Of a stretch of 48,188 nt of DNA, positions 1 to 48,188 are shown in pieces (position 1 is the stretch's first letter; every line of letters starts with the position of its first letter). Source of the stretch: Acidobacteriota bacterium (GTDB taxonomy: Bacteria > Acidobacteriota > Vicinamibacteria > Vicinamibacterales > CAVVIG01). The position numbers and the translations under genes were made by a program. The stretch covers positions 1 through 48,188 of the forward strand of contig JAGWRA010000100.1 of assembly GCA_028876655.1 (NCBI GenBank), written 5' to 3'. The notes beneath the pieces were generated by a model. It saw nothing but the letters and a program-made list of their open reading frames with translations. It was not told the DNA's origin and ran no database searches.

Positions 1-1
1 C

Positions 2-997
2 GGCGGCATCGAGCGGGTGATCGCGGATCTCGCCGACGGCCTCGTGCGGCGCGGCCACGACGTCACGCTGTGGGCGGCGCCCGGGTCCCGCACCTCCGCG
101 CGGCTGTCGGCGTTCGGGCGCGAAGGCGAGTGGACCCGCTGGAGCAACGTGCGGAACACGCTCCTGCTGAGCGCATGGCTCCTCCGGCAACCGCACCGGT
201 TCGATGTCATCCACAACTTCGGCCGGCTGGCGTACCTGCTCGCGGTGTTGCGCGCCGATGTGGCCAAGGTGCAGACCTACATGCGACCGGTGAACCCGCG
301 GAACATGGAGAAGGTCCGCACACTCGGCGGACGGCGGATCCGCTACACGGCGGTCAGCGCCGCGATCCGCGACACCGGACGGCCGGGCGGAGGCCACTGG
401 TCCGTCGTGCCGAATGGCGCCTCGGCGTCGCGCTTCCCGTTCAATGCCGCCGTCGACGCGCGCACCGCCCCGCTGATGTTCCTCGGGCGGCTCGAGCGCT
501 GCAAGGGAGCGCACACGGCCATTGCCGTGGCCCGACGCGCCGGGCGCCGCCTCGTCATCGCCGGCAACCTCTCGCCGCTGCCGCACGAGCGCGCCTACTA
601 CGAGCACGAGGTCGCGCCGCTCGTCGACGGCCATCAGGTCACCTACGTCGGGCCGGTCGACGACCGGGAGAAGGGGGCGCGGCTGCGCGAGGCGGCCGCG
701 CTGCTGCTGCCGGTGGAGTGGGACGAGCCGTTCCCCGTGGTGCTGCCCGAGGCGCTCCTGTCGGGCACGCCGGTCATCGCCTTCCGGCGCGGCGGCATTC
801 CCGAAGGGATCGTCGACGGGCGAACGGGATTCCTCTGCGACACGGCCGAGGAGATGGTGGCGCGCATCGCCGACCTGTCGTCGATCGCCAGGGCGGCCTG
901 CCGCGCCGATGCCGAGCGCCGGTTCACCGACGAAGCGATCGTGTCGGCGTACGAAGCCGTGTACGAGGAACTGATCACGGGAGGCGGCCGTGGCTGA
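2..997 (+). CDS. Family 4 glycosyltransferase, 5'-truncated by window edge
   Basis: The reading frame is open from base 2 and starts inside the typical GT4 N-terminal GGIERV motif, so the true start lies before the window. The GTG at 17 is internal. The 331 visible residues form a GT-B fold protein. They include MFLGRLERCKGAHTAI at the start of the C-terminal nucleotide-sugar domain and an E-x7-E signature (EPFPVVLPE) near visible residue 241, followed by GTPVIAFRRGGIPEGI. By family it transfers a sugar from an NDP-sugar to a growing lipid-linked glycan at the cytoplasmic face of the membrane. Donor and acceptor cannot be read from sequence. It overlaps the radical SAM gene by 8 bases, so the two are probably translationally coupled in the polysaccharide operon. 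Confidence 0.9.
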   Translation, partial: GGIERVIADLADGLVRRGHDVTLWAAPGSRTSARLSAFGREGEWTRWSNVRNTLLLSAWLLRQPHRFDVIHNFGRLAYLLAVLRADVAKVQTYMRPVNPRNMEKVRTLGGRRIRYTAVSAAIRDTGRPGGGHWSVVPNGASASRFPFNAAVDARTAPLMFLGRLERCKGAHTAIAVARRAGRRLVIAGNLSPLPHERAYYEHEVAPLVDGHQVTYVGPVDDREKGARLREAAALLLPVEWDEPFPVVLPEALLSGTPVIAFRRGGIPEGIVDGRTGFLCDTAEEMVARIADLSSIARAACRADAERRFTDEAIVSAYEAVYEELITGGGRG

Positions 998-2009
998 CGT
1001 GGCGGCGGCAGGGAAGCGCGCGACCGCGGCGCCGGCTCGCCGCACGCTGACGCACGTCCGGAAGGCGCTGGCCTTCGCCGGCCGCTACGTCCGTGGCTGG
1101 TTCGAGCCCGGCCGGTTCATCCCGCACGAGCCGCCGAAGCTCTCGATCGAGACGACGAACATCTGCAACGCGAACTGCGTCTTCTGTGCGAACCGTGTGA
1201 TGACGCGGCGGAAGCAGCCGCTCGACCTGGACGACTTCCGCAAGGCCGTCGACGAGTTCGCCGCGATGGGCGGCGTCGACCTCGACTTCAACGCCACGAT
1301 TGGCGATCCGCTGCTCGACCCGAAGCTGCTCGAGCGGGCGCGCTACGTGCGCCGCTACCCGCAGTTCGCGACCCTCGGGTTCGTCACGACGCTGCAGTGG
1401 CTCCACCGGTTCGACCTGGACGAGTTCTTCGCGGCGGGATTCACGTGGCTCTCCGTCTCGACGACGCTGTCGGGCCGCGAGATGTACAAGGCCTTCTTCC
1501 AGGTCGACAAGTACGACCAGATGCTGGCGAACCTCGTCGCGCTGCTCGAGGAGAACAACCGGCGCGGCCGTCCTCTGAACATCGAGATCGCCGTCAAGCC
1601 GACCGACGAACCGCTGGAACGCGTGCTGGCGCACCCGGACTTCCAGCGGGTGAATGCCCTGACGCCGCAGGACCTCGAGGAAACCGTCCGCCGGCAGGGC
1701 TTCTACGTGGACGACTGGCTCGGGGCCGTCACGTTGCCGCCGTACCTGAAGAAGCGGCCGCTGTATCCCCGCGCGTTCCGGCCCTGCCAGCTGCTGTACG
1801 CCGGACTGATGGTCTACTCGAACGGCAAGGTCGGCGCCTGCTCGTGCCGCGACTTCGAGGCCAGCAGCGACCTGATCCTCGGCCACGTCGGCGAGCAGTC
1901 ACTCGCGACGCTCTGGACCGGCGAGCGCCTGGCCGCCCTGCGCGAGGACTGGCGGCGCCGGAATCACGTGCCGGACATCTGCCGGTCGTGCCGGCACTAC
2001 CTGTACTAG
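990..2009 (+). CDS. Radical SAM protein with SPASM-like C-terminus
   Basis: The 339-residue protein starts at GTG 990, overlapping the upstream glycosyltransferase. A canonical C-x3-C-x2-C cluster (CNANCVFC, Cys59/63/66) follows the KLSIETTNICNA strand and should bind the 4Fe-4S cluster that cleaves SAM. The C-terminus carries further cysteines (FRPC, GACSCRD, CRSC) and the LGHVGEQSLATLW pattern typical of SPASM/twitch domains that hold auxiliary Fe-S clusters. SPASM enzymes modify peptides, proteins, sugars or cofactors. Its position between glycosyltransferase genes suggests a glycan-related or glycan-linked amino acid substrate, but this is inference. No precursor peptide is seen next to it. 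The lasso-type precursor lies about 19 kb downstream. Confidence 0.88.
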   Translation: MADVAAAGKRATAAPARRTLTHVRKALAFAGRYVRGWFEPGRFIPHEPPKLSIETTNICNANCVFCANRVMTRRKQPLDLDDFRKAVDEFAAMGGVDLDFNATIGDPLLDPKLLERARYVRRYPQFATLGFVTTLQWLHRFDLDEFFAAGFTWLSVSTTLSGREMYKAFFQVDKYDQMLANLVALLEENNRRGRPLNIEIAVKPTDEPLERVLAHPDFQRVNALTPQDLEETVRRQGFYVDDWLGAVTLPPYLKKRPLYPRAFRPCQLLYAGLMVYSNGKVGACSCRDFEASSDLILGHVGEQSLATLWTGERLAALREDWRRRNHVPDICRSCRHYLY

Positions 2010-2023
2010 GGACCCGATCGTTC

Positions 2024-3352
2024 ATGCCCGCGCGCGTGCTCATGGTCAGCCCGCACTTCCCGCCGGACAGCAGCGCCGGCGCGCACCGCGTGCGGCTGCT
2101 CGCGCCGCATCTGCCGGCCTTCGGCTGGGAGCCGACCGTCGTCTCGATCGATCCGCGGGACTACGAGGGGCGGGTCGACACCGGGCTGGAGCGACTCGTG
2201 CCACCGGAACTGCGCGTGATCCGGTGCCGGGCCTGGTCGCCGTCGTGGACGAGGCCGCTCGGATTCGGCGACCTCGGGCTGCGCGGGTGGACCGCCCTTA
2301 GCCGGACGTGCCGGCACCTCCTGGCCCGCGAGCCGTTCGACGCCCTCTTCATCACGATCTATCCCGTCTACCCGGCGCTGCTGGGGCCGCGGCTGAAGCG
2401 GCGGTTCCACGTGCCGTTCATCCTGGATTACCAGGACCCGTGGGTGGGGGCCTGGGGGCTGACAGTCGGCGGTGGCGCCGGCGGCCGGGTCGACCTGAAG
2501 AGCCGCGCGAGCCGGGCGCTCGGTGCATGGCTCGAGCCCGCGGTGCTGCGTGCGGCCGATGCGATCACGGCCGTGTCGCAGGGGACGTGCGACGACCTGG
2601 CGCGGCGCGTGCCTGAGATCGCCCGGATTCCACAGGCGGTGCTGCCACTCGGCTGGGAGCGCGGCGACTTCGACGTGCTGCGCACGCACCCGGAGCCGAA
2701 CCCGTTCTTCGATCCGGCCGATGGGCAGCGTCACCTGTGCTACGTCGGCACACTGCTGCCGGAAGGCGTGGAAACCGTGCGGGCCCTCCTGCGCGCCGTC
2801 CGGACCCTGCGCGAGCGCGATCCCCTGGCCGCCGCCGGCGTGCACCTCTGGTTCATCGGGACGAGCAATCAGTCGCGGCCCGGAGAGCGCCTGCGTGTCG
2901 TGCCGATGGCGGAAGCCGAAGGAGTGGGGGCGCAGGTGCACGAGATCCCCGGGCGGATTCCGTACCTGCAGGCCCTGCGGGTCCTGTCGGACGCCACCGG
3001 CATTCTGCTGCTCGGGAGCACCGAGCCGCATTACACGGCCAGCAAGATCTTTCCCGCGCTGCTCGCCGGCCGGCCCATTCTGGCGCTCTTCCATCGAGAG
3101 AGCAGTGTCGTTGACATCCTGCAGCGAGCGGGGCGCGCCCCGCTCGTGCAGGTCGTGACCTACGGCGGCGCTGAGGGGCCGCTCGACCGGCAGGCCGCGA
3201 TCGTCGAGGCGCTCGCCACACTGCTGCAGCGGCCCGGCCGCGAGGTGGCGGCCATCGACCTGTCGGCCATCGACGGGGTGTCGGCCCGCGCCGGCGCGCG
3301 ACGGCTGGCGGCGCTGCTCGATGAAGTGCGTGGCGCCAGGCGTGCGGCATGA
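2024..3352 (+). CDS. Glycosyltransferase, GT4-like
   Basis: The chosen start is ATG 2024, 14 bases after the radical SAM stop; an in-frame extension upstream is only a shadow of that gene. The 442-residue product opens with MPARVLMVSPHFPPDSSAGAHR, the glycine-containing donor/acceptor loop of GT4 proteins. It contains PFILDYQDPWVGAWG and ADAITAVSQGTCDDL, typical of the interdomain region, and LCYVGTLLPEGVETV at the start of the second Rossmann domain. The usual E-x7-E is replaced by a looser TEPHYTASKIFPALLAGRP segment, as in the WsbD/WbuB-like GT4 branch. It probably adds one sugar of the repeat unit. The ATGA overlap with the next gene suggests coupling. Confidence 0.87.
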   Translation: MPARVLMVSPHFPPDSSAGAHRVRLLAPHLPAFGWEPTVVSIDPRDYEGRVDTGLERLVPPELRVIRCRAWSPSWTRPLGFGDLGLRGWTALSRTCRHLLAREPFDALFITIYPVYPALLGPRLKRRFHVPFILDYQDPWVGAWGLTVGGGAGGRVDLKSRASRALGAWLEPAVLRAADAITAVSQGTCDDLARRVPEIARIPQAVLPLGWERGDFDVLRTHPEPNPFFDPADGQRHLCYVGTLLPEGVETVRALLRAVRTLRERDPLAAAGVHLWFIGTSNQSRPGERLRVVPMAEAEGVGAQVHEIPGRIPYLQALRVLSDATGILLLGSTEPHYTASKIFPALLAGRPILALFHRESSVVDILQRAGRAPLVQVVTYGGAEGPLDRQAAIVEALATLLQRPGREVAAIDLSAIDGVSARAGARRLAALLDEVRGARRAA

Positions 3353-4077
3353 AGGGCCGATCGCTGCTCGCTCGGGCCGTGCGGGTGCCGCTGCGGTGGC
3401 TGCCGGCGACTGCGGTCGTGCGGGCGCCGGCGGGGCCGCTGCGTGGGCTGCGGTGGATGCCGGCGTCGATGGCGCACGGCGCCTGGCTCGGGCGGGTGGA
3501 ACCGGACCAGCTCCGCGAGTGTCTCCGGCGCCTGCGGCCCGGCGACGTCCTGTGGGACATCGGCGCCAACGTCGGGCTGTACACCCTCCCGGCAGCGCGG
3601 CGTGTCGGTGCTGCGGGTCACGTCTACGCCTTCGAGCCGATCCCACGGAACCTGGAGTACCTGCAGCGTCACGTGGAACTGAACCGGGTGGACAACGTCA
3701 CGGTCGTGGCGGCCGCCGTGGGCGATCGCGAGGGCACCGTCCGCATGGCTCCGGGTGACTTCCCGGCGGAGTACCACGTCGACGAAGCGGGACAGATCGT
3801 CGTGGAGGCGATCGCGCTCGACGACTGGTGCGCCCGATCGGGCGCGCGGCTGCCGCAGGTGATGAAGATCGACGTCGAAGGGGCCGAGGACGCCGTGCTG
3901 CGCGGCGGGCGCGAGACGCTCGCGCGCGCGCGCCCTCTGGTCTGCCTGTCGCTGCACGGTGACCGGCAGCGCGAGGCGTGCCGAGCGGTGTTGAGCGGCC
4001 TGGGCTACGACGTCGTGTCGCTGCAGCCCGGGCGGGCGGTGGACGTGGCGAGCGACGTGCTGGCGGTGCCCCGATGA
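3349..4077 (+). CDS. FkbM-family SAM-dependent methyltransferase
   Basis: This 242-residue protein starts at an ATGA overlap with the upstream glycosyltransferase. The SAM-binding motif VLWDIGANVGLYTLPAAR lies at about residues 65-82, with the acidic-loop strand VYAFEPIPRNLEYLQRH after it. MKIDVEGAEDAVLRGG is the hallmark of FkbM methyltransferases. Family members O-methylate sugars, polyketides or glycan residues. In this operon, methylation of a hydroxyl on the exopolysaccharide repeat is the natural reading. The exact position modified cannot be predicted. The stop overlaps the start of the giant glycosyltransferase gene by four bases. Confidence 0.88.
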   Translation: MKGRSLLARAVRVPLRWLPATAVVRAPAGPLRGLRWMPASMAHGAWLGRVEPDQLRECLRRLRPGDVLWDIGANVGLYTLPAARRVGAAGHVYAFEPIPRNLEYLQRHVELNRVDNVTVVAAAVGDREGTVRMAPGDFPAEYHVDEAGQIVVEAIALDDWCARSGARLPQVMKIDVEGAEDAVLRGGRETLARARPLVCLSLHGDRQREACRAVLSGLGYDVVSLQPGRAVDVASDVLAVPR

Positions 4078-7000
4078 GTGCGCCGGAGGTGGCCGCGATT
4101 CGCGAGGCCGATCGGGACCGGACGTTGGCGCCCGCCGCCCCGGTACGTCCCGTGCGGCTGACCGTCGTGCTGACGCATCCGATCCAGTACTACACGCCCT
4201 GGTTCCGCCACATCGCGAGCACCGCGCCGGCGATCGATCTCACGGTGCTGTACGCGACCGCGCCGACGCCGGAGCAGCAGGGCGCCGGTTTCGGACAGCC
4301 GTTCACGTGGGACACGCCCTTGCTGGACGGCTACGCGCACCGGATCGTCCGGCCGGCGCAGGCAGGCGATCGTGTCGACACGGGTCACTTCTGGGGGCTC
4401 GACGTCGGCGAGATCGATCGGGCGATCCGTGACGCCCGGCCGGAGGTGCTGCTGTTGCCCGGCTGGCACTCGGCGACCTTCGTGCGGGCCTGGCGCACGG
4501 CGCGCCAGCTCGGGATTCCCGTGCTGTACCGCGGCGACACGCACCTGCAGGCGGGACCGGCGGGCTGGCGCCGCGCGCCGTGGATCGCCCGCACGCGGCG
4601 GATGCTCCGGCAGTTCGACGGATGGCTGAGCGTCGGCAGCCGTGCCGAGGCGTTCCTCCGCTTCGTCGACGTGCCGTTCGACCGCCTCTTCCGCGCTCCC
4701 CATGCGGTCGACAACACGTTCTTTGCCGCCGGCGCCGCCGCCTGGCAGGAGCCCGGCCGCCGTGCGGCCCTCCGCCGCGACTGGGGCTTCGACGAGGAGA
4801 CCTTCGTCCTGCTCTTTGCCGGCAAGTTCGAGGAGAAGAAGCGGCCGCTCGACGTCATCCGCGCCGCGGGCCGGATGTCCGGCTCGGTCGCGGTCCTGAT
4901 GGCCGGCGCCGGCCCCCTGGAGGAAGCCTGCCGGCGCGAAGCCTCGGCGCTTGGCGTGCGGGTGACGTGGGCCGGCTTCCTGAACCAGTCGGAGATCGTC
5001 CGCGCGTACGCGGCCGCCGACTGCCTCGTCCTGCCGAGCGACTGGGGCGAGACGTGGGGGCTGGTGGTGAACGAGGCGATGGCCACCGGGTTGCCGTGCG
5101 TGGTGAGCGATCGCGTCGGCTGCGCGCCTGATCTGATTGAGCCGGACGTCACCGGCGGTACCTTCGCATTCGCCGATGTCGGGGATCTGGCCGCTCAGCT
5201 CGATCGCGTCCGGCAGCTGGTGGTGGGTGGACGCGACTTCGGCCCGGCCTGTCGCGAGCGGGTCGGCCGGTCGGACGTCGAGGCCGCCACCGCCGGTCTC
5301 CTGGCCGCCTGTCAGGCCGTGACGGCGCCGGGGCGCGCGCCGGTGGCGCAGGTGCCGCGGGTCCTGGCCTGCTGCGGATCCATGGTCGTCGTGTACGGGC
5401 TCGAGCGGATGACGTTCGAGGTGTTGTCGGTGCTGCGCGAGCGGGACGCTGCGGTTCACTGCATCGTCAACAGCTGGGAGAACCACCGGATCGTCGCCGA
5501 GGCCGCGAGGATCGGTGCCAGCTGGTCGGTCGGCGCGTACCGGGCGCCCCTGCGGCGACGCAGCCGGAACCCGATCCACTGGATCCGTGGCGCGGTCGAC
5601 GTGCTGCGGACGAGCGGCGGGCTGGTCCGCGACGTCCGGCAGTTCCGCCCGACGGGCATTCTGCTGGCCGATCCGGAAGCGGTCGCCCGGAACTGGCCGG
5701 GGCTGCTGGTCTGCCGCCTGCTCGGGTATCCGCGCGTCATGAGCGTGCAGAACGCGCCGGAGCGCACCCCGTTCTACCGCTGGCTGTGGCGCGGGCTCTT
5801 CGGATCGGTGATCGACGTGTTCGTCGCGAGCTCCCGCTTCGTCGAGTCGGGTCTGCGCGGTCACGGCATTCCCGCCCGCAAGGTCCGCCTCGTGTACAAC
5901 ACCGTGCCGACGCGGCGCGCGGGCGCACGCGCCGAGGCCCGCGCGCGCGATCCACGGAAGGTCCTGTACGTCGGACAGGTGATCCCCGAGAAGGGGGTCG
6001 ATCTGCTGCTCGATGCGGTCGGCCTGCTCCGGCGGCAGGGCGTCGACGTGGACCTCGACCTCGTCGGCGCCATGGACGGCTGGATGCCCAAGAGCTACGA
6101 GGGCTTCCGCGAGCGCCTGCGTGAACGCGCCAGGCAGCCCGACCTGGCCGGGCACGTCCATTTCCTCGGCTCTCGCGAGGACGTGCCTGCCCTGATGGCC
6201 GGTGCCGCCGTGCACTGCTGCCCGTCGCGTCCGGAGATGCGTGAGGGGCTGGTGCTGGTGGTGCTGGAGGCGAAGGCGGCGGCGACGCCGTCCGTGGTGT
6301 TCGATGTGGGCCCCATGCGGGAGCAGGTCACGCACGGCGAAGACGGATGGGTCTGCCGGGACCTGAGCGTGGAGGGGCTGGCCGAGGGGCTGCGCGCGTT
6401 CCTGGTGGATCCGGAGCGGGCCCGTCGGGCCGGCGCGGCGGCGCTGGCCTCCTCGGCCCGGTTCGACCGCGAGCGGTTTGCCGGGGGCTGGCGCGCCGTG
6501 CTGGACGGCCATCGGCCCTCCCCGGCGTCGCCGGATGCGACGCGCGCCGTCGATCCGCCGTTGGAGGCGTTGGCCGCCGGGCCCGCGGTGATCGAGCCGC
6601 CGCCGCTACCCACCGGGCCTGCGCGGCGGGTGCTGGCGTGTTGCGGATCGATGGTCACCATCTTCGGTCTCGAACGGATGACGTTCGAAGTCCTGTCCGT
6701 GCTGCGCGAGCGGGGCGCCGCGGTCCACTGCATCGTGAACGGCTGGGAACACGATCGCATCGTGGCACAGGCCGAGCGCATCGGCGCGAGCTGGTCGGTC
6801 GGGTCCTACCGTGTGAGTCCCCGGCGCACCTGGAATCCGGTGTTCTGGGCGGGAGCCATCCTGGACATCTCGCGCACGAGCACGGGTCTGCTCCGGGACG
6901 CGCGGCGGTTCCGGCCGGATGTCATCCTCCTCCCGGATCTCGTGACGGCCCTGCGCAACTGGCCCGCGCTGGCGGGGCTGCGCGTCTTTCGCATTCAGAC

Positions 7001-7826
7001 CGTGCTGCGGCTGCCCAACGCGGCCGTGCCCAGCACGTTCTACCGCCGCCTCTGGCGGTTCGTGGTCAGCCCCGTCATCGATCAATTCGTCTGCAATTCC
7101 CGCTACGCCGAGGAGTCGTTGCGCAAGCACGGCATCCCGGCAGGCAAGATCACCCGGATCTACAACACCGTGCCGACCCGCGCGACACCGCCGTCCGCGA
7201 CGGCTGTCGCGCGCGATCCGGACAAGGTGATCTATGTGGGGCAGATCATCCCCGAGAAGGGAGTCGATCTGCTGCTGGACGCGGTGGGCCTGCTCCGGAG
7301 GCGGGGCCTCGACGTGCGCCTCGACGTCGTCGGCCAGATGGACGGCTGGGCGGCGCCGGGCTACGGGGCGTTTCGCGAACGCCTCCGCGCGCGGGCCTCG
7401 CAGCCCGATCTGGACGGGCACGTCCGCTTCCTCGGCATCCGTGAAGACGTGCCGGCGCTGATGGCCGCTGCCGCGGTGCACTGCTGCCCCTCGCGACCGG
7501 AGATGCGCGAAGGGCTGGTGTTGACGGTGCTCGAAGCGAAGGCGGCCGCGACGCCGTCCGTGGTGTTCGATGTGGGGCCACTGCGCGAGCAGGTGACCCA
7601 CGAGGTCGATGGCTGGTTGTGCCCGCAGGTGAGCGCGGAGGCACTCGCCGAGGGGTTGGGGGCCTTCATCGAACATCCTGCCGCGGCACGGGCCGCGGGC
7701 GAACGGGCCCGGGCCTCCCTGGCGGCGTTCAGCCGGGAACGGTTTGCCGCGGGCTGGTCGGAGACCTGCGGGGTGAGGACGGGGGGAGCCGAGATGGACC
7801 GCCGTCACAGTCCGGTGACTTCATGA
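4074..7826 (+). CDS. Three-module glycosyltransferase (GT4-GT4-GT4)
   Basis: The 1250-residue protein starts at ATG 4074 (ATGA overlap). It holds three complete GT-B units. Module 1 (about residues 25-420) begins RLTVVLTHPIQYYTPWF and has E-x7-E in ETWGLVVNEAMATG. Module 2 (about 427-820) begins RVLACCGSMVVVYGLERM and has EGLVLVVLE. Module 3 (about 849-1240) begins RVLACCGSMVTIFGLERM and has EGLVLTVLE. Modules 2 and 3 are close tandem duplicates, also visible in the DNA, whereas module 1 is only distantly related. All three retain the nucleotide-sugar-binding glutamates, so each may be active. The protein may add three sugars in sequence or act processively. Single-module GT4 proteins are usually 350-420 residues. 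No frameshift or linker stop was seen, so this is one long fusion. Loops rich in Pro/Ala (about 825-845) link modules 2 and 3. Confidence 0.9.
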   Translation: MSAPEVAAIREADRDRTLAPAAPVRPVRLTVVLTHPIQYYTPWFRHIASTAPAIDLTVLYATAPTPEQQGAGFGQPFTWDTPLLDGYAHRIVRPAQAGDRVDTGHFWGLDVGEIDRAIRDARPEVLLLPGWHSATFVRAWRTARQLGIPVLYRGDTHLQAGPAGWRRAPWIARTRRMLRQFDGWLSVGSRAEAFLRFVDVPFDRLFRAPHAVDNTFFAAGAAAWQEPGRRAALRRDWGFDEETFVLLFAGKFEEKKRPLDVIRAAGRMSGSVAVLMAGAGPLEEACRREASALGVRVTWAGFLNQSEIVRAYAAADCLVLPSDWGETWGLVVNEAMATGLPCVVSDRVGCAPDLIEPDVTGGTFAFADVGDLAAQLDRVRQLVVGGRDFGPACRERVGRSDVEAATAGLLAACQAVTAPGRAPVAQVPRVLACCGSMVVVYGLERMTFEVLSVLRERDAAVHCIVNSWENHRIVAEAARIGASWSVGAYRAPLRRRSRNPIHWIRGAVDVLRTSGGLVRDVRQFRPTGILLADPEAVARNWPGLLVCRLLGYPRVMSVQNAPERTPFYRWLWRGLFGSVIDVFVASSRFVESGLRGHGIPARKVRLVYNTVPTRRAGARAEARARDPRKVLYVGQVIPEKGVDLLLDAVGLLRRQGVDVDLDLVGAMDGWMPKSYEGFRERLRERARQPDLAGHVHFLGSREDVPALMAGAAVHCCPSRPEMREGLVLVVLEAKAAATPSVVFDVGPMREQVTHGEDGWVCRDLSVEGLAEGLRAFLVDPERARRAGAAALASSARFDRERFAGGWRAVLDGHRPSPASPDATRAVDPPLEALAAGPAVIEPPPLPTGPARRVLACCGSMVTIFGLERMTFEVLSVLRERGAAVHCIVNGWEHDRIVAQAERIGASWSVGSYRVSPRRTWNPVFWAGAILDISRTSTGLLRDARRFRPDVILLPDLVTALRNWPALAGLRVFRIQTVLRLPNAAVPSTFYRRLWRFVVSPVIDQFVCNSRYAEESLRKHGIPAGKITRIYNTVPTRATPPSATAVARDPDKVIYVGQIIPEKGVDLLLDAVGLLRRRGLDVRLDVVGQMDGWAAPGYGAFRERLRARASQPDLDGHVRFLGIREDVPALMAAAAVHCCPSRPEMREGLVLTVLEAKAAATPSVVFDVGPLREQVTHEVDGWLCPQVSAEALAEGLGAFIEHPAAARAAGERARASLAAFSRERFAAGWSETCGVRTGGAEMDRRHSPVTS
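5350..7770 (+). repeat. Internal tandem gene duplication, about 1.27 kb period
   Basis: Two direct copies encode glycosyltransferase modules 2 and 3. Marker strings recur with an offset of 1269 near the start (TGCGGATC at 5373 and 6642) and 1266 near the end (TCCGTGGTGT at 6291 and 7557). The copies are therefore collinear, with about one codon of net indel. Many synonymous differences show the duplication is not brand new. Confidence 0.85.
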
Positions 7827-9328
7827 GAAATCCCGCCTTCGACACCGCGCACGCTCCGCTGTGGACGGCGCAGCCCACGGTCGCACGGTCGGCCCTGAAC
7901 GATGTCCTGGTCGTCGCCCTGCTGGCCATGGGCGGCTGGCTCGCGGCGGGCGACTGGCTGGGCGCGCTGGCCGCCGCGGTGCTGTGGATGATCTGGCGGC
8001 TGCTGACCGTCAACGGGGCGCCCCCCGTGCTGTTCTGGGCGATGAGCTTCGAGTGGCTGCAGGTCACCATCGGCATGTTCTACTACGGCCTCACCGGCCG
8101 GGTCCTGCCGACGATCCAGCTGAGCAACTACCGGCCGATGGTGCTCATCGGGCTGATCTGCGTGGCGGCGCTGGCCGTCGGCCTGCGCCTGGGCATTCAG
8201 AGTCATCGCTGGGCCGCGCGGGCGGCCGAGCGGCCGCCCCACGCGCACATCCTGCTGACCTGGCGCTTCCTGCTGACATGGTTCCTGGCGGCCACGGCGC
8301 TGGGCGGCACCTTGCAGCAGTTCGCCGTGCAGTATCCGGCCCTCATCCAGCCGGTGTTCGCGCTGACGTCGCTCCGCCTCGGGCTCCTGTTCCTGATCCT
8401 GCGCCGGCTGATGCGCCCGCGGTTCAGGACCGGTCCGCTGGTGGCGCTGCTGGCCCTCGAAACGGTGCTGGGATTCACGGGGTTCTTCGCCGGCTTCAAG
8501 GAGCCGCTGATGCTCGCTCTCATGGCGCTGTTCGAGCAGTTCGACCGGCGGCGGGCCCGGCACTGGATCGCGGTCGTACTCATCGTGACGGTGGGCATCA
8601 TGGCCGGCGTCGTGTGGCTCGGCGTCAGACGGACCTATCGTGGCGACTACGCGCAGTACACGTCGCGGACCCAGCGTCTCGAGCGCCTCGTCAGCCTCAC
8701 CGCGGTGTGGTGGAACCGGAACGAGAGCGCGCCGCTGGCGACCGTCGATCAGCTCGTCGAGCGGATCTGGGCGGTGTACTATCCGGCGCTGGCCTACGCC
8801 CACGTGCCAGCCGTGGTGCCCCATACCAACGGCGCGCTGCTGGAAGCGGCCGTGCTCCAGGCGATCGAGCCCAGACTCCTGTTCCCGAACAAGCCGGACG
8901 TCCCCTCCGACAGTGAGAAGGTGCGCAAGTACTCCGGCATCTACGTCGCAGGGGCGGAGAGCAACACCAGCATCGCGTTCGGGTACGCCGCTGAATCGTA
9001 CGTCGACTTCGGCACCCCGGTGATGTTCCTGCCCGTGCTGGTCTTCGGCTTCCTGATGGGGATTGCGTTCTCCTGGTTCCAGACGAACATCAGGTACATC
9101 GAACTGGCGACGGCGCTGCTGACCGTCGTCTTCTGGCTGTCGCTGTACCTGTTCGAGAAATCGTGGCCGTTCCTGATCGGCCAGGCCGGCACACGCCTCC
9201 TCTATCTGGGTGCGGCCACGTGGCTGGTCGATCGCTACCTCTACGCCAGGCGCGAAGACCGCGACAGGGCCAGCGCCATGCCGGGCCTGCGGGGACCGAC
9301 CTACCGGTTCCCCGGGTCGGCGTCCTGA
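7823..9328 (+). CDS. Polytopic membrane protein, polysaccharide polymerase-like
   Basis: ATG 7823 overlaps the stop of the giant glycosyltransferase (ATGA), giving 501 residues. About ten hydrophobic segments are visible, for example VVALLAMGGWLAAGDWLGAL, VLIGLICVAALAVGLRLG, WIAVVLIVTVGIMAGVVWLG and a final pair around LLTVVFWLSLYLF. A large hydrophilic loop lies at about residues 275-390 before the last helices. This layout, and its position among glycosyltransferases, resembles Wzy/O-antigen polymerase-like proteins that join repeat units in the periplasm. No specific family signature was recognised, so a flippase-like or other membrane role cannot be excluded. A second, clearer O-antigen-ligase-type protein is encoded at 34163-35617. 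Confidence 0.72.
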   Translation: MRNPAFDTAHAPLWTAQPTVARSALNDVLVVALLAMGGWLAAGDWLGALAAAVLWMIWRLLTVNGAPPVLFWAMSFEWLQVTIGMFYYGLTGRVLPTIQLSNYRPMVLIGLICVAALAVGLRLGIQSHRWAARAAERPPHAHILLTWRFLLTWFLAATALGGTLQQFAVQYPALIQPVFALTSLRLGLLFLILRRLMRPRFRTGPLVALLALETVLGFTGFFAGFKEPLMLALMALFEQFDRRRARHWIAVVLIVTVGIMAGVVWLGVRRTYRGDYAQYTSRTQRLERLVSLTAVWWNRNESAPLATVDQLVERIWAVYYPALAYAHVPAVVPHTNGALLEAAVLQAIEPRLLFPNKPDVPSDSEKVRKYSGIYVAGAESNTSIAFGYAAESYVDFGTPVMFLPVLVFGFLMGIAFSWFQTNIRYIELATALLTVVFWLSLYLFEKSWPFLIGQAGTRLLYLGAATWLVDRYLYARREDRDRASAMPGLRGPTYRFPGSAS

Positions 9329-9342
9329 GCCCCGACCCACGG

Positions 9343-10530
9343 ATGCGCATCCTGCACGTCACCCCGTACTTCGCGCCGGCCTTCGCCTACGGCGGGCCGC
9401 CGCGCAGCATCTTCGGGCTGTGCCGCGCGCTGCAGCAGAACGGTGTCGAGGTGCGCGTCGTCTCGACGACGGCAGGCGGAGGCCACGAACTGCCCGCGTC
9501 GACGCAGGGCTTTGCGTCGTACGAGGGGATCCTCGTGCACTACGCGCCGCTGGCGTGGCCCCGGTGGTACTTCCACGCATCGATCGGGCCGGTCCTCGAC
9601 GAAGGGCTCGCCTGGTGCGACCTGTGCCACGTGCACGGTGTCTGGAACGTTCCCGAGTGGACCGCGGTGCGCCACGCCGCGCGCGCGGGCGTGCCGTACG
9701 TGCTCTCGCCACGCGGGATGCTCGAGCCGGAGGCGCTGCGGCGCGGCCGCCTGCGCAAGCAGATCGCCTGGCAGCTGCTCGAGCGGCAGGCGCTCCGTAA
9801 AGCCGCCCTCCTGCACGCCACGTCCGAGCGCGAGGCCGACACGCTGCGCCAGCTGGACCCGGGCGCCGACGTGGCGATGGTGCCCAACGGCGTCGAGACC
9901 GACCTCGCCGCGGGAGCCGTGCCGGGAGCATTCCGGCGGCGGCACGGTCTGGAGGCGGGACAGCCGCTCGTCGTGTTCCTGGGGCGCCTGCACCCGATCA
10001 AGCGGCTCGATCTCCTTGCGGCAGCCTTCGCGCAAGTACACGCACGCCAGCCCGGCGCGCGGCTGATCGTGGCCGGGCGCGACGAGCAGGGCTACCGCCG
10101 CGTGATCGAACCCGCGTTCGCCGCGGGCGGGGAGGCGGTGCGCTGGACGGGGGATCTCGACGCCTCTCAGAAGTGGGAGCTGCTGGCCGACGCCAGCGTG
10201 CTCGTCTGCTGCTCCGACTCGGAGAGCTTCGGGCTGAGCGTCGCCGAGGCGATGGCGGCCGCCGTGCCGGTCGTCGTCACCCGGACCTGCCCTTGGCCCG
10301 ATCTGGAGCAGTGGGGCTGCGGACGCTGGGTGGCGCAGACGCCAGGCGCGATGGCGGATGCATTGCTGGATCTGCTCGAGGAACCCGCCCGGGCCCGGCG
10401 CATGGGAGCCCTGGGGCAGGCCGTCGCCCGCAGGCTGTTTTCGTGGAACGTGATAGCCGACGCCATGATCGCCGCCTACGACCGCGTGCTCTCCGGAGGG
10501 CGGACGCGGCGGCCGTCCCTGGCCTCATGA
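9343..10530 (+). CDS. Family 4 glycosyltransferase
   Basis: ATG 9343 opens a 395-residue product, MRILHVTPYFAPAFAYGGPPRS, a textbook GT4 N-terminus with the YGGPPRSI acceptor-side loop. The second domain begins VVFLGRLHPIKRLDLL, and the E-x7-E motif is ESFGLSVAEAMAAAVPVVV. The protein resembles GT4 enzymes that add mannose-, glucose- or fucose-type sugars, but the donor is not predictable. A longer in-frame opening upstream is a shadow of the preceding membrane gene. The stop overlaps the next methyltransferase start by four bases. Confidence 0.9.
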   Translation: MRILHVTPYFAPAFAYGGPPRSIFGLCRALQQNGVEVRVVSTTAGGGHELPASTQGFASYEGILVHYAPLAWPRWYFHASIGPVLDEGLAWCDLCHVHGVWNVPEWTAVRHAARAGVPYVLSPRGMLEPEALRRGRLRKQIAWQLLERQALRKAALLHATSEREADTLRQLDPGADVAMVPNGVETDLAAGAVPGAFRRRHGLEAGQPLVVFLGRLHPIKRLDLLAAAFAQVHARQPGARLIVAGRDEQGYRRVIEPAFAAGGEAVRWTGDLDASQKWELLADASVLVCCSDSESFGLSVAEAMAAAVPVVVTRTCPWPDLEQWGCGRWVAQTPGAMADALLDLLEEPARARRMGALGQAVARRLFSWNVIADAMIAAYDRVLSGGRTRRPSLAS

Positions 10531-11123
10531 CGCTGCCCGGGGGAAGCGCGATGCACTGGCTCGGGCATCGTCTCGGGCTGGCCCGGGCGCGAACGCAGAC
10601 GACCGAAGCCGAGCGCCGGTGCCTGGCGCAGCATGCGCGCGGCCGGCGCAGCCTCGTCGAAATCGGCGTGATGCACGGCGTCGGCACGCGCCTGCTCCGG
10701 GAGGTCATGCACCCGGACGGGACGCTCGCGGCCATCGATCCCTTTCCGCCCGGACGTCTGGGCATCAGCTTCGAGCGTCTGGTCGCACGGCGGGAAGCGG
10801 CGCAGGTGCCGCGCGGCCGTGTGATCTTCGACCGGCGCCCGAGCCGCGACGTGGCTGCAGGATGGACGGCCCCCGTCGACTTCCTGTTCATCGACGGGGA
10901 CCACAGCCGGGCGGGCATCGAGGCGGACTGGCAGGGCTGGCGCCGCTTCATTCCGGTGGGCGGCCTCATCGCGCTGCACGATAGTCGCGCGGTCCCGGGG
11001 CACCCGGTGCTCGACAGCGTCCGGTACACGGAGGAGGTCATCCTGCCGGACCCGGCGTTCACGGTCGTCGATGCGGTTGACAGCCTGACGATGCTCCAGC
11101 GGGTCGCGCCGGACCGTCCATGA
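10527..11123 (+). CDS. Class I SAM methyltransferase (paralogue 1)
   Basis: The product is a 198-residue Methyltransf_24-like protein. SLVEIGVMHGVGTRLLREVM occupies the usual SAM loop, and DFLFIDGDHSRAGIEADW is the family's acidic motif, followed by GGLIALHDSR. ATG 10527 gives an ATGA overlap. ATG 10551 is an alternative start with a stronger purine-rich site (GGGGGAAG) just upstream and better N-terminal alignment with the paralogue. It is very similar to the protein encoded at 13343-13951 through TQTTEAER, DFLFIDGDHS and VLDSVRYTxEVIL. The likely role is O-methylation of the glycan. The GxGxG loop is somewhat divergent (GVMHGVG). Confidence 0.83.
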   Translation: MTLPGGSAMHWLGHRLGLARARTQTTEAERRCLAQHARGRRSLVEIGVMHGVGTRLLREVMHPDGTLAAIDPFPPGRLGISFERLVARREAAQVPRGRVIFDRRPSRDVAAGWTAPVDFLFIDGDHSRAGIEADWQGWRRFIPVGGLIALHDSRAVPGHPVLDSVRYTEEVILPDPAFTVVDAVDSLTMLQRVAPDRP

Positions 11124-12307
11124 GCCAGCCCCGGGTAACGCCGTCCCCGAGCGATCCTGCGATCCTGCTGCTGACGCCCGACCTGCACGGCGCCGACGGC
11201 GTGTCGTGCGTGGCGCGCCAGCTCGCGCGGGCCGTGCACGCCGCTTCCTCCGGTCCGCCACCCGAGATCTGGGTTTACGCCGATGAGGCTCGCCACGATC
11301 TCGTGGAGGCCGAGGTTCCCGGGACCGTGCGGTCGGCGGCGGGGCGGCGCGGGCGGCTCGTGCGCTGGGCGCTCGTGCGCGCGACGTCGCGCTGCCGCCG
11401 CCTGCTCGTGATCGTCGCGCACGCCCGCCTGGCACCCCTGGCGCTGCCGCTGGTCGCGCGCGGAGCACGTCTGGCGATCTACCTGCATGGCATCGAAGTC
11501 TGGCGCCCCTTGAGCCCCCTCGAGACGGCCACATTCCGGCGGGCGGCCGTGCTGCTGGCGAACTCGCGGCATACGGTCGACGGGTTCCGGATGGCGAATC
11601 CGGCGCTGGCCGGCGCCGCCATTGCGATCTGTCCGCCCGGCGTCAGTCCCATCGGCACGAGCGGATCGCGCCGGACGTCATCGGTGCCGACGGTCCTGAC
11701 GGTCGGTCGCCTGTGGGCGGAGGAGCGGTACAAGGGGCACGATCAGCTGTTCGACATCTGGCCGGCCGTCCGCCAGGCGGTTCCGGCCGCGCGGCTCGTG
11801 ATCGTCGGTGACGGCGACGACCGGCCGAGACTCGAGCGGCGCGCGGCCGCCGAGGGGCTGGGCGGGTCGGTCGAGTTCCTGGGCCGTGTGCCACGAGCCC
11901 GCCTGGAACAGGCGTATCGCGAGTGCGATCTGTTCGCCATGCCAAGCGCGCGCGAAGGATTCGGTCTGGTCTTCCTGGAAGCCATGTCAGCTGGCAAGCC
12001 GTGCATCGGTGGCACCGGCGGCGCCTCTGAGATCATCGTGGATGGGGACACCGGCTTCGTCGTGGATCCCGCCGATCGGGAAGCCCTGCGTGCGGCCCTG
12101 CTGCGGCTGCTCGGTGACCGCGACCTGCGCGAACGGATGGGATCGGCCGGAGCGCGCCGTGTAGCCGAATGCTTCACGCAGGCGCACGCGATGCGCCGGA
12201 TGGCCGGCGCGCTCGGCGGGCTGGTGTCCTCAGGTGCTGACGTCGAGGCCGGCAAGGGAGACGGAGAAGCGGCCCGCATCGGCGGCTGTCAGGGGGAGGA
12301 GCGGTGA
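11120..12307 (+). CDS. Family 4 glycosyltransferase
   Basis: ATG 11120 overlaps the preceding stop, giving 395 residues. The N-terminal domain contains ILLLTPDLHGADGVSCVARQ and the segment AIYLHGIEVWRPL. The second domain begins VLTVGRLWAEERYKGHDQL, and the E-x7-E motif is EGFGLVFLEAMSAGKPCIGG. The protein is a standard GT4 retaining glycosyltransferase that probably assembles the repeat unit on its lipid carrier. About 30 C-terminal residues rich in Gly/Glu/Asp are poorly conserved in style. The stop overlaps the GTG of the next gene. Confidence 0.9.
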   Translation: MSQPRVTPSPSDPAILLLTPDLHGADGVSCVARQLARAVHAASSGPPPEIWVYADEARHDLVEAEVPGTVRSAAGRRGRLVRWALVRATSRCRRLLVIVAHARLAPLALPLVARGARLAIYLHGIEVWRPLSPLETATFRRAAVLLANSRHTVDGFRMANPALAGAAIAICPPGVSPIGTSGSRRTSSVPTVLTVGRLWAEERYKGHDQLFDIWPAVRQAVPAARLVIVGDGDDRPRLERRAAAEGLGGSVEFLGRVPRARLEQAYRECDLFAMPSAREGFGLVFLEAMSAGKPCIGGTGGASEIIVDGDTGFVVDPADREALRAALLRLLGDRDLRERMGSAGARRVAECFTQAHAMRRMAGALGGLVSSGADVEAGKGDGEAARIGGCQGEER

Positions 12308-13311
12308 CGGCCGTGAACGGCACAGCTGAACGTGGCCGATCGCCTGCGCCGCTCGACAGCTGGCTGCTGGAGCGGCTGGCATGTCCGCGGGACCGGCAGC
12401 CGCTTCAGTGGCAGGACGGCATCCTGTGCTGTCCGAGCGGCCATCGGTACCCGGTCGTCGACGGGATACCAGTGATGTTGATCGAGGAGGCGCTGCCGAC
12501 GCATTTCATGGCCCGGTACTCCCTCGACCACCTGTCGGAGCTGATCGCCCGCCAGCCGCAATCCGACGACGACCTGCTGGACTTCGTCCGCGGGTCGCTC
12601 ACGGGAACGTGCGGCAACCTGTACCGTCACGCCAGGATTACGGCGGACCGTCTGCCGATTCCCGACATCCGCCTGCCGGACGTGGCCGGTGCGCCGCTGC
12701 TCGACGTCGGCTGCAACTGGGGGCGCTGGTGCGTCAGTGCGGCCCGTCGGGGGTACAGGGTCGTCGGAATCGATCCGTCGTTGCCGGCCGTTCTGGCCGC
12801 ACGCCGGGTCGCGGCGCGATCGGGATGCGCCGTCCACGTGATCGTGGGGGACGGACGTCACCTGCCGTTTCGCGACGGTACCTTCGACGTCGTCTTCTCG
12901 TACAGCGTGCTGCAGCATTTCTCGCCGGAAGACCTGCGCAGCTGCCTGGCCGACATCCGTCGCGTCCTCGTCCCCGGCGGTCAGGCACTCGTGCAGATGC
13001 CGAACCGCTTCGGCCTGCGCAACCTGCTGCAGCAGGTGCGCCGCGGCCTGCGACAGGCCCGGCAGTTCGAGGTCCGCTACTGGCGGCCCTCGCACCTGCA
13101 GCGGGTGTTCGAGCACGGCATCGGGCCCTCGACCCTGGAGACCGACGGTTTCTTCACGTTGAACGCGCAGCGCAGCGATCTCGATCTGCTGCCGATGGGG
13201 GCCGGCCTGGTGGTGCGCCTCTCGGAGTGGCTGCGGGCCGGGAGCGAGCGCCTGCCGTGGCTGCGGTCGCTGGCGGACAGCCTGTACGTGCGATCGTCGA
13301 AGGTCTCGTAA
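12304..13311 (+). CDS. Class I SAM methyltransferase with N-terminal Trm112-like segment
   Basis: GTG 12304 (GTGA overlap) gives 335 residues. An N-terminal zinc-ribbon-like segment (LACPRDRQPLQWQDGILCC, then PSGHRYPVVDGIPVM) resembles the Trm112/YcaR fold often fused to methyltransferases. The catalytic domain has LLDVGCNWGRWCVSAARRG (motif I) at about residues 136-154, GDGRHLPFRDGTFDVVFSYS, and RRVLVPGGQALVQMPN (Methyltransf_11 pattern). The usual GxGxG is changed to GCNWG, which is common in sugar methyltransferases. The context argues for modification of the surface glycan. A 31-base gap separates it from the next gene. Confidence 0.87.
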   Translation: MTAVNGTAERGRSPAPLDSWLLERLACPRDRQPLQWQDGILCCPSGHRYPVVDGIPVMLIEEALPTHFMARYSLDHLSELIARQPQSDDDLLDFVRGSLTGTCGNLYRHARITADRLPIPDIRLPDVAGAPLLDVGCNWGRWCVSAARRGYRVVGIDPSLPAVLAARRVAARSGCAVHVIVGDGRHLPFRDGTFDVVFSYSVLQHFSPEDLRSCLADIRRVLVPGGQALVQMPNRFGLRNLLQQVRRGLRQARQFEVRYWRPSHLQRVFEHGIGPSTLETDGFFTLNAQRSDLDLLPMGAGLVVRLSEWLRAGSERLPWLRSLADSLYVRSSKVS

Positions 13312-13342
13312 CGCGAGACCGGGGCGGGACTGGAGAACACGG

Positions 13343-13951
13343 ATGAGTACGTGGCGACGCGAGCCGGTGAAGTGGTTCGCCTACCGTCTCGGCCTGAAGG
13401 AGGCGCGGACGCAGACAACCGAGGCCGAGCGCGCCTGCCTGTCGCGTCACGCCCTCGGCCGCCGCAACGTCGTCGTCATCGGCGTCGCCTACGGCGTGTC
13501 GTCGCGCGTGTTGCGACGCGCCATGCACCGGGGCGGCACGCTGACCGGCATCGACACCCGACGGCCGGGGCCCGTGACCGAGAGCGTCGAGCGGCTGATC
13601 ATGCTGAAGGAAGTCGGCAAGGTGCCGTACGGCCACTTCGTGCTCGAGCAGCGGCCGAGCGCCGAGGTGGCCGCCGGCTGGACGACGCCGATCGACTTCC
13701 TCTTCATCGACGGCGATCACAGCTGGACCGGCATCGACACCGACTGGCGCAGCTGGAGCCCGCTCGTCGTCCGCGGCGGGCTCGTCGGCGTGCACGACAG
13801 CCGCGAGATGCCAGGCCGGCCCGTCCTCGACAGCGTCCGCTACACCCGCGAGGTGATCCTGCAGGACCCGGCCTTCACCGTGCTCGAAATGATCGACGGT
13901 CTGACGATCCTCGAACGGATCGCCGCCGTCCCGCCCGCCACACGCACGTGA
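13343..13951 (+). CDS. Class I SAM methyltransferase (paralogue 2)
   Basis: This 202-residue product is the second copy of the small Methyltransf_24-like enzyme encoded at 10527-11123. It shares YRLGLKEARTQTTEAER, DFLFIDGDHSWTGIDTDW, GGLVGVHDSRE and VLDSVRYTREVILQDPAF. It starts at ATG 13343, with GGAGAACACGG upstream as a possible ribosome site. Two paralogues in one operon suggest methylation of two positions or two different sugars. The GTGA overlap with the carbamoyltransferase gene indicates coupling of the two decorating enzymes. Confidence 0.84.
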   Translation: MSTWRREPVKWFAYRLGLKEARTQTTEAERACLSRHALGRRNVVVIGVAYGVSSRVLRRAMHRGGTLTGIDTRRPGPVTESVERLIMLKEVGKVPYGHFVLEQRPSAEVAAGWTTPIDFLFIDGDHSWTGIDTDWRSWSPLVVRGGLVGVHDSREMPGRPVLDSVRYTREVILQDPAFTVLEMIDGLTILERIAAVPPATRT

Positions 13952-15729
13952 ACATCCTCGGCCTCAACGCCTATCACGGCGACGTCTCCGCCGTGCTCGT
14001 CTGCGACGGCCGCCTCGTGGCGGCGGTCGAAGAAGAGCGGTTCGTCCGCATCAAGCACGTGGCCGGCTTTCCCGCCGAGGCGATCCACGCGTGCCTCCGG
14101 ATCGGCGGCCTTCCGGCGTCGGCCATCGATTGCTGGGCGGTGTCGCGCGACCCGCGCGCGCATCTCTGGCGGAAGGCGGCGTTCCTGCTGCGGCAGCGGC
14201 CGCACGGCCTGGCGGGGGACCGCGCGAGGAACCTCGTGCGGGTCCGAAACCTGCCGGGGCGTCTCGCCGGGGTCGTGGGGCTGGAGCCGGCCGACATCCG
14301 TCCGCGCCTCCGGTTCGTGGAGCACCATCCGGCGCACCTCGGCAGCGCGTTCTTCGTCAGCCCCTTCGAAGAGGCGGCCGTCTGCGCGATCGACGGCTTC
14401 GGCGACTTCGTCAGCACGTCGTGGGGCGTGGGCCGTGGCCCGTCGATCGACGGGATCGAGCGGGTGTTCTTCCCGCACTCGCTCGGGATGCTGTACCTGG
14501 CGGTCACGCAGTACCTCGGCTTCCCGCACTACGGTGACGAGTTCAAGGTGATGGGGCTGGCGCCGTACGGCGCGCCGGATTTCGCCGACCGCCTGCGGTC
14601 GGTCGTGTCGCTTCGGCCTGGCGGGCGCTTCACCCTCGACCTGCGCTTCTTCCGGCACGCCTCCGAAGGCGTGGCGATGACGTGGGAATCGGGCGCACCC
14701 ACGATCGGTCCCGTGTTCACCCCGGCGCTCGAGGCGCTGCTCGGTCCGGCCCGCCATCCCGACGATCCGCTGGAACCGCGACACGAGGCGATTGCCGCCT
14801 CGCTGCAGCGCGTCTTCGAGGAGGCGGTGTTCCACGTCCTGCGTCACGTCCGGCAGGCGACGGGGCAGCGGCGACTGTGCCTGGCCGGCGGCTGTGCGAT
14901 GAACAGTGTCGCCAACGGGAAGGTGCGCGAACAGACGGGATTCGACGAGCTGTTCCTGCAGCCGGCGGCCGGCGACAACGGCACGGCGCTGGGTGCCGCG
15001 TTCGACGCCTGGCACGCGGGCGGCGGCGCCCGCGGCTTCGTGATGGAGCATGGCTACTGGGGGCTCTCCTTTCCGGACGACGAGATCGAGCAGGCGATCC
15101 GGGAGGAGGCCGGGCGGCTGCAGGAGATGGGCTGCACGGTCCGGCGCGAGTCGGATCCCGGCGCGCTGTGCCGCGAGACGGCCTCGGCGCTCGCCGCCGG
15201 CCGCATCGTCGGCTGGTTCCAGGGGCGCATGGAGTGGGGCGCCCGCGCGCTCGGCAACCGCAGTATCCTGGCCGATCCGCGCCGCGCCGACATGCGCGAC
15301 ATCCTGAACGCGAAGATCAAGTTCCGCGAGAAGTTCCGCCCGTTCGCCCCGTCGATCCTCGTCGAGGCGGTCGATGAGTACTTCGAGGGGGCGGTCCCCG
15401 ATCCGTTCATGATGCAGGTGTACCCGATCCGGCCGGCGCAGCGCTCGCGCGTCCCCGCCGTCACGCACGTCGATGGATCGGGCCGGCTGCAGACGGTCAG
15501 CCGGACCTCGAACCCGCTCTACTGGCAGCTCATCAGCGCGTTCGCCGCGCAGACCGGCGTGCCGATGCTGCTGAACACGTCGTTCAACGAGAACGAGCCG
15601 ATCGTGCATCGACCGGCCGAAGCGCTCGACTGCTTCCTGCGGACCGGCCTCGACGTGCTCGTGCTCGGCTCGATGGTGCTCGAGAAGGCCGGCATCGGCG
15701 CTGCGGCCGCCCCCGGCCCGCCGGCATGA
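13948..15729 (+). CDS. NodU/CmcH-type carbamoyltransferase
   Basis: GTG 13948 (GTGA overlap) gives 593 residues, the usual size for this family. The N-terminal Kae1-like domain starts MNILGLNAYHGDVSAVLVCDG and has VEEERFVRIKH, HHPAHLGSAFF and AICAIDGFGDF-like strands; CLAGGCAMNSVANGK follows. The C-terminal Carbam_trans_C domain is clear from FQGRMEWGARALGNRSIL, KFREKFRPFAPSIL and LLNTSFNENEPIV. Family members use carbamoyl phosphate and ATP to carbamoylate a hydroxyl, as in Nod factors, antibiotics and polysaccharides. Here an O-carbamoyl decoration of the exopolysaccharide is likely. Confidence 0.92.
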   Translation: MNILGLNAYHGDVSAVLVCDGRLVAAVEEERFVRIKHVAGFPAEAIHACLRIGGLPASAIDCWAVSRDPRAHLWRKAAFLLRQRPHGLAGDRARNLVRVRNLPGRLAGVVGLEPADIRPRLRFVEHHPAHLGSAFFVSPFEEAAVCAIDGFGDFVSTSWGVGRGPSIDGIERVFFPHSLGMLYLAVTQYLGFPHYGDEFKVMGLAPYGAPDFADRLRSVVSLRPGGRFTLDLRFFRHASEGVAMTWESGAPTIGPVFTPALEALLGPARHPDDPLEPRHEAIAASLQRVFEEAVFHVLRHVRQATGQRRLCLAGGCAMNSVANGKVREQTGFDELFLQPAAGDNGTALGAAFDAWHAGGGARGFVMEHGYWGLSFPDDEIEQAIREEAGRLQEMGCTVRRESDPGALCRETASALAAGRIVGWFQGRMEWGARALGNRSILADPRRADMRDILNAKIKFREKFRPFAPSILVEAVDEYFEGAVPDPFMMQVYPIRPAQRSRVPAVTHVDGSGRLQTVSRTSNPLYWQLISAFAAQTGVPMLLNTSFNENEPIVHRPAEALDCFLRTGLDVLVLGSMVLEKAGIGAAAAPGPPA

Positions 15730-16946
15730 AGGTCTGCTTCTTCAACCGGTCGTACTGGCCGGACGTGGCCGCGACCGGACAGCTGCTGACCGAGCTGGCC
15801 GAGGATCTCGTCGCGCGCTTCGGCTGGGACGTGACGGTCGTGGCTGGACGCCCGCTGCGCGGCGGCACCGGCCGGCCCGGTCTCGCCGCGTTCGGCCGCG
15901 AAGAGCGCCACGGCGTCCGGATCTTCCGCGCGAACGGGACGACGCGGCCTCCGGCGCGGTTCGCCGGACGGGTGACGAACTACCTGAGCTATTTCGCGTC
16001 GGCCTGCCTCGCCGGCCTGCGCGTCCCGTCGCCCGACGTCGTCGTCGCGCTCACCGACCCGCCGATCATCGGTCTGGCCGCGCTGACGATGGCGCGGCTC
16101 CGCGGCGCGAAGTTCGTCTTCCTGTGCGAGGACGTGTTCCCCGAAGTGGCGGTGCTGCTCGAGGACTTCCGGAGCGGCGCCGTGAACCGGCTGCTCGACC
16201 GGCTGAATCGCCTGCTGCTCGCCCGGGCCGATGCGATCGTCGCGCTCGGCGAGCGCATGAAGCGGCGCCTGGTCGAGGAGAAGGGGGCCCGCCCCGATCG
16301 GATCACGGTGATCCACAACTGGGCCGACTGCCAGGCCATCGAGCCGCGGCCGAAGTCGGCGGCGTTCGCCGCCGCGCACGGCCTCGAGGGACGCTTCATC
16401 GTCATGCACTCCGGCAACGTCGGCCTCTCCCAGGCGCTCGATACGCTGCTGGACGCGGCGGCCCTGCTTCGCGACACGCCGGAGGCGATGGTCGTCATCG
16501 TCGGCGACGGGACGAAGCGGGCGGCGCTCGAGGCGCGGGCGGCGCGCGAGGGGCTGTCCAACGTGCGGTTCCTGCCGTACCAGCCGAAGGAGCAGCTCGC
16601 CGACTCGTTCTCGGCGGCCGACCTGTTCCTCGTCTCCCTGAAGGCCGGCCTCGAGGGCTACATCGTGCCGAGCAAGCTCTACGGCATCCTGGCCGCCGGC
16701 CGCCCTTTCATCGCTGCCGTAGATCCGAGCTGCGAGGTGGCCGTCATCGCGCGCGCCGACGATTGCGGTGTCGCGGTGGCGCCGCAGGATCCGGCCGCGC
16801 TGGCGGATGCCATCCGCGCGCTGGCCCGCGATCCGGCGCGCGTCGCCCGTCTCGGGGCCAACGCCAGGCGCGCGGGCCTGCGCTTCGATCGGCGGGTCGC
16901 CGTCCAGGCCTACGCCGATCTGTTTCGGACACTTGGACAGGAATGA
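15726..16946 (+). CDS. WbuB/WcaI-like family 4 glycosyltransferase
   Basis: ATG 15726 (ATGA overlap) gives 406 residues. The start, MKVCFFNRSYWPDVAATGQ, and the C-terminal EGYIVPSKLYGILAAGRP are characteristic of the WbuB/WcaI subgroup of GT4. The middle contains CEDVFPEVAVLLE and VIHNWADCQAIEPRPKS, then MHSGNVGLSQALDTLLDAA. Such enzymes often add fucosamine, fucose or related sugars early in O-antigen or colanic-type repeat assembly. It closes the tightly coupled run of genes. A 156-base gap with a hairpin follows before the initiating sugar transferase gene. Confidence 0.9.
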   Translation: MKVCFFNRSYWPDVAATGQLLTELAEDLVARFGWDVTVVAGRPLRGGTGRPGLAAFGREERHGVRIFRANGTTRPPARFAGRVTNYLSYFASACLAGLRVPSPDVVVALTDPPIIGLAALTMARLRGAKFVFLCEDVFPEVAVLLEDFRSGAVNRLLDRLNRLLLARADAIVALGERMKRRLVEEKGARPDRITVIHNWADCQAIEPRPKSAAFAAAHGLEGRFIVMHSGNVGLSQALDTLLDAAALLRDTPEAMVVIVGDGTKRAALEARAAREGLSNVRFLPYQPKEQLADSFSAADLFLVSLKAGLEGYIVPSKLYGILAAGRPFIAAVDPSCEVAVIARADDCGVAVAPQDPAALADAIRALARDPARVARLGANARRAGLRFDRRVAVQAYADLFRTLGQE

Positions 16947-17102
16947 AGCTGCTCGGCAGCACTGTCGCGGATCGCAGGATCCGGAGCGTCAGCGACGGCA
17001 GCGCATGGGGGTGCCGCCTTCGCGCCGAGGCGCTTCGGCGAGCCTCGCCGTAGCTCGCACGAGGGTTCCGCGAGCGGAGGCGGGGGGCCCCATGCGAACT
17101 GA
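16947..17102 (+). other. Intergenic stretch with TTCG-loop hairpin
   Basis: This is the first real gap in the polysaccharide operon. It has no convincing ORF. A hairpin pairs CGAGGC (17026-17031) with GCCTCG (17042-17047), enclosing an inner GC-TTCG-GC tetraloop and a two-base bulge. No T-tract follows, so it is more likely an mRNA processing, attenuation or REP-like element than a simple terminator. A purine-rich run (GGAGGCGGGGGG) near 17076-17088 could serve as part of the ribosome site for the next gene. Confidence 0.4.
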
Positions 17103-17738
17103 ATGATGCCAATCACCACCAAGCGCCTCTTTGATCTGGCCCTGTCCGGAGTCGGCCTCGTGCTGTCGTCACCGCTGTGGCTGCTCATCGCCCTGGCGGT
17201 GAAGCTGGAAGACGGCGGTCCGGTCTTCTTCAATCAGGAGCGGGTCGGATATCGCGGCCGGATCTTCCGGGCGCGCAAGTTCCGGTCGATGGTGCCAGAC
17301 GCCGAGGCGCGCAGCGGCCCCGTGCAGGCCACGGCCGGCGACCCGCGCGTGACCCGCGTCGGCCGGTGGTTGCGGGCGACGGCGATGGACGAGTTGCCGC
17401 AGCTGTGGAACATCTTCATCGGCGACATGAGCTTCGTCGGGCCACGTCCGCTCCGGCCCGGCGAGATCGAGACGGCTGGTGACGGGACGGTCATCCCGCT
17501 GTCGGCCATCCCGGGTTATGAGGCCCGCCACGCCGTCCGTCCAGGGCTGACGGGGCTGGCCCAGGTGTACGCCCCGCGCGACCTGCCGCGGGTCCGGAAG
17601 TTCCGGCTCGATCGGCTCTACGTCCGTCGGGCCGGGTTCTGGCTGGACCTGAAGCTGATTGCGCTGTCGTTCTGGATCACCGGCCTGGGTCGATGGGAGC
17701 ATGGCGACCGGAAGGTGCGGCGGCCCCGTGCCGTATAA
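17103..17738 (+). CDS. Polyprenyl-phosphate sugar-1-phosphate transferase (initiating)
   Basis: The 211-residue product starts at ATG 17103, or at the adjacent ATG 17106. It is the catalytic core of the bacterial sugar transferase family. It has an N-terminal re-entrant hydrophobic helix (KRLFDLALSGVGLVLSSPLW), then FNQERVGYRGRIFRARKFRSM, the catalytic Asp-Glu pair in AMDELPQLWN, and MSFVGPRPLRPGE. It transfers a sugar-1-phosphate from an NDP-sugar to undecaprenyl phosphate, the first step in assembly of the glycan. It is the short, PglC-like form without the extra N-terminal transmembrane domain of WcaJ. The stop codon overlaps a TATAAT box for the next operon. Confidence 0.92.
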   Translation: MMPITTKRLFDLALSGVGLVLSSPLWLLIALAVKLEDGGPVFFNQERVGYRGRIFRARKFRSMVPDAEARSGPVQATAGDPRVTRVGRWLRATAMDELPQLWNIFIGDMSFVGPRPLRPGEIETAGDGTVIPLSAIPGYEARHAVRPGLTGLAQVYAPRDLPRVRKFRLDRLYVRRAGFWLDLKLIALSFWITGLGRWEHGDRKVRRPRAV

Positions 17739-17739
17739 T
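17734..17739 (+). promoter_or_regulatory. Candidate -10 box (TATAAT) for the lasso locus
   Basis: A perfect TATAAT lies across the stop codon of the sugar transferase gene, in otherwise very GC-rich DNA. Initiation about 7 bases downstream would give a leader of about 30 bases before ATG 17777. No clear -35 hexamer was seen at the usual distance. Confidence 0.45.
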
Positions 17740-17776
17740 TGAAGGGCGCTCAGCACCTTTGCGTCTCACGACCGAC

Positions 17777-18946
17777 ATGCCACACGATGCCCTCGACGTG
17801 CTCGTCGTTGGCGGGGGTCCGGGAGGACTCCACGCCGCGCGACGGCTGGCCGAAGCCGGCTACGGCGTCGCGCTGTTCGAGGAGCACCCGGAGATCGGCC
17901 GGCCGGTGCACTGCACCGGCATTCTTGCGCCTGAAACCTTCACCGAGTTCGGCCTGCGGGACGCCGGGCTGGTCAACACGCTCACCCACGTCCGGTTCCA
18001 CTCGCCGTCCGGCATCGAGATCGAGTACTCCACCCCCATCGAGGAGGTGGCCGTCGTCGAGCGGCCGCTGTTCGACCGCAGCCTGGCCGGCCAGGCGCTC
18101 GACGCCGGCGCCGACCTCCGCTGTGGCGTCCGGATCACTGACGTGGCCGTCGAGGACGACGGGGTCGTCGTCACCACGCGCGACGGGGACGTGGTGCGGG
18201 GCCGCGTGGGCATTCTCGCCTGCGGCGCCAACTACGCCCTGCAGCGGCGCCTGGGCCTCGGCTTTCCCCGTTCGTACCTGCAGTCGGCGCAGGCGGAGCT
18301 GCCCGCCGGCCGGCCCGGCGACGTCGAGCTGTACTTCGGGACCGACGTGGCGCCCGGCGGCTTCGGCTGGGTGGCGCCGGTGCTGCGCGACGGGAGTGCC
18401 GTCGCGCGCGTGGGCGTCATGTGCGCGCGCGACGCCATCGGGCACTTCCGTGCGATCCTCGATCGCGTGCGCGACCGCTGGGCGCTCGGCGACGTCTGCG
18501 GCGAGCCCCGGCAGAAAATCCTGCCGCTCGGCCCGATCGACAGGACCTATGCGGATCGCCTCGTCGCCATCGGCGACGCCGCCGGCCTGGTCAAGCCCAC
18601 GACCGGCGGTGGGATCTACTACAGCCTGGTCAGCGCCGAGCTGGCCGCACAGGTGATCGGCCGCGCACTGGCCGCCGGCGACCTCTCGGCGCCGGTGCTC
18701 GCCGAGTACGAGCACCGCTGGCGCGAGCGGCTCGCCGACGAGATCGAGGCGCAGGGACGGCTCAGGGCCCTGGCCGAGCAGATGGACGACGCCCAGATCG
18801 ATGCGCTCTTCGATCTGGCCCGCACCGATGGCGTGATGCCGATCGTCCGCAAGACCGCCCGCTTCAACCAGCACCGCAGCCTCATCCTGGCGCTGCTGAA
18901 GCACCCGCCCGTCCGGCGGATCCTGTACCGGACCCTCATGGGGTGA
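17777..18946 (+). CDS. FAD-dependent oxidoreductase, geranylgeranyl reductase family
   Basis: ATG 17777 gives 389 residues; TTG 17759 is a possible alternative start. The N-terminal dinucleotide motif is VLVVGGGPGGLHAARRLAEAG (Gly12-Gly17 region), followed by the acidic ribose-binding EEH. HCTGILAPE matches the substrate-side motif of geranylgeranyl reductases, and IGDAAGLVKPTTGGGIYYS (about residues 265-283) is the family's second FAD motif. Known members reduce isoprenoid chains or act as related flavoprotein reductases and halogenase-like oxidases. The GTGA overlap with the PqqD-like gene ties it to the lasso locus, where it may tailor the peptide. Alternatively it could saturate a polyprenyl carrier for the glycan system just upstream. 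Confidence 0.82.
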   Translation: MPHDALDVLVVGGGPGGLHAARRLAEAGYGVALFEEHPEIGRPVHCTGILAPETFTEFGLRDAGLVNTLTHVRFHSPSGIEIEYSTPIEEVAVVERPLFDRSLAGQALDAGADLRCGVRITDVAVEDDGVVVTTRDGDVVRGRVGILACGANYALQRRLGLGFPRSYLQSAQAELPAGRPGDVELYFGTDVAPGGFGWVAPVLRDGSAVARVGVMCARDAIGHFRAILDRVRDRWALGDVCGEPRQKILPLGPIDRTYADRLVAIGDAAGLVKPTTGGGIYYSLVSAELAAQVIGRALAAGDLSAPVLAEYEHRWRERLADEIEAQGRLRALAEQMDDAQIDALFDLARTDGVMPIVRKTARFNQHRSLILALLKHPPVRRILYRTLMG

Positions 18947-19275
18947 CCGCCGTCACCCTCCTTGCGCACGCCATGCCCGCCGACAAGCTGACCCTGGACT
19001 CTCGCGCCGTGCCGAGCGACGCCGTCGTCGCCCGGGAGCTCGACGGCGAAACGGTGCTGCTGAACCTCGACACCGGCATCTACTTCGGTCTCGATGCCGT
19101 CGGCACGCGAATCTGGGGCCTGCTGAGCGCCGGCGAGCCACTCGACCGCGTGCTCGCCGTGCTGGTGGCCGAATACGACGCCGACGCGGCCGTGCTCGCG
19201 CGCGACCTGCTGGACCTCGTGAGACAGTTGAACGGCAAGGGGCTCGTGACCGTCAGGAGTGCCGCCGGCGCATGA
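18943..19275 (+). CDS. PqqD-like RiPP recognition protein (lasso B1)
   Basis: The 110-residue product starts at GTG 18943 (GTGA overlap); ATG 18973 is an alternative giving 100 residues. The PqqD fold is evident from VLLNLDTGIYFGLDAVGTRIW (strand-turn-helix), LLSAGEPLDRVLAVLVAEYD, and a final helix with DLLDLVRQLNGKGLV. Stand-alone PqqD-like proteins are RiPP recognition elements. In lasso pathways the B1 protein binds the precursor leader, at its YxxP region, and presents it to the peptidase and cyclase. The cyclase and precursor genes follow directly. Confidence in the family is high; the lasso assignment rests on this context. Confidence 0.88.
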   Translation: MTAVTLLAHAMPADKLTLDSRAVPSDAVVARELDGETVLLNLDTGIYFGLDAVGTRIWGLLSAGEPLDRVLAVLVAEYDADAAVLARDLLDLVRQLNGKGLVTVRSAAGA

Positions 19276-21149
19276 GTGCCATCGCGGGCGTGCTGCGGTT
19301 CGACGGTGCGCCGGCCGACGCCGCACTGCTGGCGCGCATGCTCGACAGCATGCGTCACCGCGGGACCGACGGCCGCGGCGTGTGGACGGCCGACGGCGCT
19401 ACCCTCGGCACCCTCGCGCGTCACACGACGCCGGAATCGGTGGGCGAGCGCCAGCCGCTGGTCTGCGAGGATCGCGGGCTGGTGCTCGTGTTCGACGGCC
19501 GGATCGACGACCGCGAGGCGATCGCCCGCCGGCTCGAGGCGGACGGCTTCCCGGTGCGCGGCGGGACCGATGCGGAGATCGTCCTGCGGGCCTGCGAGCG
19601 GTGGGGATCGGCCTGTCCGGCGCATCTGCTCGGCGACTTCGCCTTCGCCATCTGGGATCGCGGGCGGCGCCGGCTCTTCTGCGCCCGCGACATCATCGGC
19701 GTCCGGCCGCTCTGCTACCGGACGACCGCCTCCGGCCTGCAGTTCGCCTCCGAACCCCAGGCCCTGCTGCAGGACGCCGGCTTCGGCCCTCGCCCGAACG
19801 AGGGGATGGTGGCGGAGCATCTCGCAGGCATCGTCACCAGCCGGCGCGAGACCGTCGTCGACGGACTCATGCGGCTCCAGCCCGCCCACCTGCTCGAGGC
19901 CGGGCCGGAAGGCATCAGCGAGCGCCGCTACTGGACGCCTGATCCCGCGCGGACGATCCGCTACCGGACCGACCGCGAGTACGAAGAGCACCTGCGCGCC
20001 GTCTTCCGCGACGCCGTGCGCGACCGGCTGCGCGCGCGCACGCGCGTCGGCGTGATGCTGAGCGGCGGCCTCGACTCCTCGTCGATCGCCGGCATGGCTG
20101 CGGTGCTGCATCGCGACGAGCCCGGCGTGCCGGCCCTCGAGACCGTCTCGCTGACCTTTCCTGGGCGGCCGTGCGACGAGGCGCCGTACGCCGAAGCCGT
20201 GAACCGGATGTGGGGGATCCGCGGGCATGCGATCCCGGACCCGCGCGTCCCCTGGGTTCCCGTGGCCGAGCGCGAGGCGCGACGGTATGCGGATGTCCCC
20301 GGCACGCCGAGCCTGACCAACGCCGAGGTGTTCGCCGCGCTGCCCCGGACGGCCGTGCCGCCGGTCTTCCTGTTCGGCGCCGGTGGCGACGAGTGGCTGC
20401 GCGGCAGCCCCGCGCGCTATGCGGATCTGCTGGGCGCCGGCCGGATCGGCCGGCTCGCGCGGCAGCTCGCGCACGACGCCCGAACCGATGACTTCGTCGG
20501 CTGGCCCGCCGCGCTGCGGCAGGCCGTCTGGCCGCTGTTGCCGGAGCCGCTGCGCCGCATGCTCAAGACCGCGGTCCGGCACGACGTCGTGCCGCCGTGG
20601 GTGGCGCCGGACCTGGTGACCCGCACGGCGCTGCGCGATCGCCTGGCGCAGTTCCGCACCGGGCTCCAGTTCGCCAGCCGCGCGCAGATCGACGGCTACC
20701 AGGAGGCGACCAGCGGCGAAGCGACGCTCGCCATGGAGCGGCTCGACCGGGCGCTGGCGTTCCTGGGCGTGGAAGGACGTCACCCGTTCCACGACCGGCG
20801 CCTGATCGAGCTCGCCCTGGCATTCCCGCCCGATCAGCTCTGGCGTGACGGGCAGGCCAAGTCGCTCACGCGCCGGGCGTTTGCCGATCTGCTGCCGCCG
20901 GCCGTGCGCCAGCGCACGGGCCGGCCCGACTACGCGCACCTGATGGCCGACGCGCTCGTGGCGCACGGCCAGGCGGCCACGCAGGCCTGGCCGGCCGTGA
21001 CGGCGCGAGGATGGGTCGTGAAAGACCGCCTGGCGGCCGAGCACGCGCGCGTGACGCGCCGCCTGGGGACCGCTTCGGGCCGGGCCTGGCAGTCGGTCTG
21101 GTCCGTCTGGGGCGCTTGTGCGGTCGAGTGCTGGGCGAGTACGCTCTGA
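19272..21149 (+). CDS. Asparagine-synthetase-like lasso macrolactam cyclase (C protein)
   Basis: ATG 19272 (ATGA overlap) gives 625 residues. The N-terminal class II glutaminase-like domain (residues 1 to about 200) contains MRHRGTDGRG, LGDFAFAIWD and CARDIIGVRPLCY. It begins MSAIAGV rather than MCGIAGV, so the nucleophile Cys is absent. The C-terminal AsnB domain has the ATP-pyrophosphatase loop MLSGGLDSSSIAG (Ser264 to Ser270 region). Loss of the glutaminase Cys is typical of lasso cyclases (McjC type), which adenylate an Asp or Glu side chain and form the macrolactam with the core N-terminus. The adjacent B1 and precursor genes support this over asparagine synthesis. RPDYAHLMADALVAHGQ and the C-terminal helices are intact. 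Confidence 0.88.
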   Translation: MSAIAGVLRFDGAPADAALLARMLDSMRHRGTDGRGVWTADGATLGTLARHTTPESVGERQPLVCEDRGLVLVFDGRIDDREAIARRLEADGFPVRGGTDAEIVLRACERWGSACPAHLLGDFAFAIWDRGRRRLFCARDIIGVRPLCYRTTASGLQFASEPQALLQDAGFGPRPNEGMVAEHLAGIVTSRRETVVDGLMRLQPAHLLEAGPEGISERRYWTPDPARTIRYRTDREYEEHLRAVFRDAVRDRLRARTRVGVMLSGGLDSSSIAGMAAVLHRDEPGVPALETVSLTFPGRPCDEAPYAEAVNRMWGIRGHAIPDPRVPWVPVAEREARRYADVPGTPSLTNAEVFAALPRTAVPPVFLFGAGGDEWLRGSPARYADLLGAGRIGRLARQLAHDARTDDFVGWPAALRQAVWPLLPEPLRRMLKTAVRHDVVPPWVAPDLVTRTALRDRLAQFRTGLQFASRAQIDGYQEATSGEATLAMERLDRALAFLGVEGRHPFHDRRLIELALAFPPDQLWRDGQAKSLTRRAFADLLPPAVRQRTGRPDYAHLMADALVAHGQAATQAWPAVTARGWVVKDRLAAEHARVTRRLGTASGRAWQSVWSVWGACAVECWASTL

Positions 21150-21200
21150 GCGGCCGCGCCACGCCGGACCGTGCCGGCGGCGGACGGCTGTGCTGGACGA

Positions 21201-21210
21201 GAGGAAAGGA
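21201..21210 (+). promoter_or_regulatory. Strong ribosome binding site for the precursor peptide
   Basis: GAGGAAAGGA lies 8 bases before ATG 21219. It is the most purine-rich ribosome site in the locus and fixes the start of the small gene, rather than the in-frame ATG at 21171. It fits a peptide made in excess over its enzymes. Confidence 0.7.
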
Positions 21211-21218
21211 CGAGACGC

Positions 21219-21389
21219 ATGACCTCCCGAGAGAAGCCGGAGCAGGTGCAGCCGGCGGCGTCGCCGCGCGACGGGCGGAAGCCGTACCGCAGGCCGCAGC
21301 TCGTCGAATACGGCAGCGTGGCCAAGCTGACGCAGACCGGCGGGACGACGAAGAACGAGCCGCACGGCTTCAAGATGCCCTGCCTGTGA
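21219..21389 (+). CDS. Lasso-family RiPP precursor peptide (A protein)
   Basis: This 56-residue peptide starts at ATG 21219 behind GAGGAAAGGA. The leader has the lasso motif YxxPxLxxxGxxxxxT: Tyr23, Pro26, Leu28, Gly32 and Thr38. Thr38 should be the conserved residue at position -2, placing cleavage after Gln39. The predicted core is TGGTTKNEPHGFKMPCL (residues 40-56). Its position 8 is Glu47, which is right for an eight-residue macrolactam with Thr1. If cleavage instead followed Thr40, the ring would be Gly1-Glu7. The tail has Pro-His-Gly-Phe-Lys-Met-Pro-Cys-Leu, with bulky Phe and Met as possible plugs and a lone Cys. It sits between the cyclase and methyltransferase genes. Confidence 0.85.
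   Translation: MTSREKPEQVQPAASPRDGRKPYRRPQLVEYGSVAKLTQTGGTTKNEPHGFKMPCL
21336..21386 (+). other. Predicted lasso core peptide segment
   Basis: This segment encodes residues 40-56 of the precursor. The boundary is set by the rule that Thr occupies position -2 in lasso leaders. Ring-closing Glu is at core position 8. Cleavage one residue later is the main alternative and would make a seven-residue ring. Confidence 0.6.
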
Positions 21390-21423
21390 CGGGACCGGCC
21401 CCATTCCGGCCGGCACGTGACGC

Positions 21424-22563
21424 GTGTCGCTGATCGTCGACGAACATCGCGAATACCTGTCGGACGAGGTCCGGCTGGCGGCGCTGAACGCCGCCATCGA
21501 GTCGACCGTCCGCCCGGGCGACGTCGTGCTGGATCTCGGTGCCGGCACCGGCATCCTCGGCCTCATGGCGGCGCGAGCCGGAGCGCGTCACGTCTACGGC
21601 CTCGAATGCGGCATCATCGTCGGCCTGGCGTGCGACGTCGCACGGGCCAACGGATTCAGCGACCGCATCACCTTCATCCAGGAACTCTCCACCCGCGCCG
21701 AGCTCCCCGAACGGGTCGACGTCATCGTCACCGACGCGATGGGGCGCTTCGGCTTCGAAGCCGGCCTCCTCGAGTACCTCCCCGACGCCCGGCGGCGCTT
21801 CCTGAAGCCGGGTGGGCGCACCGTGCCGATCGGCGTGGATCTCTGGGTCGCTCCCGTCGAGCACGCGGCCCAGTGGGGACGCGTGACGTTCTGGGAGAGC
21901 CGGCCTGCCGGGTTCGACTTCGGCGCAGCGCGGCCTCTTGCCGGCGGCACCGGGTATCCGCTGCGGCTCGAGGCCGCCGACCTGCTGGCCAACGGCGCAC
22001 GGATCGCCTCGCTGGACCTGGCCGCCGACGAGCCGGGAACGGTGCAGGGACGCGTGGAGCAGACCGTCCTGCGCGCCGGCACCCTGCACGGGATTGGCGG
22101 ATGGTTCCACGCCGAGCTCGCGCCCTCGATCGGCTTCACGAACGCGCCGGCGGCCGAGTGCCGGATCAACCGGCGTAACGTCTTCTTTCCCGTCGAGCGG
22201 CCCGTGGCCGTCGAGCGCGGCGATCGGATCGAGATCGCCCTCCGCATCCGTCCGGTGGAGCTGGTGGTGGCCTGGCAGGTCACCGTGACCGGACCGGACG
22301 GCGTCGTGAAGGCCCGCTGCCGCCAGTCGACGTTTCAAGGGATGCTCGTGCCGGCCAGCGACGTGCGGCGCACCGATCCGGCGTCGGTGCCGGAGCTGTC
22401 GGCGGCCGGACGGGCGCGGCGGTCGGTGCTCGAACTCTGTGACGGCCGGCGCGCCCTCGCCGAGATCGAAACCGAGGTCTGGCGCCGCCATCCCGATCTG
22501 TTCCCGAGCCACGCGCAGGCCGCGGTCTTCGTGGCGGAGGTCCTCACCCGGTATGCCGTTTAG
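21424..22563 (+). CDS. PRMT-like SAM methyltransferase with PqqD-like C-terminal tail
   Basis: GTG 21424 gives 379 residues. HREYLSDEVRLAALNAAI followed by VVLDLGAGTGILGLMAARAG (about 35-54) is the arrangement of protein arginine methyltransferases. VIVTDAMGRFGFEAGLLEYL occupies the place of the PRMT double-E hairpin, but its first Glu is Asp. FLKPGGRTVP and a beta-barrel-like domain follow. The last about 50 residues (RRSVLELCDGRRALAEIE onward) look like the helical half of PqqD/RRE proteins. It may methylate the lasso peptide (core or N-terminus), guided by its tail. It starts 34 bases after the precursor stop, so it is in the same transcript. Methylation of another protein remains possible. 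Confidence 0.8.
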   Translation: MSLIVDEHREYLSDEVRLAALNAAIESTVRPGDVVLDLGAGTGILGLMAARAGARHVYGLECGIIVGLACDVARANGFSDRITFIQELSTRAELPERVDVIVTDAMGRFGFEAGLLEYLPDARRRFLKPGGRTVPIGVDLWVAPVEHAAQWGRVTFWESRPAGFDFGAARPLAGGTGYPLRLEAADLLANGARIASLDLAADEPGTVQGRVEQTVLRAGTLHGIGGWFHAELAPSIGFTNAPAAECRINRRNVFFPVERPVAVERGDRIEIALRIRPVELVVAWQVTVTGPDGVVKARCRQSTFQGMLVPASDVRRTDPASVPELSAAGRARRSVLELCDGRRALAEIETEVWRRHPDLFPSHAQAAVFVAEVLTRYAV

Positions 22564-23518
22564 CGTCCGGACCTACCGCCTGGCGGATCTCGTGATGGCG
22601 AGCAACCGCCCGCTGCCGGAGCTGGTCGAGACCGGTGGCGAACCGGCTGACTGGACGTTCGTGGCCCATCCATCGCAGACCGCGGCGCCGAGGGGCCACT
22701 GGTTCCACCAGTGGCGGTTGCCCAGCCGCCGTCTCTGGCTGTCGCTCGGACGCGCGGCCGGCGGGGAGTACCTGCTGCGCTTTCACCACCTCGCCGACTT
22801 CGAGCTGGACGTCGGCGAGCGCCGGATCGCCTGCCACCCGACCGGCGGCACCGCGCCGGCGACGATCCGTCACCTCCTGCTCGACCAGGTGATGCCGCTC
22901 GTCCTCGGGACGCCGCCGCGGCTGGCGCTGCACGCGAGCGCCGTGCGCACGCCGCAGGGCGTGGTGGCCTTCGTCGGCCCGGCGGGGGCGGGGAAGTCGA
23001 CGCTGGCGGCCGCGCTCGGCCGGTCGGGCTGGGACGTCATGGCCGACGACTGCCTGATCGTCGAGACGATGGGCGCCGGTGCCGTGCAGGCCGTGCCGAG
23101 CTATCAAGGGTTGCGGCTATGGCAGGACAGTCTGCGCGCCCTCTACGCGGGGCCCCGGCCGCGCGGCCGCCGCGTGGCCGGCTACACCCGCAAGCAGCGG
23201 CTCGATGCGGCGGCGGCCGGACTGACGTTCTGCTCGGCCCCCGCGCCGCTCGCGCGGCTCTACGTGCTGGGGCGCTCCCGCCGGACGGCGCCCGCGGTCC
23301 AGGTCGAGCGGCTCTCGCCCCGCGAGGCGGTCATCGAACTGCTGCGGTTCACCTTCCATCTGGATGTCGAGGACCGGCCCGCCGTGGTGGCGCGCTTCGA
23401 CCGGGCCGCCCGGATTGCGGAACGGGTGTCGATCCGGCGTCTGCGGTTCCAGCCGGACCTGAATCGACTCGACCAGTGGCGGGCGGCCGTGCAGGCGGAC
23501 ATGGCGTCCGCACCGTAA
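22553..23518 (+). CDS. HPr-kinase-like protein associated with the lasso locus
   Basis: ATG 22553 overlaps the methyltransferase stop by 11 bases and gives 321 residues. A P-loop, FVGPAGAGKSTLAAALG (about residues 139-155), follows the HASAVRTPQGVVAF strand, and MADDCLIVE matches the Asp-Asp region of HPr kinase/phosphorylase C-terminal domains. Such HPrK-like proteins recur in lasso gene clusters, and one (paeninodin type) phosphorylates a C-terminal Ser of the peptide. Here the core ends in Leu and has no Ser, so the substrate must be a Thr, another tailored group or another protein. The full canonical HPrK signature loop was not confirmed. This is the last gene before a strong hairpin. Confidence 0.82.
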   Translation: MPFSVRTYRLADLVMASNRPLPELVETGGEPADWTFVAHPSQTAAPRGHWFHQWRLPSRRLWLSLGRAAGGEYLLRFHHLADFELDVGERRIACHPTGGTAPATIRHLLLDQVMPLVLGTPPRLALHASAVRTPQGVVAFVGPAGAGKSTLAAALGRSGWDVMADDCLIVETMGAGAVQAVPSYQGLRLWQDSLRALYAGPRPRGRRVAGYTRKQRLDAAAAGLTFCSAPAPLARLYVLGRSRRTAPAVQVERLSPREAVIELLRFTFHLDVEDRPAVVARFDRAARIAERVSIRRLRFQPDLNRLDQWRAAVQADMASAP

Positions 23519-23560
23519 TCGCGGCTTCCCCGGCAGCCGGCCGACGCCACCGTACATGAG

Positions 23561-23595
23561 GAAGGGGCGCTGGTGATCGTCACCAGCGCCCCTTC
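23561..23595. terminator. Bidirectional hairpin terminator candidate
   Basis: A perfect 16-base stem (23561-23576 with 23580-23595) has a 3-base loop. It lies between the convergent kinase gene and the minus-strand secreted-protein gene. T-runs are poor on both sides, which is common in GC-rich genomes. It probably ends both transcripts. Confidence 0.75.
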
Positions 23596-23632
23596 GTCGT
23601 CTTCAGGGCCGCGACTGCGCGCCGGTGAGCGC

Positions 23633-26600
23633 TTACCAGTTCCACCAGTCGCGCTCGTCGCGGTCCCGCCCGTGGTCGTCGTGACCCGGCTTGCCGTGGG
23701 TCTCGGGAGGCGGACCGGGCACCGGCTCGAACGCGCCGGTGTTGCTCCCGATGATCAGGTTGCTGCCGTCGTGGTTCGTCAGCATCTGCAGCAGGACGAG
23801 CCCGTTGACGGTCAGCCGCCGGTCCTTCGGCGCCCGTGTCTTGATCGCGATCGTCGTCCGGTTCTTCCGGCCGTCGTAGTCCGCCTGGACTTCGACCTTG
23901 TCCCTGCCCGTCCCGATGGTGAAGTCCTGATGCAGCTCCTTCAGGCTCCCGTCGCGGTTCAAGGCCCATTCCACGTGCTTCGTCGCCTCACGCGGATAGA
24001 TGATCGGTTGCGTCACGCCGTCCACCGTGTACTGGACGCTCAAGACCTCCACGTGCACGTCGTGGCCCGCCGTCTTCACCCCCTCCACCAGCGTCAGCAC
24101 GTTGCCGCCGGCGTCTTCGATCCGGTAGACGCGGATGACGGCCTTGCCGTGCCACCACGTCTTCGGGAACGGGCCGAACCAGCGGCCGCTGCGCGGGTCG
24201 CGGCAGTAGACGCCGTCGCGCTCCTCGCGCGTCGAGGACACCGGCGCGATCGGACCGGTCGCCGTCCCGGTGGTCGGATCCCAGGCGAAGACCTGCACCG
24301 TCCGGGTCACCGGGTCGAACTGGTTGTAGGCCTCGGGCGGCGCGAACGAGATCGTGATGGGGGCGGTCGTCGCCTGGTGCCCGACGTGATCGATCGCCGT
24401 GGCGGTGACGACCTTGCCCGTATCGGCGGTCGTCGCCACGTACGGGTCGCAGGTCTCCTGCACGACCGTGCCGTTCACCGACACCGTGCAGCCGGCCAGC
24501 CCGGAGCCGGCGTCGGACGCGGTGAACGTGATCGTCTCGGTGCCGCCGCTCTTCGTCACCGTCGGGGTGATCGTCGGCGGCAGCGTGTCCACGTAGAGCG
24601 CCGGCGAGGCACCGGCGACCCCGTTGCCGGCCAGGTCGGCGAACGTGCGCGTGACGATCTGATTCGCGCCGTCGCTGACCGGCACCGTGCTGATGGCCGT
24701 CAGCGTTCCGTTGGCGAAGCCCGAGAGCGCGTCAGTGGCCGTGAAGGTGACGTTGACCACGGCGGGATACCAGACGTGGCCCCCGGGATCGGTCCAGGTC
24801 GCCGGCTGCGTCGGCTGAACGGCGATGTTCAGCGTCGGCGCGGTCGTGTCGATGTTGATCGGCGAGGAATAGGTCGCCGGAGCGGAGACGTTGCCTGCCA
24901 CGTCGGTGAACGTCTGGCTCGCCACGGTCTGGTTCTTCCCCTCCGTGCCGAGGGTGAAGAACCGGCTGGCCTGCAGGCCGCCGTCGATGTGCGTCGTCGC
25001 GTCAGCGGCGGGGAAGCCCGACAGCTGGTCGGTCGCGGTGAACGTGAGGGTGACGGCACTGTTGTTCCAGCCGTTCGCGTTGGCGGCCGGCGTCCGCGCG
25101 ATCGGGCCGGCGACCGGCGCGGTCTTGTCCAGGCTGATCGCCGGACTCGTGTAGCTCTGCGGGCTGTAGTCCGCCGAGGTGTTGTCCGCGTTGTCGACCA
25201 GGGTCACGACGTGCCGCTGGTCCACCCCTTCCGCGGTGAACGTCAGCGGCGACGGGGGCGTGGCGCTCTTCACGCCCGACAGCGCGTCCTGCGCCGTGTA
25301 GGCCACGCCGACGTTCGTGTTCCACCAGTACCGGAGGGTGCCCCCCGGGATCTGCTGGAGGCCGGTGGCGGCCGGCGACACGGTGAACTTCTGCACGTAC
25401 GGCGGCGACTGGTCGAGCTGGATCACCAGCGACTGCCACGCGCTGGTGTTGCCCGCCTGGTCCAGCGCCCGGTAGTAGAGCGTGCTCGTGCCATCCTGGT
25501 TGACCGTGGCGGTGGCCGTCGCACCGCTCACCACGATCGGGAAGAACGGCGATCCGGGGGTCACGATCGACTGCTGGCCGGTGAAGTAGTACTGGATCTC
25601 CTTCACGCCCGATCCGCCGGGCTCGTCGACCGCCGTGAGGGCGATCTGCACGGGCGTGTTGTACCAGGGCGGCGCCTGCGGACTGGCCGGGCTCGGAGCC
25701 GCGGTCACCGTCGGCGCGGTCGTGTCACCGCCGGCCGGCTGCACGGCCACCGTCACCGGCAGGTGGGTCGCCGTCACCTCCTGGCTGGTGCCCGAGCCGC
25801 TCAGTACCGTCCCCGTCGCCTGCGCCGAGAACGACAGCGTCCCGGCCGTCGTCACGTCCAGCGGCACCTGGTAGCTGAACGTCACGGTCGAATCGGTCCC
25901 GGCCGTAACGTCGCCGCCGGGCGGCGACTGCGTCCCCAGCGACACCGGCGCGCCCGTCAGGTCCGTCAGCGTCGCGGCCACTGACACGTTGCTCACGGTG
26001 CCGGACGAGGCGTGCAGCGTCACCGTGAAGTCCAGCGTCGTGCCCGGGGTGACGGCACCCGTCACCGGCACGCCGTTGGCGGTCACGGCAACGTGCGGGA
26101 TGGCCAGCGACGGCCGATCGAAGACCAGCACGAACTGCGTCGACGGATCCGGGAACGTGTAGGTCGGGTCGTAGGTCCCGGTGCTGACGATCAGCCGCAG
26201 GTTCGCATCGAACGCCAGGCCGCCCGGCGAGAGGAACTGGATCGGCGTATTGCTCCCGCTGATCGTGAAGTCCTCGGCGGCGGTCTGCCCGGTGTAGTCG
26301 ACGCTGAAGAAGTAGATCACGCTCGTCCCCGCGTCGGCGACCAGGACGCGGCCGTCATCGGGCTGCACGAGGATGTCGATGGGGAAGTTCATCGGCCCGG
26401 TGGGATCCGACGCCGGGTTCGTGAAGCTGAACAGGAACGTCCCTGTCGGGCTGTAGGCCAGCACCTGCGCCGGTGTGGTGCCGGTCGCCGTGTCCGTCAC
26501 CAGGAAGTTGCCGGTGGCCGGGTCGATCGCGACAGCCAGCGGTGCGTGCAGCTGTCCGTTCCCGTTGCCGGTGGCCGTTCCCCCGAAGGTGAACAGCGGC

Positions 26601-27256
26601 TGCAGCATCGAGTTGAACACCTGGACGTCGATCACCGAGGTCGGCTTCGTGAAGTTGCCGCTGCTGACGATCGCGATCAGGCCCGTGTCGGGCACCCCGA
26701 TGGCCGTGCCGGGAGTCATCGCGATCCCCTTCGGCCAGTCGAAGCCGCCCAGGGCGTTGGTGGGTTGCCCCGATCCGTCGAGCAGCAGGTTGTCCGGCGT
26801 GCCGTCCTCGTTGAACACCTTCACGACGTTGTGGTACGTGTCCGACACGACCAGGTGCCCGTTGGCGTCGACCTTCACCTGCGCCGGCGAGTCGAAGTCG
26901 AAGCTCGTCGCCGAGCCGATCCGCAGCGTCTCCACGCCCGTGGCCGCGTCGAACGCCCGGACCATGTTGTTCCAGGTGTCCGCCACGACGAGGTCACCCG
27001 CCAGGGGCAGCGGGGAGCCGTTCAGGTTCGTCGCCGGGACGACGGAGACGCCGGAAGGAAAGATGAAGCCGGGATCGGGTGTGGGGACGGCCGGCAGGCC
27101 GGAGATGCCCGGAATGGCGAAGACGACCTGCCAGACTTCCGTGGACGCCTGCGCCCGGAGCGCTGTCGGCAGCAGTGCAGGAGCACTCAGGGCGAGGGCG
27201 ATGAGAGCAGCCGGAATGAAGCGGCGGGTTCGAGTGCGGACGACCGGTCCAGTCAT
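23633..27256 (-). CDS. Secreted NHL-repeat / Ig-like multidomain protein (smaller paralogue)
   Basis: The start is taken at ATG 27256, matching the paralogue's MTRP start; GTG 27265 would add three residues. The 1207-residue product has a Sec signal peptide ending near LRAQAS (residues 1 to about 35). NHL propeller repeats run through about residue 330 (GDLVVADTWNNMVRAFDAA, HLVVSDTYHNVVKVFNED). A CARDB-like segment follows (VTPGTTLDFTVTLHASSG), then five Ig-like/OmpL47-like modules recognised by repeated TAPxV, WYNTPV, TATDxLSGF and DxAGN strings. A C-terminal domain has YCRDPRSGRWFGPFPKTWW and ends in a His/Asp/Arg-rich WWNW tail. The likely role is extracellular or outer-surface binding. 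No anchor motif is recognised. Confidence 0.85.
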   Translation of the reverse strand: MTGPVVRTRTRRFIPAALIALALSAPALLPTALRAQASTEVWQVVFAIPGISGLPAVPTPDPGFIFPSGVSVVPATNLNGSPLPLAGDLVVADTWNNMVRAFDAATGVETLRIGSATSFDFDSPAQVKVDANGHLVVSDTYHNVVKVFNEDGTPDNLLLDGSGQPTNALGGFDWPKGIAMTPGTAIGVPDTGLIAIVSSGNFTKPTSVIDVQVFNSMLQPLFTFGGTATGNGNGQLHAPLAVAIDPATGNFLVTDTATGTTPAQVLAYSPTGTFLFSFTNPASDPTGPMNFPIDILVQPDDGRVLVADAGTSVIYFFSVDYTGQTAAEDFTISGSNTPIQFLSPGGLAFDANLRLIVSTGTYDPTYTFPDPSTQFVLVFDRPSLAIPHVAVTANGVPVTGAVTPGTTLDFTVTLHASSGTVSNVSVAATLTDLTGAPVSLGTQSPPGGDVTAGTDSTVTFSYQVPLDVTTAGTLSFSAQATGTVLSGSGTSQEVTATHLPVTVAVQPAGGDTTAPTVTAAPSPASPQAPPWYNTPVQIALTAVDEPGGSGVKEIQYYFTGQQSIVTPGSPFFPIVVSGATATATVNQDGTSTLYYRALDQAGNTSAWQSLVIQLDQSPPYVQKFTVSPAATGLQQIPGGTLRYWWNTNVGVAYTAQDALSGVKSATPPSPLTFTAEGVDQRHVVTLVDNADNTSADYSPQSYTSPAISLDKTAPVAGPIARTPAANANGWNNSAVTLTFTATDQLSGFPAADATTHIDGGLQASRFFTLGTEGKNQTVASQTFTDVAGNVSAPATYSSPINIDTTAPTLNIAVQPTQPATWTDPGGHVWYPAVVNVTFTATDALSGFANGTLTAISTVPVSDGANQIVTRTFADLAGNGVAGASPALYVDTLPPTITPTVTKSGGTETITFTASDAGSGLAGCTVSVNGTVVQETCDPYVATTADTGKVVTATAIDHVGHQATTAPITISFAPPEAYNQFDPVTRTVQVFAWDPTTGTATGPIAPVSSTREERDGVYCRDPRSGRWFGPFPKTWWHGKAVIRVYRIEDAGGNVLTLVEGVKTAGHDVHVEVLSVQYTVDGVTQPIIYPREATKHVEWALNRDGSLKELHQDFTIGTGRDKVEVQADYDGRKNRTTIAIKTRAPKDRRLTVNGLVLLQMLTNHDGSNLIIGSNTGAFEPVPGPPPETHGKPGHDDHGRDRDERDWWNW

Positions 27257-27350
27257 GATGACCACCAGACCGCCAGAGAAGCTGGTCGCCGGTCAGCTCG
27301 TGGGGATCGGGCCTGGACAGCGGCACGAAGTCTTCATGAGGCGTTAAGAA

Positions 27351-27360
27351 GTCCTACAAA
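27351..27360 (-). promoter_or_regulatory. Shared upstream box GTCCTAYAAA (copy 1)
   Basis: On the coding strand it reads TTTGTAGGAC, 95 bases before ATG 27256. A near-identical box (TTTATAGGAC) lies 99 bases before the paralogue's ATG. It lies in the only AT-rich stretch of this gap, so it is a promoter or operator candidate. Confidence 0.4.
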
Positions 27361-27464
27361 CTCATGTATTCATGATACTCCTTGTAAGCTCAGCTGTCAC
27401 CAAGGGCGGTAAGTGTCAGCAGCTCTAAGGGATCCGACTTCGAATCCAGAAGCGGTACATAACA

Positions 27465-27486
27465 AAGGGGTCCGCGAGGACCCCTT
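27465..27486 (-). terminator. Rho-independent-like terminator of the large paralogue
   Basis: AAGGGGTCC pairs perfectly over nine bases with GGACCCCTT, around a 4-base loop. On the minus strand the stem is followed by TGTTATG, a weak U-rich tail. It lies 31 bases after the stop codon of the large paralogue (stop at 27517). Confidence 0.7.
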
Positions 27487-27516
27487 CATTAATGTACGGT
27501 GGCCGAAGGAAGCGGC

Positions 27517-30500
27517 TCAGCGCCGCCCCTGACCGCCCGTCGTCTTGCCGTTGCCGGTAGAGTTCCCGTTGCCGCCCGTCCCGGTCCCCTTCGAGTTCCC
27601 GTTCCCAGTCGAATTCCCGTTGCCGCCGGTCCCGTTGCCAGTGCCGGTCGAGTTCCCGCTGCCGGTCGAGCCGCTGCCGCCGGTCGAACCGTCAGTCCCC
27701 GTCCCGCCGCCCGTCACCAGCAGCTTGCCGGTGCTGGTGTCGATGGCGGTGTCGGGCTGCACCTGGCCGCTCCGGACGACGGTCTGCGTGCCACTCGCTG
27801 AGGTGATCGTCAGCGTGGTCTGGTTCTGCGCGACGTTGTAGCTCGCCTGGACCTGGACCTGACTGTCCCCCGAGCCGATGGTGGCCGACCAGTTCCCAGG
27901 CGCATCGCCATGCTTGATGTCGACCTGGGTCCCGTCGTTGTGACCCTTGTCGCCATCGTGCTTGTCGCCCTGATGGCTCTGGTCGTGATGGTCGCCCTGG
28001 TCGCCCTGCTGCGACTGGCTGTTGCTCTGGTTCTGATCGTCGTTCGAGTTGGCGTTGCTGCTCGAGTTGCCATTGCTGCTCGAGTTCGCGTTGCCGTTCG
28101 AGCTGCTGTTGCCGTTCGAGCTGCTGTTGCCGTTCGAGCTGCTGTTGCTGTTCGAACTGCTGTTGCCGTTCGAGCTGCTGTTGCTGTTCGAACTGCTGTT
28201 GCCATTCGAGCTGCTGTTGCCGTTCGAGCTGCTGTTGCTGTTCGAGCTGCTGCTGCTGTTCGAGCTGCTGTTGCTGTTCGAGCTGCTGTTGCTGTTCGAG
28301 CTGCCGTTGCCGTTCGAGCTGCTGTTGCCGTTCGAACTGCTGCTGCCGTTCGAGCTGCCGTTGCCGTTCGAGCTGCTGCTGCCGTTCGAACTGCTGCTGC
28401 CGTTCGAGCTGCCGTTGCCGTTATCGGTCGAGCTGCCGCCGGTGCTCTGGCCAGAGCTCGTGCCGCCCGTGCCGCTGCCGGAGCTGCTGCCGCCAGACGC
28501 TGAGCCGAAGCTGCCACTGCTGCCGCCGCCCTGCGGCGCGTAGCCGTAGGAGTAGCTGCTGTTGTCCCCGTGGGCCTGGCCGTCGTCGTCGTCGTTGTCG
28601 TTGCCCGAGTTGTCGCCGTCGTCGGTCGGGCCCGGCACCAGGGTGATCACGTTCGTGTTGCTCTGGATGATCAGGTTGCCGCCGTCGTGGCTCGTGACCA
28701 TCTGGAGCAGCGTCAGGCCGTCCACCGAGACCTGCTGGTTCTTCGCGGCCGGGGTCTTGATCCGGATCGTCGTCTGGTCCTTGTTGCCGTAGTAGTGCGC
28801 CTGGACCTCGACCCGGTTCCGACCCTCACCGATGGTCATGTCCTGGTTCAGTTCGCGCAGGCTCCCGTCCTTGTTCAGCGCCCATTCGAACTTCTTCGTC
28901 GCGTCGGGCGGATAGATCGTCGCCTCGGCGGTGCCGTCGACCGTGTACTGGAAGCTCAGCACCTCCACGTGCACTTCGTGGCCGTCGGCCTTCACGCGCT
29001 CGACCAGCGTCAGCAGGTTGCCGGCGGCGTCCTGGATCCGGTAGACGTTGACCGTCCCCTTGTCGCCCTCGTCCGACCACCACTTCGTGGGGAACGGTCC
29101 GAACCAGTTCCCGTCGCGCGAGTCGCGGCAGTAGGTGCCGTCGGCCCTCTGCTGGGTCTGCGTCACCGGGGTGACCGGGCCGGTCGAGGTCTGCGTCGTG
29201 GGATCCCACGCGAAGACCTGCACGGTCTGCGTCGCCGGGTCGAACTGGTTGTACGCCTCGGGCGGCGCGAACGAGACGGTGATCGGCGCCGTCGTGGCCT
29301 GGTGCCCGACGTTGTCGGTGGCCGTGGCCGTGATGACCTTCCCCGTGTCGGCGGTGGTCGCCGTGTACGGATCGCAGGTCTGCTGCACCACAATGCCGTT
29401 CACCGACACCGTGCAGCTGGCCAGCCCCGAGCCGGCGTCCGCCACCGCGAAGCTGATCGTCTCGTTGCCGCCGCTCTTCGTCACCGTCGGGGCGATCGTC
29501 GGCGGCAGCGTGTCGACGTAGAGGGCCGGCGACGACCCGGAGACCGTGTTGCCCGCCTGGTCGGCGAAGCTCCGCGTGATGACCTGGTTCGCGCCGTCGC
29601 TGACCGGCACCGTGCTGATGGCCGTCAGGGTGCCGTTGGCGAAGCCCGACAGCGCGTCGGTGGCCGTGAAGGTGACGTTCACGACGGCGGGGTACCAGAC
29701 GTTGCCGTTCGGGTCGGTGTAGGTCGACGGCTGCGTCGGCTGCACCGCGACGTTCAGCGTCGGCGGCACCGTATCGACGCTCACCGACACCGTCGACGGC
29801 GTCGACGTGTTCCCCGCCAGATCGGTGAACGACTGGGTGACCGCCTGCCCCTGCCCGTTCGACGGGACCGCGATCGTGCGCTGCGCGGTGAGGCCGCCGG
29901 CGGTTCCCGACACGGCGTCGGCGGCGGAGAAGCCCGACAGGTTGTCGCTGGCGTTGAAGACCACGCTGACCGGCACGTTGTACCAGCCGTTGGCGTTCGC
30001 CGCGACCGTCGCGCCCGTGGCGGTGTTGATCGTCGACGTACTCGTGACCGTCGGGGCCACCGTGTCGACGTTGATGCCCGACACCGAGGTCGAAGCCGTG
30101 TTGCCCGCCAGGTCGCTCAGCCCCAGGCTCGCCGACTGGTTCGCGCCGTCCGTGAGGGTCGTCGTCTTCTGGCCCTGCAGGTTGCCGGCCACGCCGTTGG
30201 TGGCGTCGGCCGCCGAGAAGCCCGACAGGTTGTCGGTGGCCGCGACCTTCACCGTCACGGGCACGTTGAACCAGTTGTTCGCGTTGGGCGTAATCGTCTG
30301 GCCGCTGGCGTTCAGGTACGACGTCCCGGTGATCACCGGAGCGGTCGTGTCGATGTTGATCGCCGACGAGTAGGTGGCCGTGGCCGAGGCGTTCCCCGCC
30401 ACGTCGGTGAACGTCTGGCTCGCGACGGTCTGGTTCTTCCCCTCGGTGCTGAGAGTGACGGCCCGGCTGCCCTGCAGCCCGCCGTCGAACCCCGTCGTCG

Positions 30501-32763
30501 AGTCGGCCGCCGGGAAGCCCGACAGGTTGTCGGTGGCCGTGAAGGTGACCGTGACCGCGCTGTTGTTCCAGCCGTTCGTGTTGGCCGCCGGCGTCCGCGT
30601 GATCGTGCCGAGGACCGGCGCCGTCTTGTCGATGCTGATCGACGGCGTCGTGTAGCTCTGGGGGCTGACGTTCGCCGAGCTGTTGTTCGCGTTGTCGACC
30701 AGCGTGACCACCTGCGACTGATCGATCCCTTCAGCCGTGAACAGGATGGGCGAGGCGGGCGTGGCGCTCTTCAGCCCCGACAGGGCGTCCTGCGCGGTGT
30801 ACGCCACGCTGACGTTCGTGTTCCACCAGTAGCGGATGCCCTGGGTCCCCGGGAGGTGCTGGATGCCGGTCGCCGCCGGCGACCTGGTGAAGCTCTGGAC
30901 GTACGGTGGCGTCTGGTCCACCTGGACCGTCAACGTCTGCCAGGCGCTGTAGTTGCCCGCGTTGTCCTCGGCCCGGTAGTGGAGCGTGCTCGTCCCGTCC
31001 TGGTTGACGGTGACGGCGGTCGACGACCCGGCGAACGTGTCGGGGAAGTAGGCCGTCCCGTGGTCGACGATCGCCTGATTGCCGAGGTAGTAGTAGTCGA
31101 TTTCCTTCACGCCCGAGCCGCCGGTGTTGTCGGTGGCGGTCAGCGTGATCTGCACCGGCGTGTTGTACCAGGGCGACGCCTGCGGACTCGACGGGCTTGC
31201 GACGGCCGTGATCGTCGGCGCCGTCGTGTCGCCGCCGGACGGCTGCACCGACACGTTCACCGACGGATAGGTCGCCGTCACGCTCTGGCTGGTCGCCGTG
31301 CCGCTGTTCACCGTCCCGGTGGCCGACACGCCGAACGTCAGCGTCCCAGAGTTGGTGATGGACGATGGCACGGTGTAGCTGAAGGTGACCGTCGGGTCGG
31401 TGCCGGCCGTCACGTTGCCGCCGACGGGCGACTGCGTCCCGAGGTTCGCCGTGTCGAGGCCCGACACCGTGCCGGTCGCCGACACACTGCTGACGGTCCC
31501 CGACGAAGAATGGAGCGTCGCCGTCACGTTCAGGACCTGGCCCGGTGTGACCGCGCCGGTCACGGTCGCGCCCGTGCCCGCGTCGGTCACCGCCAGGTTC
31601 GTGATCGCCAGCGACGGCTTGTTGAACACCAGCACGAACTGGGTCGAGGGATCCGGATACGTGTACGTGCTGTCGTAGGTCCCCGTGCTGACGATCATCT
31701 CGCCACTGGCGTCGAACGCCAGGCCGCCCGGCGACAGGAACTGGATCGGCGTGTTGTTGCCGCTGATCGTGAAGTCTTCCGTGGCCGTCTTCGCGGTGTA
31801 ATCGACCGTGAAGAAGTAGATGACGCTCGTCCCCGCGTCGGCCACCAGCACCCGCCCGGTGCCCGGCTCGGTGACGATGTCGATCGGGAAGTTCATCGGC
31901 CCCGTCGGATCCGACGAGGGATTGGTGAAGCTGAACAGGAACGTCCCCGTCGAGTCGTAGACGAGCACCTGCGCCGGCGTCGAGTTGGTCGCCGTGTCCG
32001 TCACCAGGTAGTCGCCGGTCGTCGGGTCGATCGCCACCGCCAGCGGCGCGTGCAGCTGCCCGTTCCCGTTCGCGTCGGCCGTCGCGCCGAACGAGAACAG
32101 CGGCTGCAGCATCGAGTTGAACACCTGGACGTTGATCACCGACGACGACTTGGTGAAGTTGCCGGCGCTGACGATCGCAATCTTGCCGGTGTTGGACGGG
32201 TCGCCCACCGCCGTCCCCGGCGTCATCGCGATCCCCTTCGGCCAGTCGAATCCGCTCAGCGCGTTGGTCGGGTTGCCGCTGCCGTCGGTCAGCAGATCGT
32301 CCGGCGTCCCGTCCGCATTGAACACCTTGACGACGTTGTCGTACGTGTCGGTGACGAGCAGCCGGCCGTTCGCGTCCACCTTCACCTGCGCCGGCGAATT
32401 GAACTCGCTGCTCGTCGTCGAACCGAGCGTCAGCGTCTCCGCCCCCGTCGTCGCGTCGAACGCCCGGATCATGTTGTTCCAGGTGTCGGCCACCACGATG
32501 TCGCCGGCGAGCGGGAGGGCGTTGCCACTGGCGTCGGTGGCCGGCACGGTCGCGACACCGGACGGGAAGACGAAGCCGGGATTCGGCGTCGGGACGGTGG
32601 GCAGACCGGAGATGCCGGGAATGGCGAAGACGACCTGCCAGATCTCCGCGGAACTCTGGGCCCGGAGCGTTGCGCTCAGCCACAGCGGAATCGCCACCAC
32701 CAGCGCGGCGATCGAGGCGGCGGCAACGCGGCGGGCACGCGAGCGGGACGTTGGTCGAGTCAT
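27517..32763 (-). CDS. Secreted NHL-repeat / Ig-like protein with Ser/Asn/Gly stalk (larger paralogue)
   Basis: The start is placed at ATG 32763 (MTRPTSRSRARR), where the signal peptide and paralogue alignment begin; an in-frame extension to 32850 is unlikely. The 1748 residues show a signal peptide ending LRAQSS, an NHL propeller (DIVVADTWNNMIRAFDATTG), a CARDB-like domain and seven Ig-like/OmpL47-like modules. Two of those (YLNASGQTITPNANNWFNVP and STINTATGATVAANANGWYN types) are absent from the smaller copy. The shared YCRDSRDGNWFGPFPTKWW domain follows. About 120 residues of SSSNGN-type hexads then form a flexible stalk. A His/Asp/Gln-rich zone and a final small domain with a Gly/Thr/Ser/Asn tail end the protein. 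It is probably a surface or matrix protein. Confidence 0.86.
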   Translation of the reverse strand: MTRPTSRSRARRVAAASIAALVVAIPLWLSATLRAQSSAEIWQVVFAIPGISGLPTVPTPNPGFVFPSGVATVPATDASGNALPLAGDIVVADTWNNMIRAFDATTGAETLTLGSTTSSEFNSPAQVKVDANGRLLVTDTYDNVVKVFNADGTPDDLLTDGSGNPTNALSGFDWPKGIAMTPGTAVGDPSNTGKIAIVSAGNFTKSSSVINVQVFNSMLQPLFSFGATADANGNGQLHAPLAVAIDPTTGDYLVTDTATNSTPAQVLVYDSTGTFLFSFTNPSSDPTGPMNFPIDIVTEPGTGRVLVADAGTSVIYFFTVDYTAKTATEDFTISGNNTPIQFLSPGGLAFDASGEMIVSTGTYDSTYTYPDPSTQFVLVFNKPSLAITNLAVTDAGTGATVTGAVTPGQVLNVTATLHSSSGTVSSVSATGTVSGLDTANLGTQSPVGGNVTAGTDPTVTFSYTVPSSITNSGTLTFGVSATGTVNSGTATSQSVTATYPSVNVSVQPSGGDTTAPTITAVASPSSPQASPWYNTPVQITLTATDNTGGSGVKEIDYYYLGNQAIVDHGTAYFPDTFAGSSTAVTVNQDGTSTLHYRAEDNAGNYSAWQTLTVQVDQTPPYVQSFTRSPAATGIQHLPGTQGIRYWWNTNVSVAYTAQDALSGLKSATPASPILFTAEGIDQSQVVTLVDNANNSSANVSPQSYTTPSISIDKTAPVLGTITRTPAANTNGWNNSAVTVTFTATDNLSGFPAADSTTGFDGGLQGSRAVTLSTEGKNQTVASQTFTDVAGNASATATYSSAINIDTTAPVITGTSYLNASGQTITPNANNWFNVPVTVKVAATDNLSGFSAADATNGVAGNLQGQKTTTLTDGANQSASLGLSDLAGNTASTSVSGINVDTVAPTVTSTSTINTATGATVAANANGWYNVPVSVVFNASDNLSGFSAADAVSGTAGGLTAQRTIAVPSNGQGQAVTQSFTDLAGNTSTPSTVSVSVDTVPPTLNVAVQPTQPSTYTDPNGNVWYPAVVNVTFTATDALSGFANGTLTAISTVPVSDGANQVITRSFADQAGNTVSGSSPALYVDTLPPTIAPTVTKSGGNETISFAVADAGSGLASCTVSVNGIVVQQTCDPYTATTADTGKVITATATDNVGHQATTAPITVSFAPPEAYNQFDPATQTVQVFAWDPTTQTSTGPVTPVTQTQQRADGTYCRDSRDGNWFGPFPTKWWSDEGDKGTVNVYRIQDAAGNLLTLVERVKADGHEVHVEVLSFQYTVDGTAEATIYPPDATKKFEWALNKDGSLRELNQDMTIGEGRNRVEVQAHYYGNKDQTTIRIKTPAAKNQQVSVDGLTLLQMVTSHDGGNLIIQSNTNVITLVPGPTDDGDNSGNDNDDDDGQAHGDNSSYSYGYAPQGGGSSGSFGSASGGSSSGSGTGGTSSGQSTGGSSTDNGNGSSNGSSSSNGSSSSNGNGSSNGSSSSNGNSSSNGNGSSNSNSSSNSNSSSNSSSSSNSNSSSNGNSSSNGNSSSNSNSSSNGNSSSNSNSSSNGNSSSNGNSSSNGNANSSSNGNSSSNANSNDDQNQSNSQSQQGDQGDHHDQSHQGDKHDGDKGHNDGTQVDIKHGDAPGNWSATIGSGDSQVQVQASYNVAQNQTTLTITSASGTQTVVRSGQVQPDTAIDTSTGKLLVTGGGTGTDGSTGGSGSTGSGNSTGTGNGTGGNGNSTGNGNSKGTGTGGNGNSTGNGKTTGGQGRR
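28077..28425 (-). repeat. 18-bp minisatellite encoding SSSNGN repeats
   Basis: About 19 imperfect copies of an 18-base unit (plus strand TTCGAGCTGCTGTTGCCG) lie in tandem and in frame. Variants differ by G/C and T/C changes that switch Gly and Ser or Asn codons. Unit length is a multiple of three, so copy-number change would alter stalk length without breaking the frame. Confidence 0.92.
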
Positions 32764-33038
32764 AATGTCTGGGGACGATTGGTGACGCTGCATCGTGCGA
32801 TCGCTGGGGAGCAGAGTGCCCGCGGACGATCCCGCCGATGCCTTCACCAAGTGAACAATCTGTCCTATAAAGTCACTGAGAATTATCGTCGCCTGCGGCG
32901 ATCTGCGTCAAGGGTAATCGGCTGGTTTCCGAGAAAATTCAACGTTTTATCGATTACTTTTCCGAGATTGAATTTACGCTTCTGTTCGGCGACATTCGCC
33001 ATTTCTTTGCCATCCGAAGCCGGACCTGGTGAGCCTTC
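32764..33038. other. Divergent AT-rich intergenic region
   Basis: This 275-base region separates the large secreted-protein gene (minus) from the nucleotidyltransferase gene (plus). The stretch 32850-33010 is markedly AT-richer than the surroundings and must hold promoters for both directions. No ORF is credible here. Confidence 0.6.
32862..32871 (-). promoter_or_regulatory. Shared upstream box GTCCTAYAAA (copy 2)
   Basis: The minus-strand reading is TTTATAGGAC, 99 bases before ATG 32763. It matches the box before the smaller paralogue at nine of ten bases and similar spacing. Confidence 0.4.
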
Positions 33039-34211
33039 GTGGAAGTCACTGTGTCGTCGAAAAATACAACGATTGGTCAAGCGACCAATTATGGGCCCGG
33101 CTGGACCGCTGACGAACAACGGCTGAGCCGCCTGCTGGCGGAGGACGTTATCGACGTGGACCCGGTCGACCGGCCGGGCCTCGTCGATGCCGCCGAGCGC
33201 CATCGGCTCGCCCCCCTGCTCGGCCATCGCCTCCGGGAGGCGGGGACGCTCGAGGCGTGGACGGGCGGGCCGGGCGAGCGGTTAGCGGTGGCCGGTCGTG
33301 ACGCCGTCATGCTGGAGGAGGTGCGTCGCCGCGAGCTGGACGCCGTCGTGAGGGCGCTCGCCACCGGCGGCGTGGCGAGCGTACTGTTCAAGGGGAGTGC
33401 GCTCGCCTACACGGTCTATCCCTCGCCCGGGCTGCGCCCGCGGCTCGACACCGACCTGCTGATCGACGAGGCCGAGCTGCCGCGTCTGCGTCGCATCCTC
33501 GAAACGCAGGGGTACCGGGCCGCCGTCGAAACCTCCGGCGCGCTCGTGACCGCGCAGTGCCATTACGACCGGGTCGACCGCAGCGGGGCGCGTCATGCGC
33601 TCGACGTCCACTGGCGCCCGTTCAATCCGCCGCGGTTCGCCGGCGTCCTGAGCACGCAGGAGGTGCGGGCTGCGGCGCAGCCGGTGCCCGGGCTCTCGCC
33701 TCACGCACGCGTCCCGTCCACGGTGCACGCGCTGCTGCTCGCCTGCGTGCACCGGGCTGCGCACCACGCCGAGGCCCACGACCTGCTCTGGCTGTACGAC
33801 CTGCACCTGCTGGCGTCCGGGCTCGACGCCTCCGGCTGGGACGCGCTGCTCGAACTGGCTGCGCGCCGGCAGGTGCTCGCCGTATGTCTCAGGGGGCTGC
33901 AGGCGGCGCGGGCCTGCTTCGGGACGCGGCTGCCGCCGGCCGCCACCTCGTCCGGCGCGGCCCTCGACGCGCTCGTGCAGCGCGAAGGGACGGCGCCGTA
34001 CCTGCGCGGTGACCAGCCGCTCGCGGCCCAGCTCTGGCGGGACTTGCGCGCGCTCGACGGCTGGTGCGCCCGCGGGCGGCTCGTGCGCGAGCACCTGCTG
34101 CCGCCCGCCGGCTACCTCCAGGCGCGCTACGGCACGCGCAGCCGCCTCGCCCTGCCGTTCCTCTACGTCTGGCGCGCCTGTTGCGGGGCGCCGCGCTGGT
34201 TCCGGCGCTGA
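33039..34211 (+). CDS. Nucleotidyltransferase family protein (NTP_transf_5 type)
   Basis: GTG 33039 gives 390 residues, with GGTGAG five bases upstream. GTG 33051, behind GGAAG, is an equally plausible start. The nucleotidyltransferase motif VLFKGSALAYTVYPSPGLRP leads to RLDTDLLID (Asp-x-Asp near residues 136-138), and HALDVHWRPFN follows. This arrangement fits the uncharacterised nucleotidyltransferase family often encoded with PqqD, HPrK-like and asparagine-synthetase-like genes in lasso or polysaccharide loci. The substrate is unknown; nucleotidylation of a peptide, sugar or protein is possible. Its 3' end overlaps the convergent ligase gene by 49 bases. Confidence 0.8.
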   Translation: MEVTVSSKNTTIGQATNYGPGWTADEQRLSRLLAEDVIDVDPVDRPGLVDAAERHRLAPLLGHRLREAGTLEAWTGGPGERLAVAGRDAVMLEEVRRRELDAVVRALATGGVASVLFKGSALAYTVYPSPGLRPRLDTDLLIDEAELPRLRRILETQGYRAAVETSGALVTAQCHYDRVDRSGARHALDVHWRPFNPPRFAGVLSTQEVRAAAQPVPGLSPHARVPSTVHALLLACVHRAAHHAEAHDLLWLYDLHLLASGLDASGWDALLELAARRQVLAVCLRGLQAARACFGTRLPPAATSSGAALDALVQREGTAPYLRGDQPLAAQLWRDLRALDGWCARGRLVREHLLPPAGYLQARYGTRSRLALPFLYVWRACCGAPRWFRR

Positions 34212-35617
34212 TCCGATCCGCCGGTGTCGGAGGGGCGCTCGCGCGCGGGCGGCGCGGGCCGCGACGGGTGCAGCAGCATCGCCGCGAGGACGGCGCACAG
34301 GACGGCGTTGGCCGGGATGCACAGCCCGGTCTCCCAGAGGCTCTGGACCGCCACGCCGCACAATCCGGCGGCGGCGCCCGCGCGGATCCAGTAGCGCGGC
34401 GTCCGGTCGGCCGCCAGGGAACGCCGCGCCGCGCGCACCAGCCCTGCCAGCGCGATCAGCACGGGCAGGACGACGAGCAGTCCACCTTCCGCCGCGACCT
34501 GCAGGTAGTGATCGTGCGCCTGGTTGAAGAACACGCTCCGGTCGACGGTCTGGTAGATCAGCATGGCCGTCGAGTACGTGCCGGCGCCGGTGCCGGTCAG
34601 CCAGAAGTCGCGGATCACGGGCAGGGTGTCGCGCCAGATGTCGAGCCGGTGGCCGGAGCCATCGGACATCGTCAGGCTGAACCGTGTGGCGAGGTAGGTG
34701 ACGTTGGCGAAGGCGACGAGCGCGGCGATCAGCACCAGCGCGGCCGCGCGCAGCATGCGGTTCGAGACCGGCTGCAGCCGCCCGCGCGCGAGCCAGCCGC
34801 CGGCCGCCACGGCCGCGGCCAGGCCGATCACGCCCGAGCGCGAGAAGCTGGCGAACAGGCCGACGGTCATGATCACGGCCGCTCCGGCCAGCCAGAGGCC
34901 GCTCGTGTCGGTCAGCAGCCGCGTGACCCGCTCGGCGAGCGACGGGCGCGCCGACGGCCCGCTGTCGCGCGCCTGCAGGTGGGCGAGCAGGTAACCCGCC
35001 GTCAGCGGGATCGCCATCACCATCCAGGTCGCGAAGTGGTTCCGGTTGACGAACGGGCCGAACGGCACGGCCAGCGGATCGCGCGGCGTCCAGACGCCGT
35101 AGATCCGGTGGGCCGAGCTCGTGCGCTGGACGATGGCCACGACCGACACGAACAGGCCGAGGCCGGCGATGAGCTTCGCGACGGCGCGCGTGCCGTGCTG
35201 CGTGAACAGCGCGCGGGCGGTCCAGAACAATCCGCAGAGGCCGGCGAGGCCCACCAGCGCCTCCTGCGTGGCGGCCGGGTCGAGCGACAGCGACGACCAG
35301 GCGCGCGCCGGGCCGCCGACGACCAGCTCCGCGAGGACCGCCTGCCGGTGCGGGTCGATGGTGTCGATGAGGCGGCTGCCGATCGGCAGGACCTGCAGCG
35401 CGACGGCGGCGAGGAGGCACAGCAGGCCCAGATCGAGCAGGCGGGTGTCGGGGGCGAGAATGGCGGGACGCCGGACCGCGGCGAGCCCCAGGGCGGCGAT
35501 CCACAGCGGGGCCGCCGTCCACCAGTACGCGCCGGCCAGCGCCAGGAGGGCCCAGGCGACCAGCAGGCAGACGACCAGCGTGACGCGGTGCTCCGCGTCA
35601 GATCGCCGGCGCCTCAG
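34163..35617 (-). CDS. O-antigen ligase/polymerase-like membrane protein, non-canonical start
   Basis: The frame is open well upstream of GTG 35254, and that upstream part encodes credible transmembrane helices (LVVCLLVAWALLALAGAYWW, LLDLGLLCLLAAVALQVLP). No ATG, GTG or TTG occurs in it. The best start is CTG 35617, giving a basic LRRRRSDAEHR N-terminus, or ATT 35623. Either overlaps the end of the Wzc gene by about 20 bases. The product from CTG is 484 residues. The Wzy_C/WaaL signature region is RLDIWRDTLPVIRDFWLTGTG, then FNQAHDHYLQVAAEGGLLVV, with the large periplasmic loop expected here. It would ligate or polymerise lipid-linked glycan in the periplasm. Confidence 0.8.
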   Translation of the reverse strand: MRRRRSDAEHRVTLVVCLLVAWALLALAGAYWWTAAPLWIAALGLAAVRRPAILAPDTRLLDLGLLCLLAAVALQVLPIGSRLIDTIDPHRQAVLAELVVGGPARAWSSLSLDPAATQEALVGLAGLCGLFWTARALFTQHGTRAVAKLIAGLGLFVSVVAIVQRTSSAHRIYGVWTPRDPLAVPFGPFVNRNHFATWMVMAIPLTAGYLLAHLQARDSGPSARPSLAERVTRLLTDTSGLWLAGAAVIMTVGLFASFSRSGVIGLAAAVAAGGWLARGRLQPVSNRMLRAAALVLIAALVAFANVTYLATRFSLTMSDGSGHRLDIWRDTLPVIRDFWLTGTGAGTYSTAMLIYQTVDRSVFFNQAHDHYLQVAAEGGLLVVLPVLIALAGLVRAARRSLAADRTPRYWIRAGAAAGLCGVAVQSLWETGLCIPANAVLCAVLAAMLLHPSRPAPPARERPSDTGGSDQRRNQRGAPQQARQT

Positions 35618-37874
35618 AGTAATAGCTGGAGTGTTTGTAGCCGTAGTACCGGGAATAATAGTACTTATTGCGGCCGAAATCGACCCGGTTCAGGACGCCG
35701 CCGACCGCACGCGGCCGGCTGACCATCAGCGTCTCGACCGCCCGCTCGGCGATCCGCCGCCGCGTCATCTCGGCGCCGAAGACGAAGGTCACGCCCGAGA
35801 CGAGGGGGGCGAGGATGACGGCGTCGGTGACGGCCAGGACCGGCGGGGCGTCGACGAGGATCCAGTCGAACGGCCCCTGCGCGAGGGCGCCCAGCAGGCG
35901 CTTCATCCGGTCGGAGGCGAGCAGTTCCGACGGGTTCGGCGGCGGCGCGCCGGCCGTCAGCGCGAGGAGGTTCGGCTCGCTCGTCCGGCGGATCACGTCG
36001 CGCAGCGCCGCCTCGCCGGCCAGCACCTGCGCCAGCCCGCGCGAGTTCTCCAGGCCCAGCGTCCGGTGCATGCCGGGCCGCCGCAGGTCGGCGTCGATGA
36101 TCAGGACCCGCGCGCCGCCCACCGCCAGCGCCATCGCCAGATTGCACGCCGTCGTCGTCTTCCCTTCGAGCGGCTGCGCGCTGGTGACCAGGACGGTCGG
36201 CTTCCCGCCCCGCCCGTTGTTGATCCCCGTCGTCGGCAGCACGATCGACGTCCGCAGCGCCCGGAACGCCTCGCTGAACTCGTGGGGCGTCGCGTCGGAC
36301 AGCAGCGGATAGCGGCCGTCGCGGCCGCGCACGGCCGGCACCAGCCCGAGGAACGGCAGGCCCAGGCGGCGCGTGATGTCCTCCGGCGTCTTGATCGTGT
36401 CGTTCAGGTAGTCGAGCCCGAACGCCGTGCCGACCCCGAACACCAGGCCGAACAGCAGGCCGAACATGGCCGACCGCTGCGGGTTCGGGGCGAACGGCGC
36501 CTTCGGCACCTCGGCGTGGTCGAGCAGCCGCACGTTGTTCTCGCCGCTGTTGGCGGTGACGCTCATCTCCTTCTGGCGGGCCAGCAGCGACTCGAACACC
36601 TGCCGGTCGCTCTGGGCGTTGCGCTGCAGCACCGAGTAGTCGATGTTCTTCCGGTTCAGGTCGGTCGCCAGCTTCTTCTGATCGTCGAGCGACGCCTCGA
36701 GCTTCTGCTCGTCCGACCGCGCCGACTCGTAGTCGTTCTTGATCGCGGCCACGGCCTTGGCGGTCGCCTGCTGGAGCTGGCGCTTCGCGTCGGCGATGCT
36801 GGCGTTCACCTTGATGATCGCCGGGTGCTTGTCGCCGTAGCGCTCCGACAGGCGCGCTTTCTCGCGCTGCAGGTCGGCGAGCTGCGACATCAGGTTCTGG
36901 ATGTAAGGGTCCTTCAGGATCTGCGTGACCGTGTCGGGCCCGCCCTCGGTGAGGGCCTGCTGCACCTGCTTGTACAGCGTCTCCTTCTGCAGCAGCACCG
37001 TGCGCGCCTGCGTCACCGCGTCGTTCAGCTGGTTCAGGCGGGCGACGACGATGTTCTGGCGATCCTCGAGCGAGAGGGCGTCCTGCTTCTCGCGGTACTC
37101 CGCCATCGCCCGCTCGTCGGCCTCGACGCGGGCCTGCTGGTTCTGGATCTCCTTGGTCAGCCACGCCAGGGTCTTCTGCGTCGACTGGTTGCGGAAGTCG
37201 AGGTTCTGCTGCACGTACTGCGAGGCGAGCGTGTCCACCGCCCGGGCCGCGAACGCGGGATCGGCCGACTCGAAGTACACGTCCACGAGGTGGCTGCTCG
37301 GCACCGGGGAGACGCTGACCCGGCTCAGGAAGGCGTCCACCACCGCGCTCTGGCTGGTGCGCGGCGTCGCCGGTGCCTCGGCCGGCGCCGGCGTGCTGAA
37401 CCAGGTCCGCACCGGGTGGATCAGCTCGCCGGCCTGGTGCCGGAGGCTCCGCACCAGCGCGGTGGCGCCGGTCGGCTGGGCGCCGCTTCCGTCGAGATCC
37501 GAGACCTGCTTGAGGTCCAGCGCCTGCACGGTCTTGGCCGCCAGCTGCCGGCCCGACAGGATCTGGTACTGCGTCTGGTAGTACGGCTCGGGATCCTCGT
37601 AGTAGTACAGGTTCTCGCTCAGCCCTGACGAGGTCGACCGCTCGTCGTTGATGAGCACGCGCGCGTGCGCGCGGTACATCGGGATGTTCGAGTACGTGTT
37701 GAGCATCACCACGGCGAAGGTGAGCACGAAGATCGTGAACGCCACGTGGCGGTACTTGTAGAGCACCGCGAGGCGGTCCAGCAGGTGGTCCTGGCGATCC
37801 GCCGGGTACACGGGCAGCGGCCCGGGCGTTGCCGGGGTCTCGTAGGACGCGCGCAGGGAGTTGACTTCCGACAT
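35598..37874 (-). CDS. Wzc-type chain-length determinant and tyrosine autokinase
   Basis: ATG 37874 gives 758 residues. The N-terminal Wzz domain has a first transmembrane helix (HVAFTIFVLTFAVVMLNTYS, about 43-62), a long periplasmic coiled-coil region with many Gln/Glu/Ala, and a second helix near residue 465-485 (FGLLFGLVFGVGTAFGLDYL). The cytoplasmic BY-kinase has Walker A QPLEGKTTTACNLAMAL (about residue 565), Walker A' VLIIDADLRRPGMH and DWILVDAPPVLAV. The C-terminal tyrosine cluster (NKYYYSRYYGYKHSSYY) is the autophosphorylation tail. Together with an outer-membrane exporter it controls polysaccharide chain length. The exporter gene was not found in the window. Confidence 0.94.
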   Translation of the reverse strand: MSEVNSLRASYETPATPGPLPVYPADRQDHLLDRLAVLYKYRHVAFTIFVLTFAVVMLNTYSNIPMYRAHARVLINDERSTSSGLSENLYYYEDPEPYYQTQYQILSGRQLAAKTVQALDLKQVSDLDGSGAQPTGATALVRSLRHQAGELIHPVRTWFSTPAPAEAPATPRTSQSAVVDAFLSRVSVSPVPSSHLVDVYFESADPAFAARAVDTLASQYVQQNLDFRNQSTQKTLAWLTKEIQNQQARVEADERAMAEYREKQDALSLEDRQNIVVARLNQLNDAVTQARTVLLQKETLYKQVQQALTEGGPDTVTQILKDPYIQNLMSQLADLQREKARLSERYGDKHPAIIKVNASIADAKRQLQQATAKAVAAIKNDYESARSDEQKLEASLDDQKKLATDLNRKNIDYSVLQRNAQSDRQVFESLLARQKEMSVTANSGENNVRLLDHAEVPKAPFAPNPQRSAMFGLLFGLVFGVGTAFGLDYLNDTIKTPEDITRRLGLPFLGLVPAVRGRDGRYPLLSDATPHEFSEAFRALRTSIVLPTTGINNGRGGKPTVLVTSAQPLEGKTTTACNLAMALAVGGARVLIIDADLRRPGMHRTLGLENSRGLAQVLAGEAALRDVIRRTSEPNLLALTAGAPPPNPSELLASDRMKRLLGALAQGPFDWILVDAPPVLAVTDAVILAPLVSGVTFVFGAEMTRRRIAERAVETLMVSRPRAVGGVLNRVDFGRNKYYYSRYYGYKHSSYYSEAPAI

Positions 37875-37895
37875 GCTGAGGACTTCCGGCCCTGA

Positions 37896-38492
37896 CTACC
37901 GCTGCGGACTCACCGGCTGCCCGGTCGCCGCCACCGCCAGGACTCCGGCGCTGGCCGCCGCACTGGCCACGGCCGCAATCGTCGCCACGTTGGCCGCCGT
38001 CGCCGCCGTCGTCGTGGTCGCCGCCGTGGTGCCGGCGCCGGCACTCGTCGCGCCGCCGACGAACGCACCCGGCACGATCCGCAGCGGCAGCTTCACGAGC
38101 GTCGAGACGATGTCGCCGGCGTTCGCGGTGATGAGCGGACTCGTCGTGAGCACGTTGCCCGCGCGGTCGACCAGCTCGACGACGTAGTAGCCAGGCTTCA
38201 CGCCCGTGAACGTGAACGCGCCGGTTTCGTTCGCGTTGGTCGTCATCGCGATGCGCCCGGTGGCCGCGTCGCGCAGGCGCAGCGTCGCGTACGGCACCTG
38301 CCCATTCTGCGCCGTGCGCGCCACGCCGGTCACCTGCGCGAGCGTCTGCGGCGAGACCGTCTGCGTCGCCAGGCTCTGCGCGCCGAGGGGATTGATGGGC
38401 GCCTGCGGCAGCTGCTGCTGCGCGAACACCCCTCCCGAGCCGGTCGCCAGGACCAGTACTGCGGCGGCGAGGAATCCGAGGGTGTGGCGCAT
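37896..38492 (-). CDS. Secreted protein with carboxypeptidase-regulatory-like domain
   Basis: ATG 38492 gives 198 residues. A Sec signal peptide (LGFLAAAVLVLATGSGGVFAQ) ends near residue 25. Residues of about 50-125 form a beta-sandwich typical of carboxypeptidase-regulatory/Cna-B-like domains: VTGVARTAQNGQVPYATLRL, ETGAFTFTGVKPGYYVVELV and DRAGNVLTTSPLI. The rest is Ala/Thr-rich low complexity and may include a C-terminal hydrophobic segment (about 160-185). The gene sits 21 bases upstream of the Wzc gene on the same strand, so it may be first in the export operon. Its role is unknown; an envelope partner of polysaccharide export is inference. Confidence 0.82.
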   Translation of the reverse strand: MRHTLGFLAAAVLVLATGSGGVFAQQQLPQAPINPLGAQSLATQTVSPQTLAQVTGVARTAQNGQVPYATLRLRDAATGRIAMTTNANETGAFTFTGVKPGYYVVELVDRAGNVLTTSPLITANAGDIVSTLVKLPLRIVPGAFVGGATSAGAGTTAATTTTAATAANVATIAAVASAAASAGVLAVAATGQPVSPQR

Positions 38493-38544
38493 CAGCGGAC
38501 CAACTGACAGAACTGCTATTCGATGTCCGGATTTTGAAACCGTT

Positions 38545-38578
38545 CTAAATGACTTGATATGTCACAAGCGTCATTTAG
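38545..38578. promoter_or_regulatory. 9-bp inverted repeat, operator candidate
   Basis: CTAAATGAC (38545-38553) and GTCATTTAG (38570-38578) are perfect reverse complements. A nested TGAC/GTCA pair (38550-38553, 38561-38564) lies between them. The site is 53 to 86 bases before ATG 38492, where a regulator would act on the secreted-protein/Wzc operon. Confidence 0.5.
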
Positions 38579-38819
38579 CGTACGTCCATCGTAGTTCGCG
38601 GCCAGACCTATTGCAAGAACAATTCACAATCGTACCAGGGCGGGGCATTTCCGTGATTTCGCGCCAATTGTCTGTGAACGCTATGTCTTAGGTCTGAAGC
38701 CATAAGGCTGTCTGCGCAAACCCTTGCGCTCCGCTGCGCACTATTCGGCGACATCGCTCCTCATCGGCACCAAGCCGTCCGGACTTGAGCCGATGGGGAC
38801 CACGCGGGGGGTGGGGGGG

Positions 38820-38825
38820 TACAAT
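38820..38825 (+). promoter_or_regulatory. -10-like box TACAAT
   Basis: TACAAT lies 83 bases before GTG 38908. A matching -35 at 17 bases was not clear. Confidence 0.3.
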
Positions 38826-38907
38826 GCGGGTCTTGCCGGGGCCGGGCGCCTGGAGCCGGACCCGGGCGCGCCGGATGTCCCGGTGGCTTCAGAAAGGAGC
38901 GGCAATC

Positions 38908-39588
38908 GTGGGAGAGATGGTCGAATTCGCGTCGAACGGCGGCCAGTGCGGCGGGTACCTGGCCCTGCCGGCGGCGGCCCAGGCGCCCGCGGTGGTGGTC
39001 ATCCAGGAATGGTGGGGGCTGGTGCCGCACATCAAGGAACTGGCGGACCGGTTCGCGCAGGCCGGGTTCGTCGCGCTGGCGCCCGACCTCTATCACGGGA
39101 CCGCCACGAAGTCCCCGGACGAAGCCGGAAAGCTGATGATGAGCCTGCGGATCGACGAGGCCGAGAAGGATCTGCGCGGCGCCGTCACGTATCTGCTCGG
39201 GCATCCGCGCGTGCAGGGGACGAGGGTCGGCACGGTCGGCTTCTGCATGGGGGGAGCGCTCTCGCTCTTCGCAGCCTGCCGGAATCCCGAAGTCGGCGCC
39301 TGCGTGATCTTCTACGGCGGCCACCCGAACGTGAAGCCGGATCTGGCGCAGCTGCAGGCGCCGGTGCTCGGGCTCTACGCGGGGAAGGACGGGTTCGTGA
39401 CCCCGGAGGTCGTGCGCGAGCTGGGCGCGCAGCTGACGGCGCTCGGCAAGCGTCACACCCTGCACACCTATCCCGAGGCCCAGCACGCCTTCTTCAACGA
39501 CACGCGGCCCGAGGTGTACGACGCCGCGGCGGCGGAAGACGCCTGGACGCGGACGGTGCAGTTCTTCCGCCGCGAGCTGAAGGGCTGA
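38908..39588 (+). CDS. Dienelactone hydrolase family protein
   Basis: GTG 38908 is preferred because AAAGGAG lies 8 bases upstream; ATG 38917 is a close alternative. Earlier in-frame starts lie before any ribosome site. The 226-residue size fits the family (about 230-240). The nucleophile elbow is GFCMGG (Cys113), with Asp161 in AGKDGFVTP and His193 in EAQHAFFND completing the Cys-Asp-His triad. QEWWGLVPHIKELADRFA is the classic N-terminal motif. It hydrolyses lactones or esters in the cytoplasm. The true substrate in this organism is open. It is followed after two bases by the DUF3810-like gene. Confidence 0.93.
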   Translation: MGEMVEFASNGGQCGGYLALPAAAQAPAVVVIQEWWGLVPHIKELADRFAQAGFVALAPDLYHGTATKSPDEAGKLMMSLRIDEAEKDLRGAVTYLLGHPRVQGTRVGTVGFCMGGALSLFAACRNPEVGACVIFYGGHPNVKPDLAQLQAPVLGLYAGKDGFVTPEVVRELGAQLTALGKRHTLHTYPEAQHAFFNDTRPEVYDAAAAEDAWTRTVQFFRRELKG

Positions 39589-39590
39589 CG

Positions 39591-40697
39591 ATGGGGGGAC
39601 GGGCGGCCGGCGGCTGGACCGCCGGCGGTGTCGCCTGGCGGGCGGCGCTGCTCGTCCTGGCCGCGGCGGCGGGCCTCGCGCGCTGGCCGCGCGCCTGGGT
39701 GGAGCGCGACTATTCGGAGGGCGTCTACCTGGCGCTCCAGGCGCGGCTCACGCCCCTCTCGAACCTCGTCCCCTGGTCGCTGTTCGATCCGCTGATCGGA
39801 CTGGCGATCGCCGTGATCGCCGCGGCCTGGTGGCGCGGCCTGCGTTCCGCGCCCCGCGGGCGCCGGCTGGCGCGGGCCGCCCGGCTCGTCACGACGACCG
39901 CCGCCTGCGGCGCGGGCGCCTACCTCCTGTTCCTGGCCTGCTGGGGGCTCAACTACCAGCGGACCCCGCTCGCCGACAAGCTGCAGTTCGATCCGGCCGC
40001 CGTCTCGCGCGACGCGCAACGCGCACTCGCAATCGAGGCCGTGGCCGCCGTCAATCGCCTATACCCGTCCCGCGCGGCGGCCACCGGATGGCCGCGGTTC
40101 GACCGCGTGCCGGGCGGGCTCGCCCAGGCGTTTGCCGAGGTGCAGCGCGAGCTCGGGGCGCGGCGCCTGGCGGTCCCCGGCGTGCCGAAGCGGACGCTGC
40201 TGCAACCGTACTTCAGCCGTGCCGGCGTCGACGGCATGGTCGATCCGTTCTTCCTCGAGGCCCTGATCGATCGGCGCGTGCTGCCGTTCGAGCGGCCGTT
40301 CGTGCTGGCCCACGAGTGGGCGCACCTGGCCGGCTATGCGGACGAATCCGAGGCGAACTTCATCGGCTGGCTGACCTGCCTGCGCTCGCACCCCGCCGAT
40401 CAGTACAGCGGCTGGCTGTTCCTCTTCGAGGAGGCGATGGCGGGCCTGCCATCAGCCGACCAGCGGCAGATCGCCGCCCGGCTGGACGAGGGGCCGCGCC
40501 GGGATCTCGCAGCCGAACGGGCGCGACTGCTGGCCGATCTCAGTCCCTGGCTGCAGCAGGCGGGATGGAGGGTCTACGACCGGTATTTGAAGGCCAATCG
40601 GGTGACGGCGGGGGTCGCGAGCTACCGCGAGGTCGTCCGGCTCGTTCTGGGAACCCGGTTCGCGCCGGGCGGCGCCTGGCGGCCGCTGCTGAAATGA
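39591..40697 (+). CDS. DUF3810-type membrane protein with HExxH motif
   Basis: ATG 39591, two bases after the hydrolase stop, gives 368 residues. Two or three N-terminal transmembrane segments (WRAALLVLAAAAGLARW, LIGLAIAVIAAAWW, LVTTTAACGAGAYLLFLACW) precede a soluble domain. That domain contains AHEWAHLAGYADESEANF, a zinc-metallopeptidase-like HExxH (His241, Glu242, His245) with a downstream Glu. LNYQRTPL after the third segment is a family hallmark. Members are probable membrane-bound metalloproteases of unknown substrate. No known partner is encoded beside it; the hydrolase coupling is only positional. Confidence 0.82.
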   Translation: MGGRAAGGWTAGGVAWRAALLVLAAAAGLARWPRAWVERDYSEGVYLALQARLTPLSNLVPWSLFDPLIGLAIAVIAAAWWRGLRSAPRGRRLARAARLVTTTAACGAGAYLLFLACWGLNYQRTPLADKLQFDPAAVSRDAQRALAIEAVAAVNRLYPSRAAATGWPRFDRVPGGLAQAFAEVQRELGARRLAVPGVPKRTLLQPYFSRAGVDGMVDPFFLEALIDRRVLPFERPFVLAHEWAHLAGYADESEANFIGWLTCLRSHPADQYSGWLFLFEEAMAGLPSADQRQIAARLDEGPRRDLAAERARLLADLSPWLQQAGWRVYDRYLKANRVTAGVASYREVVRLVLGTRFAPGGAWRPLLK

Positions 40698-40709
40698 CGA
40701 GCGATCCGG

Positions 40710-40886
40710 TCAGTCCCGAGGCGTCTGCTCCCGTCGATCGCCCTCGTCCTCATCGCCGACTTCCTTCTTGAAGCCGCGGATCGCCTGGCCCAGGGCGCTG
40801 CCGAGGCCGGCCAGGCGCTTCGTGCCGAACAGCAACAGCACGATCAGCAGGATGATGAGGAGTTCCGGGACGCCCAGACCGAACAT
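40710..40886 (-). CDS. tatA: TatA/E-type twin-arginine translocase subunit
   Basis: ATG 40886 gives 58 residues; an in-frame GTG 40919 would add an unlikely N-terminal extension, whereas TatA proteins usually begin with this short periplasmic start. [20 protein letters not shown] is the single transmembrane helix with the conserved Glu-Leu. [20 protein letters not shown] is the hinge plus amphipathic helix, and the tail is acidic. It would form the pore of the Tat pathway for folded proteins. tatB/tatC are not in the window. The gene runs towards the DUF3810-like gene with only 12 bases between stops. Confidence 0.88.
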
Positions 40887-41058
40887 GGTGATGGTCTCCG
40901 TGGCTGAGGTTGGATCCACCTTACCACTTCGGCGGAGCGCTGCCTACGCTGGATCCGGTCGGTATTCCTCGGATTTCGCCGGTGGGCGTTCCTGGGAGGA
41001 CTTGGTTTTCGCCAATTCAATGGACTGCGAATTGTCGTTTCGTTTACGCTAGTGTTCC

Positions 41059-41064
41059 TATAAT
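41059..41064 (+). promoter_or_regulatory. -10-like TATAAT upstream of the kinase operon
   Basis: A perfect TATAAT lies 85 bases before ATG 41149, in an AT-rich pocket. The best -35 candidate (TTGTCG, 41032-41037) is spaced at 21 bases, so the assignment is tentative. Confidence 0.35.
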
Positions 41065-41121
41065 AACGACACGGTGGTCTTGTAGGTCAAAAACGGACAG
41101 ATCTGGTCCGGTTATCAGACC

Positions 41122-41127
41122 TATACT
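41122..41127 (+). promoter_or_regulatory. -10-like TATACT upstream of the kinase operon
   Basis: TATACT lies 22 bases before ATG 41149 and would give a very short leader. A clear -35 is lacking. Confidence 0.25.
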
Positions 41128-41148
41128 GCTGCCTCGAACCAGCGCGGC

Positions 41149-43125
41149 ATGGAACAGACACCCCCGCAGCCCGGTCGCCGGCTGCATCAGTACTGGTCCG
41201 ACCTGCCCCTTCGGCGCAAGGGGCTGGTGGTCGTCGTCATTCCGTTGCTGCCGCTCCTGGTGACGGCGGCCACGCTGTATCACAGCGACGTCCAGCTCGC
41301 GCGGAGCCAGGCGGCGGCCACGCGGGCGATCGAGGTCTCCGATCGGCTGGGCGCGCTGCTCACCGGGCTGGTGGAGGCGGAGGCCGGGGCCCGCGGCTAC
41401 CTGCTGACGGGTCGTGAGGAGAGCCTCGAGCAGTACCGCCGGGCGCAGAGCCGGCTGCCGGGGACGCTGGCCCGTCTCGACGACCTCATTGCCCGGAATC
41501 CGGGGAGTCCCGGCGTCTCCCCGGAGCAGGTGGCCGGCCTCGACGGGTCCGTGCGCGCCTTCGTGGAGGCGCTGGGCGCCCTCGTCCCGCCGGCGCGACC
41601 TGGCGGGCCGGTGGACGCCGCGCGGTCTGTGCCGCGGCTCGACCGGAGCGCAGCGCAGCTGGACGGCTTGCGGCAGGCGATCGCCCGCCTGAGCGCACGG
41701 AGCGCGGACGTGCGCCGGGCGCGCGAGGCGCAGGCGGCGGCGGCGCTGCACCGCACGTTCCTGCTGACGGCCATCGGCCTGGCCTTCGGGTTGTGCGGCG
41801 GCGTGGTCGCGATGCTGCTGTTCATGACGGGCATCGCGAACCGGCTGCGGCGCAAGGCGCGGGCGGCCGAGTGCCTGGCGCGCGGCGAGCCGCTGCCGGT
41901 CCTCGTGCCGGCGCGCGACGAAATCGGGCAGCTCGGGCGGCGGATTCGCGAGGCCGACGCGCTGCTGCAGGCGCGCGATCGGTCGCGCCAGCGCGCCCTC
42001 GAGGACCTGCAGGCGAGCGAGTCGCGGCTGCACGCCATCCTCGATTACAGCCCGACGGTGATCTATCTCAAGGATCTCGACGGGCGGTTCGTCCTGGTGA
42101 ACCGGACGTTCGAGCGGCTGTTCGGGCGGACCCGCGACGAGATCCAGGGGCTGACCGACGCGGATCTGCATCCGCCGGACGCGGCGGCCCGGATCCGGCG
42201 CGACGACCTGGCGGTGCTGGAGGGACACCGGGCGATCGTGCTCGAGGAGCGCGGGTGGATAGGCGGCCGCGAGCGGGTCTACATGTCGATCAAGTTCCCG
42301 ATCGACGACCATGCCGGCGTCGCCCGGGCGGTATGCGGCATCTCGATCGAGATCACGGAGCGGAAGCAGGCCGAGGAGTCGATTCAGCAGCTCAACGCCG
42401 CGCTGCGCCAGCGGATGGCCGAGCTGACGGCGGTCAATCAGGAGCTGGAGGCGTTCTCCTACTCCGTCTCGCACGACCTGCGGGCGCCGCTGCGTCACGT
42501 GGCGGGCTTCGCGGCGCTGCTGGAGCGGACGTCGGCCGACCGGCTCGACGACCAGGGACGGCGGTACCTGAAGACGATCGGCCACGCCGCCGGGCGGATG
42601 GGCGAGCTCATCGACGATCTGCTGGTCTTCTCGCGGATGGGGCGCGTCGAGCTCCGGCGGACGGCGGTGGCGGTGGGCGAGCTGGTCGAGGAGGTCGTGA
42701 CGGAGGTCATCGGCGACGGCACCGGCCGGGCGATTGACTGGGTCATCAAGCCGCTGCCCGTCGTGCAGGCCGACCGGGCGATGCTGCGCCAGGCGCTGCT
42801 GAACCTGGTGTCGAACGCGGTCAAGTACACGGGGACGCGGCCCCGCGCCGTGATCGAACTGGGGGCCTGCGCGGAGGCGCCCGGCATGACGGCGGTGTAC
42901 GTCCGCGACAACGGCGTCGGCTTCGACATGCAGTACGCCGACAAGCTGTTCGGCGTGTTCCAGCGCCTGCATGCGGCCGACCAGTTCGAAGGGACCGGCA
43001 TCGGGCTGGCGAACGTCCGGCGCATCGTGCAGCGGCACGGCGGCCGGACGTGGGCGGACGGCGTGGTCGATGGCGGCGCCACCTTCTGGATGACGCTGCC
43101 GCTGGCCGGGGAGGCGGACGCGTGA
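41149..43125 (+). CDS. CHASE3-HAMP-PAS sensor histidine kinase
   Basis: ATG 41149 gives 658 residues. Transmembrane helix 1 (GLVVVVIPLLPLLVTAATL, about 26-44) and helix 2 (about 204-224) flank a periplasmic CHASE3 domain with GLVEAEAGARGYLLTGREE. A HAMP-like linker and a PAS domain (AILDYSPTVIYLKDLDGRFV, about 296-410) follow. The HisKA box is SYSVSHDLRAPLRHVAGF (His near 441). The ATPase domain has LRQALLNLVSNAVKYTG, DNGVGFDMQYADKLFGVF and GTGIGLANVRRIVQRHGG. This architecture is a membrane sensor kinase like those of phytochrome-type/Rcp systems. The next gene, a CheY-like regulator overlapping by four bases, is its likely partner. Confidence 0.93.
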   Translation: MEQTPPQPGRRLHQYWSDLPLRRKGLVVVVIPLLPLLVTAATLYHSDVQLARSQAAATRAIEVSDRLGALLTGLVEAEAGARGYLLTGREESLEQYRRAQSRLPGTLARLDDLIARNPGSPGVSPEQVAGLDGSVRAFVEALGALVPPARPGGPVDAARSVPRLDRSAAQLDGLRQAIARLSARSADVRRAREAQAAAALHRTFLLTAIGLAFGLCGGVVAMLLFMTGIANRLRRKARAAECLARGEPLPVLVPARDEIGQLGRRIREADALLQARDRSRQRALEDLQASESRLHAILDYSPTVIYLKDLDGRFVLVNRTFERLFGRTRDEIQGLTDADLHPPDAAARIRRDDLAVLEGHRAIVLEERGWIGGRERVYMSIKFPIDDHAGVARAVCGISIEITERKQAEESIQQLNAALRQRMAELTAVNQELEAFSYSVSHDLRAPLRHVAGFAALLERTSADRLDDQGRRYLKTIGHAAGRMGELIDDLLVFSRMGRVELRRTAVAVGELVEEVVTEVIGDGTGRAIDWVIKPLPVVQADRAMLRQALLNLVSNAVKYTGTRPRAVIELGACAEAPGMTAVYVRDNGVGFDMQYADKLFGVFQRLHAADQFEGTGIGLANVRRIVQRHGGRTWADGVVDGGATFWMTLPLAGEADA

Positions 43126-43598
43126 TTACCGAGGTCCGGCGGATCCTGATGGCCGAGGACGATCCGAACGACGCCGAGCTGACGCTGACGGCCCTGGCCG
43201 ATTACCACCTGGCGAACCAGGTCGACGTCGTGCGCGACGGCGAGCAGGCGCTCGCCTACCTGCGCCGCCAGGGCGCCTGGGCGGGCCGGCCGGCCGGCAA
43301 TCCGGCCCTGACGCTGCTCGACCTGAAGATGCCGAAGGTGGACGGGCTCGAGGTGCTCCGGGCGATCAAGAGCGACCCGGCGCTGCGGACGATGCCGGTG
43401 GTCGTCCTGACGTCCTCGCGGGAGGAGCGGGATCTCGTCCGGAGCTACGAGCTCGGCGTCAACGCCTACGTGGTGAAGCCGGTCGACTTCACCGATCTCG
43501 TGGAGGCGGTCCGGCAGATCGGCATCTTCTGGGCGGTGATCAACCAGCCGCCGCCGGCCCGGCGGGCGGCCGGGGGAGACGATGGCGGACGATCCTGA
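43122..43598 (+). CDS. Rcp1-type single-domain response regulator
   Basis: GTG 43122 (GTGA overlap) gives 158 residues. It is a stand-alone receiver domain: acidic pair in MAEDDPNDAEL, phosphoacceptor Asp67 in LLDLKMPKVDG, VVLTSSREERD, and Lys in NAYVVKPVDF. The Asn-Asp-Ala-Glu after the acidic pair and the PALTLLDLKMPK string mark the Rcp1 subgroup that pairs with CHASE3 or phytochrome kinases. No DNA-binding output domain exists, so signalling must go through protein contacts or the hybrid kinase downstream. A 17-base overlap with the next gene is seen. Confidence 0.93.
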   Translation: MITEVRRILMAEDDPNDAELTLTALADYHLANQVDVVRDGEQALAYLRRQGAWAGRPAGNPALTLLDLKMPKVDGLEVLRAIKSDPALRTMPVVVLTSSREERDLVRSYELGVNAYVVKPVDFTDLVEAVRQIGIFWAVINQPPPARRAAGGDDGGRS

Positions 43599-45252
43599 TC
43601 GGAGCGGCCTCGATCCGGGGGGACGCCCGTTGCGCGTCCTCCATCTCGAGGACAGCACGAACGACGCCGAGCTGGTGGCAGCGGCGCTGGCGTCCGACGG
43701 GCTGATCTGCGACCTGCGACGGGTCGAGACGCGCGAGGCGTTCGTGGCGGCCCTCGCGGATCCGTTCGACCTGATCCTGGCCGACTTCGCCCTGCCGTCG
43801 TTCGACGGCGCCCGCGCGCAGGCGCTCGCCCGCGATCGACAGCCGGCAACGCCGTTCATCTTCGTGTCGGGGACGCTCGGCGAGGACGTGGCCACCGAGC
43901 GGTTGAAGAGCGGCGCCACCGACTACGTGTTGAAGCATCACCTGGCGCGCCTCCCGCGCGTGGTGCGGCGGGCGTTGCTGGAGGCGGCCGAGCGCGCGGC
44001 GCGCGAGCGGGCCCAGGAGGAGATCCGGCAGCTGAACGCCGACCTCGAGCGGCGGGTCACCGAGCGGACGCTGGAGCTGGCGGCCGCCAACCGCGCCCTG
44101 CGGCTGGCGAAGGAGGAGGCCGAGTCGGCCAACCACGCGAAGAGCGACTTCCTCTCGCGCATGAGCCACGACCTGCGGACGCCGCTCAACGCGATCCTCG
44201 GCTTCGCGCAGCTGCTCGAGCTCGAGCAGCAGGACGAGGCCAGCCGCGATCACGTCGCGCAGATCCTGCAGGCCGGCCGGCACCTGCTCGGGCTGATCAA
44301 CGAGGTGCTCGACATCGCGCGGATCGAGGCCGGCCAGCTGCCGCTCTCGCCCGAGCCGGTCGACGTCGCCGAGGTCGCCGGACACGTGCTCGCGCTCATC
44401 CGGCCGATTGCCGACGAGCAGCAGGTGGCGCTGGTCGATCGGGTGGCGGCCGACGGCACGCACGTCATGGCCGATCGCCAGCGGCTGCGGCAGGTGCTGC
44501 TGAACCTGCTGTCCAACGCGGTGAAGTACAACCGGAGCGGCGGCACGGTCACAGTCTCCGCCGAGCGTTCGGCGGCCGGCCGCGTCCGGCTGCTGGTGGC
44601 CGACACGGGGCGCGGGCTGCCGCCCGAGTACGCCGCGCTGCTGTTCCGGCCCTTCGAACGGCTCGGGGCCGAGCAGACGGACATCGAGGGAACGGGGCTG
44701 GGGCTGGCGCTGTCGAAGGGGTTGACTGAACTGATGGGCGGCACGATTGGCGCGACGAGCACGCCTGGCGTGGGGAGCACGTTCTGGATCGAGCTGGCCT
44801 GCGTCGACGCCCCGGCCGCCGGCGCGCGGGACGCGGCCGCGGTTGCGCCACGGCCGGCGCGCGCGACCACGTCCGGCACGGTGCTCTACATCGAGGACAA
44901 CAGTTCGAACGTCCGGCTGTTCGAGCGGATCGTGCGCCATCGACCGGCGGTGCAGCTGCTGACGGCGGCCCAGGGGGCGCGGGGCCTCGAACTGGCGATC
45001 GGTCACCAGCCGGACCTGATCTTCCTCGACCTGCACCTGCCGGACATGAACGGGGAGGACGTGCTGCACCGGCTGTGGGCCGAGGATCGGACCCGCCGGA
45101 TCCCGGTGATCGTGTTGTCGGCCGACGCCCTGCCGGCGCAGAGCCGACGCCTGCTGGCCGCGGGGGCGACCGGCTATCTGACGAAGCCCTTCGAGATCGC
45201 GCGTGTGCTCGAACTGCTCGACGAGGTGCTCAGTGCCCGAACGTCCGACTAA
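43582..45252 (+). CDS. Hybrid histidine kinase (REC-HisKA-ATPase-REC)
   Basis: ATG 43582 gives 556 residues. Receiver 1 (about 15-135) has LHLEDSTNDAEL, Asp68 in ILADFALPSFDG and a Lys in ATDYVLKHH. A coiled coil (about 145-185) leads to the HisKA box FLSRMSHDLRTPLNAILG (His196). The ATPase has LRQVLLNLLSNAVKYN, DTGRGLPPEY and GTGLGLALSKGL. Receiver 2 (about 435-550) has LYIEDNSSNVRL, Asp483 in IFLDLHLPDMNG and TGYLTKPFE. No transmembrane segment is present, so it is cytoplasmic. It probably takes a signal from the upstream kinase/regulator pair through receiver 1. It overlaps the next gene by 20 bases. Confidence 0.93.
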   Translation: MADDPDRSGLDPGGRPLRVLHLEDSTNDAELVAAALASDGLICDLRRVETREAFVAALADPFDLILADFALPSFDGARAQALARDRQPATPFIFVSGTLGEDVATERLKSGATDYVLKHHLARLPRVVRRALLEAAERAARERAQEEIRQLNADLERRVTERTLELAAANRALRLAKEEAESANHAKSDFLSRMSHDLRTPLNAILGFAQLLELEQQDEASRDHVAQILQAGRHLLGLINEVLDIARIEAGQLPLSPEPVDVAEVAGHVLALIRPIADEQQVALVDRVAADGTHVMADRQRLRQVLLNLLSNAVKYNRSGGTVTVSAERSAAGRVRLLVADTGRGLPPEYAALLFRPFERLGAEQTDIEGTGLGLALSKGLTELMGGTIGATSTPGVGSTFWIELACVDAPAAGARDAAAVAPRPARATTSGTVLYIEDNSSNVRLFERIVRHRPAVQLLTAAQGARGLELAIGHQPDLIFLDLHLPDMNGEDVLHRLWAEDRTRRIPVIVLSADALPAQSRRLLAAGATGYLTKPFEIARVLELLDEVLSARTSD

Positions 45253-45832
45253 CCAGCCGCCCGCCCTCGCGTGGCCCGACGAGGATCCCGGCGGCGCGCT
45301 CGTGCAGGCGATCCCCGGCATTGCGCTGCTCGTCGATGCCACCGGCGGGATCCGGTACGCGAACGAAGCGGTCCGGACGATTCTGGGTCTGGAGCCGGCC
45401 GGCATCGTCGGGCGCCGGCTGGAGGACCTCGCGCATCCGGACGACGCGCCGCGCGTCGCGCAACTGCTTGGCGCCCCGCGGGGGCCCGGGGAGATCGTGC
45501 CGCTGGCCTGCCGGCTGCAGCACGCCGACAGCACCTGGCGGGCCTTCAATCTGCTGGCGTCGACCGGCCGGAACGACCTGATCGCGGTCCTGGCGATCAG
45601 CCGGCTCCAGGGACTCGACGCGGCCTCGCTCGCCGGCAGCCCGTCGCGGATTGCGCACGACCTGAACAACCATCTGTCGACGATCCTCGGCTTCACCGAG
45701 CTGCTGCTCGCCGATCTGCCCGCGCAGGATCCGTTCCGCGAGGATCTCGAGGAGATCCACCGGGCCGGCAAGAACGCGCTGGCTATCACGGCCCGGCTCT
45801 CGGAGATGTTCAATCCGCGCGGCGAGTCGTGA
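45233..45832 (+). CDS. PAS-HisKA protein lacking an ATPase domain
   Basis: GTG 45233, within the end of the hybrid kinase gene, gives 199 residues. A PAS domain (ALVQAIPGIALLVDATGG, about 15-130, with EDLAHPDDAPRV) is followed by a dimerisation/phosphoacceptor helix pair with RIAHDLNNHLSTILGFTELL (His142). The protein stops right after the second helix (MFNPRGES), where HATPase_c would begin. No frameshifted ATPase remnant follows, since the next gene starts immediately. It may be a phosphotransfer or dimerisation partner of the neighbouring kinases, or a decayed kinase. Confidence 0.83.
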   Translation: MPERPTNQPPALAWPDEDPGGALVQAIPGIALLVDATGGIRYANEAVRTILGLEPAGIVGRRLEDLAHPDDAPRVAQLLGAPRGPGEIVPLACRLQHADSTWRAFNLLASTGRNDLIAVLAISRLQGLDAASLAGSPSRIAHDLNNHLSTILGFTELLLADLPAQDPFREDLEEIHRAGKNALAITARLSEMFNPRGES

Positions 45833-46983
45833 TCCGGCGCTGGGTGCTCGTGGGCGGCGGCCACGCGCACCTGCACGTGCTGCGCGCCTGGGCGCGGCGG
45901 CCGCTCGAGGGCGTGGAGCTGGTGCTGGTCTCGCCGTACCCGCACCATCACTATTCGGGCATGGTGCCCGGGTACCTGCGCGGCACCTACGCCGAATCGG
46001 ATCTGACGGTCGACCTGCCCGCGCTCGCACGCGCGGCCGGCGCCCGCTTCGTGCCGGCGTGGGTCGAGCGGGTCGACGGCGCCGGACGGATGATCGACAC
46101 GGGCGGCGAGCGGCTGGCGTTCGACGTCGCCTCGCTCGACGTGGGGTCCGAGGCGGCGGGACTGTCGTTGCCCGGGGTGGCCGCGCATGCGCTGACCGTG
46201 CGGCCCATGAGCCGTGCGGTCGCCCTGCGGGCGGCGCTCGACGACCGCATCGCCCGGTCGCCGGCCCCGCTGACGATGGCGGTCGTCGGTGGCGGCGCGG
46301 CCGGCGTCGAGGTGGCTCTCGCGCTCGAGCGGCGGGCCTCGGACGGCGCGGCCGGCTGCCGCGTGCGGCTGCTCGAGGGAGGCCCGGTGATCCTCCCGGA
46401 GTTCGGCGACCGGGTACGCCGGCTGGCGCGGCGCGCCCTGGCCCGCCGGGGGATCGAGGTGCGCACCGGCGCCCGGGTCGAGGCGGTCGATGCCGAGGGG
46501 GTCATGGTCGGCGGCGTGCGGCTGCCGGCGGCCCTGGTTGTCTGGCTCGCCGGCGCGGCGGCACCGCCCCTGCTCGGCCGTTCGACCCTGCCGCGCGATC
46601 CGGGCGGCTTCCTGCAGGTGGATGCCACGCTGCGGGCCGTCGACGGGACGCCGGTGTGGGGAGCCGGCGACTGCATCGGGATTGCCGGCGCGGGGAATCT
46701 GCCGAAGGCGGGCGTCTATGCCGTACGCGAGGCGCCGGTCCTGCACGGCAACGTGCGCCGGGCGCTCGGGGATCCGGCCGGCGCCCCGGTGACGTATCGG
46801 CCGCAGCGGTCGTTCCTGGCGCTGCTGAACACGGCCGACGGCCGGGCGATCCTGCGGTGGCGCGGCGTGGCGCTGCACGCGCGCGCGGCCTGGCGGCTGA
46901 AGGATCGGATCGATCGCACGTTCGTCCGGCAGTACCAGGAACCGGACGGCGGGATGACAGCCTCGACCCACAGGGTACGGTGA
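45829..46983 (+). CDS. FAD-dependent oxidoreductase related to the SelD N-terminal domain
   Basis: GTG 45829 (GTGA overlap) gives 384 residues. The start, WVLVGGGHAHLHVLRAWARR, and the string HHYSGMVPGYLRGTYAESDL are hallmarks of the pyridine nucleotide-disulphide oxidoreductase subgroup found fused to selenide-water dikinase (TIGR03169 type). The second nucleotide-binding motif is MAVVGGGAAGVEVALALERR, and VWGAGDCIGIAG closes the FAD site. Here it is free-standing, with no SelD domain attached. Its substrate is unknown; NADH:quinone reductase-like activity is possible. Coupling to a signalling operon is unusual. Confidence 0.87.
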   Translation: MIRRWVLVGGGHAHLHVLRAWARRPLEGVELVLVSPYPHHHYSGMVPGYLRGTYAESDLTVDLPALARAAGARFVPAWVERVDGAGRMIDTGGERLAFDVASLDVGSEAAGLSLPGVAAHALTVRPMSRAVALRAALDDRIARSPAPLTMAVVGGGAAGVEVALALERRASDGAAGCRVRLLEGGPVILPEFGDRVRRLARRALARRGIEVRTGARVEAVDAEGVMVGGVRLPAALVVWLAGAAAPPLLGRSTLPRDPGGFLQVDATLRAVDGTPVWGAGDCIGIAGAGNLPKAGVYAVREAPVLHGNVRRALGDPAGAPVTYRPQRSFLALLNTADGRAILRWRGVALHARAAWRLKDRIDRTFVRQYQEPDGGMTASTHRVR

Positions 46984-46985
46984 CC

Positions 46986-47555
46986 ATGGCTTCCATGCCT
47001 CCGGCCGCGAGCGGCCAGCCACGATCGGATCGAACGGCGTCCATCGACGGAGACGTGCAGCGACTGAAGATTGACGGCCGCGGCTATGTCCTCATCCCCG
47101 AGCAGCGCTACGAGGCGCTGCGCCGGCTGGCGCAGCTGCGCGGCGAGCACACGACGGCGGGCGCCGCCGCCGACCTGACCGCGCTGCTGCAGGGGGCGGG
47201 TTTCGAGCGCGAGCAGGCCGTGCGCGTGGTGAGTGCGGCGAGCTTCGGCCTCCGCCTGCAGCGGCTGCGCCACGCGCGCGATCTCGATCAGGTCGAGCTG
47301 GCCCGGCTGGCGGGCGTGAGCCAGACGATGGTCAGCAATCTCGAGAACGACAAGGTGGAGCGGCCGTCGGCCCGCGCCATCCATGCGCTGCTCGACGCGC
47401 TCGGGATCCCGGCTGCCGCGGCCTATCCGCTGATGGGGGCGACGCCCGGGAGCCCCGCGCTGGCGGAAGCCGACGCGCCGGCGGAGACGGCGGCGGCCCA
47501 GGCCGCCGACCACGAGCCCCATCGTCCGCCCGATCCCGCCAAGCCGTCGAATTGA
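46986..47555 (+). CDS. XRE-family helix-turn-helix regulator
   Basis: ATG 46986, two bases after the oxidoreductase stop, gives 189 residues. The HTH_3 domain (about 93-145) is LQRLRHARDLDQVELARLAG, then VSQTMVSNLENDKVERPS. Residues of about 25-50 (LKIDGRGYVLIPEQRYEALR) resemble the N-terminal strand-helix of small antitoxin-type DNA-binding proteins. The tail is Ala/Pro/Glu-rich and probably disordered. No toxin gene follows, so a plain transcriptional regulator is the safer reading. The target is not known. Confidence 0.85.
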   Translation: MASMPPAASGQPRSDRTASIDGDVQRLKIDGRGYVLIPEQRYEALRRLAQLRGEHTTAGAAADLTALLQGAGFEREQAVRVVSAASFGLRLQRLRHARDLDQVELARLAGVSQTMVSNLENDKVERPSARAIHALLDALGIPAAAAYPLMGATPGSPALAEADAPAETAAAQAADHEPHRPPDPAKPSN

Positions 47556-47571
47556 CCGGCGCCCGCGCCGG
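47556..47571 (+). terminator. Weak hairpin after the XRE gene
   Basis: CCGGCG (47556-47561) pairs with CGCCGG (47566-47571) across CCCG, directly after the stop. No T-run follows, so termination is uncertain. Confidence 0.25.
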
Positions 47572-47654
47572 GCCGTCGCGGGGTCGACAACGCCCGCCGG
47601 ATCCGCCATGCTGATCGGGCGGTCCGCGATCCGGCCGCCAGCTCAGCCGCTCTC

Positions 47655-48188
47655 ATGGAATCACCGCTCCGCAGCACGCCGCGCCGGTGCGGCGCCGGCT
47701 ACGCGCCTATCCGCGACTACGCCATCATCGGTGACGGCCGGACGGCCGCGCTCGTCGCGCGCGACGGATCGATCGACTGGCTCTGCCTGCCCGATCTGGA
47801 CTCGCCGAGCGCGTTCGGCGCGCTGCTCGACGCCGCGCGGGGCGGCCACTTCGCGCTCGCGCCCGAGGGGCCGTACGAGGTGGAGCGCCGCTATCTGCCC
47901 GGCACGAACGTCCTCGAGACGACCTTCCACACCGGCGACGGCACGGTGCGTGTGACCGACGCCCTCACGATTCCCGACGATGAGCTGTGTCCGTTCCGCG
48001 AGCTGGTGCGGCGCGTCGAAGGGGTCTCGGGACGGGTCACGCTGCGCTGGGAGGTGACGCCGCGCTTCGCCTACGGCGCCGCGGCGCCGCGCCTGCGCCG
48101 CTGGGGGGACGCCGTGGTGGCCGCGGCCGGGTCCGACGCCGTGGCGGTGCGCGGCTGGGAGACGGGCGAGGCGGCGCTCGGGCCGGAC
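47655..48188 (+). CDS. GH15/trehalase-like enzyme, 3'-truncated by window edge
   Basis: ATG 47655 starts an open frame that runs off the window (178 residues visible). [20 protein letters not shown] and [20 protein letters not shown] form the trehalase-like N-terminal domain of bacterial GH15 proteins (glucoamylase, glucodextranase and trehalase relatives). [14 protein letters not shown] and [20 protein letters not shown] continue the beta-sandwich. The catalytic (alpha/alpha)6 barrel lies beyond the window. It probably hydrolyses trehalose or an alpha-glucan. The small frame starting at 47608 in this region is a shadow of this gene. Confidence 0.88.

Follow-up and report, generated by a model that had tools for sequence, protein, structure and literature searches.

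The open reading frame at positions 21219-21389 of the analyzed DNA is, with good confidence from sequence comparison, the gene for a lasso peptide precursor in which the amine of Thr1 would be joined to the side chain of Glu8. Among the homologues of this precursor, a C-terminal Cys-Leu dipeptide goes together with a gene for a methyltransferase (MT1) predicted to adopt the PRMT fold, and this association points to an undescribed finishing step. The window, that is, the whole stretch of 48,188 nucleotides that was analyzed, corresponds to the entire contig C43, one of the 281 contigs that make up a 4.19-Mb assembly. On the plus strand, the genes follow each other in the order sugar transferase, FAD protein, B1, C, precursor, MT1 and HprK-like kinase, with the following features:

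17693-18946, plus strand: geranylgeranyl-reductase-like FAD protein, context (TIGR02032, 187.5 bits, over cut-off)
18973-19275, plus strand: B1, PqqD-type leader-binding (RRE) protein (PF05402, 59.7 bits, cut-off 23.4)
19272-21149, plus strand: C, asparagine-synthetase-like lasso cyclase (PF00733 and GATase domains; NF033535, 393 bits, cut-off 525)
21202-21210, plus strand: ribosome-binding-site-like AGGAAAGGA, 8 nt 5' of the ATG, read from the sequence
21219-21389, plus strand: lasso precursor gene (A), 56 aa plus stop (leader profile, homologue alignment)
21285-21335, plus strand: leader recognition motif YRRPQLVEYGSVAKLTQ, Tyr23-Gln39, with Thr38 at -2 (NF033521; 17 homologues)
21336-21386, plus strand: core peptide TGGTTKNEPHGFKMPCL, register set by homologues
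21336-21359, plus strand: predicted macrolactam of 8 residues, closed between the Thr1 amine and the Glu8 side chain
21381-21386, plus strand: C-terminal Cys-Leu, conserved in MT1-carrying clusters (homologue comparison)
21424-22563, plus strand: MT1, SAM methyltransferase of PRMT fold with an additional three-helix part at the C-terminus (profile, AlphaFold2, Foldseek)
22553-23518, plus strand: HprK-like kinase, whose inferred start codon overlaps the stop of MT1 (TIGR04352, 32.7 bits)

The product of the precursor gene is MTSREKPEQVQPAASPRDGRKPYRRPQLVEYGSVAKLTQTGGTTKNEPHGFKMPCL. The first-pass annotation had read in it a leader of the form YxxPxLxxxGxxxxxT, and the translation bears this out: Tyr23, Pro26, Leu28, Gly32 and Thr38 all stand where they had been placed and, with Thr38 at -2, the core runs from Thr40 to Leu56 and Glu47 becomes core position 8. 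In the alignment of homologues that had been proposed as a check, Thr at -2 is invariant across 17 rows; the precursor carries the complete leader signature of the lasso class. The general leader model NF033521 (lasso_leader_L3) matches residues 23-42 at 25 bits (cut-off 19, E 1.3e-5), and this is the sole above-cut-off match in a profile search of the 4.19-Mb genome; a weak match at C36:43175 (13.2 bits, L197) was rejected because no lasso genes lie nearby. The best named profiles after the general leader model are cyanobacterial, namely, the lasso peptide family NF033528 (23.1 bits against a cut-off of 33) and the cyclase family NF033535, both matched below their curated cut-offs.

The PqqD-type B1 and the AsnB-like C adjoin the precursor gene, as in other members of the lasso class. 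The top NCBIfam matches of B1 are lasso PqqD families, below cut-off. The cyclase retains an SGGLDS motif, and the glutaminase Cys expected at position 2 is a Ser; the SGGxDS motif and this replacement are common to all 13 cyclases that were checked, and such a replacement is expected of enzymes that activate a peptide acid and do not use glutamine. The kinase contains an identifiable P-loop, GPAGAGKST, followed by Asp-Asp, and scores below the cut-off of 200 bits for HprK-related kinase A. Upstream of the lasso genes are polysaccharide genes (glycosyltransferases, a carbamoyltransferase and methyltransferases); positions 12304-18946, directly 5' of the lasso genes, form a polysaccharide-type locus with a sugar transferase, a carbamoyltransferase and the FAD protein, and such a neighborhood recurs in several genera, including beside lasso clusters without MT1. 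The FAD protein was considered as a tailoring enzyme for the Cys end and rejected; given that it also adjoins clusters without Cys-Leu or MT1 (L058, L193), we treat it as context. Searched against plasmid records, the lasso cluster gave no match. Elsewhere in the window, two long, strongly similar open reading frames on the minus strand (23633-27265 and 27517-32850) both contain GQLHAPLAVAIDP and NQFDPVT-like stretches, the latter with a long Ser/Asn/Gly low-complexity tract, and a radical SAM protein with a SPASM domain is encoded at 990-2009.

Homologues of the precursor were detected in 27 of the 193 genomes of the class, and the gene set of the window recurs around them in many genera; a search with the MT1 alignment added clusters in Nitrospira, Acidobacteria, and gammaproteobacterial and deltaproteobacterial MAGs. 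In G048, G064 and G137, the genes for the sugar transferase and the FAD protein come first; B1 and B2 come next, whichever of the two leads, and are followed by C, the precursor and MT1, with the kinase after MT1 where the contig continues and, in some of these, an extra gene in between. In G064, a 491-aa TPR-repeat protein is encoded between B1 and C (L044:6487-7962), and G066 has the same gap. G054 (L047:9691-10275) has a tandem array of three precursor genes, whose similar cores all terminate in Cys-Leu, ahead of a single MT1 and a single kinase.

The register of the core, and with it the predicted ring, is set by these relatives. Those with Gly as the first residue, GGSGTRGD, GTSGTSAE and GASGAFTE in the register of the window, place the cleavage after LT-x, so that residue 1 of the window core is Thr. 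The first-pass annotation had asked whether Glu47 is retained: of the 20 precursors that end in Cys-Leu, 17 have an acid in this place, core position 8, one has it at position 7, one at position 9 and one has none. Outside position 8, acidic residues occupy only 2 of 351 core positions. At a generous acid rate of 11%, the binomial p for the position-8 acid is ~4e-14, a value that is overstated since the rows are related, and yet the family covers several phyla. On the strength of the homologues, a chance origin of the precursor pattern was rejected. Together, the position-8 acid and the near-absence of other acids in the core make Thr1-Glu8 the best candidate for the ring. An acid at positions 7-9, as expected of the lasso class, is thus present in 19 of the 20 precursors including that of the window, and G039 alone lacks it, which by the refuting condition given in the first-pass annotation speaks against a universal ring. 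The G039 precursor (TCGITTKATGNMLRVCL; L042:9230-9405) has an intact leader and Cys-Leu end with no acid at core positions 7-9; it may be inactive, misassembled or of a different type. It adjoins an intact-looking cyclase, MT1 and kinase.

The first residue of the core varies in this family: among the 20 Cys-Leu precursors, it is Thr in 7, Ser in 6, Gly in 4, and Leu, Ala and Lys in one each. Thr1 had been called uncommon. Within the family, this does not hold, as Thr or Ser is the rule (13/20); among characterized lasso peptides it does, in that no Thr1 example was found in the literature searched, which is weak evidence because subscription papers are mostly outside its coverage. The first residues seen in lasso peptides are Gly, Cys, Ser and Ala, to which metanodin adds Asn (PMC12670498); thus, non-Gly first residues are already known, Asn1 being the latest, and Thr1 is without an example in the papers searched.

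The description from which we started had missed the conserved Cys-Leu end of the precursor and the adjoining methyltransferase. The MT1 profile matches PRMT structures with E 2.7e-44, and the AlphaFold2 model (pLDDT 87.6) aligns with PRMTs in Foldseek at TM up to 0.82 of the target, so that a PRMT-type Rossmann domain plus beta-barrel is predicted. In the alignments, the double-Glu and THW loops of PRMTs are not retained: the first Glu corresponds to Asp104, the second is shifted by one and is not invariant, and the THW loop is replaced by RIxRR. The C-terminal part of MT1, suspected from the LELCDG...EIE stretch to be a PqqD/RRE-like domain, found no support as such (probability 0.2% in the comparison with the B1 profile; negative in Pfam). 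Strong MT1 copies (>500 bits against a 12-row profile) are present in 13 genomes of the class, and the MT1 group of the methyltransferase tree comprises 19 rows (support 97/80), 17 of which come from Cys-Leu clusters. A second PRMT-like group (100/100), with members in L045, L048, L176, L177, L178, L181, L184, L192 and L195, comes for the most part from lasso clusters with precursors that lack the Cys-Leu end.

The Cys-Leu end is present in 20 of the 22 precursors in MT1 clusters and in none of the 15 without MT1 (Fisher p 1.5e-8, kinship ignored). On the cyclase tree, the trait requires ~7 changes, at least 3 of them forced by supported branches, which indicates that it is not simply one inherited block. 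When kinship is counted, the supported, independent contrasts of MT1 with Cys-Leu come down to 3, of which ~2.7 agree and none opposes, too few for significance. The clearest contrast lies in one well-supported group of the cyclase tree (100/100): G039, with MT1, ends in RVCL, whereas G042 and G043, in which the kinase adjoins the precursor and MT1 does not, end in RQGP and QRAP, respectively; G033, outside this tree, has the same arrangement as G039. Counterexamples are G062, which has MT1 and a precursor ending in SHMKP, and the L062 MAG, in which a second precursor adjoins an MT1 copy and lacks Cys-Leu. Because Cys-Leu is common to nearly all MT1-associated cores, the C-terminus is the most likely site of MT1 action, and a modification of the Cys thiol or the Leu carboxylate appears moderately likely from these sequence comparisons. 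The broader proposal is that these clusters form a lasso subfamily of their own, with rings that begin with Thr or Ser and an obligatory Cys-Leu end that a PRMT-fold enzyme, its active site rebuilt, converts to S-methyl-Cys or a C-terminal ester; this is more tentative, and we would put it forward as possible rather than probable.

Several alternative explanations need to be considered. The predicted fold of MT1 is that of PRMTs, and in most of the cores a basic residue lies close to the C-terminus, so that, within a genuine lasso route, the enzyme could methylate a Lys or Arg of the tail, with Cys-Leu serving only as a recognition tag. We regard this as unlikely given the altered double-Glu loop, the replacement of THW by RIxRR and the case of L061, where an MT1 of 53% identity accompanies a core devoid of Lys and Arg (SGGVGGGDAMLNSPCL). 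The smaller ring that the first-pass annotation had mentioned as an uncommon alternative, Gly1 (residue 41) to Glu7 with cleavage after Thr40, is the least probable of the readings considered here, even though known lasso peptides most often begin with Gly, L062 has an acid at core position 7 in the standard register and a Gly1-Asp7 ring has a precedent in huascopeptin, to go by a title cited in PMC13352647. This register would place Thr at -1 and Gln at -2, whereas in relatives sharing the leader it is the residue right after LT-x that is Gly; furthermore, three relatives carry Lys and one carries Cys at core position 2, which makes a conserved Gly1-Glu7 ring unlikely.

The Thr1-Glu8 precursor might also belong to a decaying cluster and stay unmatured in this organism, because the leader peptidase B2, which in several relatives is encoded between the FAD protein and B1, was not found on the 48-kb contig of the window in a profile search. 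This appears improbable: the precursor, B1, C, MT1 and kinase genes are all intact with typical codon-position bias, and an apparently intact B2, the only lasso B2 in the genome, is encoded at the very start of another contig (C29:235-762, L009:235-762; 74 bits, cut-off 33). The same separation is seen in G105, where the only B2 is off-cluster on another large contig (1.47 Mb, against 410 kb), and the B2 of G042 is likewise on a contig other than that of the cluster; a distant B2 is therefore not peculiar to the window. That the C29 gene serves this cluster is an assumption, and a binning error could account for its presence, as it lies on a separate contig.

Under the preferred reading, B1 would bind the YxxPxL...G leader and the B2 peptidase encoded elsewhere in the genome would cleave after Gln39; C would then couple the Glu8 side chain to the amine freed on Thr1, and the tail, PHGFKMPCL, would thread through the resulting 8-residue ring. 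MT1 would probably modify the Cys-Leu end, and the HprK-like kinase would probably phosphorylate a hydroxyl residue, for which Thr5 is the most conserved candidate (Thr or Ser at core position 5 in 16 of the 20 Cys-Leu precursors). Both tailoring steps, like cleavage, cyclization and threading, are inferred.

The lasso class itself, its leader, the B1/B2/C machinery, and lasso kinases and methyltransferases are already known. The split-B kinase lassos of the paeninodin type, including BsfA of Bradymonas, share with the window a discrete PqqD-type B1, a B2, an AsnB-like C, a kinase and a YxxPxL leader, and BsfK phosphorylates Ser3 of the BsfA core (PMC10368454; PMC8498205), which sets a precedent for phosphorylation within the ring. 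The window differs from this type in the absence of a C-terminal Ser, in Thr rather than Ile at -2, in Thr/Ser at position 1, in the extra PRMT-fold methyltransferase and in having B2 outside the cluster. A methyltransferase within the cluster is also found in the lassomycin/StspM systems, which form a C-terminal methyl ester; there, the change is at the C-terminus, as is likely here, and StspM is a carboxyl methyltransferase of broad substrate specificity (PMC8498205), a description that sets it apart from MT1 with its PRMT fold and fixed Cys-Leu end. Metanodin resembles the window peptide in its uncultured source and in a non-Gly first residue two residues after the leader Thr but has Asn1 and derives from a single-B proteobacterial cluster of a soil metagenome with no MT1 mentioned; it was established by MS, whereas the window peptide is predicted from genes (PMC12670498). 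A literature search for lasso peptides with an arginine methyltransferase, a C-terminal cysteine or Vicinamibacter gave no match, which is weak evidence as most subscription papers lie outside the coverage.

If the proposed pathway is correct, the window would encode the first Thr1 lasso peptide, so that the known set of ring-forming first residues grows to include Thr, along with a class of tailoring enzyme that is unreported for lasso peptides in the papers searched. In the precursor family, residue 1 is Thr, Ser, Gly, Leu, Ala or Lys while the leader and the frame of the ring stay fixed, which makes the family a natural test set. The link between Cys-Leu and MT1 is a concrete, testable prediction for the MT1 group of enzymes and may aid genome miners in finding such clusters, even those with a distant B2.
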